Assembly: GCA_013285405.1 (NCBI GenBank)
Contig: CP053446.1
Location: forward strand, 2,403,001-2,467,000
Source of the DNA: Ignavibacteriota bacterium
GTDB lineage: Bacteria; Bacteroidota; Ignavibacteria; Ignavibacteriales; Ignavibacteriaceae
DNA: 64,000 nucleotides
Reading direction: 5' to 3'
Shown: positions 1-64,000 of the stretch, one piece after another
How the letters are laid out: each line of letters begins with the position of its first letter
How positions within the stretch are numbered: position 1 is the stretch's first letter
Made by a program: the position numbers and the translations under genes
The notes under the pieces: model-generated
What the model saw: the letters and a program-made list of their open reading frames with translations, nothing else
What the model was told of the DNA's origin: nothing
Database searches by the model: none

Positions 1-54
1 GAATTAAAATCTATTATAGACAATAAGAGCGTACTTTATAAGTTAGTTAAATAA
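1..54 (+). CDS. Possible 3' end of an upstream gene (partial)
   Basis: Frame 1 is open from the first base to a TAA at 52-54 and would encode about 17 residues ending KLVK. This could be the tail of a gene that begins outside the window, since the next gene starts 28 bp later on the same strand. Too short to assign a function, and it may be chance. Confidence 0.3.
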   Translation, partial: ELKSIIDNKSVLYKLVK

Positions 55-82
55 TTGATGAAAAATTAAGTGAACCAACTAA

Positions 83-493
83 ATGCTCTGCCCCGTTTGT
101 AATAATCCAATGATCGTGCTCGAGTTAGAGCAAGTGGAAGTTGATTACTGTACAAACTGTGCAGGAGTCTGGCTTGATGCAGGCGAGCTGGAACTGCTTC
201 TTGAATCGCATGAAGAAAGAAACAGACTAATCAATTTGTTTAAAGAAGCTGAAGCTGTAAATGAAAAAAGCCACAAGTGCCCAATCTGCAGAAAGAAAAT
301 GATAAAAGTTGAAGTTGGTGAGAAAGGAAAAGTTGTAGTTGATAAATGCAAAAAGAATCACGGGATCTGGTTCGATAAAGGCGAACTTCAAAAAGTCGTT
401 GAGTTCGGATCTGTGAACAAAGAAAATAAAATAATTAATCTTTTAAAAAATATGTTTGAAAATTCATCCCAAAATAATGGAGGTAATAAATGA
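83..493 (+). CDS. Tandem zf-TFIIB-like zinc-ribbon protein
   Basis: A 136-residue protein made of two zinc-ribbon units of the zf-TFIIB type. Unit 1 has CPVC near the N-terminus and [10 protein letters not shown] about 20 residues later. Unit 2 has CPIC and then [10 protein letters not shown], where the last cysteine is replaced by the CX3H arrangement common in this family. Each unit ends in the characteristic W-[LF]-D-x-GEL. There is no signal peptide, so it is probably cytoplasmic. Its stop overlaps the lemA start (ATGA), which implies translational coupling. The molecular role of this family is not established; the context suggests it belongs with the LemA/M48 membrane quality-control pair. 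Confidence 0.8.
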
Positions 494-1044
494 CCGGTTT
501 AATTATCGTAATCATTGTGATCGCAGTGGTTGTATTGTTTGTGATTTCGATGTACAACTCGTTAATTCAGTTGAGGAACAGGGTAAAAAATGCCTGGTCG
601 CAGATCGATGTTCAATTAAAAAGAAGACACGATCTTATTCCGAACCTTTTAGAAACTGTAAAAGGTTATATGAAGCACGAACGCGAGATTATGGAGAACA
701 TTACAAAATACCGAAGCCAGGCAATGGATGCCGGAACAGTTGGTGAAAAAGCACAAGCTGAGGGTTTACTAAGCGGTGCTCTTGGGCAACTTCGTGTTCA
801 GGTTGAAAATTATCCGGACTTAAAAGCAAATCAAAATTTTCTTGCGCTGCAAGAAGAACTTACTTCAACTGAAAATAAAATTTCGTATGCAAGACAGAGT
901 TATAACGATCAGGTATTATTTTATAATAATAAGATTCAGATGTTTCCATCAAACATTATTGCGGGAATGTTCAAGTTTATGCAGGAAGAATTTTTCCAGG
1001 TTGAAGATGCAAAGGAAAAAGAAGTACCAAAAGTTAGCTTCTGA
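490..1044 (+). CDS. lemA: LemA family protein
   Basis: 184 residues with one N-terminal transmembrane helix (about residues 3-22) followed by the conserved LemA helical domain. Recognisable family blocks are the [15 protein letters not shown] segment, the RRHDLIPNL segment, and the C-terminal [10 protein letters not shown]. The length is typical of LemA. The start overlaps the end of the preceding zinc-ribbon gene by 4 bp. LemA genes are often next to M48 peptidases, as here. The precise function of LemA is not known. Confidence 0.93.
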
Positions 1045-1264
1045 AAATTTAGTTCTTTGTTTGTTGGTTTTTAGTTTTGGTTTAGAAGTTTTCGGTTATG
1101 TCTATTAGTTTCTACTTATTGGTTACCAGAAACAAAAACAGGCAACTAATAAACTATGACTATTAACAAATAACTAATAACTAAATAATTAAACACAGTA
1201 TGCAATCATTAAAACATTCATCTATACAATTATATGGACAAAAGTTTTTTGGAGCAATTAACTG

Positions 1265-2479
1265 ATGTGGGAACTTATACAGTCCAATAGAAGAAAATCG
1301 CTGATACTTTTTATTTCTCTTGGAATCACATTATTACTTCTGGGATATTTTTTTGGAAGTGCATATTACGCTGATGGCGGTGGGTTCATCGGAATCTTCT
1401 TTGCACTTGTGATCTGGGGAATACTTTCACTCATAAGTTACTTCAGCGGAAGTAAAATACTGTTAGCAGTAAGTGGTGCAAAAGAAGTTACAAAAGATGT
1501 TCATCCACAACTATTTAATGTAGTTGAAGAAATGAAAATATCTGCGGGACTTCCTGCTATGCCAAAAATTTATATCATGAATGAAACTGCACCGAACGCT
1601 TTCGCAACGGGTATCAAGCCAGAAAATAGTGCAGTTGCTGTTACTGCTGGCTTGCTTGCAAGATTGAACAGGGATGAACTGCAGGGAGTTATTGCTCACG
1701 AAGTTTCTCATATAGTCAATCGCGATGTTATGTTTATGACTTTTGCAGGAATTATGCTTGGAAGTATTGTTTTAATCTCTGAAGTTTTTCTAAGAAGTCT
1801 TTGGTTCGGTGGAGGAAGATATAGTTCAAAATCTTCAAAGAGCAGTGGACAGGGACAATTGATAATTATGATCGTTGCAATTGCATTCGCAATACTTGCG
1901 CCGATACTTGCTCAGCTTCTTTACTTTGCAATTTCAAGAAAGAGAGAATATTTAGCAGATGCATCAGCAGTTCGTTATACAAGATATCCCGAAGGACTTG
2001 CTTCTGCTCTGGAAAAAATTTCTCAAAATACGATTGAGTTAAAGACTGCGAACAAAGTAACCGCACCGATGTATATTGTTAATCCTTTAAAACCTAAAGA
2101 GCAAAAACTATCTGATCTTACAAGCACTCATCCACCAATCTCTGAAAGAATTAGAATTCTCAGAAGTATGTCAGGTGGAGCAAATTACATCGATTATCAG
2201 AATGCTTTCAATGTAGTAAAAAAACATAAAGTTAATCTGATTCCTTCTTCCGGACTTGCCGATCAAACTTCAGTTGGTTTGAAGGAAATAGTTTCTTCAT
2301 CAATTCCACTTGGTTTGACCAAACAAGTAAAACGGGAAGCAGGTGACATAATGATGAAGGTCAATAACTATTCTTTCGTTGATTGTGAATGTGGACTGAA
2401 AATAAAAATTCCACCTGACTTTAAAAAAGATACTGTGATATGTCCACGCTGTGGAAGAACTCATAGTCTGGCTTCATGA
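1265..2479 (+). CDS. M48 family membrane metalloprotease (HtpX-like) with C-terminal zinc ribbon
   Basis: A 404-residue membrane protease. Two N-terminal hydrophobic helices (about 12-32 and 40-60) precede the catalytic HEVSH motif at residues 145-149. A second hydrophobic pair lies around 155-175 and 195-222. The third zinc ligand is probably the glutamate of the REYLAD block. The family role is degradation of damaged membrane proteins. The C-terminus carries an extra zinc ribbon (CECG ... CPRCG, residues about 375-397) not found in standard HtpX, which echoes the zinc-ribbon gene two positions upstream. A GGAG ribosome site at 1251-1254 supports the ATG at 1265. Confidence 0.9.
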   Translation: MWELIQSNRRKSLILFISLGITLLLLGYFFGSAYYADGGGFIGIFFALVIWGILSLISYFSGSKILLAVSGAKEVTKDVHPQLFNVVEEMKISAGLPAMPKIYIMNETAPNAFATGIKPENSAVAVTAGLLARLNRDELQGVIAHEVSHIVNRDVMFMTFAGIMLGSIVLISEVFLRSLWFGGGRYSSKSSKSSGQGQLIIMIVAIAFAILAPILAQLLYFAISRKREYLADASAVRYTRYPEGLASALEKISQNTIELKTANKVTAPMYIVNPLKPKEQKLSDLTSTHPPISERIRILRSMSGGANYIDYQNAFNVVKKHKVNLIPSSGLADQTSVGLKEIVSSSIPLGLTKQVKREAGDIMMKVNNYSFVDCECGLKIKIPPDFKKDTVICPRCGRTHSLAS

Positions 2480-2569
2480 ACAAATGACTTTGTTCAGTAA
2501 AACAAAACGGAAAATTTTGATAAATATTGATCGTCAGTTAGTCAGAATGAAATAAGCTGGCGGAATTAA

Positions 2570-3100
2570 TTAGTACCTGTAATCTTTAATACTCAAACTG
2601 CATTTACGGCAGTAACTAATACCTTTGATATCAACTTCTTCAATTCCCGGAGATGAATGCATCACACAATCCCAATCAAGACAATGACGAAGACCAAAAC
2701 AATGACCTAATTCGTGAAGTGCTTCTTTAATTGTTCTTTCAAGCAGAAGATGTTTGTTCGAAATGTTTGAATAGAATTCCTCGTACAGCCGGCAGACGGA
2801 AAGAATAGAATGCTTTCCGTTTAACTGGGCTTCACCAAAAATGAAAGTCAGCGCCGGAACAAAAATGTCAACATCAGTTAGCATAACAATCTTGCCATCA
2901 AATTTATCAGTCAGCTTAATTGCTTCTGCAATAATCTGAGTTGAAAAATATTGCTTCCTTTCGGCTGAAAAGAAATTATCAATATTTAATTTTAAGTCTA
3001 TTACTTTTATGTCTGAGGAAAATCGCTTTGATAATTCTTCAATAAGATTTTGAAGCAGAGGCATATTATGGAATTTAACAGGAGCAATGAAAAGTTCCAT
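2570..3100 (-). CDS. amzA: Archaemetzincin-type zinc metalloprotease
   Basis: About 176 residues. The diagnostic archaemetzincin signature HEXXHX2GX2HCX4CXM is present (HELGHCFGLRHC ... CVM) and is followed by a CRKC pair. The cysteine cluster binds a second zinc in this family. The ATG at 3100 overlaps the stop of the preceding sigma-54 activator gene (TGATG), so it was chosen over the TTG one codon upstream. There is no signal peptide, so it is cytoplasmic. The substrate of bacterial archaemetzincins is unknown. Its place at the end of the GcvH-like/NrfD/two-component operon is unexpected. Confidence 0.9.
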   Translation of the reverse strand: MELFIAPVKFHNMPLLQNLIEELSKRFSSDIKVIDLKLNIDNFFSAERKQYFSTQIIAEAIKLTDKFDGKIVMLTDVDIFVPALTFIFGEAQLNGKHSILSVCRLYEEFYSNISNKHLLLERTIKEALHELGHCFGLRHCLDWDCVMHSSPGIEEVDIKGISYCRKCSLSIKDYRY

Positions 3101-4455
3101 CAATACTCAGCTTTGCGCAAACTATATTTATCTATTTTGTTGTAGAGTGTAACTCTGTCAATCTCAAGTAACTGAGCAGCTTTGGAAATATTCCAGTTAT
3201 TTTCATTTAATGTTCTAAGAATAAATTTTCTTTCCATCGATGCAAGACTTTTATCATCGTCAGTAAACAGACCATTGATTTGTGATAGATGGAAGGGAAG
3301 ATCATCAACTGTAATAGAATTTGATTTACCAACAACCATCGCTCTTTCAATAGCATTCTCAAGCTCACGGACGTTGCCCGGCCAATCATGATTTATAAGG
3401 AATTCCATCGCTTCTTTTGAAACTGTTTTCACCGGCTTATTCATCACAGTTGAAAATTTCCTGATGAAAAAATTTGCAAGCAGAGGAATGTCATCTCTTC
3501 TTTCCCTTAATGGAGGGATAACAACTGAAAATACGTTCAACCTGTAATAAAGATCTTCTCTGAACTTTCCGGTTTTCACAAGTTCTTCAAGTGCCTCATT
3601 TGTAGCGGTGATAACTCTGAAATCACTTTTTATTAAATCATTTCCGCCAACCCGGTTGAATTGTTTTGATTCGATCACTCTTAAAAGTTCCACCTGCATT
3701 TTAAGGGAGATTGAACCGATCTCATCGAGGAATATTGTTCCACGGTCCGCCATTTCAAATTTTCCTTTTCTTCTGAATTGAGCACCGGTGAAAGACCCTT
3801 TCTCGTGCCCGAATAATTCGCTTTCAAGAAGTGATTCTGCAAGAGCTCCGCAGTTAACAGTTATAATCGGAAAATATTTTCTGTTACTGTTAATATGAAT
3901 TGCTTTTGCGATCAGTTCTTTTCCGGTTCCGCTCTCACCCCTGATCATTACTGTAGTATCTGTTTTAGCAACGGTGTGTACCAGCTCAAGAATTTTTTTC
4001 ATTTGAAAACTTTCACCGATCAGATTATCGGGCTTGATTATCTCATCAATATTTTCTTTCAACTGAATGTTTTCCATCTTCAGAGCTTTTTGTTCGAGAG
4101 CACGTTTAACAAGATGTGAAAGTTCATCAGGATCAATCGGTTTTGTTACATAATCGTATGCACCATTTTTCAAAGCAGTGATCGCAGTAGGAACTGAGGC
4201 AAATGCTGTGATGAGAATAATAAGAGCATCTTTATCAATTGCTTTAATTTTGGAGAGCAGGTCTAATCCGCTCATACCCGGCATCTTCATATCAACAAGA
4301 AGAAGATCATATTTCTCAACCGTATATTTTTTTAAAGCAATTTCACCGTTTTCTGCTGTGTCAACGAGATAATTGTCATCTTCAAACCAGTTTTGAAGTG
4401 ATTCTCTGATAACCTTTTCATCATCTACTATCAGTATTTTTTCTTGCTTCTCCAT
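3100..4455 (-). CDS. NtrC-family sigma-54-dependent response regulator
   Basis: 451 residues in the classic three-domain order. The receiver domain (about 5-120) has the phospho-acceptor aspartate in LLLVDMKMPG. The AAA+ sigma-54 interaction domain (about 145-375) has Walker A GESGTGKE and loop 1 GSFTGA, a variant of GAFTGA. A Fis-type helix-turn-helix forms the C-terminus (NISKAAQLLEI). It lies 11 bp after its cognate haem-motif histidine kinase, so the pair is a two-component system. The only clear sigma-54 promoter found lies at the head of this operon (9882-9898), which makes autogenous control the simplest model. Confidence 0.95.
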   Translation of the reverse strand: MEKQEKILIVDDEKVIRESLQNWFEDDNYLVDTAENGEIALKKYTVEKYDLLLVDMKMPGMSGLDLLSKIKAIDKDALIILITAFASVPTAITALKNGAYDYVTKPIDPDELSHLVKRALEQKALKMENIQLKENIDEIIKPDNLIGESFQMKKILELVHTVAKTDTTVMIRGESGTGKELIAKAIHINSNRKYFPIITVNCGALAESLLESELFGHEKGSFTGAQFRRKGKFEMADRGTIFLDEIGSISLKMQVELLRVIESKQFNRVGGNDLIKSDFRVITATNEALEELVKTGKFREDLYYRLNVFSVVIPPLRERRDDIPLLANFFIRKFSTVMNKPVKTVSKEAMEFLINHDWPGNVRELENAIERAMVVGKSNSITVDDLPFHLSQINGLFTDDDKSLASMERKFILRTLNENNWNISKAAQLLEIDRVTLYNKIDKYSLRKAEY

Positions 4456-4466
4456 AATTGAATTCC

Positions 4467-6059
4467 TTATACAGCGTGTTCGGCTGTTGGCAAAGTTATT
4501 TTAAATGTAGTTCCCTGGTTTGAAGTTTTTTCAACTTCAATATTTCCACCGTGATTAGTAATAATTCCGTAAGCAACTGGCAGCCCAAGTCCTGTACCGT
4601 TAGAATCTTCTTTAGTAGAATAAAATGGCTCAAAGATATGAGGTAAATCCTTATTCGAAATTCCGGTTCCTTCGTCTGCAACTTTTATTATTATGTTGTT
4701 TTGTTCGGGGACAATGCTGACGGTTATTTTTCCTCCATCAGGTGATGCTTCAATTGAGTTAATCAATAGAGCCATCAGTGCCTGCTGAATTTTGTCTGCA
4801 TTACAATAAATTAAAATCGGAACATCAGGATAATCCTTTATCAACTTTATTCCATGAATTTCGAGATGATGATTGATAACAGTAATGCTGTTATCTGTAA
4901 TTTTCAATAAGTCTTCTTTAGCATACTCATCTTGTTCAGAACGGGAAAATATCAACAAGTCTTTTACAATTTGACCGCATCGTGCAGCTTCGTGTGAGAT
5001 AATGTCAAGAAATTCAATCATTTTCTGATGCTCAGTATCTTTCTGAAGATTCTGTAATTTTTTGGATATCAGCTTGCTGTAATTTAAAATTCCTGCAAGC
5101 GGATTATTCAATTCATGAGCTACTGTGGCAGATAATTTTCCAAGCGAAGCCAGTTTTTCAATTTGATTGACCTGATCATAAATATTTTTCAGCTCTTTTG
5201 TTTTTTCATTCACTTTATCATTTAGTGTTTCAGACCAGTTTTTAATTTCTTTGTATGCCTCATTTAATTTGGTTGACATTTCATTAAACCGGTAAGCCAT
5301 TTGACCCAACTCGTTTTTAGAGTTGAGTTCAATTTTGTAATCTAAATTTCCATTACCAACTGCTTCTATACCGGCTCTGATTTTTTTAATCGGCTTATTA
5401 ACTAACTTTGTTATGAACAGATCAGTAAAAAAAGAAATGATAAGAACCAGAAACACTGAAACCAAAATTACTCTTGTCGTACTTTCTTCAATTATAGTAT
5501 CAAGCTCATCAAGAGTCACGCCTACATCAAGAACACCGAGAATATTTGTATCGGACGAATGAGCATGACAATCAGCATTTGAACAGTCAGGTTCATTTTG
5601 AATCGGATTAATCAAACCCAGTATTCTCTTATCATCTGAGTTTTTATAAATCCGGATTTTATCCTCGTTGGTTAAACTTTTTAAGGGAACAGAACTGTTA
5701 TGACATACAATGCAAGCATCATCTGTTAAATCAACCTGAGAGAGAATCTCTTCCGGTTTGGTAGAAAAAATTACTATACCAAGTTTGTTATAAATGCGGA
5801 TCTCTTCAACTCCAATCTCGGATCGAAGGGTATTTATAATCTGATGAACATCTTCCCGCCGATTTAAAAGCATTCCGTAGCGAGTAGATTTTTTAATTAT
5901 GTCACTGATGTTATAAGCACTCTGAAATCTCAGGTGAGTCAGATAACTATCAAGATTTTTTATAATGAAGTAAGTATAAACTGAGAGAATTACAACGAGG
6001 ATACACGAAATAGAAATGATGAGTCGAAAACTTAGTCTATTTAAAACCCCTATTTTCAT
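4467..6059 (-). CDS. Sensor histidine kinase with periplasmic haem-binding motifs
   Basis: 530 residues. The order is TM1 (about 12-32), a periplasmic sensor, TM2 (about 197-217), HAMP, a coiled coil, HisKA with HELNNPL (His near 312), and a HATPase with DEGTGIS and GTGLGL. The sensor holds CIVCH (near 115) and, about 45 residues later, CSNADCH, a CX4CH motif. This suggests one or two covalently bound c-type haems used to sense redox state or a gas. The neighbouring kinase at 13747 has the same arrangement. A 145-bp gap separates it from the upstream gene 6204-6935. Its partner is the sigma-54 activator immediately downstream. Haem attachment is inferred from the motifs only. Confidence 0.92.
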   Translation of the reverse strand: MKIGVLNRLSFRLIISISCILVVILSVYTYFIIKNLDSYLTHLRFQSAYNISDIIKKSTRYGMLLNRREDVHQIINTLRSEIGVEEIRIYNKLGIVIFSTKPEEILSQVDLTDDACIVCHNSSVPLKSLTNEDKIRIYKNSDDKRILGLINPIQNEPDCSNADCHAHSSDTNILGVLDVGVTLDELDTIIEESTTRVILVSVFLVLIISFFTDLFITKLVNKPIKKIRAGIEAVGNGNLDYKIELNSKNELGQMAYRFNEMSTKLNEAYKEIKNWSETLNDKVNEKTKELKNIYDQVNQIEKLASLGKLSATVAHELNNPLAGILNYSKLISKKLQNLQKDTEHQKMIEFLDIISHEAARCGQIVKDLLIFSRSEQDEYAKEDLLKITDNSITVINHHLEIHGIKLIKDYPDVPILIYCNADKIQQALMALLINSIEASPDGGKITVSIVPEQNNIIIKVADEGTGISNKDLPHIFEPFYSTKEDSNGTGLGLPVAYGIITNHGGNIEVEKTSNQGTTFKITLPTAEHAV

Positions 6060-6203
6060 AATTTTTTTAATCTAAGTGGTTTAAAGTTAGACAATACTTC
6101 AACGATTTACAATCTATTTCAAATGCACAAAGTAGTGAGAAAAAGGAATTGTGTTTTGGAGCAATTAAAAAAGCAAGATACTTATTAGCAAAATGATAAA
6201 ATC

Positions 6204-6935
6204 TTAATTTGAAATCAGCGATTTTAAAATGTTTAAATACTTATTTTTTCCAACAAGCTGATAAAGATATTTTATCTTCGTTCCACCATCCATCATAGTA
6301 TTACCAACCTGCGGGATGTATGATTTAATATCTTCAATTATACCGATTGCATTAGCGTGAAGATTTTTCAATTCAGGTTTGTATAACTTTCCTTTTTCAA
6401 TTTCCTGATTTGCAGCATCAATTATTGCAAACCATTGTGAATTAAAAATAACCTTTGTCGGATCACCGGGAATATCGTGTATTAAAAAATTCATTGGTGC
6501 AGAAATACTCACAGAACCCCATTCACCTGAGATTTGAAGAATCTCCTTTCCTTTGATAATATTTTTTTTGCATTCGGATACTGTTATGCTATCTATAGAA
6601 TCAAGAAAACTAATGAGTACAGGATTTAAACCAAGATAAAAAGTATTTGGACATATTTGCTTAACCATCAGGTTATTTTTCAGATAGATAATCTGATCAT
6701 CAAACCTGATGCTGTTCAGATTTTGTGTAATAACATTTGTAATGTTTGAAATATCGTGATTCTCTGTTCGGTTATCACAAAGCAGATTCGTCATAACTTT
6801 ATCAAACGGACAATTCTCACAATCAAAGTTGTTATCGCACAATTTGTACTCGACGATCTTTGAAGCCATCCAGATACACTTCAGGCTTTGATAATCGTTG
6901 TTTCTGAATATATCCTTGTTATTCATATTGTTCAC
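6204..6935 (-). CDS. GcvH-like (lipoyl-fold) protein with N-terminal cysteine motif, no lipoyl lysine
   Basis: 243 residues with no signal peptide or clear membrane helix. The N-terminus has a cysteine-rich block (CIWM ... C ... CENCPFDKVM, residues about 20-46) that could bind metal. The middle (about 85-190) resembles the H-protein of glycine cleavage: GLNPVLISFLDSIDSI, then GKEILQI and a SAP turn. The position where H-protein carries lipoyl-lysine, seven residues before that turn, is tryptophan. Near the C-terminus is NTMMDGG, shared in the form TMxDGG with the proteins at 8905-9576 and 9594-9845. It overlaps the NrfD gene start by 17 bp. A scaffold or regulatory role beside the NrfD complex is inference. 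Confidence 0.72.
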   Translation of the reverse strand: MNNMNNKDIFRNNDYQSLKCIWMASKIVEYKLCDNNFDCENCPFDKVMTNLLCDNRTENHDISNITNVITQNLNSIRFDDQIIYLKNNLMVKQICPNTFYLGLNPVLISFLDSIDSITVSECKKNIIKGKEILQISGEWGSVSISAPMNFLIHDIPGDPTKVIFNSQWFAIIDAANQEIEKGKLYKPELKNLHANAIGIIEDIKSYIPQVGNTMMDGGTKIKYLYQLVGKNKYLNILKSLISN

Positions 6936-8130
6936 TTAAAATTATTGGTTTCGGTTTATTTGAAGCAATGACGTTGCTTGTATGCTCAGAATCTTCATCT
7001 GCAAAAAGGGAGAAGTTCTTCGCAATTAATTTGAACGCAAATATTGCCATAACAACAAGCATCATTGTGATACTGATTTCATCGAATGATGGGAAATAAT
7101 TTACTCCTGAGGTCGCGGCTAATCCTGTGATGGCAACATTTATTCTATTAAGTATCAATCCACTGATTACGCAAATTGAAATAATATAAAGCCACTTTTT
7201 ATCCTGTCTGATTTTTTTATTGCTGAGCAAAATGATAGGGAAAATTGTTCCAAGAATTATTTCTAAATAAAATAAATTTGTTTCTAATGAAGGAACAGTT
7301 AGATAATGAAGTTTTCCATTGCTGATAAAATCATACAGCTTTAACAGCAATCCGGCAATCAGTGCAATCCAAACTACAAAGGCTGCACCAGATAAAATAT
7401 TTATTTTCAAACCTGTATTAGTAAATCCTTGTTCTTTTGTACAACTTCTTGCAATCAGATACGATTCAAATATTATCATTGATAAACCTGCTGCAACACA
7501 GGAAATAAAAAAGTGCACAGGTAACAAAGACGAGTACCATAATGGATGTAATTTTCCCGGAACGATCAGGTAAAGAGAACCAAACGATGATTGGTGTAAT
7601 GTTGAAAATAACACACCAGCAATCACGACAGGGATTGAAATTATTTTAAGAATTTTAATAGGACCTTTGAGTTTGAATTTTTCAAGAATGACCGGTGCAA
7701 ATTCCAGAAGCAGAACAGTTGAATAACATATAATGCACCAGGTGATTTCAAACATAACTGAATGAATATTCCACATCACTAATGGATGCCAGAAGTTTTC
7801 TGGTCTGCCAAGATCTACCAGAAGCAAGCAGACAACAACCATATATCCGAGAAAAGCTGTTAGAATTGCAGGACGAACAAGAGACTCATATTTGTGAATA
7901 TTAAATATGTGAACAGTTGCAGCGATAGTAAATCCTGCAGCAGCAAGACCTACACCAATAAAATCAAATCCAATCCATAATCCCCAGGGAACAGAATCTT
8001 GCAAGTTTGTTGTTGCGCCGAGTCCTTTTGTAAATCTAAGATAAGTGGAAACTAAGCCCATTGTTACAATGATAACTGAGACAACTTTCCAGAACGAAGG
8101 TTTTAATATTTTTTTAATAGTCATTTTCAT
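6919..8130 (-). CDS. NrfD/PsrC/HybB-type membrane quinone-interacting subunit
   Basis: 403 residues with about ten hydrophobic helices. It is recognisable as the NrfD/polysulfide reductase C superfamily from the N-terminal PWGLWIGFDFIGVGLAAAGF block and the STLHQSSFGSLYL block, both conserved in HybB/HmcC-like proteins. Such subunits exchange electrons between the quinone pool and the partner 4Fe-4S protein. The start codon overlaps the stop of the ferredoxin subunit (TAATG), as is usual for this pair. No catalytic molybdopterin or hydrogenase subunit is encoded nearby, so the partner redox reaction is unknown. Confidence 0.92.
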   Translation of the reverse strand: MKMTIKKILKPSFWKVVSVIIVTMGLVSTYLRFTKGLGATTNLQDSVPWGLWIGFDFIGVGLAAAGFTIAATVHIFNIHKYESLVRPAILTAFLGYMVVVCLLLVDLGRPENFWHPLVMWNIHSVMFEITWCIICYSTVLLLEFAPVILEKFKLKGPIKILKIISIPVVIAGVLFSTLHQSSFGSLYLIVPGKLHPLWYSSLLPVHFFISCVAAGLSMIIFESYLIARSCTKEQGFTNTGLKINILSGAAFVVWIALIAGLLLKLYDFISNGKLHYLTVPSLETNLFYLEIILGTIFPIILLSNKKIRQDKKWLYIISICVISGLILNRINVAITGLAATSGVNYFPSFDEISITMMLVVMAIFAFKLIAKNFSLFADEDSEHTSNVIASNKPKPIILSEQYE

Positions 8131-8888
8131 TATTCTTTATTATTAATTTTTTCTTCTTTAGCTATTTGATTTTTTCTTTTAGTAAGCCAGTACATCCCGG
8201 CTAAAAACGCTCCACCACCAACAACAACGGATGGAATTTTATCCATCGCCTGCGCTGTGAAATCCGGCATTGCCTTTTTAGGAAGCTTTGAGATGTAACC
8301 TAATTGTTCGAATGGAACCGGAGATAAAATCATAACGTTACTGCCACCGGCTTCTTCAAGACCATAAATATGCTGATAATATTTCTCAGGGTTATTTAAT
8401 AATCTTTTTTTGGCAATTTCGATCAACTGTTCTTTGTCACCGAATAAAGTTGCTTCGGTTGGGCAAGAATCAACACAAGCAGGCAGTTGACCTTTGCTAA
8501 CACGTTCGGTGCACATATTACATTTTTTAATTCTTGGTTGTGTTGAACTCCATTCATATCTTGGAACATGATGAGGACAAGCCTGCATACAATATCTGCA
8601 TCCAATGCATTTATCAGCATCATAAACCACAGCACCGGATTCCTGCTTCTTAATTGCGCCAACAAGACAAACGGAAACACAAGCCGGATCATTACAATGC
8701 ATACAAAGTTTTCTTGCGTACAGGTTGTCATATTGCTCAACGATTGTAAATGTATTGTCGGATAGGTGATCTTTCAAAAAATCATTACTTGTTTGTTTTA
8801 AGTTATTCTGCTCTTTGCAGGCTTGGTAGCAAGCTCCACAACCTACACAAAGCGTTACATCAAATAGGAGTCCTTTTTCTTTCGACAT
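8130..8888 (-). CDS. Four-cluster 4Fe-4S protein (HybA/DmsB-like), without Tat signal
   Basis: 252 residues. Four cysteine groups typical of 16-Cys ferredoxin subunits are present: CVGCGACYQAC (about 15-25), CMHCNDPACVSVC, CIGCRYCMQACP, and CNMC ... CVDSCP. A hydrophobic helix follows near the C-terminus (about 219-236) and then a KRK tail, as in HybA. An in-frame TAA just before the ATG excludes an N-terminal extension, so the Tat signal found in the paralogue at 10435 is truly absent. Cysteine clusters facing the cytoplasm would fit the missing signal, but the positive C-terminal tail suggests the opposite. It pairs with the NrfD gene immediately downstream. Confidence 0.92.
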   Translation of the reverse strand: MSKEKGLLFDVTLCVGCGACYQACKEQNNLKQTSNDFLKDHLSDNTFTIVEQYDNLYARKLCMHCNDPACVSVCLVGAIKKQESGAVVYDADKCIGCRYCMQACPHHVPRYEWSSTQPRIKKCNMCTERVSKGQLPACVDSCPTEATLFGDKEQLIEIAKKRLLNNPEKYYQHIYGLEEAGGSNVMILSPVPFEQLGYISKLPKKAMPDFTAQAMDKIPSVVVGGGAFLAGMYWLTKRKNQIAKEEKINNKE

Positions 8889-8904
8889 TTAATTCCCAGT
8901 TTCT

Positions 8905-9576
8905 TTAAAGTGATAAAAATTCTTTTTCAAAATCAGTAATACTCAGTTCATCCAATGAATCAACTGTTTCATTTGTCAATGTTCCTCCATCAAACATTGT
9001 TGCACCAGCGGCTTCAACTTTCAGCAGATGCTTGTTGATAAATGATTTCAATCTGGAAGTCTCTTTCTTCATCCAGTTATTGGCATCATTACCGGTAAAA
9101 AAATTATCGCGGCTTTCAGTAAAATCCTTTGATGATAATTTAACGCCCCAGTTTTTATACGGATCGCCAATTTTTTTATTAATAATATTTGTGTTAGTTG
9201 AGTTTACAATTCCATCAATGGGAGAGAAGAATTTTACTTTTTTGTTTCCGTATGCGCCTTCAAATAATAAATCTCCCTGCCTGATTTGTTTACCCGTTTC
9301 TGCACAGGATAAAATTGATAATGAACCCAAAGCATTAGCTCCGAATTCATCCACACCAATTGCTACTAATCCATTATTATCCGGCTGCAGCCAGGTATGA
9401 CCTTTCGATAAAAATATATTTGAAGGAACAGCAAATTTTGCTTTTTCAAAAATTGGCAGGCTCAGTTGAGATAATTCAGGTTCAAATGCGGGATGAAATT
9501 TTCCCTGGACTTTTAATACATAAAAGTCAACCACAAGAAATAATAAAAATACAGTCAGAACAAAAATCGCAACCAT
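8905..9576 (-). CDS. Membrane-anchored GcvH-like protein without lipoyl lysine
   Basis: 223 residues: one N-terminal helix (about 3-22) and then an H-protein-like domain (about 50-165). The H-protein-like elements are GHTW, GLVAIGVDEFGANALG, GKQIRQGDLL and the turn SPIDGIV. The lipoylated lysine expected seven residues before SP is asparagine, with KK and K nearby but out of register. The same helix-plus-domain arrangement is seen in the response regulator at 16498, which has a receiver domain inserted. The C-terminal part contains ATMFDGG, the operon-specific TMxDGG motif. It is not a true glycine-cleavage H protein: no gcvT or gcvP gene lies nearby. Confidence 0.78.
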   Translation of the reverse strand: MVAIFVLTVFLLFLVVDFYVLKVQGKFHPAFEPELSQLSLPIFEKAKFAVPSNIFLSKGHTWLQPDNNGLVAIGVDEFGANALGSLSILSCAETGKQIRQGDLLFEGAYGNKKVKFFSPIDGIVNSTNTNIINKKIGDPYKNWGVKLSSKDFTESRDNFFTGNDANNWMKKETSRLKSFINKHLLKVEAAGATMFDGGTLTNETVDSLDELSITDFEKEFLSL

Positions 9577-9593
9577 AATGTATCCTTTACTAT

Positions 9594-9845
9594 TTAATTA
9601 TTTTTATTTGAGTTTGAATCGCTTGTGGAATTCTCATCATTCGCATCAATCGGTTTACCGTCTTTGTGAATTTCACCACCGTCGTACATCGTTTCACTTG
9701 CAAGACGGATAGTAGGATCGAATCTTGGTATGTAGGTTTTCGCCAATTTGTTTTTCTTTTTTGATGCCAATGGTTCTATAACAAATCGGACAAGCAGTTC
9801 AACGCCGATGAAAACCATAACAAGAATTAAAATAAATGTTAGCAT
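9594..9845 (-). CDS. Small membrane protein with TMxDGG motif, first gene of the sigma-54 operon
   Basis: 83 residues. One N-terminal helix (about 1-20, TFILILVMVFIGVELLVRF) is followed by a basic linker and a hydrophilic tail. The sequence SETMYDGGEIH near residue 55 shares the TMxDGG motif with two other proteins of the operon. AGGAGA lies just upstream of the ATG, and a -24/-12 promoter lies 37 bp upstream. I recognise no named family. It may be an assembly or anchoring subunit of the NrfD complex, but this is inferred only from position and motif. Confidence 0.75.
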   Translation of the reverse strand: MLTFILILVMVFIGVELLVRFVIEPLASKKKNKLAKTYIPRFDPTIRLASETMYDGGEIHKDGKPIDANDENSTSDSNSNKNN

Positions 9846-9881
9846 GATATTCTCCTTTCAAGAATGTTTTTATTAATGAAG

Positions 9882-9898
9882 TTGCAATCAAGATGCCA
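9882..9898 (-). promoter_or_regulatory. Sigma-54 (-24/-12) promoter of the minus-strand NrfD/GcvH-like operon
   Basis: Read on the minus strand, the sequence is TGGCATCTTGATTGCAA. It has the required GG-N10-GC spacing and matches the TGGCAC-N5-TTGCA consensus at nearly all conserved positions. Transcription would start about 27 nt before the ATG at 9845. The operon itself encodes a sigma-54 activator (3100-4455). No equally good site was found for the divergent plus-strand operon. Confidence 0.82.
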
Positions 9899-9966
9899 AC
9901 TCAAAATAATTTTTTTTTATTCTTGTATCACATTGACTTGTAAGGACTTAAATTTTTTCTGACGAA

Positions 9967-9989
9967 TTGTTAAACAATCCGGTTAACAA
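9967..9989. promoter_or_regulatory. Inverted repeat, candidate activator site
   Basis: TTGTTAA and TTAACAA face each other across 9 bp. The left part is also an internal palindrome (TTGTT-A-AACAA). It lies about 80 bp upstream of the -24 element at 9896-9897, a normal distance for a sigma-54 activator binding site. The functional assignment is inference. Confidence 0.45.
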
Positions 9990-10002
9990 AAAATGTAAAT
10001 TA

Positions 10003-10024
10003 TTTCAACAGCCAACTGTTGAAA
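10003..10024. promoter_or_regulatory. 9-bp perfect inverted repeat, candidate activator site
   Basis: Arms TTTCAACAG and CTGTTGAAA are separated by CCAA. The centre lies about 116 bp upstream of the sigma-54 -24 element, which fits an upstream activating sequence for the NtrC-type regulator. The rest of the intergenic region 9846-10434 is AT-rich and shows no gene. Confidence 0.5.
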
Positions 10025-10434
10025 AACACATCACAAATTTTGAAGAGAAAAGTTTTAGGTGTTTAATTTTTTTTCTCAATGATCTCTGTTATGAAAAAAA
10101 ATATTCGTGAACTGTTAATCAGTGAGTGAAAACATTTTTGGATGCTAAATGTTTATCATCAGTTAATAATTAGCAATAATTATAAAAAATTAACTTTTTT
10201 TAGGGATGCTTTCCATTCTTAAAAAAAAGATTACTTATTGTCAGTATTGATAAAAAATCAAGAAAATCTCATCAACTAAATAGATTTATGCTTCCCAACT
10301 ATTGCTCTATTTAACAAATTCTAACAATTGAAGATCTGGCAATTATCATTAAGAATGGCATAAAATTATATCAGTATTGGCGATCCTTATCCGGTTTGAA
10401 AAATATTTAGTTAATTCTTGAAAGGAATAATAAG

Positions 10435-11337
10435 ATGCCTGGTAAAAGCCGCCGTGATTTTCTTAAGACATCTGCTTTAGTCGGAGCCAGTGTAGCAGGT
10501 ATTTCAACTGTTGCCAAAGCTGGTCCTAAAAACATTTTATCTGAAGACCGGATGGGAGTTTTAGTAGATACTACGGTTTGCGTTGGCTGCAGAAATTGTG
10601 AATGGGCTTGTAAAGATTCTCATAATCTGCCCGCAGGTGAATTACATTCTTATGAAGACAGAAAAATTCTTGATACAAAACGAAGACCAGACAATACAGC
10701 CTTAACAGTTGTGAACGAATTCTCTCCGGGAAAAAATTCTAACTTGCCTGTTGATGTAAAAGTTCAGTGTATGCATTGCGATCATCCTGCATGCGTGTCA
10801 GCATGTATCGTCGGTGCATTTAGTAAACATGAAAATGGAAGCGTAACGTGGGATACCGATATGTGTATCGGCTGCAGATACTGTATGGTCGCCTGTCCGT
10901 TTCAGGTACCTGCGTTTGAATATGATAAAGCACTAAACCCATTGATAATGAAATGTGATTTTTGTTTTGAAAGAGTAAAAGAAGGAAAAATTCCTGCGTG
11001 TGTGGAAATTTGTCCGGTTGAAGCACTCACTTATGGTGTGAGAAGTGATCTGATTAAAATTGCTCGTGATAGAATCAAAAGAAATCCTGAAAAATATGTC
11101 GATCATATTTTCGGAGAATATGAAGTTGGAGGGACTTCATGGTTATACTTAGCAAATAAGGAATTTGCAGAACTTGATTTTCCAAATCTTGGCGAGAAAC
11201 CGGCTCCGGGTGTTTCGGAATCAATTCAACATGGAATTTTTGCTTATTTTGTTCCTCCTGTTTCATTGTATGCATTACTTGGAGGAATGATGTGGTTATC
11301 TAAACGTCGAAAAGAACTTGATAAGGAGGAAGAATAA
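10435..11337 (+). CDS. Tat-exported four-cluster 4Fe-4S protein (HybA-like)
   Basis: 300 residues. A twin-arginine signal (KSRRDFLKTSALVGASVAG, residues 4-22) targets it to the periplasm. Four cluster-binding cysteine groups follow: CVGCRNCEWAC (about 48-58), CMHCDHPACVSAC, CIGCRYCMVACP, and CDFC ... CVEICP. A C-terminal helix (about 267-285) is followed by a basic tail. It carries electrons between the NrfD subunit, whose start overlaps this stop (TAATG), and a periplasmic partner, probably the 13-haem cytochrome encoded next. It is a paralogue of 8130-8888, which lacks the signal. Confidence 0.95.
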   Translation: MPGKSRRDFLKTSALVGASVAGISTVAKAGPKNILSEDRMGVLVDTTVCVGCRNCEWACKDSHNLPAGELHSYEDRKILDTKRRPDNTALTVVNEFSPGKNSNLPVDVKVQCMHCDHPACVSACIVGAFSKHENGSVTWDTDMCIGCRYCMVACPFQVPAFEYDKALNPLIMKCDFCFERVKEGKIPACVEICPVEALTYGVRSDLIKIARDRIKRNPEKYVDHIFGEYEVGGTSWLYLANKEFAELDFPNLGEKPAPGVSESIQHGIFAYFVPPVSLYALLGGMMWLSKRRKELDKEEE

Positions 11338-12581
11338 TGAGTCACGAGAATGTCCATCCTGTTCCTATCAAGCACAAGTTTTTTACACCAGGTGTAGTTG
11401 TATTAATTCTTATTGCATTAAATGGCATTGTGTTTTTGATGGGAAGATTTTTCTTCGGGCTTGGTGCTGTTACAAATCTGAATAATCAATATCCATGGGG
11501 ATTATGGATTGGTGTTGATGTGGCAGCAGGAGTTGCGCTTGCAGCAGGCGGATTTACAACTGCTGCACTTGGTCATATAATGCATAAAAATGAATACCAC
11601 GCAATCGTTCGTCCGGCATTACTAACTGCAATGCTTGGTTATACTTTTGTAGCATTCGGTGTATTTGTTGATATTGGAAGATGGTATTACATCTGGCATC
11701 CGTTGATTATGTGGAATGGTAATTCAGCTCTTTTCGAAGTTGGTATTTGTGTTATGATCTATCTGAGCGTTCTTTATATTGAATTTCTTCCCGTGATTAC
11801 TGAAAGGTTTATTGGAAAAGTTAATCTTCCGGGAATTTTTTCAGGCTTAAATAATATTACTGATAAAGTACTTCGACTTCTTGATAAAGGTTTATCAAAG
11901 ACGATGTTTATTTTTATTATTGCCGGTGTAGTGCTTTCAACATTGCATCAATCATCTTTAGGAACTTTGATGATAATTGCGGGACCAAAAATGCATCCAC
12001 TCTGGCAAACACCAATTCTCCCGCTTTTATTTCTTCTTTCAGCAATATCAGTTGGCTTTCCGATGGTAATTTTTGAATCAATGCTTGCTTCAAGATCTTT
12101 GGGATTAAAACCTGAGATGCACTTACTTTCGAGATTAGGTTCAATGATTGCACCACTATTGGGAATTTATTTAGCTTTCAAAATTGGTGATATGTTTATT
12201 CGGGAAACATTTGTTTACTTAAATGAATTCAACACAGCAAGTGTGATGTTCACAATCGAAATGTTATTCGGAGTAATTATCCCACTCCGGATGTTTCTTT
12301 CAACAAAAGTATTAAAATCTCCGTTATTTCTTTTTATTGCATCTTGTTTAGTTGTCTTCGGCGTACTGCTGAACCGGATAAATAATTTTATAGTTGCATA
12401 TGCACCACCGTACAGTACGGAATCTTACATACCATCATTCGGAGAAATTTCTTTGACAGTTGGTTTTGTAGCCTTATTAGTTCTTTTATATAGATTTTTT
12501 GTAATAAATTTTCCGGTGATAAGTTTACCCGGAAAAGAATCAGCACCGCGGACTAAGTACACTATCAGAGGAGAGAAGTGA
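11337..12581 (+). CDS. NrfD/HybB-type membrane quinone-interacting subunit
   Basis: 414 residues and about ten hydrophobic helices. Conserved blocks NQYPWGLWIGVDVAAGVALAAGG and STLHQSSLGTL match the HybB/HmcC branch of the NrfD superfamily. Together with the upstream Tat 4Fe-4S protein and the downstream multihaem cytochrome it forms a module like the Hmc/Qrc complexes of anaerobes, moving electrons between quinone and periplasmic cytochromes. It is a paralogue of 6919-8130. Its stop overlaps the next start (TGATG). Confidence 0.94.
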   Translation: MSHENVHPVPIKHKFFTPGVVVLILIALNGIVFLMGRFFFGLGAVTNLNNQYPWGLWIGVDVAAGVALAAGGFTTAALGHIMHKNEYHAIVRPALLTAMLGYTFVAFGVFVDIGRWYYIWHPLIMWNGNSALFEVGICVMIYLSVLYIEFLPVITERFIGKVNLPGIFSGLNNITDKVLRLLDKGLSKTMFIFIIAGVVLSTLHQSSLGTLMIIAGPKMHPLWQTPILPLLFLLSAISVGFPMVIFESMLASRSLGLKPEMHLLSRLGSMIAPLLGIYLAFKIGDMFIRETFVYLNEFNTASVMFTIEMLFGVIIPLRMFLSTKVLKSPLFLFIASCLVVFGVLLNRINNFIVAYAPPYSTESYIPSFGEISLTVGFVALLVLLYRFFVINFPVISLPGKESAPRTKYTIRGEK

Positions 12582-13720
12582 TGAGAAAATTATTTATAGT
12601 TATAATAATAATATTTTTTGCCACTTCAATTAATGCGCAGGTAAAGCAGCTTAAAGATCATTCGAAACTAAATATAAGCTGTAAAACATGTCACACGTGC
12701 GATGTCCCAACAAAGAGCGAACCTTGTCTTGTGCTGTGTCCCAGAGAAAAAGTAGCAACTGTATATCAAAAACCTGAACAAACACCTGAGTTAATTAAAA
12801 TAGATCAGTTGAGTAACCGTTATAGTCCGGTTTATTTTTCTCACAGGATGCATGCACAGATGTCAGAAATGGGTGGAGGATGTCAGAGTTGTCATCATTA
12901 TAATACTTCAGGTCCGATATTGAAATGCAGTAACTGCCATGAAACTTCAAGAAAACGTGAAGATGTCAGCGTTCCGGATTTGAATGCCGCTTATCACAGA
13001 CAATGTATTGATTGTCATCGTGAATGGAGCCGTACAACAGATTGTAATTCTTGTCATATTCCTAAAAAGGATTTGAAGGGTGATGAAAAATTAGCATTGC
13101 AGAAAAATTATTCGAATAAAAATCATCCCGAAGTTCTTGAACCAACAAAATTAGTTTATCAGACAAAATCAGATAAAGGAAAACTCGTTACTTTTTTTCA
13201 CAATGATCATACAAAGAAATTTGGATTGGATTGTGTAACCTGTCATAAACAGGAAAGCTGTACAAAATGTCACGATGTAAACAGAACAACAGACAGTAAT
13301 CTTAAAACGGTAAGTACAAAGAAAACATTTGAAGAACAGCATAAGAATTGTATCAGTTGTCATCCCAAAAATGAAACATGCAGTAATTGTCATAGTGACA
13401 AAGCACTTGAACCATTTGATCATGGCAAGAGTACCGGCTGGGCATTGAAGACTTATCATTCAAAGTTGAGTTGCAGCAATTGTCATGGTTCTAAAATTCC
13501 ATATAAAAAACTTGATAACAAATGTTCAAATTGTCATGTTGGCTGGAATAGTGAAACCTTCAAGCACTCAGTAACTGGTTTGCAATTAGATGAAACTCAT
13601 ACTGATTTCGAATGCAGCGACTGCCATGCGGGTGAAGATTATTCGAAGAAGCCATCCTGCGACGGATGTCATGATGATATGATATATCCGCAGAATAAGC
13701 CCGGGAAAACAATTAAATAG
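12581..13720 (+). CDS. Periplasmic 13-haem c-type cytochrome (HmcA-like)
   Basis: About 379 residues. A signal peptide (to about residue 20, ending TSINAQ) is followed by 13 CXXCH motifs, several grouped with extra histidines (FSHRMH, FFHNDH, KTYHSK) that could be distal ligands, as in class III and Hmc-type cytochromes. The ATG at 12581 overlaps the NrfD stop, so it was preferred to the GTG one codon upstream. It is probably the periplasmic electron carrier of the NrfD/ferredoxin complex. Both adjacent sensor kinases also carry haem motifs, which suggests that the operon senses and runs the same redox process. Confidence 0.93.
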   Translation: MRKLFIVIIIIFFATSINAQVKQLKDHSKLNISCKTCHTCDVPTKSEPCLVLCPREKVATVYQKPEQTPELIKIDQLSNRYSPVYFSHRMHAQMSEMGGGCQSCHHYNTSGPILKCSNCHETSRKREDVSVPDLNAAYHRQCIDCHREWSRTTDCNSCHIPKKDLKGDEKLALQKNYSNKNHPEVLEPTKLVYQTKSDKGKLVTFFHNDHTKKFGLDCVTCHKQESCTKCHDVNRTTDSNLKTVSTKKTFEEQHKNCISCHPKNETCSNCHSDKALEPFDHGKSTGWALKTYHSKLSCSNCHGSKIPYKKLDNKCSNCHVGWNSETFKHSVTGLQLDETHTDFECSDCHAGEDYSKKPSCDGCHDDMIYPQNKPGKTIK

Positions 13721-13746
13721 ATGTTGGTTAACAGACACTGATTGAA

Positions 13747-15627
13747 ATGATAATGAAAAAAGCAACAACAAAAATTAGTTTGAAGCTGATACTAACAGTC
13801 GGTGTTGTAACATTTGCAATCATTAGTATTTATTCTTTTTTAAGTATATCAGCACAAAGAAATGAACTGCTTTCTCAGGCGGAAAATTATGCAAGCAAAC
13901 TGAGTGAAACGATAAAAAACAGTACGCACCTTAGTATGCTTCAGAACGAAACTGATAGAACTTATCAAATTATAAATATGATTTCACAGGAACCTGATTT
14001 GAGCGAGATACGTATCTTCAACAAAGAAGGAGAGATAATGTATTCCTCAAAAAAAGAATTGATTGGACAAATGGTCGATAAGAATACTGAAGCCTGCTAT
14101 GCCTGCCATACAGCCAATGAACCACTTGAAAAACTTCCAATGGATGACAGGATGAGAATTTACCATGCACCTCAGGATTCAAGTCGTACACTTGGAATCA
14201 TTAATCCGATTTACAATGAACCTTCATGCTCGGAAGCTGATTGTCACGTTCATCCGGCAGATCAAAAGGTGCTCGGAGTACTCGATGTAAAAGTTAGTCT
14301 TAAAGATGTAGATGCTCAGATCGCAGGCAGTGAATTCCGTTCGATTATTTTTGCAATAATTGCAATTGCATTGTTGAGTCTGATCATAGGAATTTTTGTG
14401 AGAAAGTGGATTGAAAGACCTGTTCACGAATTAGTCAATGCAACTGAACAAGTTGGAACTGGAAATTTAAATTATCTGATCAAAGACTTGAGTTCGGACG
14501 AACTTGGGCTGCTTGCCAAATCATTCAATAGTATGACCAACAAACTTGCTGAAGCAAGACTCCAGCTTTTTCAATCCGATAAAATGGCATCGATGGGAAG
14601 ACTTGCGGCAGGAGTTGCTCACGAAATAAATAATCCATTAACTGCCGTTCTTACTTACAGCAGTTTCCTTTTAAAGCGAGTAAATGATCCTGAACTTCAG
14701 GAAGATTTGAAAGTAATCGTTAGAGAAACTAAAAGAAGCAGGGAAATAGTAAAAAGCTTATTGGATTTTGCAAGACAGTCGGTGCCTAAAAAAGGCAATG
14801 CAAACTTAAATGAAATTATAAATAATGCTGTCGCAGTGGTTGACAACCAGCTTTCAATGAAACACATCAAGCTGGAAAAAAATCTTGAAGAAAAGATTCC
14901 CATATTTAAAATTGATTCGAATCAAATGCAGCAAGTATTTATAAATCTGCTTGTCAATGCATCAGATGCTGTTCAGGAAAGAGAAGGTAAGATTGCAATT
15001 TCTTCCAGGCTGATCAGTCTCTCTCCGTATGGTACTCTCCAGATTAAAAATGCAGTTTGCTCAAAACGACATTCACTGATGGATGAAGAGGTAAGAATTG
15101 ATGGCAAACCAAGTGTGAAATTAAAAATCGTTCAGAATGGAAAAGAAGGATTTGTAAACCTCGATCCGATTTACGGAAAGAATAAAGATAAATATGGACT
15201 AGAGATTAAAGCTTCTGAGCAAGTACAAATATCCTGTCCGAAGTGTAATATGTCAGTTATCGATAAAGAATTAACTTGTCCAAAATGCAAAAGCACGATT
15301 TACTCATTTGAAGTTCCACCACAGGGAATGTTTGAAGGATGTATAAATCCAAAATGCGACTGGCAGCGATGGACTTTTGTAGATGAAGCCGGTGTTAGAG
15401 ATTATGTTGAGATAAAAATCTCAGATAATGGAATCGGAATTTCAAAAGAAGATTTGCCCAGAATATTCGAACCGTTCTACAGCACGAAAGGTCAGAAAGG
15501 TACCGGACTCGGATTAGCTGTTATCTGGGGAATAATTGATAATCATGACGGAACAATAAACGTTGAAAGCGAAATTGGAAAGGGAACAACTTTCTCAATA
15601 CTTTTACCAATAAAGCAAAGTGCATAG
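13747..15627 (+). CDS. Haem-motif sensor histidine kinase with zinc-ribbon insertion in the ATPase domain
   Basis: 626 residues; an alternative ATG lies two codons downstream. TM1 is at about 13-33. The periplasmic sensor has CYACH (near 117) and CSEADCH (near 161), the same CX2CH plus CX4CH pair as the kinase at 4467. TM2 is at about 200-218, then HAMP and HisKA with HEINNPL (His near 291). The HATPase N box (MQQVFINLLVNASDAV) is separated from the G1 box (ISDNGIGIS) by about 135 residues instead of about 35-40. This insertion contains CPKC-X10-CPKC and a CX4C pair. The G2 box GTGLGL is intact, so the kinase is probably active. Its likely partners are the two REC-GcvH-like regulators just downstream. 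Confidence 0.92.
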   Translation: MIMKKATTKISLKLILTVGVVTFAIISIYSFLSISAQRNELLSQAENYASKLSETIKNSTHLSMLQNETDRTYQIINMISQEPDLSEIRIFNKEGEIMYSSKKELIGQMVDKNTEACYACHTANEPLEKLPMDDRMRIYHAPQDSSRTLGIINPIYNEPSCSEADCHVHPADQKVLGVLDVKVSLKDVDAQIAGSEFRSIIFAIIAIALLSLIIGIFVRKWIERPVHELVNATEQVGTGNLNYLIKDLSSDELGLLAKSFNSMTNKLAEARLQLFQSDKMASMGRLAAGVAHEINNPLTAVLTYSSFLLKRVNDPELQEDLKVIVRETKRSREIVKSLLDFARQSVPKKGNANLNEIINNAVAVVDNQLSMKHIKLEKNLEEKIPIFKIDSNQMQQVFINLLVNASDAVQEREGKIAISSRLISLSPYGTLQIKNAVCSKRHSLMDEEVRIDGKPSVKLKIVQNGKEGFVNLDPIYGKNKDKYGLEIKASEQVQISCPKCNMSVIDKELTCPKCKSTIYSFEVPPQGMFEGCINPKCDWQRWTFVDEAGVRDYVEIKISDNGIGISKEDLPRIFEPFYSTKGQKGTGLGLAVIWGIIDNHDGTINVESEIGKGTTFSILLPIKQSA

Positions 15628-15633
15628 CCAAAA

Positions 15634-16440
15634 ATGTTTAGAGATGCAAAAATATTAGTTGTTGATGATGAACAAGTAATACTCAACGCAGTTTCGAGAA
15701 TTGCTTCAGCAGAAGGATTCCAGGTTGATTCTGATAATGATGCATCATCTGCATTAAAAAAAATATCGCAGAAAGAGTATTCATTAATTTTATGCGATAT
15801 AATGATGCCGCAGATGGATGGATTTTCATTTCTGGATGAGATTCAAAAAAGAAGAATTCTGACACCGGTGATTATGATAACCGGATTTTCGACTGTTGAG
15901 AATGCGGTGAAATCACTTTACAAAGGTGCGATTGATTTTGTGCCAAAACCATTTACATTCGAAGAGCTAAATAGTTCAATCAACAGAGGTATAAGATATT
16001 ATCGGGTACAAAAGGGAATCGAAGATGCTAAATTCCGAAATGACAAAACATCAATCTCTTATGTTCCCGGACCACCAAAGTATAAACGACTTGGAAATCT
16101 TAGCTGGATGAATCTTGAGAATGAAGGTATTGCCGTGATCGGCGCAACAGATTTATTTCTTGAGACAATCGAAAAACTTGTAAAGATAGAATTGATGGAA
16201 AACGATGAAGAAATTATCCAGGGAGATACATCTGCAAATCTTTTAACGAGTGATGAACTCATTCACAAATTACTTTCACCTTTAAGTGGAAGAATTATTG
16301 AACGAAATGAAAAAATAATTAATGATATAAACTTACTTGAAAAAGATCCATATTTTGAAGGCTGGATATACAAAGTAATCCCTTCAAATATTGAGTTCGA
16401 TTTGAAATATCTTGTGCCTTTTGCATCTGACAGATTGTAG
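15634..16440 (+). CDS. Response regulator: receiver domain fused to GcvH-like domain
   Basis: 268 residues. The receiver domain (about 5-120) has DDE near the N-terminus and LILCDIMMPQMDG with the phospho-acceptor aspartate. The C-terminal domain (about 150-265) follows the H-protein pattern: LSWMNLENEGIAVIGATD, then the turn SPLSGRIIERN and DPYFEGWIYKV, equivalent to DPYGEGWL in GcvH. The lysine normally lipoylated, seven residues before SPLSG, is glutamate. There is no DNA-binding domain, so output is probably through protein contacts. The start lies 6 bp after the kinase stop. Confidence 0.85.
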   Translation: MFRDAKILVVDDEQVILNAVSRIASAEGFQVDSDNDASSALKKISQKEYSLILCDIMMPQMDGFSFLDEIQKRRILTPVIMITGFSTVENAVKSLYKGAIDFVPKPFTFEELNSSINRGIRYYRVQKGIEDAKFRNDKTSISYVPGPPKYKRLGNLSWMNLENEGIAVIGATDLFLETIEKLVKIELMENDEEIIQGDTSANLLTSDELIHKLLSPLSGRIIERNEKIINDINLLEKDPYFEGWIYKVIPSNIEFDLKYLVPFASDRL

Positions 16441-16497
16441 GAACTTAAAATTGGAAGTAGAAAAAAATATTTTACGAAATTATAAAAGGGAGTTAAC

Positions 16498-17655
16498 ATG
16501 GCACTATTTGTATTAGCCGTAATAGTTTTCGTCATTGCTGATATTACAATCAGATATATTGCGAAAAGAGTAAATGAAAAGAAAGTACACCAGGAAAGAG
16601 AGGAAGCACTCAAAGTAAGTCTTAATCTTGATTTCAGCAGGGAAGCAAAAACGCTCAAGCGTGCTGACGTAGAAAATCCAAAAGCCAGAATTCTTTGTGT
16701 GGATGATGAATCTGTTATTCTCGACAGCTTCAGAAGAATTCTCGTGCTTGACGGATACTGTGTTGATACAGTTGAGAACGGGAAAGAAGCCCTTGGTCTT
16801 ATTCAAACTCACTCGTATGATTTTGTATTTACAGATTTAAAAATGCCTGAGATGGATGGACTGGAAGTAACCAAATCTGTAAAACATCTCCGACCGGATA
16901 TTGATGTCGTAATCATTACAGGTTTTGCAACTGTTGAAACTGCTGTTGACTGTATGAAATACGGTGCGATGGATTATGTTCAAAAACCTTTTACAGAAGA
17001 TGAGCTGCTCGAATTCGTCAAGAAACTGCTTATCAAACGTGAAGATAGAATCAGTAAAACTCTTAAACCGAAAGTTCATATTACACATCTGAAAGAAGTT
17101 GCTGGAACAAAAGCTCCCGAATTTCAGATTCCGGGTGGAGTATTTATTTCTGATGGACATTGCTGGGCAACAGTGAGTGAAACAGGAACTGTTAAAGTTG
17201 GAATAGATGATTTTGCAAATAAAGTTATCGGGAAAATTGATTCAGTAGGTTTACCAAACTTAGGAATGGTAATTAAGAAAGGACAATCACTCTTTACAAT
17301 CACTCAGGGACAAAGAACAATCTCATTTAAGTCGCCGGTCAGTGGCAAAGTTAAAGAAGTTAACAAGTTTATAAACAGCGAACTTGATTCATTCGAAATT
17401 TCTTCTTATGAAAAAAATTATGTTTGTGAAATAGACGCCGATGAATTGGATTCTGAAATTACTTCATTGAGAATTGGTAAATCTGCAGTTTCATTTTATC
17501 AGGAAGATATTGAAAGACTTCAGGTATTAAAAAAGAAAACTATGACCAGCAAAGAAGCCGGACTTGAACCCGAAGGTGCAATTTTCGTTGGAGAAATGGA
17601 AAAGCTGGACGATATTAACTGGAAGAGGTTCGCCGAAGAATTTTTCGAGAAGTAG
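16498..17655 (+). CDS. Membrane-anchored response regulator with GcvH-like domain
   Basis: 385 residues. The order is one N-terminal helix (about 2-21), a charged linker, a receiver domain (about 60-175; DFVFTDLKMPEMDG), and an H-protein-like domain (about 205-325; GGVFISDGHCWATV, GTVKVGIDDFANKVIG, SPVSGKVKEVN). No lysine occupies the lipoyl site: the residue seven before SPVSG is glutamine. The helix plus H-domain resembles 8905-9576 with a receiver inserted. The GGGAG ribosome site at 16489-16493 supports the start. It may couple kinase signalling to the NrfD complex at the membrane, which is inference. Confidence 0.85.
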   Translation: MALFVLAVIVFVIADITIRYIAKRVNEKKVHQEREEALKVSLNLDFSREAKTLKRADVENPKARILCVDDESVILDSFRRILVLDGYCVDTVENGKEALGLIQTHSYDFVFTDLKMPEMDGLEVTKSVKHLRPDIDVVIITGFATVETAVDCMKYGAMDYVQKPFTEDELLEFVKKLLIKREDRISKTLKPKVHITHLKEVAGTKAPEFQIPGGVFISDGHCWATVSETGTVKVGIDDFANKVIGKIDSVGLPNLGMVIKKGQSLFTITQGQRTISFKSPVSGKVKEVNKFINSELDSFEISSYEKNYVCEIDADELDSEITSLRIGKSAVSFYQEDIERLQVLKKKTMTSKEAGLEPEGAIFVGEMEKLDDINWKRFAEEFFEK

Positions 17656-17668
17656 GCCCCATCCCCAA

Positions 17669-17696
17669 CCCTTCCCCCAAGGGGAAGGGAGTTTTA
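17669..17696. terminator. Palindromic repeat acting as probable terminator between convergent genes
   Basis: CCCTTCCCC and GGGGAAGGG form a 9-bp stem followed by AGTTTTAATTT. The surrounding sequence resembles the dispersed CCTCCCCAAACCCCTCC palindrome found inside the genes at 29873 and 34003. A second palindromic element (GTCATTCC ... GGAATC, 17733-17775) follows. Confidence 0.6.
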
Positions 17697-17782
17697 ATTT
17701 ACATTTTATAATTCGTTGATTTAAAGTTCGCGGTGTCATTCCAGCGCTCCACCAAAAGTGGAGAGTCCGGAATCTGAGTTCC

Positions 17783-18190
17783 TTATTTCGGCTTCTTTGC
17801 AGTTGCAGTAATTTTTATTTCACCTGCTTGTTTAAAGTGAAGAACAAACTCGCCTTTATCTCCATCATTAATATTTTGCTTTAGTTTCATTACCATAATA
17901 TGATGTGCACCTGGTTTCAATTCAAAAGAACTTCCTCCTTCGATAATGATCATATCAACTTTACGCATACCCATCATTTCACCTTCCGAATACGTTTCAT
18001 GCATTTCAACCTTTTCAGCGAGCCTGGAATCTATTTTAAATAATGTATCCGCAGTTTCAGATTTATTTTCAATTATAAAATAAAGTGCAGTTGTCATTTT
18101 TTCTGCTGATGGTCGCATCCATGCATCTTTGATTTGAATTTTATCTCCGGAGCCAAAGAAGACGAATAAGAGTGAAAATAAAATATTCAT
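17783..18190 (-). CDS. Periplasmic copper chaperone, PCu(A)C family
   Basis: 135 residues with an N-terminal hydrophobic signal (about 1-13). The family copper site is visible as MHETYSEGEMMGM and, about 30 residues later, HHIMVMKL, giving the His/Met ligands of the H(M)X10MX21HXM pattern. Such proteins deliver Cu(I) to cytochrome oxidase CuA sites. Its ATG overlaps the stop of the SCO1/SenC gene by 4 bp, a common pairing for oxidase assembly. No oxidase gene lies in this window. Confidence 0.92.
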   Translation of the reverse strand: MNILFSLLFVFFGSGDKIQIKDAWMRPSAEKMTTALYFIIENKSETADTLFKIDSRLAEKVEMHETYSEGEMMGMRKVDMIIIEGGSSFELKPGAHHIMVMKLKQNINDGDKGEFVLHFKQAGEIKITATAKKPK

Positions 18191-18786
18191 TTTTTATCCT
18201 TTAATAATTTTATGTCTTTAATTAATTCTTCAACGTTTAATTTGCTGCCCACATAATTTTTCTTCAGGCTGGAGTTTTCATCAATAAGAGAAATTCTATC
18301 TGTATGCATCATCGAATATTCATAGTTACCGGACGAATCTATTGCTTCATCTGTTTTGATGGCTTTTACATCAAACCTTTTTAACAACTCATTGATAGTG
18401 CTTCTCTCACCGGTTAACAATGTCCAGCTACTAAAATCCAGCTCACGCGCTTCTGCAAATTTTTTAAGTACTTCCGGAGTATCTCTTTCAGGATCAAAAC
18501 TTAACGCCACGAATTTTACGTCATCAATTCCATCTTCCTTTAGTTTTTTTTCTGTCAGAAACATATTGTGAGTCGTCATCGGACAAATGTCAGGACAATG
18601 AGTGAAGATAAATCCCATTACAGTAATTTGTCCCTTTATAACATCAGGAAAAATCACGTTCAGGCTATCCTGATTAATTAATTGATAACTTTTCTTTGTC
18701 AAATCTTTATCAAGAGGCAGTTGCTCGGTGCACGAAAAAATTAAAATCAGGATAAATACTAATATGATCGGAGTAAATTTATTCAT
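18187..18786 (-). CDS. SCO1/SenC/PrrC family copper-binding lipoprotein
   Basis: 199 residues. A lipoprotein signal ends in LILIFSC (Cys about 19), placing it on the periplasmic membrane face. The thioredoxin-like fold carries the SCO copper motif CPDICP and the distal histidine in MMHTDR. It acts with the PCu(A)C chaperone encoded immediately downstream in CuA-site assembly of cytochrome c oxidase. Confidence 0.93.
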   Translation of the reverse strand: MNKFTPIILVFILILIFSCTEQLPLDKDLTKKSYQLINQDSLNVIFPDVIKGQITVMGFIFTHCPDICPMTTHNMFLTEKKLKEDGIDDVKFVALSFDPERDTPEVLKKFAEARELDFSSWTLLTGERSTINELLKRFDVKAIKTDEAIDSSGNYEYSMMHTDRISLIDENSSLKKNYVGSKLNVEELIKDIKLLKDKK

Positions 18787-18899
18787 AGATATTTGATGTG
18801 AAATTATTTTTAATCACACACATAAACTTATCAAAATATACTAAGTGAATAAAGACAAATTCATTTCTTATTTTTCCGTCATAGATTATTTATAAACGA

Positions 18900-20336
18900 A
18901 TGAGAAAAACTATGTCAGATATGCCAATTGAAGAATTCAGAAAAAGCGGTCATCAACTAATTGATTGGATTGCTGATTACTTAAATGATATTGAAAAATA
19001 TCCACCACTGTCACAAGTAAATCCTGGCGATATTCTCAAAAGAATTCCTGAATCTCCACCACAGAAAGGCGAGGACATTGAAAATGTTTTGAAAGATGTT
19101 GACAAAATTTTGATGGATGGAATTACTCATTGGAATCATCCGGGGTTTATGGCTTACTTCAATTCAACTTCAAGTGGTCCGGGAATTCTCGCAGAGTTAT
19201 TGACAGCAGGATTAGGAATAAACGGAATGCTGTGGAAAACTTCTCCTGTTTTCACTGAACTTGAAAGAGCAATGATGAATTGGTTCAGACAAATGATCGG
19301 TTTGCCGGAAAATTATTGGGGAATTATTTACGATACTGCTTCAACCAGTTCGATGCATGCGATTGCTTCTGCACGTGAGCAATTGAATTTGGTATTCAGA
19401 GAAAAAGGAATGACTGGAAGAGAAGAAATCCCAAAACTCAGAATGTATTGTTCAGAACACGCTCACTCATCAATAGAAAAAGGAGCCGTTACACTTGGAA
19501 TTGGTATTGAAGGCGTGAAAAAAATTCCTGTCAACAATAAATTTGAATTGATTCCTAAAAAACTTGAGCAGAAAATTGTTGAAGATTTTTTAGAAGGGAA
19601 TAAACCATTTTGTGTTGTTGCAACAGTTGGAACAACATCAACGACAAGTATCGATCCTATTGAGGAAATTGCTGAATTATGTGAGAAGTATAATATCTGG
19701 CTTCACATTGATGCTGCTTATGCTGGAGTTGCTGCAATGATTCCTGAAATGAAATGGATTACAAAAGCCTGGGAGAAAGCAGATTCAATAGTTGTTAATC
19801 CTCACAAATGGATGTTCACTCCAATGGATCTGAGCATCTACTTTACACGCAAGCCAGAAATACTTAAGCAAGCATTTAGTCTGGTTCCAGAATATCTTAA
19901 AACAAAAGTAGATGATGAAGTAGAAAATTTGATGGATTATGGAATTCAGCTTGGAAGAAGATTTCGTTCACTTAAATTGTGGTTCATCATAAGATATTTT
20001 GGAGTAGATGGATTAGCTTCAAGAATTAAAAATCATATTAAACTTGCAAAAGAATTTGCTGAATGGGTTGACAATGAAAATGATTTTGAGTTGATGGCTC
20101 CTGTGCTGTTTTCCACTATTTGTTTCAGATACAATCCCGGAAATAAAACAGAGGAAGAATTAAACAATTTAAATGAAAAACTATTTGAAAAAATTAATTT
20201 TTCCGGAAAAATATTTTTATCTCACACAAAACTTAATGACAAGTTTGTAATAAGACTGACAATTGGAAGTATAAGGCACGAAAGAAGACATATTGAAGAA
20301 GCATGGCAGATTATTAAAAAATTAACTCATAAGTAA
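18900..20336 (+). CDS. PLP-dependent group II decarboxylase (aromatic-L-amino-acid decarboxylase family)
   Basis: 478 residues, the normal length for the family. The cofactor lysine lies in NPHKWMF, and the PLP-contacting aspartate in HIDAAYAG. The N-terminal EFRKSGHQLIDWIADYL and WNHPGFMAYF blocks are typical of tyrosine/tryptophan/DOPA decarboxylases. The substrate cannot be fixed from sequence; an aromatic amino acid is most likely. It is a single gene with no obvious partner. Confidence 0.93.
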   Translation: MRKTMSDMPIEEFRKSGHQLIDWIADYLNDIEKYPPLSQVNPGDILKRIPESPPQKGEDIENVLKDVDKILMDGITHWNHPGFMAYFNSTSSGPGILAELLTAGLGINGMLWKTSPVFTELERAMMNWFRQMIGLPENYWGIIYDTASTSSMHAIASAREQLNLVFREKGMTGREEIPKLRMYCSEHAHSSIEKGAVTLGIGIEGVKKIPVNNKFELIPKKLEQKIVEDFLEGNKPFCVVATVGTTSTTSIDPIEEIAELCEKYNIWLHIDAAYAGVAAMIPEMKWITKAWEKADSIVVNPHKWMFTPMDLSIYFTRKPEILKQAFSLVPEYLKTKVDDEVENLMDYGIQLGRRFRSLKLWFIIRYFGVDGLASRIKNHIKLAKEFAEWVDNENDFELMAPVLFSTICFRYNPGNKTEEELNNLNEKLFEKINFSGKIFLSHTKLNDKFVIRLTIGSIRHERRHIEEAWQIIKKLTHK

Positions 20337-20558
20337 CACTTTCATCACAAATAATTATCAGGCTGCTCATACAATCGAATACATTTTCTTCTTATTTATC
20401 TTTTTCTTCTCAACGAATAGAAGTAAAAAGTTTTGTTCTAGTAATACTCACGTGAACGATTTAATGCTATTTTGATTATGCAATTATTGGACTGAATCTT
20501 ATTACTGAACATTGCATCTTACTTCTACGATTTAACATATTTCTGAAGAAAGGGAGAA

Positions 20559-21008
20559 ATGGAAACAAAAAAAGTTTACCTGAAGCAAGTAAAGGGATTG
20601 ACATTTACGGCAAAAGGGGATACAAATCATTGGATTACAATGGATGGTCCTGAAAAATTAGGTGGAAGCGATGCTGGTTCAAGACCAAAAGAACTGGTTC
20701 TTATGGCATTAGCTGGCTGCACTGGAAGCGATGTTGTGAGCATTCTTCAAAAAAAGCGGGTTAATCTTTCTGATTTTGAAATTAATATCACGGCACAGCA
20801 AACCGAAACGCATCCAAAAGTATTTTCACACGTAGATTTGGAATACGTTTTTTACGGAAAAGACATAAAAGAAAAAGATGTTGAAAGAGCAATAGAACTT
20901 TCAACTCAAACTTATTGCGGTGTATCTGCAATGCTGCAAAAGGCAATGACTATAAATCATACTTACCGGATTGAAGAGACCGAAGAAGCAAAAATAATTT
21001 CAGCTTGA
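20559..21008 (+). CDS. OsmC/Ohr family peroxiredoxin-like protein
   Basis: 149 residues with no signal peptide. The two redox cysteines of the family are present in LAGCTGSDVV and TYCGVSAML, and the RPKELVLMAL block is typical. The family reduces organic hydroperoxides. A GGGAG ribosome site precedes the ATG. It is closer to the YhfA/OsmC-like subgroup than to Ohr, judging by the opening TFTAKGDTNHWITMDG segment. Confidence 0.9.
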   Translation: METKKVYLKQVKGLTFTAKGDTNHWITMDGPEKLGGSDAGSRPKELVLMALAGCTGSDVVSILQKKRVNLSDFEINITAQQTETHPKVFSHVDLEYVFYGKDIKEKDVERAIELSTQTYCGVSAMLQKAMTINHTYRIEETEEAKIISA

Positions 21009-21039
21009 TTAGTTTTTATACAAAAATTAATCTTAAAAC

Positions 21040-21393
21040 TTATGAGCTTTTTTGATAAAGTCCGATGCTGTTGCCATCAAGATCAAAAATGACAGCGTAC
21101 CAACCCATTGCGGGGATAGTAGTTTTTCCGGTTTTAATATGACCACCGGCAGAAATAGCTTTTTCCAGAATCTGCTCAAGATTATCAATAGTTACGTGGA
21201 AAACTGTACTATCCCCTTTAACTACAGATTCTACTTTTCTCAACCCTGCCATAATTCCCTGATGGTTGTTAAAGAGTAAATAACCATTCCCGAAAGGTTT
21301 GAATTCCCAATTAAAAACTTTTTTGAAAAATTCAGATGAACGTGTAAGATCTGTAGATGGAATTTCGATATGAGAAATAAGTGGATTTGACAT
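21040..21393 (-). CDS. VOC superfamily (glyoxalase/dioxygenase-like) protein
   Basis: 117 residues with one beta-alpha-beta-beta-beta pair typical of small VOC proteins: HIEIPSTDLTRSSEFFKKVFNWEF at the start and AVIFDLDGNSIGLYQ at the end. The substrate is unknown. Convergent with the OsmC-like gene, 31 bp apart. Confidence 0.85.
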   Translation of the reverse strand: MSNPLISHIEIPSTDLTRSSEFFKKVFNWEFKPFGNGYLLFNNHQGIMAGLRKVESVVKGDSTVFHVTIDNLEQILEKAISAGGHIKTGKTTIPAMGWYAVIFDLDGNSIGLYQKSS

Positions 21394-21493
21394 TACAACT
21401 TCCTTAATTTTCTAAGAAGATTAAATAGAATTTATTACTTATCTGACTGTAAAAATAAAAATATATCTTTGAACCCGAAAACACTTTTTTAGT

Positions 21494-22246
21494 ATGGTAA
21501 AAATTTTATCAAATACCGATTTTTATAATGAAATAGCATCAGGTTATGATGATATGGTGTCGTTTGGAAAATTAATTGAAAAGAAAAGTAAAGATTTAGC
21601 CGGATTCATAGATGATAAAATTAAATCTGCTGCAGACATTGGTTGCGGCACCGGTGTTGATTCGATAGCTCTTAGTTTATCAGGATTGAAAGTTACTGCA
21701 TTCGATCCCTCATCTGAGATGATCAGTGTGGCAAAAACAAATGCAGCCATATATGACAGTCAAATTAATTTCTATATTTCTTCTTCTGACGAAATCCCGA
21801 AGGAGTTTAATGATCAATTTGATTTAGTAGTATCTCTTGGAAATACATTCGCTAATATTCCGTCAAACAAATTTGCTGAATCAATACAACGGTGTTATAG
21901 GATTCTAAAACCTGGAGGAAGATTATTAGTTCAGATTCTTAATTATGCAAATATTCTGAACAATGAAAAACGAATAGTAAATATCAGAGAGGGAAAAGAC
22001 AATTATTTTATCAGGTTTTATGATTTTTATAATGAGTATTTAGTCTTCAATATTTTAACTTTCTCAAAATTAAAACCATCTGAACAGTCTCTGATTTCCA
22101 CAAAACTTTTTCCACATTCTAGAGCGGATTTCGACAGAGAATTGCTCAAGACCGGCTTTTATTCAATTCAGTTTTTCTCAGATCTCGGCTTATCAGATTT
22201 TAATGTAGAATCTAAGGACCTGGTTGTCTCTGCATGGAAAAAATAA
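21494..22246 (+). CDS. SAM-dependent class I methyltransferase
   Basis: 250 residues. The SAM-binding motif I is ADIGCGTGVDS (about 48-58), motif II includes AFDPSSEMI, and motif IV is FDLVVSLGNTFANI. KPGGRLLVQ is the usual post-motif. The C-terminal region is variable and gives no hint of the methyl acceptor. Confidence 0.88.
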   Translation: MVKILSNTDFYNEIASGYDDMVSFGKLIEKKSKDLAGFIDDKIKSAADIGCGTGVDSIALSLSGLKVTAFDPSSEMISVAKTNAAIYDSQINFYISSSDEIPKEFNDQFDLVVSLGNTFANIPSNKFAESIQRCYRILKPGGRLLVQILNYANILNNEKRIVNIREGKDNYFIRFYDFYNEYLVFNILTFSKLKPSEQSLISTKLFPHSRADFDRELLKTGFYSIQFFSDLGLSDFNVESKDLVVSAWKK

Positions 22247-22495
22247 ATATGGAATCCGATATTATCTTTACGTCATTTTGCTGATCTCATAAATTATGTC
22301 TGAATGTAAATCAGATGATAGTTTTAATAAAATAAACCGGCTCAACTAACTATTGATTTGAAAAGCTAATTTTGCTAAGTTTTGTGAGCAATCTATTATG
22401 AATTTAATTTTCCATGATGTTCAATTCGTAATAATATTAGAGTGCAAATAATTATTGACCATCAACAAAAAAATAATTTGATCGGAGGCTCAATT

Positions 22496-23155
22496 ATGTG
22501 GAGAATAATTACCTACCTTTTCCTTTCTACAATAATCCTGCTTGCAGGTTGTGGTAAGGGAGATAATAACCAGCCAAATGAAAATCAAAAAAATGAATCT
22601 GAAGATAAAACAGGTATTAAAAGTCTGGATGATTTTGTAGATAATATGAAAGATGTCCAGAAAAATATTGAAGAAGGTAAAAAATATGAAGTTGTTGACT
22701 TTAGAGAACTGAAAGCTTTGTTACCCGAATCACTTGGTGATTTAAAACGAACAAATGCAGAAGGTGAAAAAAGCGGTGCAATGGGTTTTACTGTTTCGAA
22801 GGCTGAAGCAGATTACAATAATGAAGATTATTCCAAACGTATTGATTTGGAAATAACGGATATAAGCGGCGCAACCGGATTTACTGGTCTTGCAGCCTGG
22901 GGATGGTCAATAGCAGATATAGATAAAGAGGACGAATCAGGTTATGAAAAAACGATCAAATATAAAGGGCACAAAGGTTTTGAAAAATATAACAATCAGG
23001 ATCAGTACGGAAGTTTTGAAGTTTTAATTTCAGGTAGATTTATTGTTGCGGTTCACGGCAATGCTGTTTCGATGGCTGAAATAAAATCTGCTATTGATCA
23101 GGTTGATATTGGTAAGCTGGAATCAATGAAAGAAGCAAACCCAATTAGTGAATAA
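22496..23155 (+). CDS. Lipoprotein of unknown function
   Basis: About 219 residues from the ATG at 22496, chosen over the upstream GTG at 22442 because GGAGG lies at 22484-22488 and the resulting N-terminus is a clean lipoprotein signal ending in ILLAGC. A low-complexity Asn/Glu/Lys linker follows. The remaining domain (about 70-215) has no family that I recognise. It is followed 43 bp later by a Yip1-like membrane gene. Confidence 0.8.
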   Translation: MWRIITYLFLSTIILLAGCGKGDNNQPNENQKNESEDKTGIKSLDDFVDNMKDVQKNIEEGKKYEVVDFRELKALLPESLGDLKRTNAEGEKSGAMGFTVSKAEADYNNEDYSKRIDLEITDISGATGFTGLAAWGWSIADIDKEDESGYEKTIKYKGHKGFEKYNNQDQYGSFEVLISGRFIVAVHGNAVSMAEIKSAIDQVDIGKLESMKEANPISE

Positions 23156-23198
23156 CGAATTTCTCTTTCACATTCATCAACATTAAAAGGAGTAATTT

Positions 23199-23792
23199 AT
23201 GAACCTTGTTGAACGGGCAAAAAACATTATTATAACTCCCAAAACGGAGTGGGAGAAAGTAGCTGCTGAGGAACCAAATGTTCAGCAGATCATGGTTGGA
23301 TATGTTCTTCCACTTGCATTAATACCAACGATTGCTTCGATAGTCGGCTGGGGTGTTATTGGCATTTTGGGTTTTACATCCGTTACTTACGGAATTGCCA
23401 TGGGACTTGTTCAATTGCTAAACGCATTTTTATCAGTACTCATTGCAGCTTTTGTTATTGATGCATTAGCCGGAAGTTTTGGTTCTGCAAAAAACTTTGG
23501 ACGAGCAGTTCAACTGGTAGCATATTCAATGACGCCAATTTGGATTGCGGGAATACTTGGCATTCTTCCGGCAATAGGTTGGCTTGCGTTTTTACTGGGT
23601 TTGTATGGACTGTTTTTGCTATACATGGGCTTATCTCCAATAATGAAAACCCCTGAAGATAAAAAAGCTGTTTACCTGATTGTTATTATTATTGTGCTGA
23701 TTGCTATCTACTGGATTTTAACGCTGATCCTGACTGCTATTTTCTTTGCAGTATTTGGCTTAAGTCTTCTTTCAGCATTAACAACATATTAA
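23199..23792 (+). CDS. Yip1-family integral membrane protein
   Basis: 197 residues with five hydrophobic helices. The start NLVERAKNIIITPKTEWEKVAAE is characteristic of bacterial Yip1-domain proteins. The function in bacteria is not established. An AAAAGGAG ribosome site precedes the ATG, and a strong terminator follows the stop. Confidence 0.87.
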   Translation: MNLVERAKNIIITPKTEWEKVAAEEPNVQQIMVGYVLPLALIPTIASIVGWGVIGILGFTSVTYGIAMGLVQLLNAFLSVLIAAFVIDALAGSFGSAKNFGRAVQLVAYSMTPIWIAGILGILPAIGWLAFLLGLYGLFLLYMGLSPIMKTPEDKKAVYLIVIIIVLIAIYWILTLILTAIFFAVFGLSLLSALTTY

Positions 23793-23811
23793 GAAGGGCG
23801 TAATGCATTTT

Positions 23812-23847
23812 AAACCTGTCCGAATAATATTGGACAGGTTTTTTTAT
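23812..23847 (+). terminator. Rho-independent terminator after the Yip1 gene
   Basis: A 10-bp stem, AAACCTGTCC and GGACAGGTTT, with loop GAATAATATT, runs directly into a T-tract. Confidence 0.92.
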
Positions 23848-23935
23848 TAATTTTTTTTAACCGAACCAAATCATAATTGTGTTGAAGTGTGAAAAAAGTT
23901 AATCTAAGATTTTTTAGAGGAATGTGTTAGTGAAT

Positions 23936-25165
23936 TTAACTTGCCACTAATTTTTCAAGGTAAGTAATATCTGCTTTTGAATCTATCTTTTTAAAATATC
24001 CAAGTGCTTCATTAAGATATTTACCGGCTTTCGCTAACTCGCCTTTTTTCTTAAACAAGACACCAAGTTCGCATGCAACCTCAGCTAAATTTAACTGGTT
24101 GTTCAAATCTTTATTCAACCTGTAAGCCGTGAGCAAAGAATTTTCAGCAGCTTCAATATTGTTCTTATGACTATTAATGATTCCTTTTATTTTATAAACT
24201 TCCGCAATGGAAAGTTTATCGTTTATTTTGTTGGCTATTTCCATAGATTTATTAGCGAAAGCGCCTGCAAAATCAAAGTCATTTTGCTGGAGATAAACAA
24301 AAGCTTTGTTGATGTAAGCGATACCTAAATTCTGCAAATAATTGGAACGGATAGATAGTTCAATACTTTCGTTGAACTCATTTATTGCAGTTGAATATTC
24401 TTTCTTCTTTGTATAAACCATTCCAAGATTCTGTTTAATTTCAGCTATTCTTTTTATGTCACCAATTTTTTCAAAATTCAAAAGTGCCCTTTTCAGGTAT
24501 GAAAGAGCTTCATTAAAATTACCTTGCATACCATTGATTATTCCAAGATTAATTTCAATAGTACCGATTAATGAAATATCCTTTACTTCCTGCAATGCAA
24601 TTAATGCATTTTCGAAATGCTCTTTAGCTTTGTTTAGATTTCCCTGATCACCATGAATAGTTCCGAGAATATTCTGACAGTGAATGTTTCCCCTGGTATC
24701 GTTTTCATTCCGGAAAATCTGAATTGACCTGTCCAGATAACTTATACTTAATTCCCATTGTGCCTGACGACTATAAATCTCACCTATTGCAAGCAGTGCG
24801 TTAGCTCCGATATCAGTCATCTCAATTTTATCATTGCACAAGTGGATAATTTTTTCGTGTATTTCCAATGCGATCGTATTTTCACCAGCGATGATTGTAT
24901 GCTGACCAAGATAAAGTAAAAATTGAATAAACTTTTCTTCGTTTAATCTTGTCTCAGCAAAAGTAATTATCTGGTCTATCTGGTAACGAGTTTGCGGTGA
25001 TGAACTTATATCTATAATACGATCTCTGGTGCTATCCTTTGCACTATCCTTTTGAACAGTATCAATGGACAGTTTGTCAACAAAATCTTTTCTATCAGCT
25101 TTATCGAAAAAATTTTTTAACGCTTCATCCACAATGGGGTGAGTATTTAATACTGTATTATTCAC
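23936..25165 (-). CDS. TPR-repeat protein
   Basis: 409 residues. After an N-terminal region of about 80 residues, at least seven TPR-type helical pairs follow (for example GNLNKAKEHFENALIAL and GNFNEALSYLKRALLNF). There is no signal peptide or membrane helix, so it is cytoplasmic. TPR arrays mediate protein-protein contacts; the partner is unknown. No enzyme domain was seen. Confidence 0.85.
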   Translation of the reverse strand: MNNTVLNTHPIVDEALKNFFDKADRKDFVDKLSIDTVQKDSAKDSTRDRIIDISSSPQTRYQIDQIITFAETRLNEEKFIQFLLYLGQHTIIAGENTIALEIHEKIIHLCNDKIEMTDIGANALLAIGEIYSRQAQWELSISYLDRSIQIFRNENDTRGNIHCQNILGTIHGDQGNLNKAKEHFENALIALQEVKDISLIGTIEINLGIINGMQGNFNEALSYLKRALLNFEKIGDIKRIAEIKQNLGMVYTKKKEYSTAINEFNESIELSIRSNYLQNLGIAYINKAFVYLQQNDFDFAGAFANKSMEIANKINDKLSIAEVYKIKGIINSHKNNIEAAENSLLTAYRLNKDLNNQLNLAEVACELGVLFKKKGELAKAGKYLNEALGYFKKIDSKADITYLEKLVAS

Positions 25166-25557
25166 TCGGCTGTTCGTTCAATTCTTTATAACTGACTTAT
25201 TAATGTTATGTTACGGCAAGCCTTGTGCCATCATGGAAATATTATGGTATTGGAATACCGAGTTTTTTGAATCGATTTAGGGTAAAATTTACAGTATGTA
25301 TTCAAAAATCATAGCAAATCGCAATGTTTTTTTGCTGTTAGAAAATTTAACATTTGTAGTCAAAGCAAATGAACCACAGACCCACCTAATTTATTTAGAT
25401 AGGTGATGAGTTTTAAAATAAGATACTTTAGCGTCCGCAAATAATATAATGTACAACCTCTATTGATAAAGCAAAAGAAAGAAGATAAGTTACAGACGGG
25501 AAATAAAAGCAGAAAGAAAGCGGGAGAAAAACCTTTCAATCAGTGGAGTAAAACTTT
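25166..25557. other. Intergenic region without a recognisable gene
   Basis: AT-rich. It contains two short hairpins (GGTAT-TGGA-ATACC followed by GAGTTTTTT near 25246, and CACCTA ... TAGGTG near 25385) but no convincing ORF or RNA gene. Confidence 0.5.
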
Positions 25558-25620
25558 ATGAAAAGAAGTTTGGAAAAAAAAGAACTTGACAAACAAAACA
25601 AATTGAGTAAACTTTCACTA

Positions 25621-25648
25621 CTCACTACTCACTACTCACTACTCACTA
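25621..25648 (+). repeat. 7-bp tandem repeat (CTCACTA x4) at the start of a secreted-protein gene
   Basis: Four perfect CTCACTA units are flanked by a partial unit (CACTA, 25616-25620) and a decayed one (CTTACTT). Seven is not a multiple of three. The repeat lies between an ATG with a good ribosome site (GGAG 25545-25548, ATG 25558) and the main reading frame. With four units the ATG frame stops at TAG 25684-25686. With three units, or six, it reads into the long frame. Confidence 0.9.
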
Positions 25649-25669
25649 CTTACTTTTACTTTTTACCTA

Positions 25670-27745
25670 TTGCTTCTATCTTCTAGCGTTACCGCCCAAG
25701 TAATAATAAAAGAAAGAGTTGAAATAGAACCGTTAAAAATACCTGTATCGAACAATCCTACATTTAATATCGACACATCAATCTGTAATAAATTTGAATA
25801 TGATCCTGAAATAATTGTTACAGATGGAGATGATAAAACATATTCGGTATGGTATGGTGATTGTTCAGCCATCGGTTTTGGCGGATACAACGATTGTATT
25901 CACTTTGACTTTAATGATGATTACTGGATAGTAACAATAGAAGAAGGATTTGAATATGTTCAACCAAGGACAAGCTTCCTGGATTGTGATGGACCATATT
26001 CAGATGAGGGAGAAAATTTTTATATAGATTACAATTATTGCTTACATCTTGTTTTTAACAAACAGGGACCGGGGAATATGGCACAGGTAAAAATAAAATT
26101 TGCTAATAGTACAAAGGTTGCACATTATAGCTTTGAAGTTTACAGACCATTATTCCACATAACACCAACAGACACAATTGAGTTGATGGAATACGGAGAT
26201 TATGAAGTAGTAGATAATTATGAAGTTTTGAACCAATGCAACACATATTGGCCGTGGCTACCGGATACAGTATCAATAATCAAGGAGATAATACAGGGCA
26301 ATGAATATTGTCAGCTATGGAACTCAAACACAAATCAATATGGAACAACATTTATTGGTGGAGGAATATATATAGTTGCAAACGGAATAAGATCAGAGCA
26401 GGATGAAGAAGTAATAATAAGAATAAGCACAAGCGAATCAGGGATTGAGCCAATAAATTTACAATATAAAGTTAGGCCAGTTGAATTAGAAATCACAGCA
26501 ATACCATCGGTGTTGGCACCAGGAGATACAGCCACAATAATTATACAAAAGAAATATCAGGATGGCACTATAGAAGATTTTCCTGAATGGCAGGGATTTG
26601 AAATAGCTAAAGTTGAAGGATGCGCATTAGGGGAGATATTGGTTGGAGGAGAGAGCGGAGCATATTTTTATGATGTATTACAACCGATACAATTTGTAGT
26701 TGATAGCATAGCTGAGAACGGAACAGTAAAGTTGCAAATAGGTGTACCAAAATCTCCAAGTTTTGGTACTCGACCAGTTAAGCAGAAAAACACAAATACA
26801 AACCAAACTAATTTAGCAGATAAACAAAAACAAAGACAGCAAACACCACCGGCCGAAAACCCTATATTATATTGTTCCGCAGAAATATTTGAATCCCTGT
26901 TGAATAACGATTTTTATCTGGAAGTGGGGGATGGGTGTGACAAACCTGAATGGGCTTGTCCTGTTTCGATAAAACGTCCTAAGATTGATGTTAAAGAAAT
27001 TAATATGAGCAACTGTTTAGAGGATGAAAAAAATGATATAAAAAGTTTATGTACTGGTAAATATGGATTTTTTCATCCAATATATGATGGCCCGTTTTGG
27101 GAACCACAATTCACTGTAGAGCCTTATTTTGATAGTGTGAAAGGAATATGGCAGTTAAATTATAATTCAGATCCTATTTATATCAGAGCATACACAGTTT
27201 TCTGTCCTGAATGCGTACCTGAAAGTGGCATTATCAGAAGCTTGGATGATGTATGGAATAAAATTCCTGAAGATAAATTATGTAAAGCTCTGGAAGATTT
27301 CGAATTACAAAAGAAATATGGGGTAGATGTAGAATTTATAATTGAGGAACAAGTGATGGCACACGAGAGATTACATAAAACAGATTTTTTTACTGCCATA
27401 GCAAAGACCGTATATTATTATCCAGAAAATGATGTAGATAAATACAATACCACACTCCTAGATACAAAATACAAATGTAAAGATGCTCCTAATTACGATG
27501 TAGCAATTGATAAAATTCAAGTGTACCTGGATAATGTGTATCAAGAGTTTCAGAAGGATTTAAAAAAAGTTTATACATTTATAACAGGTAAAGATGAAAC
27601 AATAGAAAACGAAACTTATGAAACTGTTTCCCACGATTTATATGAAGTGCAAAGTATTATTCAAGATTATATTGATGAAATAAATAATCGTATTATAAGT
27701 ATTAATAAAAGCAGAACCGAAGAATTAAAAATAAAATGTAATTAA
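25670..27745 (+). CDS. Secreted protein with HEXXH motif, probably phase variable
   Basis: 691 residues counted from a TTG, but this start is unlikely. There is no ATG in frame before the conserved body, and the true start is probably ATG 25558, one repeat unit out of frame. Restored, the N-terminus would be a signal peptide ending in LLLLSSSVTAQ. The body has no named family that I recognise. Near residue 565 is HERLHKTDF, an HEXXH zinc-peptidase-like motif, which is HENAHGQDF in the truncated paralogue at 30680. The family could be a metalloprotease or a protein with a degenerate site. It heads a three-gene block duplicated downstream. Confidence 0.72.
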   Translation: MLLSSSVTAQVIIKERVEIEPLKIPVSNNPTFNIDTSICNKFEYDPEIIVTDGDDKTYSVWYGDCSAIGFGGYNDCIHFDFNDDYWIVTIEEGFEYVQPRTSFLDCDGPYSDEGENFYIDYNYCLHLVFNKQGPGNMAQVKIKFANSTKVAHYSFEVYRPLFHITPTDTIELMEYGDYEVVDNYEVLNQCNTYWPWLPDTVSIIKEIIQGNEYCQLWNSNTNQYGTTFIGGGIYIVANGIRSEQDEEVIIRISTSESGIEPINLQYKVRPVELEITAIPSVLAPGDTATIIIQKKYQDGTIEDFPEWQGFEIAKVEGCALGEILVGGESGAYFYDVLQPIQFVVDSIAENGTVKLQIGVPKSPSFGTRPVKQKNTNTNQTNLADKQKQRQQTPPAENPILYCSAEIFESLLNNDFYLEVGDGCDKPEWACPVSIKRPKIDVKEINMSNCLEDEKNDIKSLCTGKYGFFHPIYDGPFWEPQFTVEPYFDSVKGIWQLNYNSDPIYIRAYTVFCPECVPESGIIRSLDDVWNKIPEDKLCKALEDFELQKKYGVDVEFIIEEQVMAHERLHKTDFFTAIAKTVYYYPENDVDKYNTTLLDTKYKCKDAPNYDVAIDKIQVYLDNVYQEFQKDLKKVYTFITGKDETIENETYETVSHDLYEVQSIIQDYIDEINNRIISINKSRTEELKIKCN

Positions 27746-27762
27746 TCTTTTAAGGTGGAAAA

Positions 27763-29688
27763 ATGTGTAATAGATTTTCAATTTTAGCAATATTTCTTAT
27801 TCTTCTAAGCATACAAATCAAAAGCCAGGAGATTGATGAGGAATTTAAACAAAAGATATTACTATATCTTTCAAGTGATAAAGGTTCAGTAGTGTGGGCT
27901 GGTGTAGATTATACGATACAATTCAAACTATACGAAGCTATACAAGTTTTAGAAAATATTATCTGGAAACAAGAAGTACCTATTCAACTTAGTATTCTAT
28001 GGGCAATGGCTTATTTAAATGCCCCGAATACACAGCAATTGGCTATAGCATTTATAGATTCCGTTGATTTTTACAATTCATCCAGATTCTTTGGGAGTGA
28101 AAATAAACTAAGCGCAAAAGCCCATGTAAATCAAGCTTTATTTTACATAAATGATTATTCTCAAGCTGACTATGTAATGCAGCAACTACGGGTAAAACCT
28201 TACGATGTTGAATCAATATGGTTATTACCAAACCTGATTAGAAATGTTCCCCAATATGAGAATGAAGCAAAAAGTATATTAATAAATGCAGCTAACAATT
28301 CTGAAGATTATAGAATTAGATTTAATGCAGTTCATCAGTTGGAAGAAGTTTATGGTGCCGAAATGATACCGATTTATATTAATTTCTTTAAAAATGTTGA
28401 AGAATCTGGTAAAGAATTTAGCTCTTCAAGAATTATTTCATTTGAGTTTCTCTGTAAGTATAATTATGATGGCTTAGAAAATTTAATAAAAGAGCAGATA
28501 TATAACGAACCTGCGGCTGTTTACAAAAGATATTTCATTGATACACTATTCAATCGCTATGGTAATCCTGAAAATTTAAATTATATAGTAAATTTTTATA
28601 ATTGGGAAACAGATTCATTAGCAAAAAGGTTTGTAAGTCATGCATTAGAGAATTTTACACCTAAAGAATTTCCTATGAATATAACATTGCCGGAAATGAT
28701 AGACAGTTTAAAAATTATAACAAATAAAACATTTGCATTTCAATGGATTGATAGTACTACTAAAAATTTACTTAATTACAATTTGGATAATGCAAAGACT
28801 AAAATATTAAACAGTGATTCTATATTCTGCGCAAATTATATAAAACAATATCAAGACTTAGTTAATTTTGAGTTTCAAGATACACTTAATACAACACCAG
28901 AATTTGTAACACTCGAAGGATGGCAATTTCTATATTATTATGCTCAGTACATTCTCGACAGACTTCCGGAACCGCAAGCAAACCCTAACTTACTTGTAAA
29001 CCTAAAGAACAGTTTTGGGGTGCAAATACCAGCAGGTAATGTAACGTACTATGAGTCCGCCACAAGCGGATGGAAAGATGCAGTAAACAACGGAGATGGA
29101 ACTTTTACAGTAATAACAACAAAATCAACAGTAAGCATAAGAATGTTCTACGAGTTTGCAAACCAAACTGTTCATAATGTTCCTGCACAAAACAACACTT
29201 ATACATTTACAACAGTAAACACTGCAGTTCAGTTAAAGAACAGTTCAGGAAATTTGATGCCTGCCCCTTCGGGTGATCAGGGTACAGTTCAATACTATGC
29301 TGATGCTTGGAGAACATTTGGCACAACAACAAACGGAGTTGCATACAAAGAACTTCTGCCAATCAATTACAGTTTTAGAATGACTTATGAATATATACCT
29401 AATGACAAACAGCAGGATATAAGCACAAACAGTACAGTTACATTCACAACAGTATTGTGTACATTAAAAGTAACCAATGCAAACAATCAGCCGTTAGCAG
29501 GTGCAAGTACAAAATATTACTCAACAGCGTGGAGAGATATCGGACTTACAAATGCAGAAGGAATAATAACAAAAGAACTTCTTCCAAAAAACTTAAGCTT
29601 CAGAGCTACGTATGGTAATGTTAGTCTTGATAAACAGCAGGATATTTCTGTAAATATACTTGTAGAGATTCAGTTAAATGTTCCGTAG
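27763..29688 (+). CDS. Secreted helical-repeat protein with three C-terminal beta repeats
   Basis: 641 residues with a signal peptide (ending IQIKSQ). The first 370 or so residues look like irregular HEAT-type alpha helices. The last 220 residues contain three repeats of about 75 residues with the pattern YY...AW(R/K) ... G...KELLP.(N)(Y/L)SFR.TY ... DKQQDIS. This module is 80-90 percent identical by eye to the one in the paralogue at 31935. The linker LDRLPEPQANPNLLVNLKNS is shared. The function is unknown. It follows the HEXXH gene by 17 bp, in a probable operon. Confidence 0.75.
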   Translation: MCNRFSILAIFLILLSIQIKSQEIDEEFKQKILLYLSSDKGSVVWAGVDYTIQFKLYEAIQVLENIIWKQEVPIQLSILWAMAYLNAPNTQQLAIAFIDSVDFYNSSRFFGSENKLSAKAHVNQALFYINDYSQADYVMQQLRVKPYDVESIWLLPNLIRNVPQYENEAKSILINAANNSEDYRIRFNAVHQLEEVYGAEMIPIYINFFKNVEESGKEFSSSRIISFEFLCKYNYDGLENLIKEQIYNEPAAVYKRYFIDTLFNRYGNPENLNYIVNFYNWETDSLAKRFVSHALENFTPKEFPMNITLPEMIDSLKIITNKTFAFQWIDSTTKNLLNYNLDNAKTKILNSDSIFCANYIKQYQDLVNFEFQDTLNTTPEFVTLEGWQFLYYYAQYILDRLPEPQANPNLLVNLKNSFGVQIPAGNVTYYESATSGWKDAVNNGDGTFTVITTKSTVSIRMFYEFANQTVHNVPAQNNTYTFTTVNTAVQLKNSSGNLMPAPSGDQGTVQYYADAWRTFGTTTNGVAYKELLPINYSFRMTYEYIPNDKQQDISTNSTVTFTTVLCTLKVTNANNQPLAGASTKYYSTAWRDIGLTNAEGIITKELLPKNLSFRATYGNVSLDKQQDISVNILVEIQLNVP

Positions 29689-29709
29689 GAATGTATAATT
29701 CATAATGAA

Positions 29710-29870
29710 TAATTAACAATTAAAAATTAACAATTAAGAATTAACAATGAAAAATTAAAAATGAAGAAGAAGGTTCTGATTCATAGCTCCGTAGGAGCGA
29801 CATATTTATAGAAACAGAAAAAACAAAAAAAATCAAGTCCCGTCAGGGACGACATAGATGCAGAGGTAAG
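29710..29870 (+). repeat. Spacer with short palindromes, duplicated at 33840-34000
   Basis: Contains repeated AATTAACAATTAAAAATTAACAATT sequence and two palindromic boxes (CTCCGTAGGAG and GTCCCGTCAGGGAC). The copy 4,130 bp downstream is nearly identical, more conserved than parts of the flanking genes. Confidence 0.8.
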
Positions 29871-29872
29871 AA

Positions 29873-30541
29873 ATGAAAATAAAAATTTTAATTATAGTAT
29901 TGGCAATAGCACATTTTTCATATTCACAAACCGTTTATGAAATTACACCCGGAACAAAAGGCAACGAAATAACATTGACGGTTGCAAATGTTTCAGAAAC
30001 AAATCCCGCAGAAAATGTTAAAGTAATGCCTCCCCAACCCCTCCAAATGAGGGGCTTTCAGGAAGAGCAAATTACATTTCACCAATCAGAACAAACGATT
30101 GAGAGGATAGAACCAGCAGCAGAAGCGGAAGTAACATTTACATTTGATATAAGCAGAAATGTTTCAATTACAAAGAAAGATACAATTGATTTTATGATAA
30201 CAGATGCAAACGGACTGATGATGACAAAGACATTCATCTTCAGTTACATTGGTCCGAAAGAATTCAAGCTTGAGCAGAATTATCCGAATCCATTTAATCC
30301 AGCAACAACGATACAGTATCAAATACCGGCCTCCCCAAACCCCTCCAAAGGAGGGGCTTTTGTATCATTAAAAATTTACGATATACTTGGCAGTGAAGTC
30401 GTAACATTAGTAAATGCAGAACAGCAGCCAGGATATTACGAAGTTCAGTTCAACGGAAGTAATCTTGCAAGTGGAATGTATGTTTATAGATTGCAGGCAG
30501 GAGAATACATTTCTACAAAGAAGATGTTGATGATTAAATGA
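29873..30541 (+). CDS. Small secreted protein with T9SS C-terminal sorting domain
   Basis: 222 residues: signal peptide (ending HFSYSQ), a beta-rich domain (about 20-130), and a type IX secretion sorting domain beginning [17 protein letters not shown] and ending KKMLMIK. The sorting domain is interrupted by about eight extra residues (PNPSKGGA) encoded by a palindromic DNA repeat (30330-30361). A second copy of that repeat at 30029-30058 encodes PPQPLQMRGF. Its paralogue at 34003 carries the same two insertions. It is the last gene of the duplicated block. Confidence 0.82.
   Translation: MKIKILIIVLAIAHFSYSQTVYEITPGTKGNEITLTVANVSETNPAENVKVMPPQPLQMRGFQEEQITFHQSEQTIERIEPAAEAEVTFTFDISRNVSITKKDTIDFMITDANGLMMTKTFIFSYIGPKEFKLEQNYPNPFNPATTIQYQIPASPNPSKGGAFVSLKIYDILGSEVVTLVNAEQQPGYYEVQFNGSNLASGMYVYRLQAGEYISTKKMLMIK
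30029..30058. repeat. Palindromic repeat inserted in a coding region
   Basis: CCTCCCCAACCCCTCC and GAGGGGCTTT arms lie in frame inside the gene at 29873. The same family recurs at 30330, 34159 and 34460, and in a related form at 17669. Confidence 0.75.
30330..30361. repeat. Palindromic repeat inserted in a T9SS sorting domain
   Basis: Arms CCCCTCC and GGAGGGG enclose AAA. The gene at 41695 reads directly [15 protein letters not shown] at this position, so the repeat adds about eight codons. Confidence 0.8.
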
Positions 30542-30640
30542 TTCGATCAATTCATCTGCCTTACTGCAGACAGGTCAGAAATCCCGACCTTGTCGGGGAT
30601 GGTGTTGAAATAAACGAATAGAAAAAAAGATTAAATTAAT

Positions 30641-30669
30641 CCCGCAAGAAAACAGCGGGGTTTTTTATT
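30641..30669 (+). terminator. Probable rho-independent terminator
   Basis: CCCGC and GCGGG pair across a nine-base loop and are followed by a run of T residues. It closes the first copy of the duplicated block. Confidence 0.7.
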
Positions 30670-30679
30670 TTAGTTAATA

Positions 30680-31918
30680 ATGATTAAAAAAAAATTTGAC
30701 GGAACACTCGAAGATTTTTCCCAATGGGATAGTTTTGAGATCGGAATGATAGAAGGATGCGATGCAGGATTGATTCTTAATAACGGAGCAATGGAAAATT
30801 ATTTTGCAGAAGTATATCAGCCGATATATTTTGTTGCAGCGAATGATTTAACGGAGACGGATACAGTAAAGGTAAGAGTAGGATTGATAGAAGGAGGAGG
30901 AAGCAGCAGACCTGTGAATAAAGGTGGAGAAGAAAAAGAAGCTATTATAACTAATCCAAATAAAAACAAAAAAGAACCTGAGCCGCTACCAATGAATCCA
31001 AGTACTTACTGTTTTCCAGAAAATTTCTGGACACCACACGATCTGGAGGGTGTTAGCAAGGTGGTGGTGGGGGATGGGTGTGAAGATTACATTTGCAACG
31101 AAGTAATTTTAAGACCATCATTCCGTTTTGAACATTTTCCAAATGGATCTTTTAATAATGATGCGTGTACAATTGAACAAAATAATGCATCTCAAGGACA
31201 AGTAGTATCCGGTGTTTTCTCCGTAATGTGGTCAGAACTTAACGATCTAAATTATTTCAATATTAATAATATTAATGCTTGTTATGTTCATAATTTTAAT
31301 ATTTGGAGATTTGGACACAAACTCCCATTATTTCCTTATTTCAAAACAATAATGGATGTCTGTATTACAAACGTTACTAATGCTGGACAAAAGCCATTAA
31401 ACCACATAAGCGAAATAACCACCGTTTATAATGACACTAAACTTTGTGATGCGAAAAAAGATTTAGAAGGACACAAATCATACCCATCAAAAGTACGAGC
31501 TGGAGGATATATTTTTCTTGAAGTTGAAATGGCACACGAAAATGCACACGGGCAGGATTTTCAGTGGGTCATAGATAGTTTGCAAAATGCTTTCCTTTAT
31601 CCAACATTAGATTTGTTGGAAGTAACCTGTGGAAGTTATGATCAAGAAAATAAAAAAGCTAATAATCAGGAAAAGGCTAAACTAATTTATTTTAACTATT
31701 TACAGAAAATTGTCGCTGGAGAAACGGTTGGTGCCGTACGCACATATAATGGATTTGAGCAGAGATTAAAAATAGGATATGAAAACCATATAAATCAGAG
31801 TTTTATTATTAATGGACAAAAAGTCGATCACGAAAATTACATTAACGGTTTTCCGATAGTTACAAATAGAATCGATGTATTATTGAATGAGTTTGAAAAC
31901 ATTTGGGATTGTAATTAA
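30680..31918 (+). pseudogene. N-terminally truncated paralogue of the HEXXH secreted protein
   Basis: 412 codons similar to about residues 290-691 of the protein at 25670: DGTLEDFSQWDSFEIGMIEGCDAG here corresponds to DGTIEDFPEWQGFEIAKVEGCALG there. The HEXXH motif is HENAH. It begins 11 bp after a terminator, lacks a visible ribosome site, and has no signal peptide, so it is probably not secreted. It may be a 5'-deleted remnant created by the tandem duplication. The remaining frame is intact, so recent loss or retained function is possible. Confidence 0.6.
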
Positions 31919-31934
31919 ATAAAAGGAAATTAAA

Positions 31935-33818
31935 ATGAAGATAACTATAATTTTATTGTTAACTATAATATTTAGTTTTCCACTATGTGCTCAGGAATTA
32001 ACGCAGCAAGAAAAGCAACGAATTATTGATAGTCTCGATAGTAATAATAATAGAGAAAATTACAATGCATTATTGAATGTCGAAAAATATAATATCGTTG
32101 AAGCGATCCCGAAATTAGAATCTAAAGCCCAAAACGGAGATTGCACTGCAATTTATTTAAGACTCTTACAAAAACTGGGTTCATATAATGTTCAGAGTCT
32201 AGCTCATATAGCTATTGATTCATCAAACAAATGTTATGACCCTGTTGAAACAAGATATGATTGTTCAAAAATATTAATTGAATTGGGAGATTACTCTGCT
32301 GCTGAATATATTATTGATTATTACAACAATAAAGCATCAAAATATTTCTTTGATATTACTTTAATTCCCAAGATCATTGATAATAGACCTGATCTGTTAC
32401 AACAATCAAAAACTGTTGTGTTTGATTATGCACAAAATTTCAGAGGCTCATCTTTTACAAGATATATAGCAAATGCAATAATAGCAGATAAATATCCTAA
32501 TGATGCTGTACCTGTTCTTGTTAATTCATTCAGGAACGAGCCGGACGATGCTTCAAGAATTTTATCACTTTGGTTATTATTTGTAATTGACTATTCTGAA
32601 CTTCCGGAGCTTATGAGAGAAAGGCTGGTTCAAGAACCTGTTCCTTCATATCGTTATATAATAGCTGATTCTTTATTAAAAGAATTTGGAACTCTACAAA
32701 ACTATCGGTTCGTAAAAGAATATGCAGTAAATGAATCTGATGAGGTAACCAGATCTCTGATAGAAAATGAAGTTGAAATATTTGTTCCAGTTCCACCAGA
32801 TTCTACAAAACTCACACTTGATTTATTAGATAACTTAATTAATTATGTAGATAGTGTTTTAACTTACACCTGGCTCGGCGATCTAACATTTTCAAACGAA
32901 CTTAAAAACATTTTAACCACTGCTAAAACAAACTTACAAAATGGCGATTCACTAACTTGCAGAGTTCAGGTAAAAACATTTCAGGATTTAGTAGATAATG
33001 TTTATAAAGATTCACTCAACTCAGATCCACGTTTTGTAACGATAGAAGGCTGGAAATTTCTTTACTGGAATGCTCAATACATTCTCGACAGACTTCCAGA
33101 GCCGCAAGCAAACCCAAACCTACTCGTAAACTTAAAGAACAGTTTGGGCAACCAAATAGAAGCAAGCAATGTAATGTATTATGAGTCCGCCACAAGCGGA
33201 TGGAAAGATGCAGTAAACAACGGAGACGGAACGTTTACAGTGATAACAACAAAACCAACAGTAAGCGTAAGAATGTTCTATGAATATGCAAATCAAACTG
33301 TTCATAATGTTACTGCACAAAACAATACTTACACTTTTATAACAGTAAACGCAGCGGTAGAGTTAAGAAACAGTTCAGGAAATTTAATGCCTGCCCCTTC
33401 GGGGGATCAGGGTACAGTTCAATACTATGCTGATGCTTGGAGAACATTTGGAACAACATCAAACGGAGTTGCATACAAAGAACTACTTCCAATCAATTAC
33501 AGTTTTAGAATGACTTACGAATATGTACCAAACGACAAACAGCAGGACATAAGCGTAAACAGCACAGTAACATTCGCAACAGTACTGTGTACATTAAAAG
33601 TAACCAATTTTAACAATCAGCCGCTTGCAGGTGCAAGTACAAAATATTACTCAACAGCTTGGCGAGATATCGGACTTACAAATTCAGAAGGAATAATAAC
33701 AAAAGAGCTTTTACCAAAGAACTTAAGCTTCAGAGCTACGTATGGTAATGTTAGTCTTGATAAACAGCAGGATATTTCTGTAAATATACTTGTAGAGATT
33801 CAGTTAAACGTTCCGTAG
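31935..33818 (+). CDS. Secreted helical-repeat protein with three C-terminal beta repeats (second copy)
   Basis: 627 residues with signal peptide (ending FPLCAQ). It is a paralogue of 27763-29688. The helical N-terminal part (about 20-375) is strongly diverged, but the C-terminal part after LDRLPEPQANPNLLVNLKNS is almost the same, with the three YY...AW...KELLP...SFR repeats. An AAAAGGAAA ribosome site precedes the ATG. The contrast between the two halves suggests gene conversion of the 3' part or selection for change in the helical part. Function unknown. Confidence 0.75.
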   Translation: MKITIILLLTIIFSFPLCAQELTQQEKQRIIDSLDSNNNRENYNALLNVEKYNIVEAIPKLESKAQNGDCTAIYLRLLQKLGSYNVQSLAHIAIDSSNKCYDPVETRYDCSKILIELGDYSAAEYIIDYYNNKASKYFFDITLIPKIIDNRPDLLQQSKTVVFDYAQNFRGSSFTRYIANAIIADKYPNDAVPVLVNSFRNEPDDASRILSLWLLFVIDYSELPELMRERLVQEPVPSYRYIIADSLLKEFGTLQNYRFVKEYAVNESDEVTRSLIENEVEIFVPVPPDSTKLTLDLLDNLINYVDSVLTYTWLGDLTFSNELKNILTTAKTNLQNGDSLTCRVQVKTFQDLVDNVYKDSLNSDPRFVTIEGWKFLYWNAQYILDRLPEPQANPNLLVNLKNSLGNQIEASNVMYYESATSGWKDAVNNGDGTFTVITTKPTVSVRMFYEYANQTVHNVTAQNNTYTFITVNAAVELRNSSGNLMPAPSGDQGTVQYYADAWRTFGTTSNGVAYKELLPINYSFRMTYEYVPNDKQQDISVNSTVTFATVLCTLKVTNFNNQPLAGASTKYYSTAWRDIGLTNSEGIITKELLPKNLSFRATYGNVSLDKQQDISVNILVEIQLNVP

Positions 33819-34002
33819 GAATGTATAATTCATAATGAATAATTAACAATTAAAAATTAACAATTAAGAATTTACAATGAAAAATTAAAAATGAAGATGA
33901 AGGTTCTGATTCATAGCTCCGTAGGAGCGACATATTTATAGAAACAGAAAAAACAAAAAAAATCAAGTCCCGTCAGGGACGACATAGATGCAGAGGTAAG
34001 AA

Positions 34003-34671
34003 ATGAAAATAAAAATTTTAATTATAGTATTGGCAATAACACATTATTCATTTTCACAAACCGTTTACGAAGTAACACCCGGAACAAAGGGAAATGAGTT
34101 AACACTAACGGTTGCAAATATTTCAGAAACAAATCCTGCAGAAAATGTTAAAGTAATGCCTCCTCAACTCCTACAAAGGAGGGGCTTTCAGGAAGAGCGA
34201 ATTACATTTCACCAATCAGAACAAACGATTGAGAGGATAGAACCAATAGCAGAAGCGGAAGTAACATTCACATTTGATATAAGCAGAAATGTTTCAATTA
34301 CAAAGAAAGATACAATTGATTTTATGATAACGGATGCAAACGGACTGATGATGACAAAGACATTCATCTTCAGTTACATTGGTCCGAAAGAATTCAAGCT
34401 TGAACAGAATTTCCCTAATCCGTTTAATCCAACAACAACGATACAGTATCAAATACCGGCCTCCCCAAACCCCTCCAAAGGAGGGGCTTTTGTATCATTA
34501 AAAATTTACGATATACTTGGCAGTGAAGTCGTAACATTAGTAAATGAAGAACAACAGCCTGGATATTATGAAGTTGAATTTAATGCTTCTCATTTAGCAA
34601 GTGGAATGTATGTGTACAGATTGCAAGCAGGAGAATACATTTCTACAAAGAAGATGTTGATGATTAAATGA
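34003..34671 (+). CDS. Small secreted protein with T9SS sorting domain (second copy)
   Basis: 222 residues, about 90 percent identical by eye to 29873-30541, with the same signal peptide and sorting domain (EQNFPNPFNPTTTI ... KKMLMIK). Both palindromic insertions are kept in the same positions (34159-34188 and 34460-34491), so they predate the duplication. It is the last gene of the second block. Confidence 0.82.
   Translation: MKIKILIIVLAITHYSFSQTVYEVTPGTKGNELTLTVANISETNPAENVKVMPPQLLQRRGFQEERITFHQSEQTIERIEPIAEAEVTFTFDISRNVSITKKDTIDFMITDANGLMMTKTFIFSYIGPKEFKLEQNFPNPFNPTTTIQYQIPASPNPSKGGAFVSLKIYDILGSEVVTLVNEEQQPGYYEVEFNASHLASGMYVYRLQAGEYISTKKMLMIK
34159..34188. repeat. Palindromic repeat inserted in a coding region (copy 2)
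   Basis: Same position as 30029-30058 in the paralogous gene, with a few substitutions in the left arm (TCCTCAACTCCTACAAAGG). Confidence 0.7.
34460..34491. repeat. Palindromic repeat inserted in a T9SS sorting domain (copy 2)
   Basis: Identical to 30330-30361; arms CCCCTCC and GGAGGGG. Confidence 0.8.
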
Positions 34672-34689
34672 TCTGATCAATTCATCTGC

Positions 34690-34865
34690 CTTACGACAGA
34701 CAGGTCAGAAATCCCGACCTTGTCGGGGATGGTGTACGAGTCTCTTTTTGTCAACCTGAACTCGTTTCTCCGAAGGAGTCCTTTGGACAGGTTCTTCTTA
34801 TTCACCAAAACCGCGATTAAAGATTCCGAAACAAGTTCGGAATGACAGTCGTGCAACGCCCTGGG
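34690..34865. repeat. Cluster of dispersed palindromic repeats
   Basis: Contains ATCCCGAC/GTCGGGGAT, a CTCCGAAGGAG element, and a GATTCCGAA ... TTCGGAATGAC element. The last two types recur at 41233-41285 and 17733-17775. No gene is visible in this stretch. Confidence 0.65.
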
Positions 34866-34883
34866 ATGGTGGTGAAATAAAAC

Positions 34884-35462
34884 CTATTTCACAATCTTTG
34901 AAATTTCTTTAAACTGCGGCGTACCGCAAACTTTCAGAAGTTCAAAAAGGATAGCTTCAGTTGTTGTGATTTCGGTACCGTGATATCTCATCCGGTCAAG
35001 AGCTGTGCGGTAATCAATTTCTTTGCGCGATGAAACAGCATCCGCTGCCAGGTTTACCTGCATCCCGTTTTCTATTAAATCCAAAACTGTCTGTTGAACA
35101 CAGACGTGAGATTCCACTCCGCAAACTACAATTTGTGATAAGTTTCTCTTTTTAAATTCATTGAACAACTCCCCGGCTCCTGAACAACTGAACGACATTT
35201 TATCAAACAGTTTTAAGTCCACAAGTTCATCTGTAATCTTTTTGGTTGTTGGTCCGAGTCCTTTTGGATATTGTTCAGTATAATAGATTGGTAATCCTAA
35301 AGCTTTAAAACCTTTTATTAACTTCAATGTATATTCAACAACCCGTTCATGATTGCTGATAACCGGCAGGATTCTTTCCTGAATATCAATTATTAAAAGT
35401 GCTGTTGATTCCGGCTTTAATAATTTGCTGAATCTTTTTACTTCACTCATTTCTGAACTCAA
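34884..35462 (-). CDS. Isochorismatase-like cysteine hydrolase
   Basis: 192 residues with no signal peptide. The family triad is visible: Asp in LLIIDIQERI, a conserved Lys after the YTEQYPKGLG segment, and the nucleophilic Cys in GVESHVCVQQT. Similar proteins hydrolyse amides such as nicotinamide or N-carbamoyl compounds; the substrate here is not clear. It begins 2 bp after the C39-like gene, in the same operon. Confidence 0.9.
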   Translation of the reverse strand: MSSEMSEVKRFSKLLKPESTALLIIDIQERILPVISNHERVVEYTLKLIKGFKALGLPIYYTEQYPKGLGPTTKKITDELVDLKLFDKMSFSCSGAGELFNEFKKRNLSQIVVCGVESHVCVQQTVLDLIENGMQVNLAADAVSSRKEIDYRTALDRMRYHGTEITTTEAILFELLKVCGTPQFKEISKIVK

Positions 35463-35464
35463 TT

Positions 35465-36304
35465 TTATGCATAGATTTTTTCCATACCATATTTACCGCA
35501 GGCATACATCATCAGCAGGCTGGTAATATCAACCAAAGCTTTTTTGTGTTCATCAATATAAATGATAAGATTGTACACATCTGCAATAAATTTCATTTTG
35601 TCAACAATTTTTCTAAGTTCGTTGTAGGTAGGTATTCCGTGCCAATACACAACTTCTTCTATTATCATCTTTTCATATCTTCTCAAAAACTCACCAAATG
35701 AAATTGTGTGGATTGATGTTGCAGTTCTTGGTTTGCAGATTGAAATTAAATCATTGAAATAAGTATCCCAATGTTTTGCAAGTTCAGAATTTTTCTTCTG
35801 CATTACATATCTGGCTTTAGCAAGAGTGAATTTTGCGCGTGTTCTCGGTTTAAAATTTGGAATCAGTGCATAACCATCAAAGCTTTTAAATTCATCATCC
35901 GGATCAATAAACTTCCATCTGCTCAGTAATTGCTTAGTTGAATAAATCCGAATGACTTTATCCTTCGAGCTGTCCATCAAAATAAATTTTCCCTGCTGCC
36001 AGTTTATGACAGTTATCCAATGTCCCCAGTTATCAACACTAAGAATACAAGGGAAACCTCTTTTGAGATGCTGTATAAGTACTTTTATTGCATCTTGTCC
36101 CACTTCACGACGAAAATATTTAAACCTGCAATCATAATATTTTGCAGCCTCTTCTAATCCTAATTCATCTGTACCATGCCACCAGGAACTGCCAGCTTTT
36201 CTTGCAATTGATTTTTCGCTCGTGAAAATTCCCAGCATTACAAGTGCGTACTTTAATGCAAAGGGTCCACATTGATATTTATTTGGTTGCGGGTAGAAAC
36301 TCAT
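35465..36304 (-). CDS. C39-like cysteine peptidase domain protein
   Basis: About 279 residues; the ATG at 36304 was preferred to the TTG at 36310. The N-terminal half is a papain-like C39 fold with Cys in KYQCGPFALKYAL (near 12), His in NWGHWITV and Asp in ILMDSS, so the catalytic set is complete. There is no signal or transporter domain, so it is cytoplasmic. The C-terminal 120 residues are helical and unrecognised. It is transcribed divergently from an ATP-grasp ligase and together with an isochorismatase-like hydrolase. This combination hints at making or trimming a small peptide, which is inference. Confidence 0.75.
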   Translation of the reverse strand: MSFYPQPNKYQCGPFALKYALVMLGIFTSEKSIARKAGSSWWHGTDELGLEEAAKYYDCRFKYFRREVGQDAIKVLIQHLKRGFPCILSVDNWGHWITVINWQQGKFILMDSSKDKVIRIYSTKQLLSRWKFIDPDDEFKSFDGYALIPNFKPRTRAKFTLAKARYVMQKKNSELAKHWDTYFNDLISICKPRTATSIHTISFGEFLRRYEKMIIEEVVYWHGIPTYNELRKIVDKMKFIADVYNLIIYIDEHKKALVDITSLLMMYACGKYGMEKIYA

Positions 36305-36399
36305 GATCAATAATATTGAGATGCTAAATCTAATTAATCAAAATGAATTAGTCAGCACATTTCTTTCGATTAAAAAGAAAATATCTTTAAATTTGAGAC

Positions 36400-37485
36400 A
36401 TGAGAAGAGCCAAAATAAAAGTTGCCGTCGTTTATAATGAAGCTCAGCCGGAAATGTATCGAAAGGTATCAGAAACAGAGCCTAAAGAGATTGAGTTTAA
36501 GACCTATTTTGAGGTTGAGAAAACTACTCCGATGGAGGAATATGATTATATTGCTAAAAAACTAAGCTCAGTTGGATTTAATACATATACATTGAATATA
36601 AAAGATAACCTCGACCTTTTGCTCAATAATATAAAAGAACAGAAACCCGATGTCATCTTCAATTTTGTTGAAATTTACAAGGATAACCCTCGCCTCGAAA
36701 TGAACATTGTTGGTTTATTTGAGCTTATGGGCGTTCCATATACTGGCGCTCCTGCGATGGGACTCGCAAATTGTCAAAACAAGATACTTGCAAAAAGATT
36801 ACTTGGTTCTGCTGGTATCAGGATCCCTCATTTTTTTATTGTTCAGGTCAAATCAACAAAGTATCCTCATAGAATTAAATATCCGCTCCTGGTAAAACCT
36901 GCTTTTGAAGATGCGAGTGTAGGAATTGAAAATGATTCTATCGTTAATAACGGCAAACAGCTGCGAATAAGAATCGAGTATGTTTTAAAAAACTTTAATC
37001 AACCGGTTCTTGTGGAAGAATTTATTGAAGGGAGAGAATTGAATGTTGCAGTGATGGGTGATAAAAGATTGCGTGTTCTTCCGATAAGTGAAATTGATTT
37101 TTCGACAATGCCAGATCATCTTCACAATATCGTGAGTTACCAGGCAAAATGGGATCCTCAACATGAATCTTATCACAAAACAATTCCTATTTGTCCGGCA
37201 CAACTTCCTCAAAAAATTGAAAAGAGAGCTAAAGAAATTGCTTTTAAAGCATTTAAAGTTATGGGATGCAGAGATTATGCAAGAGTAGATATGCGTCTCT
37301 CAAAAGAAAATAAGCTTTATGTTCTGGAGGTCAATCCAAATCCTGATATTACTGAAGGTGCAGGATTTATGCGATCTGCTGCTCACGGAGGAATGAGTTA
37401 TGCACAAGCTTTGAAAAGAATTGTTAAATATGCAATGAGACGGGGAAGCATCAGAAAAGCTACTACAGAAATTCCTTCTGTATAA
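36400..37485 (+). CDS. ATP-grasp ligase, D-alanine-D-alanine ligase-like
   Basis: 361 residues. The order matches Ddl-type enzymes: an N-terminal domain ending in GVPYTGAPAMGLANCQNK, the central ATP-grasp (YPLLVKPAFEDASVGI, PVLVEEFIEGRELNVAV), and the C-terminal metal-binding block (RVDMRLS ... YVLEVNPNPDI). The N-terminal domain differs from true Ddl and the standard Ddl substrate-binding residues are not evident, so another carboxylate-amine ligation is likely. Its 3' end overlaps the HAD gene tail to tail by 23 bp. Confidence 0.85.
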   Translation: MRRAKIKVAVVYNEAQPEMYRKVSETEPKEIEFKTYFEVEKTTPMEEYDYIAKKLSSVGFNTYTLNIKDNLDLLLNNIKEQKPDVIFNFVEIYKDNPRLEMNIVGLFELMGVPYTGAPAMGLANCQNKILAKRLLGSAGIRIPHFFIVQVKSTKYPHRIKYPLLVKPAFEDASVGIENDSIVNNGKQLRIRIEYVLKNFNQPVLVEEFIEGRELNVAVMGDKRLRVLPISEIDFSTMPDHLHNIVSYQAKWDPQHESYHKTIPICPAQLPQKIEKRAKEIAFKAFKVMGCRDYARVDMRLSKENKLYVLEVNPNPDITEGAGFMRSAAHGGMSYAQALKRIVKYAMRRGSIRKATTEIPSV

Positions 37486-38227
37486 TTGAAATTACTTCCT
37501 TCAGTGAGTGCGCTTCGTAGTTGGGAATTTTACTAACAGTACTATCGGGAGTGAATTTTGTTTTTCCAGTGTAAATAAGTATTCCTGTTCCGCCAATCAT
37601 CTGTGCTGCAAGAATATCATTCTCAATATCATCACCTATCATAAAGAATCCCTTTTCAATATTGCAATTAATTTTTTCAAGTGCTGCTTTAAAAAAATTA
37701 GCTGAAGGTTTTCCGATAAGAATCGCTTCTTTATTTGAAGCGAATTCAATCCCGGTTATAAAAGCACCCGCATCAATTAAAAGTTCACCGTAAGGATTCC
37801 AGTATTTATTCTTGTGCATTGCGACCAAATCGGCGCCGGCTAAAACTTTTTTGAAGATATCATTTATGATCCGGTAATTCCATTTGTCTGCAATATCACC
37901 GATTACAATCGCTTCAGGATTTTCTTCATCAATCATTCCATTAAAATGATGTAGCAAATAATCACGACAATAGACCGAGACTTTTCTATAATTCTTTTTA
38001 ACGTATGAAAGTGTTGCATCGAAGGCAGTTATAGCCGGAATTTTTAATTCTATTTTGTGTGAATTAAAAAATTCACTTACCAATTCGCTTGTTCTTAAAG
38101 TTGAATTGCTTAGTATGCAGGCAGGTAATTTATTTACTTCAATGAATCCGAAAAGCTCTTTTACATCAGGAGATGGTGAATTACCAATTTTCAAAACTCC
38201 ATCGAGATCAATTAACAGTGGTTTCAT
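37463..38227 (-). CDS. HAD-superfamily hydrolase (NagD/LHPP-like, subclass IIA)
   Basis: 254 residues. Motif I is LLIDLDGVLKIG with the nucleophilic aspartate, motif II includes ILSNSTLRT, and motif IV is MIGDDIENDI. A C2-type cap (about 75-175) places it with NagD/4-nitrophenylphosphatase-like enzymes. The substrate is probably a small phosphorylated metabolite. Confidence 0.9.
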   Translation of the reverse strand: MKPLLIDLDGVLKIGNSPSPDVKELFGFIEVNKLPACILSNSTLRTSELVSEFFNSHKIELKIPAITAFDATLSYVKKNYRKVSVYCRDYLLHHFNGMIDEENPEAIVIGDIADKWNYRIINDIFKKVLAGADLVAMHKNKYWNPYGELLIDAGAFITGIEFASNKEAILIGKPSANFFKAALEKINCNIEKGFFMIGDDIENDILAAQMIGGTGILIYTGKTKFTPDSTVSKIPNYEAHSLKEVISIIQKEFL

Positions 38228-38239
38228 AGAAATAATAAG

Positions 38240-38289
38240 GAGGCTGTCTCACAAGAAAAGTTATTGAGAGAACCTTTTGAGACAGCCTC
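38240..38289. terminator. Long hairpin between HAD and DUF6580-like genes
   Basis: GAGGCTGTCTCA and TGAGACAGCCTC form a 12-bp perfect stem with a 26-base loop. It lies just after the stop of the minus-strand gene 38296-38850 and could terminate it, though the T-tract is broken. Confidence 0.6.
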
Positions 38290-38295
38290 TTACAA

Positions 38296-38850
38296 TCAGA
38301 CTTTGGAATCAGCAATTTGCGGTAATTTTTGTTTTGCTAAATGATATAAACCGAACAATACTCCAACGAAAAACAGATCGCTCAATAATGTCTGATGGAA
38401 AAACGGAATTGCTGCTGTGTAACATGCAGCTAATCCTGCACCTGTTTTTTCATAGTATGGTGTTGAAACCCATAAACCAAAATTCGTAATTATAAAAAAG
38501 CTGACTGAGGAAATAACTGATGCAAAGAAAATGCTTACAACTTTCTTTTCTTTTAACATTGTCATTCCAAACACTACTATCAAAGCAAAACTTAAATATA
38601 CAGCCCACATTGTTTCGTGGAAACCAAGAATCAGATCTGTAACAAACATTGCGGTCAGCGGGACGAGAAATGCTGCCCACTTTTTATTGAAGTATGCGCC
38701 ACCAAATAATGCCATCGCAGCGATTGGTGCAAAGTTTGGCGGATGAGGAATTAAACGCACAAATGCTGCAGCAAAAATCATTAGTGTGAGTACCCAGAAT
38801 CTTGCGTTGATTTTGTTCCCCTCATTACCGGATTTCATTTCATTCAACAT
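38296..38850 (-). CDS. DUF6580-like membrane protein, candidate corrinoid transporter
   Basis: 184 residues with five or six hydrophobic helices and the conserved opening FVRLIPHPPNFAPIAAMALFGGAYF. It lies 122 bp downstream of a BtuB-like receptor gene that is under a cobalamin riboswitch, with no terminator seen between. By size and topology it could be a small inner-membrane uptake protein comparable with ECF-type S components. The function is inferred from context; the family itself is uncharacterised to my knowledge. Confidence 0.75.
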   Translation of the reverse strand: MLNEMKSGNEGNKINARFWVLTLMIFAAAFVRLIPHPPNFAPIAAMALFGGAYFNKKWAAFLVPLTAMFVTDLILGFHETMWAVYLSFALIVVFGMTMLKEKKVVSIFFASVISSVSFFIITNFGLWVSTPYYEKTGAGLAACYTAAIPFFHQTLLSDLFFVGVLFGLYHLAKQKLPQIADSKV

Positions 38851-38972
38851 ATTTTAATCCTTTCTAAAAAATATTTTGAAAATATTATCAGTTTATAATT
38901 GTTCAAAGATAAAGTTAATTTATTAATGTCAAAAGTCTAATTATTATTAAATAATATTTTATAATTTCATTC

Positions 38973-40925
38973 TTACTCAACACGGAGATTTATCCCACCA
39001 TAAACAGAAAATCCCGGAGTTCCATAGCCATAAATTTCTTCATATTGTTTGTCAAGCAGATTGTCTATCCGCCCATAAATTCTCAGGAATTCCAGCAAGT
39101 CATAATGTGCTGCAATATTTATCAGTGTATAGTCAGCGAGAACAACTCTTTCAACAGGATATGAAGAAAAGTTTTTATCTTCTCTTTCGCCAGTGTAAAT
39201 AATTTCAAAATTTATATTTACTTTTTCTGTCAGGTCTGAATTTATAAGCAAAGCAATTTTATGTTCCGGTCTTCTGAGTAATTTTTGATTGTAATCCGGT
39301 GAAGTTTCACTTTTATCTTCCGAATGTGTGAAAGTATAATTGAAATTAAAATCAAGCTCTCGCATTAAATTAGCTTTAGTAAAAAATTCTATCCCGTTTG
39401 TTTCAGCTTCTTCAATATTAATTGTTTTGAAATTTTCATCGGTACCGAAAAGATCCGTAAAGTTATTTGCGAAATAATTTATCCCGATTGAAATTCCATC
39501 AGACCACAAATACTGTTCGATACCTGCATCCCATCCGAAATTTTCTTCAGGATTCAGATTTTCATTTCCGAAAACAGGATCATACAAATAAAAAATTGAA
39601 GGCGCTTTGAATGCATTACCGATATTGAATTTTAACTTTGTTCCTGTTTGCCAGAATATGTAAGCAGGAGAAATTCTGTAAGTGACAGCTCCTCCGAATT
39701 TTTCATGATGATCATACCTGATTCCCACCGAAGTAAAAATTCTGTTATCAATATTTAACTGATCCAGTAAATAAAATCCAGTTGTTGAAACCTGGTGCTT
39801 TGGAATTAAGCTTTCATAAGGTCCGAATGATGAATTGTAATAGTATTCAGATTCAGCTTCTTCAGTTTCAAAATCAATTCCGGCAGATAAAATATTTGAT
39901 CTGAACAGATTAAAATTATTTTGCCAATCCAGCTTGTATTTTTTGCCATCATATTTACTATCTGATGAAGCAGGATTATATAAAGTGGAATCGAAATTAT
40001 ATTCACGCAGATTTTTATGATATGAAACACCAAGTTTTTGATCCCACAGACCATCAAACAAATTAAAATAACCTTCAGCTCTTGTTGTGAACTCTTCGAG
40101 ATTGTAAATGTAAGAAGGATCATCACCAAATTTTCCACCGAACTGATCCAGATCGGTTTTTGCTTTTGTGTAACGGAAGTAAAAATTCATTCCGGACTGT
40201 TTATTAAAATCATATCCTATTCTTGAAGAAAAATTATTTCCAGCGTAACCATCTGACTCTGTGTTCCCATATTTTTCGCCGGAAGCTGAAAAGCCATCTG
40301 ATTGAATTCTTGCATACGACAAAACAAAATTCAGATCATTAAAACTTCCGGATACTCCCGCACTTCCTTTAAAAGATTTATAGGAACCGCCTTCTGCGGA
40401 TAAAAGCAACGTGGAATTTCCAGTTCCTTTATTTGTAATAATATTCACAACTCCTGCTAAAGCATCAGAACCGTAAAGTGTACTTTGCGGTCCACGAAGT
40501 ATTTCAATCCTGTTAACTTGTTCAACTGGTAGATTTGCAAAATCATAAACATTAGCCGCATCACTTGTCATATTCATTTCGATACCATCAATTAAAACTA
40601 AAACGTGTTCAGGATTTGATCCTCTGATATTTATCGTTGATAAAGCACCCTGACCGCCCGGCTGAGTTACCGACAACCCATATTCACTTTTTAATAAATC
40701 GAAAACATTTGTTTGATTACTATTAATAATTTGTGCTGAATCAATTACGGTTATCGAGTTTGCAAGTTCAAGTGTGCTTGATGATGTTTTAGAAGCAGAT
40801 ATTACTACATCAGTAAGTTTGTAAAAACCTGATGAATCAGTTTTATGCACATCGTTATTTTGTGCAGATGCAATCGCTGTTATTAGAAACGTAGAAAAAA
40901 ATATTATGAATTTTATGTTTGTCAT
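38973..40925 (-). CDS. btuB: TonB-dependent outer-membrane receptor, BtuB-like
   Basis: 650 residues with a signal peptide (ending ITAIASAQ). The TonB-box-like TDVVISASKT segment, the plug domain (about 35-160; STINIRGSNPEHVLVLIDGIEMN and RIEILRGPQSTLYGSDALAGVVNIIT), and a 22-strand-type barrel follow. BtuB-type receptors import cobalamin. The assignment is supported by the cobalamin riboswitch immediately upstream, which should repress it when B12 is plentiful. Confidence 0.92.
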   Translation of the reverse strand: MTNIKFIIFFSTFLITAIASAQNNDVHKTDSSGFYKLTDVVISASKTSSSTLELANSITVIDSAQIINSNQTNVFDLLKSEYGLSVTQPGGQGALSTINIRGSNPEHVLVLIDGIEMNMTSDAANVYDFANLPVEQVNRIEILRGPQSTLYGSDALAGVVNIITNKGTGNSTLLLSAEGGSYKSFKGSAGVSGSFNDLNFVLSYARIQSDGFSASGEKYGNTESDGYAGNNFSSRIGYDFNKQSGMNFYFRYTKAKTDLDQFGGKFGDDPSYIYNLEEFTTRAEGYFNLFDGLWDQKLGVSYHKNLREYNFDSTLYNPASSDSKYDGKKYKLDWQNNFNLFRSNILSAGIDFETEEAESEYYYNSSFGPYESLIPKHQVSTTGFYLLDQLNIDNRIFTSVGIRYDHHEKFGGAVTYRISPAYIFWQTGTKLKFNIGNAFKAPSIFYLYDPVFGNENLNPEENFGWDAGIEQYLWSDGISIGINYFANNFTDLFGTDENFKTINIEEAETNGIEFFTKANLMRELDFNFNYTFTHSEDKSETSPDYNQKLLRRPEHKIALLINSDLTEKVNINFEIIYTGEREDKNFSSYPVERVVLADYTLINIAAHYDLLEFLRIYGRIDNLLDKQYEEIYGYGTPGFSVYGGINLRVE

Positions 40926-41096
40926 AGAAGTTACTCCTGTAAATAAAAGTTTAGTAAGTAACTTCGCGTATTAAAAAAGCTGAGATAAAACGATTGGAAA
41001 TTTTATGATGCCATCGTTAATCTTACCTCTTTATCCCGTTTGCGGGATTTTCGCGAAGGCTGATTAAACTTGCCTGCCTGTGGCAGGTAAATTTAC

Positions 41097-41352
41097 GGCA
41101 GGTCTCCTGGCTTATTCAATTAACAATGAATAACGAACAATTAAAAATTAGGAAATTGTTCATTGTAAATTTTTAATTGTTAATTGCTCTCACAGTTGCG
41201 CGACAGCGCCGGAGTTGATAATTCTATGTTGTCATTCCGAACTTGGTTCGGAATCTGGATCCTGAAACAAGTTCAGGATGACTATGATGAATTAATCGCA
41301 CCGGACTTCCCTATAATTTCCCTTGCCCCGACAAGTCGGGGTGGGAACACCG
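41097..41352 (-). promoter_or_regulatory. Cobalamin riboswitch
   Basis: On the minus strand, in order: GGTGTTCCCAC (41350-41340), AAGGGAA, GGGAAGTCCGGTGCG (41311-41297), CGCAACTGTGA (about 41200-41190) and the closing GCCAGGAGACCTGCC (41111-41097). These are the conserved boxes of the B12 aptamer. It lies 170 bp upstream of the BtuB-like gene. Three peripheral positions hold long palindromes (a CCCCGAC/GTCGGGG stem, two nested hairpins at 41212-41296, and an AT-rich hairpin at 41112-41180). Confidence 0.93.
41233..41285. repeat. Dispersed palindromes inside the riboswitch
   Basis: GTCATTCCGAAC ... GTTCGGAATC is followed by ATCCTGAAAC ... GTTCAGGATGAC. Related elements lie at 17733-17775 and 34820-34850. 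Confidence 0.7.
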
Positions 41353-41694
41353 TAATCCCGACAAATGTCGGGAAAAGAACTATTTAAACATAATTTGAAG
41401 CTGCCTTAATTCAAAATTAAAATTTCTTTTTGAGATTAATGATGAGAATAAATGATTACTATGACAAGCTTTTTAAACTGAAAATGAATAAGTTTAAAGA
41501 GTTGATTTAATAGTTTTAAACTCGGGGATTTTCAGACATTAAGTCTGTTAGATTATATTGCGCTAAAAATGCATCACTAACAGAAACTTTCCGGACACGC
41601 CAGTTCTGTTTTTGTACTCGCAAAGAACTATATCCTTTTCAAAGAAAAATAAAATCTAAAATTCAATCAATTTCATTAATCATTTGAGGTAGTG
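41353..41694. other. Intergenic region between riboswitch and protease gene
   Basis: Divergent promoter region of about 340 bp. It begins with a palindrome (ATCCCGACA/TGTCGGGA, about 41354-41373) and is otherwise AT-rich. No gene or clear promoter consensus was recognised. Confidence 0.5.
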
Positions 41695-43611
41695 ATGAAA
41701 AAATATTATTCAATTTTTGTATGCTTGCTTATGCTGTTTGTGCAGCTTTCAATTACAGCGCAAACACTTCCTGCATCTTTTGATTTGAGGAATGTTAATG
41801 GTGTGAATTATGTAACATCAGTCAAATCACAGCAAGGTGGAACTTGCTGGACACACGGTACGATGGCTGCAATGGAGGGTAATCTTTTGATGACAGGTGC
41901 CTGGGCAAATAACGGAGAAACTGGTGAGCCAAATCTGGCTGAGTACCATCTTGATTGGTGGAATGGTTTTAATCAGTTTTATAACGAAGATCTTAATCCG
42001 CCAACCGGTGATGGATTGGTAGTTCACGAAGGAGGAGATTACAGAGTTGCATCAGCTTATTTATCAAGAGGAGAAGGAGCCGTAAGAGATATTGATGGAC
42101 AATCTTACAGCAATCCTCCACAAAGATCTGACACAAGCTGGCATTATTATTATCCTAGAGAAATTTATTGGTTAAATACCTATTCTGATTTGAGCAATAT
42201 AAATACTCTAAAACAATTGATAATGGATTATGGAGTAATGGGCACATGCATGTGTTACGATGGTTCATTTATTCAAAACTATATTCACTACCAACCGCCA
42301 ACATCAACATTAGATCCGAATCACGCAGTTTCCATTGTAGGCTGGGATGATAATAAGGTAACACAAGCTCCATTGCCGGGTGCTTGGCGTGTAAAAAATA
42401 GCTGGGGTGCCGGCTGGGGATTAAGTGGTTACTTCTGGATTTCATATTATGATAAACATTGCGGAAAAAATATTGAAATGGGCGCCGTCACATTTAAAGA
42501 TGTTGAACCGCAGAGATATGATAACATTTATTATCATGACTATCATGGATGGCGAGCAACAAAAACAGATTGCAATGAAGGTTTTAATGCATTCATTGCT
42601 GGATCAAACGAATATTTAACAGCAGTAAGTTTCTTTGCTGCGGCAGACAGCTTTGATTATACAGTTAAAGTGTATGACACTTTTACGGGTGGTCAGCTCC
42701 AGAATGAATTATTTTCACAATCTGGATACAAACAGTTTACCGGTTTCTACACAATCGATATTGCAAATCCAATTCTTCTTGAAGATGGAAATGACTTTTA
42801 TGTTTACCTGAATCTTTCGAGAGGTGGACAGCCTTTTGACAGGACATCTGAAGTTCCTGTACTTTTAGTCGGAGATTCATATTTAACTATTGTCACTTCT
42901 ACTTCTCATCCGAATGAAAGTTTTTACTGGGATGGTTCTCAATGGCAGGATATGTATTATTATGCAGATCCTCCGTGGCCTGCGGGCAGTGCAAACCTTT
43001 GTATTAAAGCTTTAACTATGGATGAAAATAATGTTCCGGTTGAGCTTACTTCATTCACAGCAATAAACAAAGGAGCAAAAATTCTGATTGAGTGGGTAAC
43101 TGCTACTGAAACTAACAATCAGCGGTTTGAAATTTATAGAAGAAATATTCAGGATGAAAAAACAAGTGACTGGATGTTGGTAGGATTCAGGGAAAGTAAT
43201 GGCACAACCACCGAAACTCAATATTACAGCTACGAAGACGACATCACCGGAATAAATGCAACTGCATTAGAATATAGATTGAAGCAAATTGATTATAACG
43301 GAAAATACTCTTTCAGCGAAATAGCAGCAGTAGATAATTTAGCACCAAATGGATTTGTGCTCGAACAGAACTATCCGAATCCTTTCAATCCAAATACGGT
43401 AATCAGTTATCAGTTACCGGTGAGCGGTTTTGTATCACTAAAAGTTTATGATGTACTTGGTAATGAAGTTGCTACACTTGTGAATGAAGAAAAACAAGCA
43501 GGAAGTTATGAAATAGTCTTCAATGCAAATCATCTATCCGCAGGAGTTTACTATTATACTATAGTGACTGATAATTTTGTACAGACTAAGAAGATGATTT
43601 TAATGAAATAA
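41695..43611 (+). CDS. T9SS-secreted papain-like (C1) cysteine protease
   Basis: About 638 residues. The ATG at 41695, after TGAGGTAG, is preferred to the overlapping GTG. A signal peptide ends in LSITAQ. The C1 peptidase domain (about 25-265) has the catalytic Cys in GGTCWTHG, His in [13 protein letters not shown], and Asn in [10 protein letters not shown]. There is no propeptide of normal length. A beta-rich domain (about 270-440) follows, then a region with an FN3-like stretch, and a T9SS sorting domain ([14 protein letters not shown] ... KKMILMK). It is probably a surface or secreted digestive protease. Confidence 0.92.
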
Positions 43612-43620
43612 TTTTATTAC

Positions 43621-43649
43621 GTGAGACTCACCTCGAAGGTGAGTCTCAC
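43621..43649. terminator. Strong hairpin after the protease gene
   Basis: GTGAGACTCACCT and AGGTGAGTCTCAC form a 13-bp perfect stem with a CGA loop. Two further palindromes follow (CCCACAGT/ACTGTGGG at 43713-43732, and AACCG/CGGTT with T-tract at 43757-43775). They separate the two convergent transcription units. Confidence 0.7.
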
Positions 43650-43844
43650 ATTGGTTTTGCTTTGTAGCACAGATTAGTGGCAAAGCCATTGAGTCTGTAT
43701 GAATATTATTAACCCACAGTTTTAACTGTGGGAAAATGCAAAAAAAAACTAATTGCAACCGTTTTAACGGTTTTTCTGAATTTTCACACAACCTCCATTC
43801 CTTCGGAATAACTCTGTGCTACTTTTATTTTAAAAAACACAAAA

Positions 43845-45473
43845 TCAAAATCTATAAGTAAGATTAGCCAAAAATCTCCCTGATGATTGAACGTCTTCTC
43901 CCGAAGTGATGGATTTCCAAAAAATTCCTTCATAAGTGAAATTCAGCAGAACAGGTTTCAGAAAGTAAGTATTTAGATTAATTGAAACCGAGTTCTGTTT
44001 GAGATCATCAATTCCTGATCTGAATTTATAATTAGTGAATCTGTAACCAAGCATAACATCAAATCCAAAGGCAATCGGTCGATTCAAACTTGCAGTCCAG
44101 ATATCGCCTTCTGTATAGCTGCTGCTTAATTTATTAAAAGAAACTGTTACACTCGATTCAATTCCCGGAATTTGTGAATAGGAAATGCTTCCACCATAAT
44201 TGTTTGAGGGTTTCAAGTCACCTTTGCGGTGGCGGTAACCGTAATCGCCGCCGATATAAAAATTATTAAATGGTTTGAGAGTTAACCTTGTTCTGAAACC
44301 CTGTCTTGTTTCATTTTCAATTATACTGTCAACAAGCGTTTTGAAAGTTTCATAGTAGATGACATTCTTTCTTGCATCATAAGAAATCATCACTGCAAAG
44401 AAATCACTCGGTCGGATGTTTACTGAAGTGAAAAGACTTGTGAGTGAAAATTCCGTTTTACTTTCACCCATTTCTTTTTTATAAAGATCAATCTCAGTTG
44501 ATAGAAAAATTCTAGTGCTTTGAATTGCAGAATTTGAATGCTGATAATAGAGAAATCGTCTGTCAGTTTTAAAATCGTTTGTCTGCTCAAAGTAACCAAG
44601 AGTGTTTTGCATATCACCGTTTGCAAGTAAATCTGCTCTATTTATGTACGCACCATACTCAAACAATTTAAAGTTGTATCCCATATTGTTGAAATCTGGT
44701 CGTGAGCCAATAGCAGCACCAATTGACCATTCATTAATTCCTGATTCAAACTGAAGTCCGTCAATTGAACTGATGCTTGAAATTTTGTTATTGAGATGTC
44801 TTCCAAGCCAGATGAGTGTTCGTTCATTAAAATTGTATTTGACAGCAAGATCATAAACTCTTATCGCTTCTGAAAGATCAGAGGAGATTCTATTCCAGTC
44901 ATCTGCCCGATATGCAAAACTGATATATTGTGAATAAGAAAATCCGGAACTTCCAATTCGGTTTGCATTTAACTGAAAAGTATATCTCCATCGCTGATAA
45001 TCATAGCTTGCCTGATTATTCGTAAAGTTAGAATAAGATTGTACCGAAATCTTTCCAGAGAATGAGGAGACAGGTTCTAATGTAGTTTTAGTAATAATTT
45101 CCCCGGAAGTTACAGTTGGAATAACAACAGGAATAAGTGTTGTGGATATAACTGCTTCTGTTGTTGAATCTTTTATAATTTCAGGAATAATTGCATAAAG
45201 TAAATCATTGATCTCCAGCTTTCTGCTTATAATACTACTTCCGGCACACGAAGTTGAAGACTTATGATCTACTTTTATTGCAGGTAAAAAATCATTATTA
45301 TTTTTTAGAAAAAGTGTATCGCCGATTTCAATTCCATTAGTGCTGACGAACTTTACATAAATATTTTGTGATGATATATAACTGATTACTCCTTCAAGAA
45401 GCCTCGTATTCTTTGTCTGAGCTGACAATATATTAAACGATATGATTAATAAAATAACGAGCTGCGATTTCAT
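43845..45473 (-). CDS. Outer-membrane beta-barrel protein, candidate porin of a cytochrome conduit
   Basis: 542 residues with a signal peptide (ending NILSAQ). After an N-terminal segment of about 130 residues there are many alternating amphipathic strands (for example IGGDYGYRHRKGD, ESSVTVSFNKLSS, VMLGYRFTNYKF), and the chain ends in aromatic RF, the usual end of an outer-membrane barrel. Its ATG overlaps the stop of the 34-haem cytochrome gene. By analogy with porin-cytochrome complexes of metal-reducing bacteria it could hold a cytochrome across the outer membrane. No sequence identity with a named porin was established. Confidence 0.75.
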   Translation of the reverse strand: MKSQLVILLIISFNILSAQTKNTRLLEGVISYISSQNIYVKFVSTNGIEIGDTLFLKNNNDFLPAIKVDHKSSTSCAGSSIISRKLEINDLLYAIIPEIIKDSTTEAVISTTLIPVVIPTVTSGEIITKTTLEPVSSFSGKISVQSYSNFTNNQASYDYQRWRYTFQLNANRIGSSGFSYSQYISFAYRADDWNRISSDLSEAIRVYDLAVKYNFNERTLIWLGRHLNNKISSISSIDGLQFESGINEWSIGAAIGSRPDFNNMGYNFKLFEYGAYINRADLLANGDMQNTLGYFEQTNDFKTDRRFLYYQHSNSAIQSTRIFLSTEIDLYKKEMGESKTEFSLTSLFTSVNIRPSDFFAVMISYDARKNVIYYETFKTLVDSIIENETRQGFRTRLTLKPFNNFYIGGDYGYRHRKGDLKPSNNYGGSISYSQIPGIESSVTVSFNKLSSSYTEGDIWTASLNRPIAFGFDVMLGYRFTNYKFRSGIDDLKQNSVSINLNTYFLKPVLLNFTYEGIFWKSITSGEDVQSSGRFLANLTYRF

Positions 45474-48028
45474 TATTCAACTCTCCTCATTTGTTTCAAT
45501 CCAGGAGAATTATCATTCCAGTCAAAAGTAGAATGACAATCCCAGCAATTGGTTGGATCGCCCTGGTCATGTTCATCTAAAAAGTCTTCAAGATGACAAC
45601 TGAGACATTGAGGCTGATAATTTGGTTCTGAATGACATTCGCTGCAATCAACGTTATTATGATCGCTTGAAATCGGGAAGAATGAATGATTGAAACTTGC
45701 CGGTATCCATCCATTCATATTATGACATTGCAAACAATCAGTAGAGAAATTTAATAACTGATGAGGTGGATTTACAGTTCCGTTAAATTCATTTTGATGA
45801 CAGCCGATACAAGTATTCGGAGTGTTGTTATAATTTCCATTGTGACAATCATTGCAGTTTGTGATACTTGAATGAGCACCGAGTAATTCAAAGAATTGAT
45901 TGTGAATCGGGAATGTTGCAGGCTGCCAGTCAGGATTAGTTGTATGGCATTGTACACAATCAGTTGGTAATGATAATGCAGTGTGATTTGGATTGCTGCT
46001 TTGCTGATAATCAGTTGTGTGACAATCATAACAGATCGTTGTTGTTCCTGTAAAACCAGATTCATGACAATCAGAACAATTTACATTGATATGAGCTCCG
46101 GTCAATTGGAAGTTGGTTGTGTTGTGATCAAAAGTAACCTGATTCCATGCAATAGAATTATGACACATTTCACAATTTGTTGGAAAACCCTGCGCAGCAT
46201 GTTCCGGTGCAATATTATATTCTTCCTGATGACAGCCAATGCATGTATTTGAAGTGTTGCTATAATTTCCATTATGACAATCACTGCAGTTTGGAACATT
46301 TGCATGAGCACCGAGTAATTCGAAGAATTGATTGTGAATCGGGAATGTTGCAGGCTGCCAGTCAGGATTAGTTGTATGGCATTGTTCACATTCTGTTGGC
46401 AATGAAAGTACTGTATGACTTGGATTTGCAGAATTATTATATTGATTCTGATGACAGGCAAGACACTGTGCTGGAGTTCCTGAATACCCACTCTGATGAC
46501 ATTGAATACAATCAAGAGTTGTATGCGCGCCAGTTAATGGAAAAATTGAATTACTATGATTAAATGCATTCCCTTTTGTTCCATCCGGATGACAGGAGAG
46601 ACAAGCATTACTTTCATAAACGTAACCCTGAACACTCTGATGTTTATCATCCATATCTTGCTGATTATGCTCGTGGCAACTTGTGCAGGTGAATACTGCA
46701 AAATTATTTGCTATCTCATGACAATCAGCACACAAATTCCATTCGCCGGCATGTTCACCGGTATAAATTGGGAAGTATTGTCCATCGTGATCAAATGTTG
46801 ATGGAGCCCAGGCGGCAGTAGTATGACAGTCCACACAAGTAGTCGGAAAACCTGCGGCGATATGATTTGGATTTGTAGAATTATTATAATCTGCAGTGTG
46901 ACAGAGAAAACAATCAATCGGTGTGTTTGTAAATCCCTGTTGATGACAACTGCTGCAATCTGTAGTGATATGTGCCCCGGTTAACGGAAACTGAGTTATG
47001 TTGTGATTAAAGTTTATGATTTCATCCCAGCCATTTGTGGTATGACAATCAGTGCATGTCGTTGAATAATTTTTTAATACATGATTCGGATCCTGTGTTG
47101 CATTGTAATCTTCCTGATGACAAGAAAAACAATTGGTAGGTGTGCCCGAGTAACCCGAAGTGTGACAGTTCTGGCATTGAACAGTTATATGCTGCCCGGT
47201 TAATGGAAACGCAGTTAATGCATGATCAAATGAAGATGGTGACCATCCATTAATAGTGTGGCAGAGCTGGCAGTCAGTAGGGAAGTTTGCAGCAATATGA
47301 TTTGGATCATTTGCAGGATTATTATAATCATCATCATGACAAGCGAAACATTCAGGTGAAAGACCTGCAAAGTTTCCGCCGGTTTCATGACAGGCAAAAC
47401 AATTTGAGATTGTATGACCACCAACAAGTGGAAAAAAGTCGTGAGCTATATTTACCGATGACCATGAAGAAGCTGTGAGATCATGACAATCTTCACACTG
47501 AGTTGAAAATTCCGCTGCCACATGGTTCGGGTTTTGGGTAGATTTATAATCATCATCATGACAAGCAAAACAATCCGTATTCAGCGGTTCAAAATACAGA
47601 TCAATAAAACGAGTATGACACTGCTGGCAGTCTGCGGTTAAATGATTTCCGAGCAGAGGAAATCTTCCTTTCTGATGAAGCCCATTTATATCCTCAACCA
47701 TCCAGGTTTTTGATGAATGACATTTCGAACAATCTTTTCCAACAGTTCCCTGGTGTAAATCTGTATGACACGAAATGCAATCAGAATTTATTTTTGAAAA
47801 TTCAAGATTTGTATGGCAGCTTCTGCAGTCTGTGGCTTTATGCTGACCAACCAGCTCAAAAGTTGTTGTACTATGATCAAATTTGACATTCTTCACATCA
47901 ATTTTCCAGCTTGAAGATTGATGGCAAAGTTCGCAATCGTAATTAAACTTTTCGCCATGAGGTGACTGCGCAAGCGAAGAAACAGTCAGAAATAAAATCA
48001 ATATTATTTTTTGTGACAAGCAGCGCAT
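45473..48028 (-). CDS. Giant 34-haem c-type cytochrome
   Basis: 851 residues with a signal peptide (to about residue 20, ending SSLAQ). I count 34 CXXCH motifs. They lie in repeating units of about 55-60 residues with the pattern DCxxCH ... FDH ... FPLTGAH ... CxxCH ... CFxCHxxDYN ... NPNH. The FDH and GAH histidines may be distal haem ligands. Two units are nearly identical at the DNA level (45872-45952 and 46304-46384, 432 bp apart), so the gene grew by internal duplication. It overlaps the end of the upstream 20-haem gene by 25 bp. It is probably periplasmic or surface-exposed and part of extracellular electron transfer. Confidence 0.93.
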   Translation of the reverse strand: MRCLSQKIILILFLTVSSLAQSPHGEKFNYDCELCHQSSSWKIDVKNVKFDHSTTTFELVGQHKATDCRSCHTNLEFSKINSDCISCHTDLHQGTVGKDCSKCHSSKTWMVEDINGLHQKGRFPLLGNHLTADCQQCHTRFIDLYFEPLNTDCFACHDDDYKSTQNPNHVAAEFSTQCEDCHDLTASSWSSVNIAHDFFPLVGGHTISNCFACHETGGNFAGLSPECFACHDDDYNNPANDPNHIAANFPTDCQLCHTINGWSPSSFDHALTAFPLTGQHITVQCQNCHTSGYSGTPTNCFSCHQEDYNATQDPNHVLKNYSTTCTDCHTTNGWDEIINFNHNITQFPLTGAHITTDCSSCHQQGFTNTPIDCFLCHTADYNNSTNPNHIAAGFPTTCVDCHTTAAWAPSTFDHDGQYFPIYTGEHAGEWNLCADCHEIANNFAVFTCTSCHEHNQQDMDDKHQSVQGYVYESNACLSCHPDGTKGNAFNHSNSIFPLTGAHTTLDCIQCHQSGYSGTPAQCLACHQNQYNNSANPSHTVLSLPTECEQCHTTNPDWQPATFPIHNQFFELLGAHANVPNCSDCHNGNYSNTSNTCIGCHQEEYNIAPEHAAQGFPTNCEMCHNSIAWNQVTFDHNTTNFQLTGAHINVNCSDCHESGFTGTTTICYDCHTTDYQQSSNPNHTALSLPTDCVQCHTTNPDWQPATFPIHNQFFELLGAHSSITNCNDCHNGNYNNTPNTCIGCHQNEFNGTVNPPHQLLNFSTDCLQCHNMNGWIPASFNHSFFPISSDHNNVDCSECHSEPNYQPQCLSCHLEDFLDEHDQGDPTNCWDCHSTFDWNDNSPGLKQMRRVE

Positions 48029-49584
48029 TTAAAATCATCTAATTTGAATTTGATAAAAGTATTCCCATTTAATTCTACTTTTGGATGACATCCGGCACAT
48101 TCCACTTTGTGATGAGCACCTTCCAAACTAAAATTTGTTTTGTTATGATCAAATTTTTCGGGCGTCCAGTTTTCAAAAGTATGGCATCTGCTGCAATCAG
48201 AAATTCCTTCAACTTTAAATTGATCAAAGTGAATATCTTTATGGCAAGTCTCACATTCTTTATTTAACGAAGTAAAAATAATTGATGAAATTTCTTCCTC
48301 AATTTTTCGATGGCACGAGCCACAGGAAATATAGCTGTGTTTTCCTTGCAAAACGAAAGAGGTTCTGTTGTGATCAAATGATATAGTATTCCAGCTTACA
48401 GTTTGGTGACAAAAACTGCAATTATTTTCAGGAAGATATTCGACTTTTAACTCATTTTTATGAATGTTTTCATGACAGCTAACACACGTAATTCCTATAC
48501 CTTTAAAGTGCCAGATATTTTGCTGATAGTGGCAGCTTTCACAAGGCGTAGCTAAATGACCACCTGTAAGTTGAAATTGTGATTTGTTATGCTTCTCCAA
48601 TGTATATAATGAGGGTTTGAATCCATTTTCAGAATGGCAGTCAGCACAATTCTCTGTGACATTGTTAACGATGAATTGTCCTTTGTGATAATCTGTGTGG
48701 CAGTCAGTACAGAGAGCAAATTGCATTTTATAACCGGATGGTGCTTTGTGACAGTTGTTGCAATTAACAGATTTATGTTTTCCTGCCAATGGAAATTTTG
48801 TTTTACTGTGGTCAAATGAGCCAGTAAGCAATTGCCTGAAACTTGATGTTTGATGACAACCTGAACAATTCTGTCCAAAGCTTCCGTTATGAACATCTTT
48901 ATGACATGAGTTACAATTTTGAAAAGGAATTCCTTTAAATGTCTGAAATTCTTTTCCGTTTTTATTTTGAATTTTATGACAGCCACTGCACTCTACTTTC
49001 TGATGCGCACCGGTTAATTTAAACGCAGCCGAAGAGTGATCAAATTTTATTGCAGGTTTAAATGATTCTGAGTTATGACAACTGCTGCAATTTTCACCAA
49101 GGGTTTTTTGATGATAATCTTCGTGACAGGCAGAACAATCCGTACTCAAACCAAGATAAGTATTTTTTCTTTTTTTCAGATTTGAATCCGAAATGAAATC
49201 TGACTTGTGACATTCATTGCAATCAATATTGTCGTGTTTTCCTGTTAAGCTGAATCCTGTCTTCTCGTGATTAAATGATTCCGACTTGAAGTTTACTATT
49301 CTAAAATTTCTTCCGTGATGTTCGCTGTGGCAGTTTGAACAATTTTTACCTTTTACCCCGGAACTGGAATGGTAACCAGAACCTGAACTAATCCTCGTGT
49401 TTATTTCAGTATGACAATCAAGGCATTTTGAATTGTTAACCTGTTCACCAAGTTCATGACATTTTGTGCAATTACTTATTCCTTCAAGGTTAGCATGAAA
49501 ACTTGTTAGATCGCCGGGAGAGATCTGTGCGAACAGAGGAAAATAAAATCCGAGAATTAAGAAGTATGTAGAAAATCTGATAAT
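48004..49584 (-). CDS. 20-haem c-type cytochrome with probable AUU/AUC start
   Basis: The frame is open from the stop of the preceding gene (49600-49602) down to 48004 and contains 20 CXXCH motifs. Four of these lie upstream of the first conventional start codon (TTG at 49149). The upstream part also encodes a signal peptide (IIRFSTYFLILGFYFPLFAQ), so it is clearly translated. No ATG, GTG or TTG precedes it. ATT at 49584 or ATC at 49581 follows an AGGAAG ribosome site (49594-49589). Units have the FDH ... FxLTGxH ... CxxCH pattern of the 34-haem protein. The likely role is periplasmic electron transfer to the outer-membrane conduit. Confidence 0.85.
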   Translation of the reverse strand: MIRFSTYFLILGFYFPLFAQISPGDLTSFHANLEGISNCTKCHELGEQVNNSKCLDCHTEINTRISSGSGYHSSSGVKGKNCSNCHSEHHGRNFRIVNFKSESFNHEKTGFSLTGKHDNIDCNECHKSDFISDSNLKKRKNTYLGLSTDCSACHEDYHQKTLGENCSSCHNSESFKPAIKFDHSSAAFKLTGAHQKVECSGCHKIQNKNGKEFQTFKGIPFQNCNSCHKDVHNGSFGQNCSGCHQTSSFRQLLTGSFDHSKTKFPLAGKHKSVNCNNCHKAPSGYKMQFALCTDCHTDYHKGQFIVNNVTENCADCHSENGFKPSLYTLEKHNKSQFQLTGGHLATPCESCHYQQNIWHFKGIGITCVSCHENIHKNELKVEYLPENNCSFCHQTVSWNTISFDHNRTSFVLQGKHSYISCGSCHRKIEEEISSIIFTSLNKECETCHKDIHFDQFKVEGISDCSRCHTFENWTPEKFDHNKTNFSLEGAHHKVECAGCHPKVELNGNTFIKFKLDDFKCAACHKK

Positions 49585-49599
49585 ATTTCTTCCTGAAAT

Positions 49600-50934
49600 C
49601 TATGAGTGCTTCAAAACTGCTTCACCGAATTTCTTGGTAATTCTTATACCAATTTCCTCTAAAAATTTTGTTGGCAGTATTCCACCAGCGAAAATATAAA
49701 CCAGATCATTTTCTAAAACGAGAGGATTATTTTCATTTGATACTTTCAGCATCACGCTGTTATCAAAGATTTCAATAACTTCAGAATTAAGTATGACTTT
49801 TACTTTCCCGTTTTTTGAATAATTATTAATGCGTTCCAGATTTTTAGGTTTTAATCTTGAGAATGATTCATTCCTGTAGGAAAGGGTAACTTTATTGTTT
49901 TCATCTGCAAGCAGTAAAGCATTTTCTATTGCAGAATCACCACCGCCAACCACTAAAACTTTTTGATTGTGTATCAACTCTGGCTCTAATAATCTGTAAT
50001 ATACTTTTTCTTTTTGTTCGCCTGGTACGTCGAGTTTTCTTGGCGAACCTCTTCTTCCGATTGCAAGCAAAACAGATTTTGTGGTGTAATGATTTTTTGT
50101 TGTTTGAACTATTATCAAGTCACCTTGCTTCTCAATTTTTTCTACTTTCTCGAGTTCATTAATTATGATATTATTTTTTGATAGGACTTCATTCCATAAT
50201 TCTAATAACTCTGATTTGGAAGTTTCAGTCAGTTTAACCTTTCCATGTAGAGGAAGTTCCATTGGTGAAGTCATAACAATTTTTGCTCTTGGAAAATTTG
50301 AAACCGTCCCTCCGAGTGTATCCTGCTCAAGTGTTACAAATTTTAGTTTTTGTTTGGTTGCTTCAAGCGAAGCGGAAATTCCAGCAGGTCCTGCACCTAC
50401 AATTACAACATCATATTTTGTATTGACTTTACTTTTCAATTTTGAAGCGAGATAATTCATCGCTTGTTTTCCCTGTTCGACGGCGTTTTTTATTAATCCC
50501 ATTCCCCCGAGTTCGCCAGCGATAAAAATTCCTGGTATCGTAGTTTCAAATTCTTCACTTATGTGAGGAAGTTCAACACCTCTTTTTTCAGTACCAATAC
50601 AAAGTGAAATTGCCTGAACAGGGCAAGCGTGAAAGCAAGCTCCGTGTCCGACACATCTTGAAGCATTGATCGTTGTTGATTTTCCATTGATGAGACCAAG
50701 AATATCTTTTTCCGGACAAGCTGCAACACAAGCGCCGCTTCCAATGCATATATCATGATCAACAACCGGATGAAGCGATACAGGTTCGTGGAAGCCTAGT
50801 TCTTTAGCTTTGGCAATTTTCTTTTTGGTGCTCTGTGTTTTTTTCTTGTGTTGATTAATGTAGTAATAGAAGAGCAAGGCGATGAAAGCAATTACTATTA
50901 AATATGCTGCTATATTTTCAATAAGTACTTCCAT
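49600..50934 (-). CDS. Membrane-anchored FAD/NAD(P) oxidoreductase with two modified Fe-S motifs
   Basis: 444 residues: one N-terminal helix (about 7-25), a two-cluster ferredoxin-like domain (about 58-115), and a thioredoxin-reductase-like flavoprotein with FAD-binding VVIVGAGPAGISA (about 175) and NAD(P)-binding VLVVGGGDSAIENA (about 325). The TrxR-type CXXC redox pair is absent. In both Fe-S motifs the second cysteine is replaced: CIGSGACVAACP and CVGHGACFHACP. It resembles YpdA/ferredoxin-NADP reductase-like proteins. As first gene of the cytochrome operon it may feed electrons from NAD(P)H. Confidence 0.87.
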   Translation of the reverse strand: MEVLIENIAAYLIVIAFIALLFYYYINQHKKKTQSTKKKIAKAKELGFHEPVSLHPVVDHDICIGSGACVAACPEKDILGLINGKSTTINASRCVGHGACFHACPVQAISLCIGTEKRGVELPHISEEFETTIPGIFIAGELGGMGLIKNAVEQGKQAMNYLASKLKSKVNTKYDVVIVGAGPAGISASLEATKQKLKFVTLEQDTLGGTVSNFPRAKIVMTSPMELPLHGKVKLTETSKSELLELWNEVLSKNNIIINELEKVEKIEKQGDLIIVQTTKNHYTTKSVLLAIGRRGSPRKLDVPGEQKEKVYYRLLEPELIHNQKVLVVGGGDSAIENALLLADENNKVTLSYRNESFSRLKPKNLERINNYSKNGKVKVILNSEVIEIFDNSVMLKVSNENNPLVLENDLVYIFAGGILPTKFLEEIGIRITKKFGEAVLKHS

Positions 50935-50965
50935 CGCTTAAATGTTTTTGTAAGGCTTACCAAAA

Positions 50966-51463
50966 TTACTTAATTCTTAATACAACTCCGGTAACAGCAT
51001 CAATTCTGATTTCCCACTCCAGCGATATAATAAATCTGTATTCCCATCTGTTATCACTTTCATCTTTTTCTAATTTCCAATCTATGATATCACCATTCTT
51101 TACATTTAAGGCAATAGTTTTTGCAGTTGAATAATTAATTAAATTCATTCCGGGTTGAACTTCATAATCAAACGAAGGAGACGTACCCTTCATTTCAACC
51201 AATGTGCCATTATCAACACGGTACTTTATTTTTAATTCACCGCCTGATGTAGTAATCATGTAAACTTCCCAGACTTTAACGCCGTCATGGATTGTCGATT
51301 CTGTTTTAGTTACTGTTCCGGAATTTGTCTGCTGTGCCTTTTGAACTGCCTGCGTCTTATTAATATTTGAATCGCTATCCGGATTATTAACATCTTCAGA
51401 ACATGCAATATTTAAAGTAAGTGAAAAAATAATTCCAACTGCGATAAAAATTTTTTGTAACAT
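50966..51463 (-). CDS. PepSY-like lipoprotein
   Basis: 165 residues. The lipoprotein signal ends in LTLNIAC (Cys about 21), and an Asn/Asp/Ser linker follows. Two beta-alpha-beta stretches (about 37-85 and 107-165) resemble PepSY domains: a helix like KTQAVQKAQQ followed by KVWEVYM, and WEYRFIISLEWEIRIDAVTGVVLRI. PepSY proteins may inhibit peptidases. The gene is preceded by the element shared with the nearby T9SS genes, so it probably belongs to the ECF regulon. Confidence 0.78.
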   Translation of the reverse strand: MLQKIFIAVGIIFSLTLNIACSEDVNNPDSDSNINKTQAVQKAQQTNSGTVTKTESTIHDGVKVWEVYMITTSGGELKIKYRVDNGTLVEMKGTSPSFDYEVQPGMNLINYSTAKTIALNVKNGDIIDWKLEKDESDNRWEYRFIISLEWEIRIDAVTGVVLRIK

Positions 51464-51501
51464 TTTAGACTCCTGTTAATTTATTGATAGTTGTGAATTA
51501 T

Positions 51502-51530
51502 ATAGTATTTGAATACTAACTTTGGTGACA
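51502..51530 (-). promoter_or_regulatory. Candidate ECF sigma promoter of the PepSY-like lipoprotein
   Basis: On the minus strand TGTCAC (51530-51525), 15 bp, then AATACTAT (51509-51502). The ATG follows 38 bp after the second box. Confidence 0.65.
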
Positions 51531-51611
51531 TCAATAAAGATTAGCGAATACAAATAGTTTAAATTAGCAGACGCGCCCAAATAATTCAGAGAGGGCATTA
51601 ATTTTTTGGGG

Positions 51612-54600
51612 CTATTTCATCATAATCATTTTTTTCGTCTCAATAAAACTTTGTCCTGAGCCTGTCGAAGGATTATCTGCAGTTAATTGATAAAAATATA
51701 CACCGCTTGAAAAACAGCTTCCATCAAATTTCAGATTGTAAATACCGGCTTGTTTGAATTCATTCACAAGAACTGCTATTTCAGTTCCCAATGCATCATA
51801 GATTTTTAATGAAATCTGACCAGCTTCAGGAATTGAGTAAGTAATCAAAGTAACAGGATTGAACGGATTCGGATAATTTTGTTCGAGGTTAAAACTTAAT
51901 GGAATTTCATTTTGCTCATCTACAGAGACTGCACCAATACTAAATTCTCCAATTGCTATATTACTTCCCGCATAAGCTGCATCAACTGCTCGAAGCTGCC
52001 ATTGATAATCTCCATTTTGTAATCCAGTCAATGACCATTCAACAACCGCACTGATATTTCCCGGCTCAGGCAAACGCGTAAGTACAATATTCGAAGGACT
52101 ATTTTCATTTCCAATTGGGACGTGTGTTCCATTTCGTATGATAACAAGATCATAAGTTATAGCTTGTGAGGGTGTATGGTCATCTGTTGCAGGCAGCCAC
52201 GATAAGAGAATTGAATTCTCAGAAAGAAGTGTACCTTCCAACCCTGTTGGTATTGTTGGAGCTTCATTTAATTCTAAAACATCATTGCGATAGACATGCA
52301 TTTGAGCTTCAACTAATCCATTTCCACCCGGTACGAAATATTGACCGGCAATGAAATAATCAAGATCAGCATCACCATCTAAATCAAACCATGAAAAAGT
52401 TCCACCACGATCACCGGCTGCTCTCGGTGCCGGAAGAGTATTAGCAGTATCAGCAATGAAAGTTCCACCATCATTAGTATAAATCCGTGCGCGACCTTCG
52501 ATTTGTGAACCAGAATTGTAATTGCCAGCTAATAAAATATCCATATCACCATCAGAATTATAATCAGCCCATGTTGCTGCAGTAATATCAAACCATCCTT
52601 CACAAGGTATGCAGTTTATAACTTCAAAGGGGATAAATGTTTCCGCTTCGTTTTTATAAATGCGAAGTGCCATGGCGGTATATGTGCTATCAATTTCTTT
52701 CAAGTTTCCAGCAACGAGTAAATCCAGATCACCATCACCATCATAATCTCCCCACTGAGATTCACCGTGTTCAATGCTTAAAGATCCGAGTATATTTTCG
52801 ACTGTGAAATTTCCGCCGCCGTCATTCCTGTACCGCTTAATGAATCCATCATCAGTTAACGGAGCAACATTTACTAAAAGTAAATCGAGATCCTGATCAC
52901 CATCGAAGTCAGCCCACGAACTCTGTGCATGGCTAGTTGGAGAAAATAAAGAATCAATTGCAGTAAAAAACCACCCGCCTCCGGTATTTGGTCCATCATT
53001 TCTCATAAGCACAGTCTTATAAGAAAAAGTTGAATTATCGAAAACTGATGGGATTAGAAGATCGGCATCACCATCATTATCATAATCTGCCCAGGTTATG
53101 GAACGAAGATCAAAATCTGCCTGACTGTTCTCTTCCCAATACCCGGGAAGGTTAATATCAGTTAACACGAGTGTTCCTTCATCATTACGATAGATGGATG
53201 TGCTGCCATCTGTTCCTACAACGAGATCAAGATCTGTATCACCATCAAAATCTCCCCATGCAAGATCAGATGCACCGGTTGTGAGTGAGCCGAGTGGAAT
53301 GTTGATATATGAAAAATCCCATCTTGTGGAATCTGCCTGACCATTATTTTGAATAAGGATTAATCTGTCTTCAACACTCACGAAGTATTCTACAAAATAA
53401 CCTAATACTGCAATATCAAGGTCACCATCATTATCGTAATCTGCAGGTGCAGTTGTTATTACCCAGAAATCTTCATCCTGTGATGTGACGAAGATTGAAT
53501 CCGGAGGTGTAACCTCAGTGAAATCACCAAAAGTACCGCCAGGCCCGGGTTGCACAACAACGAGTTTCCCGATAGTTCCAGTATCTCCATCATCATCGGT
53601 GACTGTCAAAGTAACGATATAAGTATTGGCTATATTAAAAGTATGCGTTGGATTTTGCTGAGTTGAACTTGTTCCATCACCAAAATTCCATTCCCAACTT
53701 ACAATGAATCCATCCGGGTCCGTACTAGTGTCAGTAAAATCAACTGTCAATCCATTTGTATTAAATTCAAAAGATGCTACTGGTGGTTGATTTACTGGTG
53801 GTGGTGGAGGACCTGTAAAATGTTCAATGTATCCTTGAGCACCAACTATCCATGCATCACCTCCGGGAACTGCAGTGATAGAACTGAAGATTCCAAAACC
53901 GTCTGAATCAATTTGTATAACAGACCAGCTCTGTCCTCCTGTCGCAGAATAATAAGCTACATTATTATTTGTGCTTATCCAGAGTTCATTTGCATTGAGT
54001 AAATGAATATCAGTAAAGTTATCGTTGGTGGATGGTGTGGGTAAAATTTCCCATGTTATTCCACCATCATTACTGCGAAAAGCCTGACCCCACCATCCAA
54101 CCGCATAACCAATACTTTCATTTAAAAATTCCATATCCTCAATTTGAACCTGTGTAGAAGGAAGTTCAGCCTGAATCCATGTAGCACCATTATCAGTACT
54201 TCTGTAATAAATTTCACCGACGTTAGCAGCCCAAATATTTGAACCTTCTACATCAACAGATTTATAAGCGCCTAAAAAATCAGTAACCGGAATCCAGGTT
54301 GTTCCTCCATCAGTAGTATGATACAAAGCTCCGGTGTTAAAACTCACACCAATTACCCAACCATCAAGTAATGAGGTAAAATGAATATCTTCTGCTGAGG
54401 ACATACTTGAAGGTTTATTAACGGTCGCTGTCCAATTCGTTCCTCCATCAGTGCTCATAAATACCTGACCTGTTTCATCAACAAGTACGGCTTCATTTGT
54501 TCCAACAGCCTGAACTGCTTTAAGATTATTTTGTGAAAATCTTTCATGTATTATCCAAGGTGTAAATCCATCACTCGAAAGAAGTGTCCCATTATCACCA

Positions 54601-55793
54601 ACAGCAAGAAGGTTTCCATTTGAAAACATCGCAACATCATTTAGTGATTTTCCTGTACCACTTGAAATCTGGAACCACGAAGCACCTGAGTCAGTTGTTT
54701 TAATAACGAAGCCAGCACCATAAGCAAAATAGCCAACCTGAGTATTAGAAAAATATGGAGCAGAGCTATTGAAGAAACTTGGCTGTTGACCTCTTGAAAC
54801 GAAAGTTTGTGTCCAATTCAATCCGGCATTAATAGATTGATGCATATTTCCAATTTCATCAGACGCAACAATAGTTTGAAAATCAACTACAGTAAATTCA
54901 TCAACACCTTCAGGAATTATTTCTCCGAGATCTGTCCAGCTTTGTCCTCCATCTGAAGATCTTAAAACTCTGTCATCATAATTCGGCCAACCACCAGTTC
55001 TTCCCCATGCAATAATTACGCTTGAGGAGATTGCTGTTAGTTTAGTTCTTCCATTGGTTGAGACTACCGGACTCCACGTTAGTCCACCATCATCTGAACG
55101 ATAAAAGGTTTCATTTATTATGCTAATTGCAATTGTATCTGAAAGAAAAACAGCCGCCTTTGCATCACCTGAAAGAACGGAGATGAATGTATTTCCACCA
55201 TCATTTGATCTGAAAACACCGGCTTCAGAAACACCAAGTCCAATCTGATCATTTGTAAAATCAAATGCGAAAATATTATTTGGAGATACAACCCAGTTAT
55301 TTCCTGCATCATAACTAACATACCGATCAAAATTTCCTGTTGCTAATCCGAAAGTTGTCGTATAAAATTTCATAAAATATGTTGAACCGAGAAAGGGAAG
55401 TTGTGTCCAGTTAGTTCCTCCGTCAGTTGTTCGATAATTATCGTTACCGAAAGCCCAGCCATTCTGACTATCGAGAAAAAATAATCCATTAAAGCCATCG
55501 AATAAACTGAAGGGAATGTTCCGCTGAACCCATGTGTTTCCACCATCATTCGATTCGAATAACGCACCACTATTGTCGAAAGAATTATCTTCGGTTGCGA
55601 TAAAAACACGGTCAGCAGTTGGTGCTCCAACTCCTCTTACATCCAGAAAAGTTGGAATCGGACTTTGCGTGTTCCATTGTGCTGTAACATTTAAGTTAAC
55701 TATGAATAATATTAACAATATGACAGGGGTTAAATATGATTTGACCCTGATATTTCGATCAGCAATTACATAAGGTTTAAATAGCATCCGCAT
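51612..55793 (-). CDS. Giant T9SS surface protein with YCF48/BNR, PKD and FG-GAP repeats
   Basis: 1393 residues. After an N-terminal signal (ending NLNVTAQW), about 650 residues are YCF48/BNR-like beta-propeller repeats (SxDGGxTWxx). A PKD domain follows (about 668-745; PPVASFEF ... WNFGDGTSS). Then come at least seven FG-GAP/VCBS calcium-type repeats (about 784-1150; DYDNDGDLDIAV and similar), an FN3-like domain (about 1180-1290), and a T9SS sorting domain ([14 protein letters not shown] ... KKMIMMK). Seven to eight extra residues (PSTGSGQS) near the end come from an inserted DNA repeat. The role is probably adhesion or surface binding. Confidence 0.9.
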   Translation of the reverse strand: MRMLFKPYVIADRNIRVKSYLTPVILLILFIVNLNVTAQWNTQSPIPTFLDVRGVGAPTADRVFIATEDNSFDNSGALFESNDGGNTWVQRNIPFSLFDGFNGLFFLDSQNGWAFGNDNYRTTDGGTNWTQLPFLGSTYFMKFYTTTFGLATGNFDRYVSYDAGNNWVVSPNNIFAFDFTNDQIGLGVSEAGVFRSNDGGNTFISVLSGDAKAAVFLSDTIAISIINETFYRSDDGGLTWSPVVSTNGRTKLTAISSSVIIAWGRTGGWPNYDDRVLRSSDGGQSWTDLGEIIPEGVDEFTVVDFQTIVASDEIGNMHQSINAGLNWTQTFVSRGQQPSFFNSSAPYFSNTQVGYFAYGAGFVIKTTDSGASWFQISSGTGKSLNDVAMFSNGNLLAVGDNGTLLSSDGFTPWIIHERFSQNNLKAVQAVGTNEAVLVDETGQVFMSTDGGTNWTATVNKPSSMSSAEDIHFTSLLDGWVIGVSFNTGALYHTTDGGTTWIPVTDFLGAYKSVDVEGSNIWAANVGEIYYRSTDNGATWIQAELPSTQVQIEDMEFLNESIGYAVGWWGQAFRSNDGGITWEILPTPSTNDNFTDIHLLNANELWISTNNNVAYYSATGGQSWSVIQIDSDGFGIFSSITAVPGGDAWIVGAQGYIEHFTGPPPPPVNQPPVASFEFNTNGLTVDFTDTSTDPDGFIVSWEWNFGDGTSSTQQNPTHTFNIANTYIVTLTVTDDDGDTGTIGKLVVVQPGPGGTFGDFTEVTPPDSIFVTSQDEDFWVITTAPADYDNDGDLDIAVLGYFVEYFVSVEDRLILIQNNGQADSTRWDFSYINIPLGSLTTGASDLAWGDFDGDTDLDLVVGTDGSTSIYRNDEGTLVLTDINLPGYWEENSQADFDLRSITWADYDNDGDADLLIPSVFDNSTFSYKTVLMRNDGPNTGGGWFFTAIDSLFSPTSHAQSSWADFDGDQDLDLLLVNVAPLTDDGFIKRYRNDGGGNFTVENILGSLSIEHGESQWGDYDGDGDLDLLVAGNLKEIDSTYTAMALRIYKNEAETFIPFEVINCIPCEGWFDITAATWADYNSDGDMDILLAGNYNSGSQIEGRARIYTNDGGTFIADTANTLPAPRAAGDRGGTFSWFDLDGDADLDYFIAGQYFVPGGNGLVEAQMHVYRNDVLELNEAPTIPTGLEGTLLSENSILLSWLPATDDHTPSQAITYDLVIIRNGTHVPIGNENSPSNIVLTRLPEPGNISAVVEWSLTGLQNGDYQWQLRAVDAAYAGSNIAIGEFSIGAVSVDEQNEIPLSFNLEQNYPNPFNPVTLITYSIPEAGQISLKIYDALGTEIAVLVNEFKQAGIYNLKFDGSCFSSGVYFYQLTADNPSTGSGQSFIETKKMIMMK
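51651..51671. repeat. Dispersed repeat arm inserted in a T9SS sorting domain
   Basis: The minus-strand sequence CCTTCGACAGGCTCAGGACAA encodes PSTGSGQ between ADN and SFIETKKM. The same place reads [10 protein letters not shown] in the protease at 41695. Confidence 0.6.
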
Positions 55794-55830
55794 AATAAAA
55801 TCCTTTTCGGTTAAACGTTATTTATTCATA

Positions 55831-55860
55831 ATAGTGTCTGAGCGATAAAAGATAGTGACA
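55831..55860 (-). promoter_or_regulatory. Candidate ECF sigma promoter of the giant T9SS protein
   Basis: On the minus strand TGTCAC (55860-55855), 16 bp, then GACACTAT (55838-55831). It lies 37 bp upstream of the ATG at 55793. Confidence 0.65.
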
Positions 55861-55959
55861 TTTCTCTTAAATATTACAAAAAAGATATACCATTAGCTAA
55901 AGATGGACAAAAAGTTCTGTCTGTAATATTTTTTAATGAATAATCATACTATCTCAAGA

Positions 55960-55993
55960 GAAAAAACCCTCCCAGAAAGGAACCTGAGAGGGT
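55960..55993 (-). terminator. Rho-independent terminator after the T9SS gene 56017-57240
   Basis: On the minus strand ACCCTCTCAG and CTGGGAGGGT pair across GTTCCTTT and are followed by TTTTTTC. Confidence 0.88.
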
Positions 55994-56016
55994 GAATCAT
56001 TAGATTGTTCGGTAAG

Positions 56017-57240
56017 TTATTTTGTAAGGATCATCTTCCGTGTGTATTTGAAATTGTTACTGCTTAACGTATAAAATAACACGCCGCTGTTTAATCCATC
56101 AGCATTGAATTCGATACTATATGAACCAGCTGATAAAACCTGATTTACGAGAGTTTTGACTTCAACACCTAAAGTGTTGTAAACCTTTAGCGATATGAAT
56201 CCTGATGCGGGAATTGAAAACCAAATTGTTGTAGAAGGATTAAACGGATTCGGATAATTTTGTTCGAGGTTATAATTAAATGCAATATTATTTTCCAAAT
56301 CGATTCCGCTTGGTGATGAGTAATTCGTAATTATTACTCCAAATTCTCCGACACCCCATACATTAATTCCATCGAAAGAATGAATAGAATTTAAATCCTG
56401 TATGGTTTGTGATTGTTCCGCAATCCAATTTAATCCTGCGTTTGTTGTTGAGTATAAATTTCCTGCATCTCCTACAACCCAACCAATGGACTGATTCACA
56501 AAATGTAACCCATCCAACTCATGTTGAATTCCTGAAGAACGTGAAACCCAGTTAGTACCACCATCACTTGTGAACATAAAAAATGAATTACTACCACAGG
56601 CAAATCCCGTTGACGCATCAATGAATTGAATATCTTTTATATCATCGCTTGCCGGATTGCTCATCGAAGCGAAAGTTGTCCCTCCATTACTTGAAAATAA
56701 CATTAGACCATTTCTTGCACCGATCCAAACATTCTGATCAATTGCTGCGACACTATGAAGTTCTTGAACAGTACTGGTATTTAAACTTATCCAGGTGTTT
56801 CCATTATCAGTAGATTTGAAAGCTACACCTGTATCACCGACAGCAAAATAAGTTGAATTGCCTGCATAAGCTGCTCCATTGAAATCCGTGTTTGTGCCGC
56901 TGTTTTTTAAAATCCAATTTGTGCCGCCATTTGTAGTGGTGAAAATTTCTCCGTCATCGCCAACAACAATTCCATTGCTTGCATCTTTAAATACAATTTG
57001 ATTCAGATCTGAACTTGTTAATGTAGAAACGGTCCAGGTATCTCCGGAATTTGTGGTATGAAGCATAACTCCGTCATCTCCGCATATCCAGCCTTCAGTG
57101 GAAGTGATCATGTGAATTCCTTCCAATTCTTTGATTGTATTTGAATTTTGAATGTGCCAGTTTTGTGCGAAGGAAAGTGAAGTGATCAAAATGGAAATAA
57201 TAATTGCAGTTGATACTCTGGTAAAAATATAGTTATTCAT
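56017..57240 (-). CDS. T9SS surface protein with YCF48/BNR-like repeats
   Basis: 407 residues. A signal peptide ends in TSLSFAQ. Six or seven YCF48/BNR-like repeats (TxDGGTNWxxxxSGxxxxLxxVxFxxxxxGxxVGxxG) form a probable beta propeller (about 25-310). The T9SS sorting domain is at the end ([14 protein letters not shown] ... RKMILTK). It is a shorter relative of the 1393-residue protein next door. The ligand is unknown. Confidence 0.9.
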   Translation of the reverse strand: MNNYIFTRVSTAIIISILITSLSFAQNWHIQNSNTIKELEGIHMITSTEGWICGDDGVMLHTTNSGDTWTVSTLTSSDLNQIVFKDASNGIVVGDDGEIFTTTNGGTNWILKNSGTNTDFNGAAYAGNSTYFAVGDTGVAFKSTDNGNTWISLNTSTVQELHSVAAIDQNVWIGARNGLMLFSSNGGTTFASMSNPASDDIKDIQFIDASTGFACGSNSFFMFTSDGGTNWVSRSSGIQHELDGLHFVNQSIGWVVGDAGNLYSTTNAGLNWIAEQSQTIQDLNSIHSFDGINVWGVGEFGVIITNYSSPSGIDLENNIAFNYNLEQNYPNPFNPSTTIWFSIPASGFISLKVYNTLGVEVKTLVNQVLSAGSYSIEFNADGLNSGVLFYTLSSNNFKYTRKMILTK

Positions 57241-57342
57241 TTTATACTCCTTATTATTTATTGAAATTTGCTGTTGATTAGAAAACTTAATGTTTATTTA
57301 CTTTTTTTTGTTTAATTCTATTTATTTTATGCTGACATAGAT

Positions 57343-57371
57343 ATAGTGTCTATTAACTCACAAAGGTGACA
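57343..57371 (-). promoter_or_regulatory. Candidate ECF sigma promoter of the YCF48-like T9SS gene
   Basis: On the minus strand TGTCAC (57371-57366), 15 bp, then GACACTAT (57350-57343). The leader to the ATG is about 100 nt. An overlapping inverted repeat GGTGAC ... GTCACC spans 57365-57390. Confidence 0.65.
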
Positions 57372-57448
57372 TAGAATTATCAGCGTCACCGAGAGATTTA
57401 TAGGGATTATTGAGTGAGTTTTAAATAATGAAGAATTTAATTGAAGTA

Positions 57449-58357
57449 TTAATTTATCTGACTCGGGAAATATGGTTCTATATGGACGAGAACATTAGTA
57501 ATGTTTGAATATTCTTTCATCAATTCATCTTTCACTTTATGTGCAATTTCATGTCCTTTATAGACAGGAAGGTTTGCATCAACTAATACATGAATATCAA
57601 CGAAGTAATCAAAACCCATTTTGCGTACGTAGCATTTATCAATCCCCATAACATTCTCAACTTTTCCTGCTATATCTCTTACTTTTTGAATTATCTGAGT
57701 AGGAGGTGCTGTATCGAGAAGTTCAAAAAGTGCAGGCTTGAAAATCCTATACGCATTGAAAATTATTATCACTGACGCAAATAAAGCAGCGAAGTCGTCA
57801 GCAGATTCATATCCTTTTCCACCGATCAGAGCTATTGAAATTCCGATGAATGCTGCTGCTGAAGTTATTGCATCACTTCTATGATGCCATGCATCACTTT
57901 TAATTGCAACACTGTTTGCAGTTGTGCCAACTTTAATTACAAACCTGAACAATGTTTCTTTAGTTATGATTACAAATATGAGTACAATTAATGTAAAAGG
58001 TTCTGGTGCGTGATGAGGTGTAATGATTTCGTACACACTTTGAACGATAATTGCCATTGCAGCAATAAAAATTCCGAAGGCAACTGCAACTCCGGCAAAC
58101 GGTTCAGCTTTGCCGTGACCATAAGGATGATTTTCATCTGCGGGTTTTGCGGCAAAATATAATCCGGTTAAAATAATCGAAGAAGTGAAAATATCTGTGA
58201 GCGATTCAATACCGTCAGCAATAAGTGCGTATGAATTTCCAATAATTCCAGTAAAGATTTTTACTGCTGCGAGAACGAAGCTGGTAATTATTCCGGTTAA
58301 CGTGGTTTTCAATCCACGTTTAATAAAACTTTTGTTGTTGTCAGATTTTGTATTCAA
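57449..58357 (-). CDS. Cation diffusion facilitator (zinc/iron/manganese efflux)
   Basis: 302 residues with six hydrophobic helices. The metal-site residues of the CDF family lie in ADGIESLTD (helix 2) and SDAWHHRSD (helix 5), and a cytoplasmic C-terminal domain (about 210-300) ends the chain. HPYGHGKAEPFA is the family loop. By the D/D-H/D pattern it is FieF-like, but the ion cannot be fixed. Confidence 0.93.
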   Translation of the reverse strand: MNTKSDNNKSFIKRGLKTTLTGIITSFVLAAVKIFTGIIGNSYALIADGIESLTDIFTSSIILTGLYFAAKPADENHPYGHGKAEPFAGVAVAFGIFIAAMAIIVQSVYEIITPHHAPEPFTLIVLIFVIITKETLFRFVIKVGTTANSVAIKSDAWHHRSDAITSAAAFIGISIALIGGKGYESADDFAALFASVIIIFNAYRIFKPALFELLDTAPPTQIIQKVRDIAGKVENVMGIDKCYVRKMGFDYFVDIHVLVDANLPVYKGHEIAHKVKDELMKEYSNITNVLVHIEPYFPSQIN

Positions 58358-58457
58358 ATTTAAATGAAATGATTAATTACTCACTAATTTAATCAATCAA
58401 ATTCAAACAATCAGAAGTTTTTGAGATTTGAAAGTGAAAAGTAAATTTAATTTTGTG

Positions 58458-60047
58458 TTACTTCAGAAGCAGCATTTTTCGGCTTAGTCTGAAGTGATTT
58501 GCATCAAGAATCACAAAATAAATTCCTGATGATAATCCTTTTCCATCAAATACAACCGAATGTAAACCGGATGAAAGTTCATCATCAATCAGATTTGATA
58601 TAGTTTCGCCAAGAATATTAATCACTTTTAATCGGACATAAGAAGTGGATGGTAAATAAAATGAAATATTTGTTGTTGGATTAAATGGGTTCGGATAGTT
58701 CTGATGTAAAAAATAATCTTTAGAAATCTGAACATCATCAGATATGTCATCAATAATGAAAGTTATGTTTATTCCACCCGCTATCACATTCAATGAATCT
58801 ATTGTTACGATTTGACTAAACGCATTATCAAAACCGATTTTCTGTGCAACAATTTCGTATGTGCCGTAAGGAATATTATATATACTATAGTTTGCTTTTT
58901 CTTTTCCAAAATTATAAGAGTATAAAGCATTTGTGTTAATGTTTCGTGCGAGAAGAGTTATGCCTTCATAATTTGTCTGGTCGGAGAATGAAGTAAAATT
59001 GATCGAACCTTGAATAGTTCCATTTCCGTAAGATGAGTCCCGCACCAGTGAAATATTTTTATCTGTAACGCCACCATTAATATAAATTGAATCTGCATTC
59101 TGCCAGAAGACAGATGCAACTCCTTCATCATTGTAATATCCTGGTAAAAAATTATTTGTGTATGCCTGAAGGAAATAGTAGCTGCTCAATTCCGCATAAA
59201 CTGTATAACTTCCATCCGGTTTAACGAAACCGGCAAAAGCGTTCAATGTATCTGTAAGAAATTGGTTTCCTTTTGATAGCGGAGAAGGAACGTGTGTACC
59301 TGTTCTTACAATAATGATTCCTTTGTCAATGTTTATAGTGTTAGTTGAATCGAAAACCTGTCCGGAAACAGAATTTGTGAAGTTAGTAATCCGCTTCATA
59401 TTGAAATTGACGGTCAAAGTATCGTCATCATCAATTTCAATTAGTTCTGCAAAAAACGGATCATAAGTACTATCTTTAAACAAAACATAGTAACCGTTTC
59501 TTTCTGCGGCAATTGTGTAATCACCTTCAGGCAATTCTACTTGATAATTCCCAGATGCATCTGTTATAGCTTTGTCGATTAAATAAATTCCGTTATAGAA
59601 AAAGTAAATTGAAGTACTGTCAAGCGGTGTGAGGCTATCTCGGACAGTTCCAACAACAAAACCGAAATCATCCTCATAAAATTCTATTTCCACTTTAAGT
59701 TCTTCAACATTATTTATCCCATTATTATAAACAAACATTGTATCCGAAGTATCGCTATATGTTATATAATAAAAACCCACAAGAGTAACATTCATTTTGA
59801 CTGAGTCATTCGGAAGTATCGTGAAAGGGATCTGTTGATTTTCCTCAAAATCCAGAATATAATCGGAACGATTATAATCAATGCTGTCTATCGTAAGAAC
59901 TGCATTGCCTTTATTAATTAAATATGTATAATCTATTCTGCTGAATAGATCTTCAAATTCAATTTTGTTTGGCTTAATGTCCAATTCAGGCTGAGCTGCC
60001 AGAACAGCGGTAATAAAAATTACCAGCGATAATACTTTTTGCTTCAT
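58458..60047 (-). CDS. T9SS-secreted protein with carboxypeptidase-regulatory-like beta domains
   Basis: 529 residues. A signal peptide ends in TAVLAAQ. A first beta domain (about 18-125) precedes domains of the carboxypeptidase-regulatory/SpaA type (about 128-215: GTVRDSLTPLDSTSIYFFYNG ... YQVELPEGDYTIAAERNGY). The sorting domain is [14 protein letters not shown] ... RKMLLLK. It is transcribed divergently from the ECF sigma gene and has the shared promoter element directly upstream. Confidence 0.87.
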   Translation of the reverse strand: MKQKVLSLVIFITAVLAAQPELDIKPNKIEFEDLFSRIDYTYLINKGNAVLTIDSIDYNRSDYILDFEENQQIPFTILPNDSVKMNVTLVGFYYITYSDTSDTMFVYNNGINNVEELKVEIEFYEDDFGFVVGTVRDSLTPLDSTSIYFFYNGIYLIDKAITDASGNYQVELPEGDYTIAAERNGYYVLFKDSTYDPFFAELIEIDDDDTLTVNFNMKRITNFTNSVSGQVFDSTNTINIDKGIIIVRTGTHVPSPLSKGNQFLTDTLNAFAGFVKPDGSYTVYAELSSYYFLQAYTNNFLPGYYNDEGVASVFWQNADSIYINGGVTDKNISLVRDSSYGNGTIQGSINFTSFSDQTNYEGITLLARNINTNALYSYNFGKEKANYSIYNIPYGTYEIVAQKIGFDNAFSQIVTIDSLNVIAGGINITFIIDDISDDVQISKDYFLHQNYPNPFNPTTNISFYLPSTSYVRLKVINILGETISNLIDDELSSGLHSVVFDGKGLSSGIYFVILDANHFRLSRKMLLLK

Positions 60048-60068
60048 ATCCTAACGCGTTTTTTTAAC

Positions 60069-60097
60069 TTAGTATCAAGTTTAGTAATTTCGTGACA
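60069..60097 (-). promoter_or_regulatory. Candidate ECF sigma promoter of the gene 58458-60047
   Basis: On the minus strand TGTCAC (60097-60092) followed by GAAAT, then after 15 bp in total GATACTAA (60076-60069). The first 11 bases (TGTCACGAAAT) are identical to those at 60662-60672. Confidence 0.75.
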
Positions 60098-60129
60098 AAA
60101 ATAAAGAGAGAAACATCAATTATTTAAAT

Positions 60130-60660
60130 ATTTCTGGTCAGGAGTTAAATCTTCTTCTTCAGAGGGCAAAGGATGGCGATTCTCAATCCTTCTCGAAACT
60201 ATCCGCATACATTCGTCAGATTTCTTATTCTTATTATCTATCAAAATACAATCAGAAGAGAATAAAAAATCTTGATGATGTGGACGACCTTACGCAAAAT
60301 GTTTACCTTTCTTTTGCTGAGCAGTATCAAATCGTTAATGAACCTGAAAAATGGCTCAGAAGAGTGTTGTTCTTAAACTTTGTTAGATGGTATAAATCAG
60401 AAAAAAATAAAACTTTTTCCTCACTTAAAGAAAATCTGCCGGCACCGGATAAATTTTCAGAAGCTGCGGATATAATTGACGCTGAACGAGTCTTGAATCT
60501 GATGAATACACTAAGTGAAGAGAAACAGGAAATTGTCAAACTAAGATTTTGGGGTGATTTGAAATTCAATGAGATTGCTGAGAAATTGAACAAGAATGAA
60601 GCTGCTGTTAAGAAAATGTTTTACAGGACTTTACTTGAGTTGAAGGAAAAATTAGAATAA
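60130..60660 (+). CDS. ECF-type RNA polymerase sigma factor with probable AUU/AUC start
   Basis: About 176 residues if it starts at ATT 60130, or about 181 from ATC 60115. Region 2 begins LLLQRAKDGDSQSFSKL and continues through LDDVDDLTQNVYLSF, and region 4 is EEKQEIVKLRFWGDLKFNEIAEKLNKNEAAVKKMF. The first conventional start, GTG at 60280, would remove half of region 2, and the frame is open back to 60088 without ATG, GTG or TTG. It is followed by a membrane anti-sigma-like gene and a TPR-CHAT gene. It is the likely reader of the TGTCAC-N15-GAxACTA promoters nearby. Confidence 0.82.
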   Translation: MSGQELNLLLQRAKDGDSQSFSKLSAYIRQISYSYYLSKYNQKRIKNLDDVDDLTQNVYLSFAEQYQIVNEPEKWLRRVLFLNFVRWYKSEKNKTFSSLKENLPAPDKFSEAADIIDAERVLNLMNTLSEEKQEIVKLRFWGDLKFNEIAEKLNKNEAAVKKMFYRTLLELKEKLE

Positions 60661-60661
60661 A

Positions 60662-60690
60662 TGTCACGAAATCATTATCTGTGATACTAA
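60662..60690 (+). promoter_or_regulatory. Candidate ECF sigma promoter of the anti-sigma gene
   Basis: TGTCAC (60662-60667), 15 bp, then GATACTAA (60683-60690), 29 bp before the ATG at 60720. It lies between the sigma gene and the anti-sigma gene, as expected for autoregulation. Confidence 0.75.
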
Positions 60691-60719
60691 ATGGTTGATA
60701 ATCAATAAAATTGGTAGCA

Positions 60720-61691
60720 ATGGAAAATCAAGAAAAAATATTTGAACTGCTTGATAAGCAGAACTTGACAGAGAATGAACAGAAATTATTAATGCAATAT
60801 TCTGAGAAGGATGCTGAGATAAAGTCATTCATTAATATTTATAACAAACTCAAATCATCAATTTCATTGGGTGGACATATACCTGCGGAATTATTAGCAT
60901 CATATATTTTGTATGAAGAGGAGAATGATTCAGGTGATAAAATAATGCAAATTCTCAGTGGAAGAATAAAAACTCACCTTGCAGATTGTGCAGAATGTAA
61001 AAATGTTTTTAACGATTTAAGAACCGAATACTCGCTGATAGATGAACATGTAAGTAAATCTGTAACTCAAAAATCAGAATCCGGCAAAAGTATTTCTATC
61101 AATAATTCTATATTTAAGCGAACAAGCTTCTTCAAATATGCGGTTGCTGCAATGGTAGTGATTGTTGTTTCCTACATTGGGTTGTTCTTTGTTTCATCTT
61201 CAATAACACCTGATTACAAAAGAAATATTTTTAAAAACGAAAGTGAAAATTCCTATTTAACACGTGGAAGAACTTCACCATTATTTCAACAGGGTTTAAA
61301 TGCTATTGACGAGAAAAATTATTCTAAAGCTATTGAGTTTTTATCACAGGATATTGATGAGCATAAAAATGAAAAATCAATTTTTTATTCTCACTACGTT
61401 TTGGGGCTCACTTATCTCCGTGCCTCTGAGTCTGATTTCCTGGGCTTGTTCAATTCTTATAACATTGAAAATGTTAATTTAGCAATTACCAACTTTAATG
61501 AATCAATTGATAAAAATAATTCAGGAAGCTATGAAAGTCTGAAACTGAATACTTACTACTATCTCGGGCGAGCATATCTCTTAATTGATGACAGCAATTC
61601 TGCAATTTCAAACTTCCAAAAAGTTATCGAAGGTAATGGTAGTTTTGCACCAGAAGCAGCAAAATTAATTTCTGAGCTGGAGAAGAATTGA
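60720..61691 (+). CDS. Zinc-finger anti-sigma-like membrane protein with TPR domain
   Basis: About 323 residues. The ATG at 60720 is preferred to the TTG at 60711. The cytoplasmic N-terminal part has a ZAS-type zinc motif HLADCAECKNVF (HX3CX2C, near 85-96), then one membrane helix (about 139-160), then a periplasmic TPR region (about 190-320; SPLFQQGLNAIDEKNYSKAIEFL and YYLGRAYLLIDDSNSAISNFQKVI). Anti-sigma factors of this type bind their sigma until a signal arrives. The next gene starts 3 bp later. Confidence 0.85.
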   Translation: MENQEKIFELLDKQNLTENEQKLLMQYSEKDAEIKSFINIYNKLKSSISLGGHIPAELLASYILYEEENDSGDKIMQILSGRIKTHLADCAECKNVFNDLRTEYSLIDEHVSKSVTQKSESGKSISINNSIFKRTSFFKYAVAAMVVIVVSYIGLFFVSSSITPDYKRNIFKNESENSYLTRGRTSPLFQQGLNAIDEKNYSKAIEFLSQDIDEHKNEKSIFYSHYVLGLTYLRASESDFLGLFNSYNIENVNLAITNFNESIDKNNSGSYESLKLNTYYYLGRAYLLIDDSNSAISNFQKVIEGNGSFAPEAAKLISELEKN

Positions 61692-61694
61692 TCG

Positions 61695-64000
61695 ATGTTT
61701 CATTTAAAAAATTTTATTGTCTTTGCTATTTTTTTGATTTTAGCTTTGCTGATATTCGGAGGCAAGTTAAATTTTAATCAATCCGGCTCATCCTCAGAAT
61801 CAGATAATCCTAAAAAATTTTCAAATACAGATTCGCTTGCAGAAACCTCAAAAAAATTCAAATACTATCTTGATCTTATATTAAACAATCCAATTGATAA
61901 ACAAAAAATTCAATTAAGTTTAAAATCTTTTCAACCTTCATTTGAAAGAGAATACCTCTCAGCATTGTTGGAAAAAAGGTCAGGTCGATATGAGGAATCT
62001 TTCAAAGGATTTTTTTCATTGCTTGATAAGCTTCCAACTTATCCGGGGTTTTATGAGGAGTTAGCTTTATCGGCTAAAATTTCTGATAATCTGAATAAAA
62101 TAACAGACTGGCTGAAGGTTCGTAAAGATGGTTCTGGTAATCCATTCTATTTATATCTTGAAGCAATGGTTGAATTTCAAAATGGGCAAACAACAGTTGG
62201 AGTTGAGAAATTAGAATTATTAGTTAACCAGAATTTTATTTTTAAGGAACTTTTTGTTCAACTTGCAAATGCATATAGAATTCTCGGTAACTATGATAAA
62301 TCTTTCATCTGTCTTCTCAAAGCAGAAAAATTATGTTCGGACAATGATCCGTTTCTTGCCAAAATTATTAATCTGAAAGGAACAATATATTATCTGTCGG
62401 GTGAATATGATAAAGCAAATGCCGAATATAAATCAGCGTTGAAAAAATCTCAATCAACCGGGAATAAAATTGAAGAAATAAAATCTGTTGCTAACCTTGC
62501 AATTATTAAAGATCTTTATGGAGAAATCTATGAAGCAAGAGATGACTTTCATCAGGCTATTGAGATGGCAAAAATTATTGAGAATACAGAATTGCTGGCT
62601 TTTCTTCATTCTGAATTGGGCGTTTCTTATACATATACGAATAATCTTATTGATTCACGCAAGAATTATGAAACAAGTTTGGAACTCTATGAACTAATAA
62701 AAAACACAGAGAGATTATCTTATCTTTCAAGTAACATTGGCTCATTATACTTGCAGATTTCTAATTACAATTCAGCGTTCGAATACTTCAAAAAAGGTTT
62801 AACTCATGCCGGTGAAAATAAATTTGCTAAAATATTGAACCTCACCGGGCTTGGTGATGTTTACTCGAACGAATCTAATTATGCAAAAGCTCTGGAATAT
62901 TATTCGCTTGCAAAAGCTATTGCAGATTCAGTAAAGGATGTTTCTTCGATCCTCAAAATCGAACAGGGGATTGGTGCATTATACTTCAATGTCAACAAAC
63001 CTTATGAAGCTCTTGAAATTTTAATGAAAACCGAATCGAAAATATCATCTACAGAATCACCTTATGAACAGATTAAATTATTTTCAAAAATTGGTACCGT
63101 TCTCACTTCAGTTGATAGTTTAGCAGCGGCTGAAAACTACTTTGAAAAGGCACTTAGCCTCGCAGAATATGTTGATGATATTTATAGTTCATTATTGATT
63201 AAAACTGAACTTGCTCACAATTCATATCAGCAAAATAATTATGACAAAGCATTAAAACTTTTAAATCAAGTTCAAACTTTATCAAAAAAATATGATCTCA
63301 CACAACTTTTTGGAGTGCAGGAATTTTACAAAGGGAAAATTTTTTGTGCACAGCGAAAGAATAATTTATCAGACAGGAATCTTGAAAACGCTTTCAATAT
63401 TAGTGGTGAAGTGCATGATTACAATAATCAAATCGAAGCTGCATATTTACTGGGAAAGAATTTTGATGAAAGAACTGAATATTCAAAAGCAGAAACTTGG
63501 TACAATAATGCTATTAAAATAATTGAAAGAATTTCTTTATCGTTGACGCTTAATCAGGAAATTCAGATATCACATTTTTCAGGAGTGAATTCAGTGTATA
63601 ACTCACTTGCTGAATTGTATTTAAAGCAGGGAAAAGGCAAGGAAGCATTTTTTATAATTGATAAAGCAAGATCGCGGAATACAAAATCAAATCTTAACAG
63701 ATTAAAACTGCTTGCGCATCTTAAAAATGAAAGCGAGTACAAACAGTTGATTGATTTACAATGGATGATTACTTCCGGGTTGTATGATAAATCTGTGACA
63801 GACTCACTTGATCAGTTATTAGCTGACTTCACAAAAAATTTAAGTTCGCGTTCAAAAGAACTTGAAGCTTTACTTAACTCTGACTATTCATTAGATATTT
63901 CTGAATTGCAGAAAGGTTTTACAGATGATGATTATATAATATCAGTGTATGTCAGTGATGAGTTTTTAACCCTGTTCAGTTTAAGTTCAGCTAATTTCAA
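61695..64000 (+). CDS. TPR-CHAT protein (truncated by the window end)
   Basis: The frame is open from ATG 61695 to the last base, over 768 codons. A membrane helix or signal anchor lies at about 6-23 (FIVFAIFLILALLIFGG). At least ten TPR units follow (about 110-590; for example ISNYNSAFEYFKKGLTHAG and ESNYAKALEYYSLAKAIAD). The region DKARSRNTKSNLNRLKLL and the final DDYIISVYVSDEFLTLFSLS look like the beginning of a CHAT domain, a caspase-like peptidase family. The catalytic His and Cys would lie beyond the window. It is co-transcribed with the sigma/anti-sigma pair. Confidence 0.82.
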   Translation, partial: MFHLKNFIVFAIFLILALLIFGGKLNFNQSGSSSESDNPKKFSNTDSLAETSKKFKYYLDLILNNPIDKQKIQLSLKSFQPSFEREYLSALLEKRSGRYEESFKGFFSLLDKLPTYPGFYEELALSAKISDNLNKITDWLKVRKDGSGNPFYLYLEAMVEFQNGQTTVGVEKLELLVNQNFIFKELFVQLANAYRILGNYDKSFICLLKAEKLCSDNDPFLAKIINLKGTIYYLSGEYDKANAEYKSALKKSQSTGNKIEEIKSVANLAIIKDLYGEIYEARDDFHQAIEMAKIIENTELLAFLHSELGVSYTYTNNLIDSRKNYETSLELYELIKNTERLSYLSSNIGSLYLQISNYNSAFEYFKKGLTHAGENKFAKILNLTGLGDVYSNESNYAKALEYYSLAKAIADSVKDVSSILKIEQGIGALYFNVNKPYEALEILMKTESKISSTESPYEQIKLFSKIGTVLTSVDSLAAAENYFEKALSLAEYVDDIYSSLLIKTELAHNSYQQNNYDKALKLLNQVQTLSKKYDLTQLFGVQEFYKGKIFCAQRKNNLSDRNLENAFNISGEVHDYNNQIEAAYLLGKNFDERTEYSKAETWYNNAIKIIERISLSLTLNQEIQISHFSGVNSVYNSLAELYLKQGKGKEAFFIIDKARSRNTKSNLNRLKLLAHLKNESEYKQLIDLQWMITSGLYDKSVTDSLDQLLADFTKNLSSRSKELEALLNSDYSLDISELQKGFTDDDYIISVYVSDEFLTLFSLSSANF

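Follow-up and report, generated by a model that had tools for sequence, protein, structure and literature searches.

At the head of a secreted-protein gene in an Ignavibacteriota genome, we describe a tandem array of 7-bp units that lies between the start codon and the hydrophobic core of the signal peptide. The locus is probably a member of a multi-gene contingency family whose repeats control reading frame in the manner of the Neisseria opa genes, with the present copy in the off state. In the mechanism that we propose, transcription would start at the promoter-like element P1 and translation at ATG 25558, producing a short basic leader that would form the n-region of the signal peptide. The ribosome would then read through the array before reaching the hydrophobic core and the cleavage site, and slipped-strand mispairing that adds or removes a unit would move the signal peptide and the protein body into or out of frame. 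Because the unit length is not a multiple of three, each such change shifts the frame, and switching of this kind would be reversible within a population. The mechanism itself is known, while the lineage, the turnover of units and the gene family are new. Positions given below are those of the window, the whole stretch of 64,000 nucleotides that was analyzed.

Anatomy of the locus

The start site named in the original prediction is present in the window: ATG 25558-25560 is preceded by GGAG (25545-25548) with a 9-nt spacer, and the frame that it opens crosses the repeat and then terminates, after 42 codons, at TAG 25684-25686 (Table 1). The four CTCACTA units that were reported first are found as exact copies at 25621-25648. 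The better register is five exact TCACTAC units (25615-25649) and a partial sixth reaching 25654 (TRF score 73), an array that begins 57 nt downstream of ATG 25558, the best candidate ATG. In four genomes, the leader copies have an element of the P1 type (TTGACA-N17-TAGGTT or TAAGTT) about 90 nt ahead of their ATG.

The long frame of gene A opens after TGA 25604 and ends at 27745, giving 712 codons from stop to stop and 691 from TTG 25670. It had been described as having no ATG of its own; neither ATG nor GTG occurs near its 5' end, and the sole candidate, TTG 25670, comes too late to start a signal peptide because it would leave only nine residues ahead of the mature protein. The stretch that separates the array from the signal-peptide core has no start codon, and only translation across the array can therefore yield a full signal peptide. 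The long frame is +1 relative to the ATG frame, and the removal of one 7-bp unit, or the addition of two, fuses the frames as had been calculated. The expectation that this fusion creates a signal peptide also holds: the peptide ends in ...LLTFTFYLLLLSSSVTAQ in the long frame and is followed by the conserved mature start QVIIKERVEI, which is kept in array-less family members that have clean ATG signal peptides. The off state assigned to this copy is predicted from frame arithmetic, the ATG and long frames being out of register.

Table 1. Features of the locus and its module (positions in the window)
Feature	Position	Strand	Basis
Promoter-like element P1 (TTGATA, 17 nt, TAAGTT)	25463..25491	+	Read by eye; putative function
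Ribosome-binding site GGAG and start ATG 25558	25545..25560	+	Sequence reading; conservation of GTGGAGTAAAACTTTATG
Leader frame MKRSLEKKELDKQNKLSK..., 42 codons, to TAG 25684	25558..25686	+	Frame translation
Conserved TTGACA, possible second start (TTG, +1 frame) or -35 element	25586..25591	+	Comparison of copies
Gene A, long frame of secreted protein, C-terminal HExxH (HERLH)	25607..27745	+	ORF, family comparison
Heptamer array, five TCACTAC and partial sixth	25615..25654	+	Sequence, TRF; similar flanks around three units in paralogue L136
Signal-peptide end in long frame (...LLTFTFYLLLLSSSVTAQ)	25650..25699	+	Mature start QVIIKERVEI also in array-less members
Gene B, 641 aa, own signal peptide, N-terminal part variable, C-terminal part conserved	27763..29688	+	ORF, comparison
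Gene C, 222 aa, type IX secretion C-terminal sorting domain	29873..30541	+	Por_Secre_tail E=3.2e-9
Truncated second A gene, HENAH motif, no signal peptide or N-terminal part	30680..31918	+	ORF, domain comparison
B2, after truncated second A gene	31935-33818	+	
C2, after B2	34003-34671	+	

Arrays across the gene family

Three of the four full-length family members in the source genome have a perfect heptamer array at this exact place. To estimate the background rate, we sampled 400 kb at even spacing from this genome, a single contig of 3.86 Mb, and found one other perfect array of heptamers reaching 21 nt or more. Since such arrays are rare in the sample and yet present in three of four members, the array at the head of the gene is not there by chance. 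Three exact tandem copies of TCACTAC occur at only two places in the source genome, the window locus and the paralogue L136 at C1:2127862, which are 300 kb apart. L136 shares the 5' region, the ATG and the leader of the window copy (90% identity over 254 bp) and has three units compared to five; it too is out of frame, in the opposite direction, and four units would place this leader pair in frame. In a third member, L138, the heptamer ACCATCA occupies the same place and there is no in-frame ATG. The fourth, L137, has no array, and its clean ATG signal peptide (MQTIILIILFVSNILAQ) is followed by the mature start VVIKERIEI; this combination pins down the end of the signal peptide in the window gene. 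The three array copies of the source genome are all out of frame, and the array-less L137 is in frame.

Of 164 genomes from the order, 4 have the leader pattern GTGGAGTAAAACTTTATG, at 11 loci in total, and 16 of 80 genomes from the taxonomic family have a common 89-residue domain. A perfect tandem array lies shortly before the signal-peptide core in 14 members from six genomes, ending 38-86 nt before the mature start, and is absent from nine. Array-less members were counted among these nine if their start region could be read and the conserved mature motif was present; a few domain hits that were fragments, were cut by contig ends or had no mature motif were left out. The arrays are short (1-8 units; 15-54 nt) and are built from TCACTAC, ACCATCA, TTTCTCG, TTTCCGT or, in G023, the octamer TTCAATCA. 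The unit length is never a multiple of three, with a perfect period of 7 in 13 loci and of 8 in one. The peptides that the arrays encode differ (LLTTHYS, TINHQPS, RFSFLVS and IIQSFNHS) and some are hydrophilic, so peptide content is not what is kept; it seems to be unimportant, and length modulo three to be what matters.

We also considered whether the unit is a dispersed mobile repeat. At least 115 stretches of GTDB contigs, drawn from many phyla, contain exact arrays of four TCACTAC units, yet within the genomes of the family the tested units occur only at these genes, with the exception of one diverged array inside a glycosyltransferase gene, and this candidate was rejected. For example, three tandem TTTCTCG units occur in G069, G072 and G073 (two complete genomes and one draft) at these leaders only. 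A search for the leader in viral contigs gave no match.

Several further loci were recorded. At L139 (about 6054-6080; G000:C1:3547053-3547080), a diverged TCACTAC array lies in frame within a glycosyltransferase-like gene and adjoins other small repeats (CCCTTCGACTTCGCTCAGGGTGA) that are likewise read through in frame. A third copy in G072 is truncated by a contig end that falls within its array, and no join to the other end could be made. L160 (G095:C259) is an array-less relative with an in-frame TAA inside the signal peptide. L198 and L200 (G073, at about 383.7 kb and 2528.7 kb) have the leader, array and signal peptide and meet a stop soon after the mature start; beyond the stop at about 383.7 kb, the sequence encodes a C-terminal fragment containing HEKVH, an anatomy suggesting internal deletion or recombination between modules.

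Unit number, reading frame and selection

Unit number varies between copies whose flanks do not. The clearest case is a pair in G072, in which 209 nt before the array and 80 nt after it are identical and the arrays have 8 and 4 units; one copy (G072_a) is in frame 0 and the other (G072_b) in frame 2. Copies G073_2514 and G073_2537 have 4 and 1 units with identical upstream flanks, and the G069 copies have 6 and 7 units with upstream flanks that are 96% identical. Together with the confinement of TTTCTCG to these leaders, these differences mark the array as the part that varies and link it to this gene family. Slippage is the probable cause of the changes. The frame moves with unit number, and one in-frame form is known: among the 14 array members, one is in frame 0 (G072_a), seven are in +1 and six in +2.

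An in-frame ATG is present in nine of nine array-less members compared to one of 14 array members (Fisher p=1.2e-5, a descriptive value because members are not independent). The single in-frame copy in 14 is below the one third expected of free switching (binomial 0.027; the copies are not independent). That so few copies are in frame is consistent with a mostly-off repertoire, yet it is the main point in favor of rival explanations. Switching may be slow, given that the arrays have only 1-8 units. The four G073 copies are all in +1, and the arrays of two of them are exactly three units (21 bp) apart in length; in this genome, +1 read from an upstream TTG (see below) could be the working frame.

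The long frames extend over 594-1111 codons and contain no stops, and dN/dS is mostly 0.2-0.3. Values were 0.21 for own_2127 and G073_2537 (514 codons; neither is in frame with its ATG), 0.20 for G072_b and G023 (445 codons; both in frame 2), and 0.18 for G073_2533 and G073_2514; the highest, 0.40-0.54, came from short or very close comparisons. Intact frames and low dN/dS indicate that purifying selection continues to act on genes whose ATG is out of frame, which is what one would expect if they are on in some cells. The arrangement of a contingency locus that had been read from the window alone is supported by comparison: a non-triplet array sits between the ATG and the signal-peptide core, paralogues with a common leader differ in unit number, array-less members are all in frame, unrelated 7- or 8-bp units occupy the same position elsewhere, and the downstream frame is intact and under selection in copies that would be off.

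Alternative explanations

One alternative concerns the TTGACA that sits between the ATG and the array. This element resembles a -35 element as much as coding sequence, and it could be either a weak second start or a second promoter element. If it is a start, the locus would be a graded switch with three states, in which the ATG gives full expression in frame 0, the TTG gives weak expression in +1, and there is none in +2. Such a switch, which we consider less likely than not, refines the contingency-family explanation and does not oppose it. The TTG frame is open into the array in five genomes (G069, G072, G073, G071 and G023), six of the seven +1 array copies could use it (all four in G073, G069_C47 and G071_C112), and these six have signal-peptide-like starts when read from it. 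However, no ribosome-binding site precedes the TTG, and in the source genome its frame is closed, by TGA 25604 in the window copy.

If the TTGACA is instead a promoter element, the array would lie in a 5' untranslated region or beside a second promoter (TTGACA, 16 nt, TAnnnT), and its length would tune transcription or ribosome access as in Haemophilus hmw, with frame being incidental. The TTGACA is conserved just ahead of the array in array copies, and TCACTAC arrays at large lie mostly outside frames of at least 150 codons (72 of 119), several of them directly 5' of genes. We nevertheless find this account improbable: the -10 element is weak in several copies and, with no start available between the array and the core, a complete signal peptide must be translated across the array.

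Alternatively, the array may be neutral and the genes that carry it may have lost their start, being pseudogenes or on the way to becoming so. Thirteen of the 14 array copies have no in-frame ATG, two G073 leader copies meet a stop just past the signal peptide, and one of the two A genes in the window is truncated. This decay, to which we assign little weight, is hard to reconcile with the long intact frames and the low dN/dS, found even between two out-of-frame copies, or with the retention across genera of a leader with a ribosome-binding site and ATG.

Errors of assembly or sequencing in unit number are very improbable, since arrays of 15-54 nt fit within single reads and out-of-frame copies that differ in unit steps recur in six genomes, four of them single-contig. 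Programmed ribosomal frameshifting, by which the protein would be made from the out-of-frame leader, would suit a conserved upstream frame that overlaps the long frame and was rejected as scarcely credible, because the copies call for opposite shifts: the window copy would need a +1 shift, L136 and G072_b a -1 shift, and G072_a no shift.

Comparison with known systems and significance

Repeat-mediated frame switching is documented mainly in host-adapted pathogens. Our literature search combining Ignavibacteria and phase variation found no paper in the collection that it covered. In the Bacteroides group, a review describes recombinase-mediated switching (PMC11868660).

The contingency-family explanation has its closest parallel in the opa genes of Neisseria, a multi-copy surface-protein family with a CTCTT repeat in the leader-peptide region and copies in different frames at once (PMC3960869, PMC3745409), in which slipped-strand mispairing is the established cause of unit changes (PMC3960869). 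The family described here is likewise multi-copy, and each repeat-bearing copy has its own repeat in the signal-peptide region with a unit that is not a multiple of three. Unlike in opa, the units are of 7 or 8 bp, not the 5-bp CTCTT, and their sequence varies between genomes and between paralogues. The product is also not an Opa beta-barrel; the lineage has type IX sorting domains, and the present system is known from sequence alone. In Helicobacter pylori oipA, an outer-membrane protein gene, the 5' end carries a CT dinucleotide repeat whose slippage sets the frame (PMC10564699). A 5'-end repeat would likewise set frame here, whereas the oipA repeat is a dinucleotide in a single gene. In Haemophilus influenzae, heptanucleotide repeats before hmw1A and hmw2A tune the transcript level of secreted adhesins (PMC8262952, PMC2651432). 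The 7-bp unit, the paralogous secreted proteins and the promoter-like elements beside the repeat are shared with hmw, but the array here follows the predicted ATG and would set frame, whereas the hmw repeat precedes the gene. Heptamers (TAACTGA and others) are also scattered across phyla, in cyanobacteria, Beggiatoaceae and some Bacteroidetes, where they are mostly intergenic and often near starts, and among repeats of 5-11 nt the heptamers form the most frequent class in many bacteria, which counts against a contingency reading (PMC4679880). Unlike those heptamers, the arrays described here lie inside the predicted coding path and are restricted to one gene family.

We tentatively propose a wider interpretation, in which an environmental lineage bearing type IX secretion may possess a phase-variable, opa-like repertoire of secreted proteins whose C-terminal parts are exchangeable. 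The position and leader would be conserved, the repeat would have been replaced over time (by at least four unrelated 7- or 8-bp units), and two starts in two frames would provide three expression levels. If a family-wide switch operates in these uncultured and probably free-living relatives, stochastic surface variation also exists outside hosts and is perhaps directed against phages, predators or rivals. Because the position of the array is homologous and the units are not, the family would constitute a natural experiment on the birth and replacement of a contingency repeat. Annotation pipelines would be expected to miss these starts and to label the genes as truncated.

Module genes and their products

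Gene A had been placed at the head of a secreted-protein module, and it is the first gene of a three-gene module, A-B-C, that is repeated in the source genome and its relatives. Gene B starts 17 nt after gene A, the gene order is the same in paralogous modules, and gene C is about 215 aa long across modules, with a type IX sorting domain. As in polymorphic toxin-like systems, a common N-terminal part is joined to exchangeable C-terminal domains, with HExxH-bearing and other types of C-terminal part on one N-terminal family. The HExxH motif is invariant in 12 A members whose similarity is otherwise low; other members have no HExxH. No Pfam family reached the cut-off for the A proteins, and the C-terminal domain had no Pfam or PDB sequence match. 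A 282-residue model of this domain (mean pLDDT 67.8) had no Foldseek match at E<=0.001, and the best structural match (VIA Z 4.9, rmsd 8.9, 133 aligned) was not convincing. From the HExxH motif alone, we would guess that the domain is metallopeptidase-like, and any role of the secreted product is likewise conjectural.

The type of gene B tracks the C-terminal type of gene A (L137 and L138 compared to the window copy and L136): a B that contains TIG, or one similar to it, accompanies a non-HExxH A, and another type of B accompanies an HExxH A. By analogy, this pairing would be as in effector-partner pairs. In the second A gene, the domain match contains a TAG, and the B and C genes behind it look intact; together with B2 and C2, it resembles what may be an orphan C-terminal module. 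In each module of the window, the spacer from gene B to gene C contains imperfect AATTAAA-type repeats of period 7/14 (29704-29765 and 33834-33895), and the two stretches are near-identical. Both gene C copies also contain CCTCCCCAAACCCCTCCAAAGGAGGGGCTTTT (30330-30361 and 34460-34491), which is translated in frame within the type IX sorting domain and looks like a small inserted repeat.

Follow-up and report, generated by a model that had tools for sequence, protein, structure and literature searches.

Three-armed palindromic repeats in frame inside genes of an Ignavibacteriota bacterium and their association with DUF559 nuclease genes

Palindromic repeats in and between genes

How does the same palindromic DNA come to stand both between genes and, in frame, inside them? 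This question is raised by the 64,000-nucleotide stretch of an Ignavibacteriota genome analysed here (contig CP053446.1; the window), in which the original prediction had placed a palindromic element twice in each of two T9SS genes. All of these positions were confirmed to within a few bases. The two genes (29873-30541 and 34003-34671, plus strand) each encode 222 aa, are parts of a 4130-bp tandem duplication and carry a Por_Secre_tail sorting domain (PF18962, aa 137-218 of the first gene). The first gene harbours an intact element at 30330-30356 (plus strand), with arms at 30330-30336, 30340-30346 and 30350-30356 separated by AAA loops, which lies in frame in the sorting domain and is translated as PNPSKGGA. 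Its counterpart in the duplicated gene (34460-34486, plus strand) is identical in sequence. A slightly decayed three-arm element is found in frame in the N-terminal domain (30029-30054, plus strand; MPPQPLQMRGF) and a more decayed copy at the matching site of the duplicate (34159-34184, plus strand; MPPQLLQRRGF). All four genic copies of the window are in frame and lie within these two ORFs. The related copy expected outside genes near 17669 was located at 17657-17689 (plus strand), where an intergenic element with 9-nt arms (CCCCATCCC / CCCTTCCCC / GGGGAAGGG) starts 2 nt past a stop codon. When searching the window with the 17-nt motif, we obtained two matches, compared to 0.02 expected from shuffled sequence.

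In the sorting domain the insert amounts to a net gain of seven residues relative to the other sorting domains, close to the eight or so that had been proposed. In the AF2 model of the protein, the N-terminal half of which is poor, the insert 30330-30356 falls in a loop between strands 144-151 and 162-169, both confidently predicted. A different repeat, CCTTCGACAGGCTCAGG, was present in the site C loop of the sorting domain at 51615-51899 (51645-51677, minus strand; peptide DNPSTGSGQSF). The window contains other dispersed repeats as well, namely AATTAACAATTAAAAATT arrays and TGTCATTCCGAACTTGTTTCGGAATCT (29704-29770, 33834-33900, 34821-34847 and 41154-41256). In the orthologue of the window gene in the relative G023 (L148), the sorting-domain site holds a different perfect palindrome, GGTCTGAGCTTGCTCAGACC.

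Three-arm architecture

The window element has the layout CCTCCCC-AAA-CCCCTCC-AAA-GGAGGGG (arms 1, 2 and 3 with AAA linkers). Arms 2 and 3 make up a hairpin, which was predicted computationally, and arm 1 mirrors arm 2. The repeat is palindromic as originally described, but its two-arm form has to be replaced by one of three arms, a mirror arm plus a hairpin. The complementary strand, CCCCTCC-TTT-GGAGGGG-TTT-GGGGAGG, has the layout of an antiparallel purine-motif intrastrand triplex. Among 37 distinct copies, the fit of the third arm to its own stem was 0.907, compared to 0.72 after permutation (maximum of 2000 permutations 0.78); permuting within equal stem length gave 0.904 versus 0.78 (maximum 0.838). 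The third base over G was C in 200 of 219 cases, and over A we counted T 44, A 26, C 10 and G 0 times (T or A, 70/80). The purine motif permits T over A, which corresponds to A in the C-rich strand. A Y-motif triplex was rejected, as the 26 cases of A over A make it fit more poorly than the purine motif. The covariation of the arms indicates that the elements are of the same class as the PIT/TM_ECO motifs of E. coli, purine-motif intrastrand DNA triplexes, and suggests that such triplexes may form in vivo. The elements also agree with the intrastrand triplexes of ITxF class II, having three arms, a third arm that follows the rule of this class (G over G-C, A or T over A-T), stems of 6-15 nt and loops of 1-6 nt. 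The consensus of TM_ECO proper, CCCTCNCCCN3-6GGGNGAGGGN3GGGNGAGGG with its 9-nt arms, is not matched by the genic copies of the window, whose arms are 7 nt long and of different sequence.

Genomic copies, hosts and insertion sites

A covariance model built from 14 copies, in which the pairing of the third arm is not scored, recovered 56 copies in the 3.86-Mb genome, or 57 with the degenerate one of the window. The count by coding and intergenic position that the original prediction had proposed gave 25 copies internal to genes and in frame, 2 at C-termini and 29 outside ORFs of at least 100 aa, with 1 left out of the classification. The in-frame hosts include 15 T9SS sorting domains, four N-domain sites of the 222-aa family, RlmB (an rRNA methylase), NuoL, a DNA methylase, a glycosyltransferase, an A2M-like protein and another secreted protein, and genic copies occur in several frames and on either strand. 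Sorting-domain copies have in many cases spread together with the domain, several of them also with its 3′ flank, so that independent insertion events are fewer than genic copies; we count at least nine. Some copies are decaying (34159 and 2762390). Among 41 relatives, whose genomes are partly draft assemblies, the copy number ranged from 0 to 35.

Comparison with uninterrupted paralogues and congeners, which had likewise been proposed, indicates that the elements are insertions, because homologues without the DNA are also without the residues. In the 222-aa family, the paralogue at 2133 kb contains the C-site insert and lacks the N-site insert; the paralogues at 2509 kb and 1573 kb contain the N-site insert and lack that of the sorting domain (C-site), each being 7 aa shorter. 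The RlmB insert is absent from four congeners (81-86% identical) and from nearly all other relatives. Only G023, which belongs to another genus, has one, a solo element cleanly inserted as 36 nt (12 aa) at a position of the loop 8 residues further on. Horizontal transfer of rlmB was rejected as the cause of this site common to the host genome (G000) and G023, since gene identities track relatedness and the inserts lie at different places of the loop. A CCTGCC..GGCAGG-type repeat has given RlmB (L097, C1:2635659-2636420) another insert, LPDRQAC, which congeners lack. The A2M-like protein has 11 aa that its congeners lack, and the NuoL insert is also absent in congeners, one of which (G005) holds a different palindrome in that loop. 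Most insertions replace a few loop residues. The same residues without the palindromic DNA were not found among the homologues compared, and the in-frame insertion originally suggested is supported.

Neither the preference for one loop shared by several repeat families nor the link to DUF559 described below had been foreseen. Of 101 sampled sorting domains of the host genome, 26 shared the position of a long loop, which follows the IP dipeptide. The inserts in these loops include triplex elements in two orientations and of several subfamilies, and also other repeats (GTCATTGCGAG..CGAAGCAA, GGTCAAGCCCGGAATGAC and CACCCTGAGC..GAAGGGTC). At the same site in named Ignavibacteria (80 loci), yet other repeats were found, GAGACGCAAAATCTTGCGTC, CGAGTCCCGATAGAATCGGGACG and more. 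A significant palindrome was present in 51% of 57 long loops compared to 5.8% of 137 normal loops (p 5e-12). One insert is nested inside another (VVALS[LPGRQTG]PVEGQHV), and two further sorting-domain loops are also invaded. The turn of the sorting domain serves as a landing pad, where several unrelated palindromic repeats have entered at the same codon in Ignavibacteria.

Association with DUF559 genes and possible origin

DUF559 proteins are Vsr-like PD-(D/E)XK nucleases (PF04480). In the host genome, a 129-aa DUF559 gene between nrfH and nrfA (PF04480, E 4e-29) is bracketed by two elements. Among 45 DUF559 loci of this genome and its relatives, an element was detected within 250 nt at 35 (14 on both sides, 21 on one side) and none at the other 10. 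The element density was 3.02/kb within 250 nt of DUF559, compared to 0.081/kb further out and 0.029/kb at control loci, which is about 100 times the control level, with an element read on both strands possibly counted twice, in the controls as well. No triplex element was found within 250 nt of 21 GIY-YIG genes or of 4 Y1_Tnp (IS200-type transposase) genes. Across 41 genomes, the element count correlated with DUF559 (rho 0.45, p 0.003) and showed no relation to Y1_Tnp (rho 0.17, p 0.28). DUF559 was still present in 16 of the 22 genomes without matches to the R1 model, which misses other subfamilies carried by some of these genomes. No DUF559 gene of the host genome has arms matching the subfamily of the window.

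At many DUF559 genes, each end carries a complete element, the two being opposite in orientation and often different in type. In seven genomes, one of which is a single contig (G023), an element-DUF559-element cassette lies in frame in the cobalamin-dependent methionine synthase MetH, in the interdomain linker between the cap and B12 domains. The MetH orthologues of 15 relatives are empty, with a linker of 32-34 aa. All seven cassettes retain an intact nuclease motif, DF.C....L.IE.DG..H, and the element arms differ among them yet stay three-way matched. Two more in-frame cassettes were found in HsdR, and one of these HsdR proteins also holds an in-frame GIY-YIG domain. As in mobile elements, inverted repeats bracket a gene and empty sites exist; a transposition event with precise cassette ends or target duplication was not found among the loci compared. 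A distance of 168 nt separates the end of ycjD, the DUF559 gene of E. coli MG1655, from TM_ECO no. 9, and a partial element borders the gene at its 3′ end. E. coli genomes matching only fabI were tried as empty ycjD sites; NZ_CP018250, followed to sapF, gives no precise end because an efflux operon occupies the place of ycjD.

Free-standing GIY-YIG genes (L242 in G021, and L317-L346) are flanked by other palindromes, TCCCGA..TCGGGA and CCCCGAAA..TTTCGGGG, often identical on both sides, and hairpins near GIY-YIG genes reached 1.81/kb compared to 0.10 in controls. GIY-YIG genes also form tandem arrays with a constant step of ~315 bp (five at G000:C1:2945594-2947066, three at 712542-713374). GIY-YIG nucleases and their palindromes may represent a parallel system.

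We consider it somewhat probable that a mobile element encoding DUF559 has the triplex repeats as its ends and the solo copies as its miniature, non-autonomous derivatives. The three-arm repeats would then delimit a small cassette encoding the DUF559 nuclease, and the window repeat would be a solo copy whose G-rich strand could fold as an intrastrand purine-motif triplex. The nuclease would cut at the folded repeat, or be recruited by it, and in acting on it would move or copy both cassettes and bare repeats. An element of three n-base arms and two 3-nt linkers would have a length of 3n+6, always a multiple of three, and no reading frame would have to include a stop, so that copies in tolerant surface loops would survive as added peptides, with the turns of the numerous T9SS sorting domains as main refuge. 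This length and the lack of stops may explain survival in genes, although net insert lengths vary and selection for frame suffices. DUF559 could also be a passenger or use existing repeats as targets, and it is possible that its cassettes home into elements already present.

A reading in which the elements are triplex motifs of the known kind, lack a mobiliser of their own and spread through replication stalling, template switching and recombination appears unlikely; DUF559 would then be attracted to the motifs as targets, as IS elements are to REPs. The spread of several sorting-domain copies with their domain and 3′ flank is consistent with this reading, as are the efflux operon that some E. 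coli strains have between fabI and sapF in place of ycjD/TM and the report linking TM_ECO to local instability rather than to mobile elements (PMC4666352). It is harder to reconcile with the complete, opposed elements at both DUF559 ends, often of two types, as in the MetH copies, because insertion into a single repeat would not readily yield them.

The host genome also encodes four Y1_Tnp genes, whose flanking palindromes show that REP/RAYT-type systems operate here, and the elements might be miniature transposons mobilised in trans by such IS200-like Y1 transposases. Each of these genes (L033-L036) has on both sides a palindrome that is distinct from those of the others (e.g. GTGAGACTCACC..GGTGAGTCTCAC). 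RAYT mobilisation was rejected as improbable, since these palindromes differ from the triplex element, which is missing from their vicinity, and copy number is unrelated to Y1_Tnp. That the peptides are native low-complexity sequence and the palindromic DNA an accident is hardly credible: the loop is naturally variable among sorting domains, but the same DNA occurs between genes and in unrelated genes in other frames and on the other strand, palindromes are concentrated in the long loops, and the intergenic copies and empty paralogues refute this reading.

The PIT/TM_ECO motifs (Hoyne and Maher, cited in Holder et al. 2015; PMC4666352) resemble the elements in their three-arm layout, triplets of the purine motif, short loops, copy numbers in the tens per genome, patchy distribution between close relatives and inverted pairs. 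In E. coli they were reported to be always intergenic, whereas 25 of the 57 copies here are internal and in frame; our elements also have shorter arms (7-9 nt), many subfamilies and a DUF559 link unreported for TM_ECO. Rickettsia palindromic elements and the intragenic GTAG/CGTC REPs (Di Nocera et al. 2013, PMC3733652) are likewise palindromic repeats in frame in functional proteins, including housekeeping ones, probably in tolerated loops. The likeness to Rickettsia elements that had been predicted holds for behaviour, and the sequence class is that of the triplex motifs (TM/PIT). The third arm, the different lineage and the strong preference for one T9SS loop distinguish our elements from both groups, and they have no RAYT link; a constant GTAG or CGTC hairpin-end tag was not found in the flanks of the genomic copies. 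VsrA of Caulobacter is a DUF559 protein (PMC12907096), and E. coli YcjD is in the same family, PF04480. This family is known only as a Vsr-like repair protein, whereas here it is triplex-flanked and in frame in MetH and HsdR. As with inteins and homing endonucleases, a nuclease domain lies in frame within a conserved enzyme. Unlike inteins, the DUF559 cassette occupies a linker between domains, where it seems to be kept, and no Hint/splicing domain was present among the Pfam hits of the DUF559 fusions.

In the part of the literature that we covered, neither triplex motifs nor palindromes are described in connection with DUF559, T9SS or Ignavibacteria, and on this basis the evidence points to an undescribed kind of mobile element. 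More tentatively, it could be a new bacterial class in which DUF559 is bracketed by triplex repeats and recognises folded DNA, the PIT/TM motifs of numerous bacteria, E. coli included, being its ends and miniatures. To our knowledge, bacterial triplex motifs have been known for about 25 years without a source or function; because their link to a single nuclease family is tight and specific, their origin can be tested in E. coli itself, on ycjD and TM_ECO. If the proposed origin is true, the frame-neutrality of the repeats would allow essential proteins to keep solo copies as well as entire nuclease cassettes. Short DNA repeats continually add peptides to real enzymes, and one secretion-signal loop receives several unrelated repeat families, so that protein insertion can be studied with many replicates.

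Follow-up and report, generated by a model that had tools for sequence, protein, structure and literature searches.

The locus raises two questions: which genes are controlled by the ECF sigma factor encoded in it, and how this sigma factor would be set free from its putative inhibitor. The window is the whole 64-kb stretch of DNA that was analysed.

Bipartite sites in the window

A sequence-only reading had proposed five copies of one bipartite promoter element around the sigma gene, and a pattern search of the sequence recovered all five with the positions and strands it had reported. The first site, at 51502-51530 on the minus strand, is a pattern match that ends 38 bp before the ATG of a PepSY lipoprotein gene (50966-51463, minus strand; PF03413, E 6.7e-16). 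The second site, at 55831-55860 (minus), has one extra spacer base and ends 37 bp before the ATG of a gene for a 1393-aa T9SS-sorted protein with BNR/YCF48, PKD, and FG-GAP repeats (51612-55793, minus). The third site, at 57343-57371 (minus), has the top matrix score in the window and lies 102 bp before the ATG of a gene for a 407-aa T9SS-sorted YCF48/BNR-type beta-propeller protein (56017-57240, minus; PF14870, E 6.5e-23; PF18962, E 2.8e-7). The fourth site, at 60069-60097 (minus), lies 21 bp before the ATG of the divergent gene for a 529-aa T9SS-sorted protein with a carboxypeptidase-regulatory-like domain (58458-60047, minus; PF13620, E 2e-10; PF18962, E 1.6e-7). The fifth site, TGTCACGAAATCATTATCTGTGATACTAA at 60662-60690 on the plus strand, lies 29 bp before the ATG of the anti-sigma/CHAT operon. 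All five are predicted to be sigma-dependent promoters. The other details of that reading also agree with the sequence: the spacer is 15 bp in four sites and 16 bp in one (in its notation), TGTCACGAAAT is identical in two copies, and the distance to the start codon is 20-40 bp in four of the five. The target types it had named (a PepSY lipoprotein, three T9SS-sorted proteins, and the anti-sigma gene that follows the ECF sigma gene) were borne out by domain matches and alignment.

A sixth exact match, which that reading did not list, is found at 48383-48411 on the minus strand. It lies within a multiheme cytochrome gene, where TGT CAC is the coding sequence for Cys-His in CXXCH. The match is thus probably coincidental and due to the coding sequence; it was not counted as a promoter. 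The relative G002 also has a match at the equivalent place (L156:5592).

Distribution of the motif

An independent test was needed since the motif had originally been derived from the same five sites. A matrix was trained on other genomes only, leaving out G000 and its closest relative G002, and the five sites are the top five of the window under this matrix. The pattern TGTCACN{15,16}RAYACTAW has seven exact matches in the whole genome compared to one for the reversed control. Six of the seven cluster in a 12.3-kb stretch that surrounds the sigma gene (2451383 to 2463690). When one mismatch is allowed, 17 further matches appear that are scattered and equalled by the controls, i.e. at chance level. 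Exact matches elsewhere in this genome, at 1172386, 2198598, and 3460015, were set aside, being inside long open frames with spacers one base off. The detectable regulon of this genome is confined to a neighbourhood of roughly 9 kb.

Comparison with relatives refined the motif to TGTCAC-N17-YACTAW. Orthologs of the sigma factor were identified in 38 of the 164 genomes of the order, which is seen here mainly through metagenome assemblies. The sequence-only reading had asked whether the motif depends on the sigma gene; across the 164 genomes it is enriched only in carriers, where its number per Mb is 6.3-fold higher, and the reversed control is flat. The site between the sigma gene and the anti-sigma operon is present in 22 of the 25 loci, and strict matches at this position were observed in 13 of 25 loci compared to 0.0025 expected in shuffles. 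The divergent position carries a site in 13 of 25 loci. In relatives the motif is thus conserved ahead of the anti-sigma gene as well as the divergent T9SS-sorted gene, and its conservation extends to other genera. Distal sites are promoter-like in 31 of 60 cases in sigma-bearing genomes and in 4 of 25 in genomes without the sigma gene (p 0.002, where enrichment p-values overstate independence as the genomes compared are related). The view that the motif behaves as the promoter of this ECF sigma factor is well supported by these sequence comparisons. A palindromic repressor operator was considered and rejected on account of the asymmetry of the motif and its promoter-like spacing.

Targets of the predicted promoters

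The proposal that the sigma factor controls a T9SS surface-protein regulon and its own inhibitor was retained in part. The sigma-linked motif recurs in relatives ahead of both the anti-sigma gene and the divergent T9SS-sorted gene, but the regulon does not extend to T9SS proteins in general. The genome encodes at least 150 T9SS-tail proteins and the motif is found at only three of them, while the tail is present on 5 of 31 distal promoter-like targets in relatives. The exact promoter-like sites found genome-wide in this genome precede only cargo, PepSY, and anti-sigma genes. PepSY homologs with the motif are also found in two relatives. Other distal targets in relatives include heme-motif proteins, PepSY lipoproteins, DUF2231 membrane proteins, a cupredoxin, and glycosyltransferases. 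The recurrent target families are PepSY, DUF2231, heme-motif, and DUF5666-T9SS proteins, and a glycosyltransferase/B12-radical-SAM pair. As judged from these predicted targets, the regulon reaches beyond T9SS cargo but includes only three of the at least 150 T9SS proteins in this genome.

The sigma/anti-sigma/CHAT module

The ECF sigma gene (60115-60660, plus strand) encodes 181 aa. TIGR02937 covers residues 44-180 with 50.5 bits (cut-off 42.9) and the region 4 model Sigma70_r4_2 is above its cut-off (E 1e-10), while the Pfam region 2 model gave no match in the profile scan of the protein. The protein thus has the make-up of the ECF class, which has regions 2 and 4 only and about 180 aa. The start was set at ATC 60115 because no ATG, GTG, or TTG precedes the conserved N-terminus in a start-codon comparison with orthologs. 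ORF callers begin the gene at GTG 60280, within region 2. No plus-strand copy of the motif lies upstream of the sigma gene in this genome; the sigma factor therefore appears to act on the gene of its inhibitor and not on its own.

The predicted anti-sigma factor (60720-61691, plus) has a cytoplasmic N-terminal domain with the zinc motif H53...H86-x3-C90-x2-C93, i.e. the H-x3-C-x2-C pattern with an upstream His that characterises ZAS anti-sigma factors. Its zinc region matches RsiW weakly (E 0.12). Hydropathy places a single TM helix at 141-159, and the periplasmic part is a TPR domain in the AlphaFold model and by TPR fold matches. H53, H86, C90, C93, and R184 are invariant in 18 aligned anti-sigma proteins. 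The anti-sigma factor of L057 is without the HxxxCxxC pattern. Arg184 lies in a periplasmic TRGR linker and is a candidate cut site as judged from its invariance; it could be structural instead. The binding and inhibition of the sigma factor by this protein are putative, following from gene neighbourhood.

The module of the sequence-only reading comprised the sigma and anti-sigma genes, which stand, and it did not mention the TPR-CHAT gene after the anti-sigma gene. This protease-like gene (61695-64000, plus) runs beyond the window end, and CHAT (PF12770) was matched on its two halves with E 2e-23 and 4e-23. The gene is frameshifted in this assembly near L009:4780-4835 and intact in relatives. 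The His-Cys dyad is present in every ortholog long enough to contain it, including 15 of 15 complete orthologs of the named-genome scan and the G-handle set, and its surroundings are likewise invariant in all complete orthologs. The protein is predicted to be periplasmic with predicted membrane anchors. Its model matches the folds of Csx29 (Z 28.9), separase (Z 27.7), and DdvA (Z 22.0), and Arg-specific gingipain is also among the fold matches. The CHAT domain, caspase-like fold, and His-Cys dyad together place it with the CHAT proteases of peptidase clan CD. With profiles of the CHAT and anti-sigma proteins, generic TPR was the only strong sequence hit among solved structures, and among the comparisons to solved structures the CHAT domain was placed by fold comparison only. 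No Cas proteins were identified among the neighbouring proteins scanned.

Of 24 informative loci, 22 have the genes in the order sigma/anti-sigma/CHAT; the loci G017 and G032 have sigma and anti-sigma genes without an adjoining CHAT gene. One sigma paralog (G005b) is without both neighbours, and no such module was seen with distant sigma relatives (at most 31% identity). Homologs of the 529-aa T9SS protein adjoin the sigma gene or follow the CHAT gene in most loci, which suggests that the divergent gene is a conserved fourth member. The three genes would represent a membrane signalling unit conserved across Ignavibacteriales.

Proposed pathway

We consider it likely that the CHAT protein cuts the anti-sigma factor and that the sigma factor is thereby freed to activate envelope genes together with the gene of its own inhibitor. 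The membrane-anchored periplasmic TPR-CHAT protein of the separase/caspase clan would sense an envelope signal and cut the anti-sigma factor encoded by the adjoining gene. The freed sigma factor would start transcription at TGTCAC-N17-YACTAW and raise its own inhibitor jointly with the CHAT protein, as negative feedback. Expression of the conserved T9SS-sorted protein of the cell surface would rise as well, along with that of a small number of envelope genes.

Release of the sigma factor by proteolysis is probable, although we infer the cleavage step. The motif could also be the sigma factor's promoter while the CHAT protein acts as a sensor or binding partner and, by contact, keeps hold of the anti-sigma factor or lets it go, which we find rather unlikely. 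Contact would suit the TPR domains on both proteins, the frameshift in the CHAT gene of this genome, and the presence of the same fold within the chain of DdvA, a TM anti-sigma factor of Myxococcus, but the invariant dyad and its surroundings would be unusual for pure binding. A dedicated T9SS surface-protein regulon is improbable. T9SS-sorted proteins make up three of the five targets in this genome, with conservation of the divergent one, but the motif marks only three of the at least 150 T9SS-tail proteins encoded in the genome, and few of the distal targets in relatives have the tail.

Further sigma-like candidates are present in these genomes (by first-look counts), and the motif might be read by one of them or by a DNA-binding regulator, with the sigma gene merely adjacent. 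This is very improbable, as motif enrichment tracks this sigma factor over the 164 genomes and the asymmetric motif with fixed -35/-10 spacing lies directly before the anti-sigma gene. The exact pattern is expected about once per genome, as in the control, so that a short AT-rich motif might have been picked by eye. The clustering near the sigma gene, conservation in other genera, ranking by the independent matrix, and enrichment in sigma-bearing genomes refute this chance reading, whose probability is negligible.

The proteolytic model amounts to a complete ECF pathway that can be tested, from the promoter and the inhibitor to a putative protease and the targets, in an order that has been little studied. 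Its predictions are sharp, as they name a specific promoter, a single catalytic cysteine, and a single candidate site of cleavage.

Comparison with known systems

The PorA-PorXY-SigP system of Porphyromonas gingivalis ties an ECF sigma factor to the T9SS and a T9SS CTD protein (PMC7712824, PMC4800418). SigP drives T9SS machinery genes via a two-component system, whereas the exact promoter-like sites of this genome precede other genes, with few cargo genes and an anti-sigma/CHAT pair. ECF41 (PMC3426412) is similar in that its -35 element is TGTCAC and its regulon is very small. However, its -10 element is CGTC/TGTT and it has a C-terminal extension, whereas the -10 element here is YACTAW and the sigma factor ends after region 4.

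The anti-sigma factors RseA of E. coli, cut by DegS, and RsiW of B. subtilis are cleaved by envelope-stress-sensing proteases (PMC10028731). Regulated proteolysis would be common to these systems and the present one, but the first protease here would be a CHAT cysteine protease and the anti-sigma factor has a periplasmic TPR domain. DdvS/DdvA of Myxococcus xanthus (PDB 8rot, 8rw5; refs 286-287 in PMC12288465), as summarised in that source, is similarly an ECF sigma factor with a TM anti-sigma system containing a CHAT-type fold. In that description the fold lies inside the anti-sigma chain, with sigma-binding domain and TM helix in one polypeptide, and DdvS controls an antiphage defence island; here two genes are found in every locus with both, and the predicted targets are envelope genes.

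In the type III-E CRISPR system (Craspase), an ECF sigma factor has an inhibitor that is cut by Csx29 (PMC10028731). Csx29/Csx30/CASP-sigma resembles the present locus in having a TPR-CHAT protein beside an ECF sigma factor and its inhibitor and several sigma sites inside its own locus, and Csx29 has a common fold and His-Cys dyad with the CHAT protein here. Csx29 is activated by target RNA via Cas7-11, whereas for the protein here membrane anchors are predicted and the anti-sigma partner is a TM protein. We advance tentatively, as a reasonable possibility, that this non-CRISPR, membrane-tethered, separase-like TPR-CHAT protein is the first periplasmic protease on a TM anti-sigma factor, with the invariant Arg in the TRGR linker as the place of the cut. 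The system would then be a two-gene counterpart of DdvA and of the Csx29-Csx30-sigma pathway, and the co-regulated T9SS surface protein might provide feedback. The comparison suggests that sigma-controlling CHAT proteases, known from one CRISPR branch, may be a wider envelope-signalling device outside CRISPR.

Candidate promoter motif around the sigma factor gene

The pattern TGTCACN{15,16}RAYACTAW has only seven matches in the 3.86-Mb single-contig genome, and six of them lie inside 12.3 kb around the ECF sigma factor gene (60115..60660, plus strand). The reversed pattern, used as the control, has one match. When one mismatch was permitted, 17 further matches scattered over the genome were obtained and the control count was equal; the motif signal is thus sharp and locally concentrated. 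The five sites of the sequence-only reading (51502-51530, 55831-55860, 57343-57371, and 60069-60097 on the minus strand, and 60662-60690 on the plus strand) were all found in the sequence. The sixth local match (48383-48411) lies inside a multiheme gene and was set aside as a probable coding coincidence: TGTCAC, read in frame, supplies the Cys and His of a heme-binding CXXCH. The closest relative (G002) shows the same match, equally far from the end of its ortholog of this multiheme gene.

Positions 45473-49149 and 43845-45473 of the window hold two adjacent, overlapping multiheme c-type cytochrome genes and, after them, the gene of a 542-aa protein that has no Pfam match. This is a possible extracellular electron transfer cluster.

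Sigma orthologs were identified in Ignavibacteriaceae, Melioribacteraceae, and related Ignavibacteria assemblies in the scan of named genomes. The flanks of 25 sigma loci gave the refined motif TGTCAC-N17-YACTAW. The strict motif occurs within 160 bases past the sigma stop in 13 of the 25 loci, compared with 0.0025 for shuffled regions. Its relaxed form lies directly after sigma and ahead of the anti-sigma operon in 22 of the 25, a count that includes two loci with overlap between the site and the sigma frame, and the motif occupies the divergent position in 13/25. A scoring matrix trained without G002 and the genome of the window gave the five sites its five highest scores in the 64-kb window, from 23.6 down to 16.9, with the heme-gene site ranking sixth. 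Single shuffled windows can reach scores of about 18, so the lower scores among the five are not decisive alone and it is the joint ranking that is. These comparisons of sequence make TGTCAC-N17-YACTAW a well supported candidate promoter of this sigma factor.

The sigma factor is carried by 38 of the 164 genomes of the order, which are mostly metagenome assemblies. With the genome of the window left out, motif density is 0.738 per Mb in genomes with sigma versus 0.117 in those without, and the reversed control gives 0.229 versus 0.252. The binomial p for the motif is about 1e-28, with the genomes being related and hence not independent. At least two sites are present in 29/37 genomes with sigma versus 9/126 without, some of the nine being incomplete assemblies. 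A site was classed as promoter-like when it stood no more than 150 bp ahead of an ATG and outside any long gene. By this definition, 31 of 60 sites away from the sigma locus were promoter-like in sigma-bearing genomes versus 4 of 25 sites in genomes without sigma. The check proposed in the sequence-only reading, on the motif in genomes that lack the sigma gene, is answered by these counts: the motif is much rarer there.

Sigma, anti-sigma, and TPR-CHAT module

In the window, the sigma gene is followed on the plus strand by the anti-sigma gene (60720..61691) and the TPR-CHAT gene (from 61695, continuing past the window end). This order holds in 22 of the 24 informative loci, and the neighbouring CHAT gene is missing at two loci. 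In most loci, the gene of a 529-aa T9SS protein (here 58458..60047, minus strand) either diverges from sigma or comes immediately after CHAT. No anti-sigma/TPR-CHAT neighbours were seen for sigmas of 31% identity or less, and the sigma with this module is therefore one discrete family. A second sigma copy in the related genome G005 (G005:C20:8022-8552, stretch L029) starts with ATG, has no anti-sigma, CHAT, or motif nearby, and is possibly an orphan paralog.

The sigma start was compared at window position 60115 and at 24 other loci. Eight loci have no ATG, GTG, or TTG ahead of the conserved region; all eight exhibit ATA or ATC at one shared aligned codon, preceded in most by a GAG-AAA-AAA-like stretch. 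At most of the remaining loci the start is TTG. The non-canonical start suggests weak initiation, and it would lead standard gene callers to truncate the protein (here to GTG 60280).

The predicted anti-sigma factor combines a zinc motif (H53, H86, C90, and C93, invariant in 18 proteins), a single TM helix, and, past that helix, a TPR domain that the structural model supports. Outside the zinc site and TPR region, only L11 and Arg184 are invariant; Arg184 sits immediately outside the membrane, in a linker that resembles TRGR. Many TPR-CHAT orthologs begin with a hydrophobic N-terminus, most carry a TM and a basic tail at the C-terminus, and every complete ortholog has the His-Cys dyad. In fold comparison, the modelled CHAT half resembles Csx29 (Z 28.9), separase (27.7), DdvA (22.0), and gingipain R (19.9), a predicted common fold that is no proof of activity. 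Relative to G002, the gene in this assembly has a one-base frameshift just past the window end (4780-4835 of stretch L009) that divides the gene between its catalytic region and C-terminal part. Complete orthologs in relatives are intact, and the frameshift may be an assembly error.

Content of the predicted regulon

Motif copies in this genome precede the anti-sigma/CHAT operon, three T9SS protein genes (one of them the divergent 529-aa protein's), and a PepSY lipoprotein gene; these are the predicted targets. PepSY lipoproteins recur as targets in G002 and G023, and heme-motif proteins are a recurrent target family in relatives. DUF2231 membrane proteins are targets in six genomes (two by domain scan, the others by resemblance), and DUF5666-T9SS proteins, a cupredoxin, and a CHRD-T9SS protein are further targets. 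A glycosyltransferase gene and a B12-binding radical-SAM gene are targets in two genomes, with one motif copy per gene (G020:C107:152258 and 157375; 6710 and 11703 of stretch L065), and this pair is a predicted conserved distal part of the regulon.

The sequence-only reading described a T9SS surface-protein regulon. Three targets here are indeed T9SS proteins, but the label is too narrow: the T9SS tail occurs in only 5 of the 31 distal promoter-like targets in relatives, and at least 150 proteins in this genome carry such a tail. The predicted regulon is therefore a small envelope set and not T9SS cargo generally. A tie to metal or redox stress is only a guess, made because the targets include heme, cupredoxin, and Met/His-rich proteins.

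In G002, the motif also precedes the gene of a 291-aa membrane protein near the CHAT gene (G002:C47:72093, stretch L026) that is cytochrome-b-like by eye and has no Pfam match. The exact motif is not present ahead of this gene in the genome of the window.

Proposed mechanism

From the sequence, conservation, co-occurrence, and predicted topology, we infer sigma binding, cleavage, a signal, and an order of events. An envelope signal would activate the periplasmic CHAT protein, which would cut the linker of the anti-sigma factor, with Arg184 as a possible cut site. Other proteases would subsequently release the cytoplasmic anti-sigma part and free sigma, which would drive its targets and, through site 60662-60690, its own inhibitor together with the CHAT protease. 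Such an arrangement would constitute negative feedback with reset. The larger finding is this putative two-gene anti-sigma/CHAT relay, which would be a new variant of ECF signalling.

Csx29 is a precedent for a CHAT protein with this role: it cuts a protein that inhibits an ECF sigma factor (PMC10028731). DdvA is a fused case where a transmembrane anti-sigma factor has a CHAT-type fold in the same chain, whereas the two are encoded by separate genes here.
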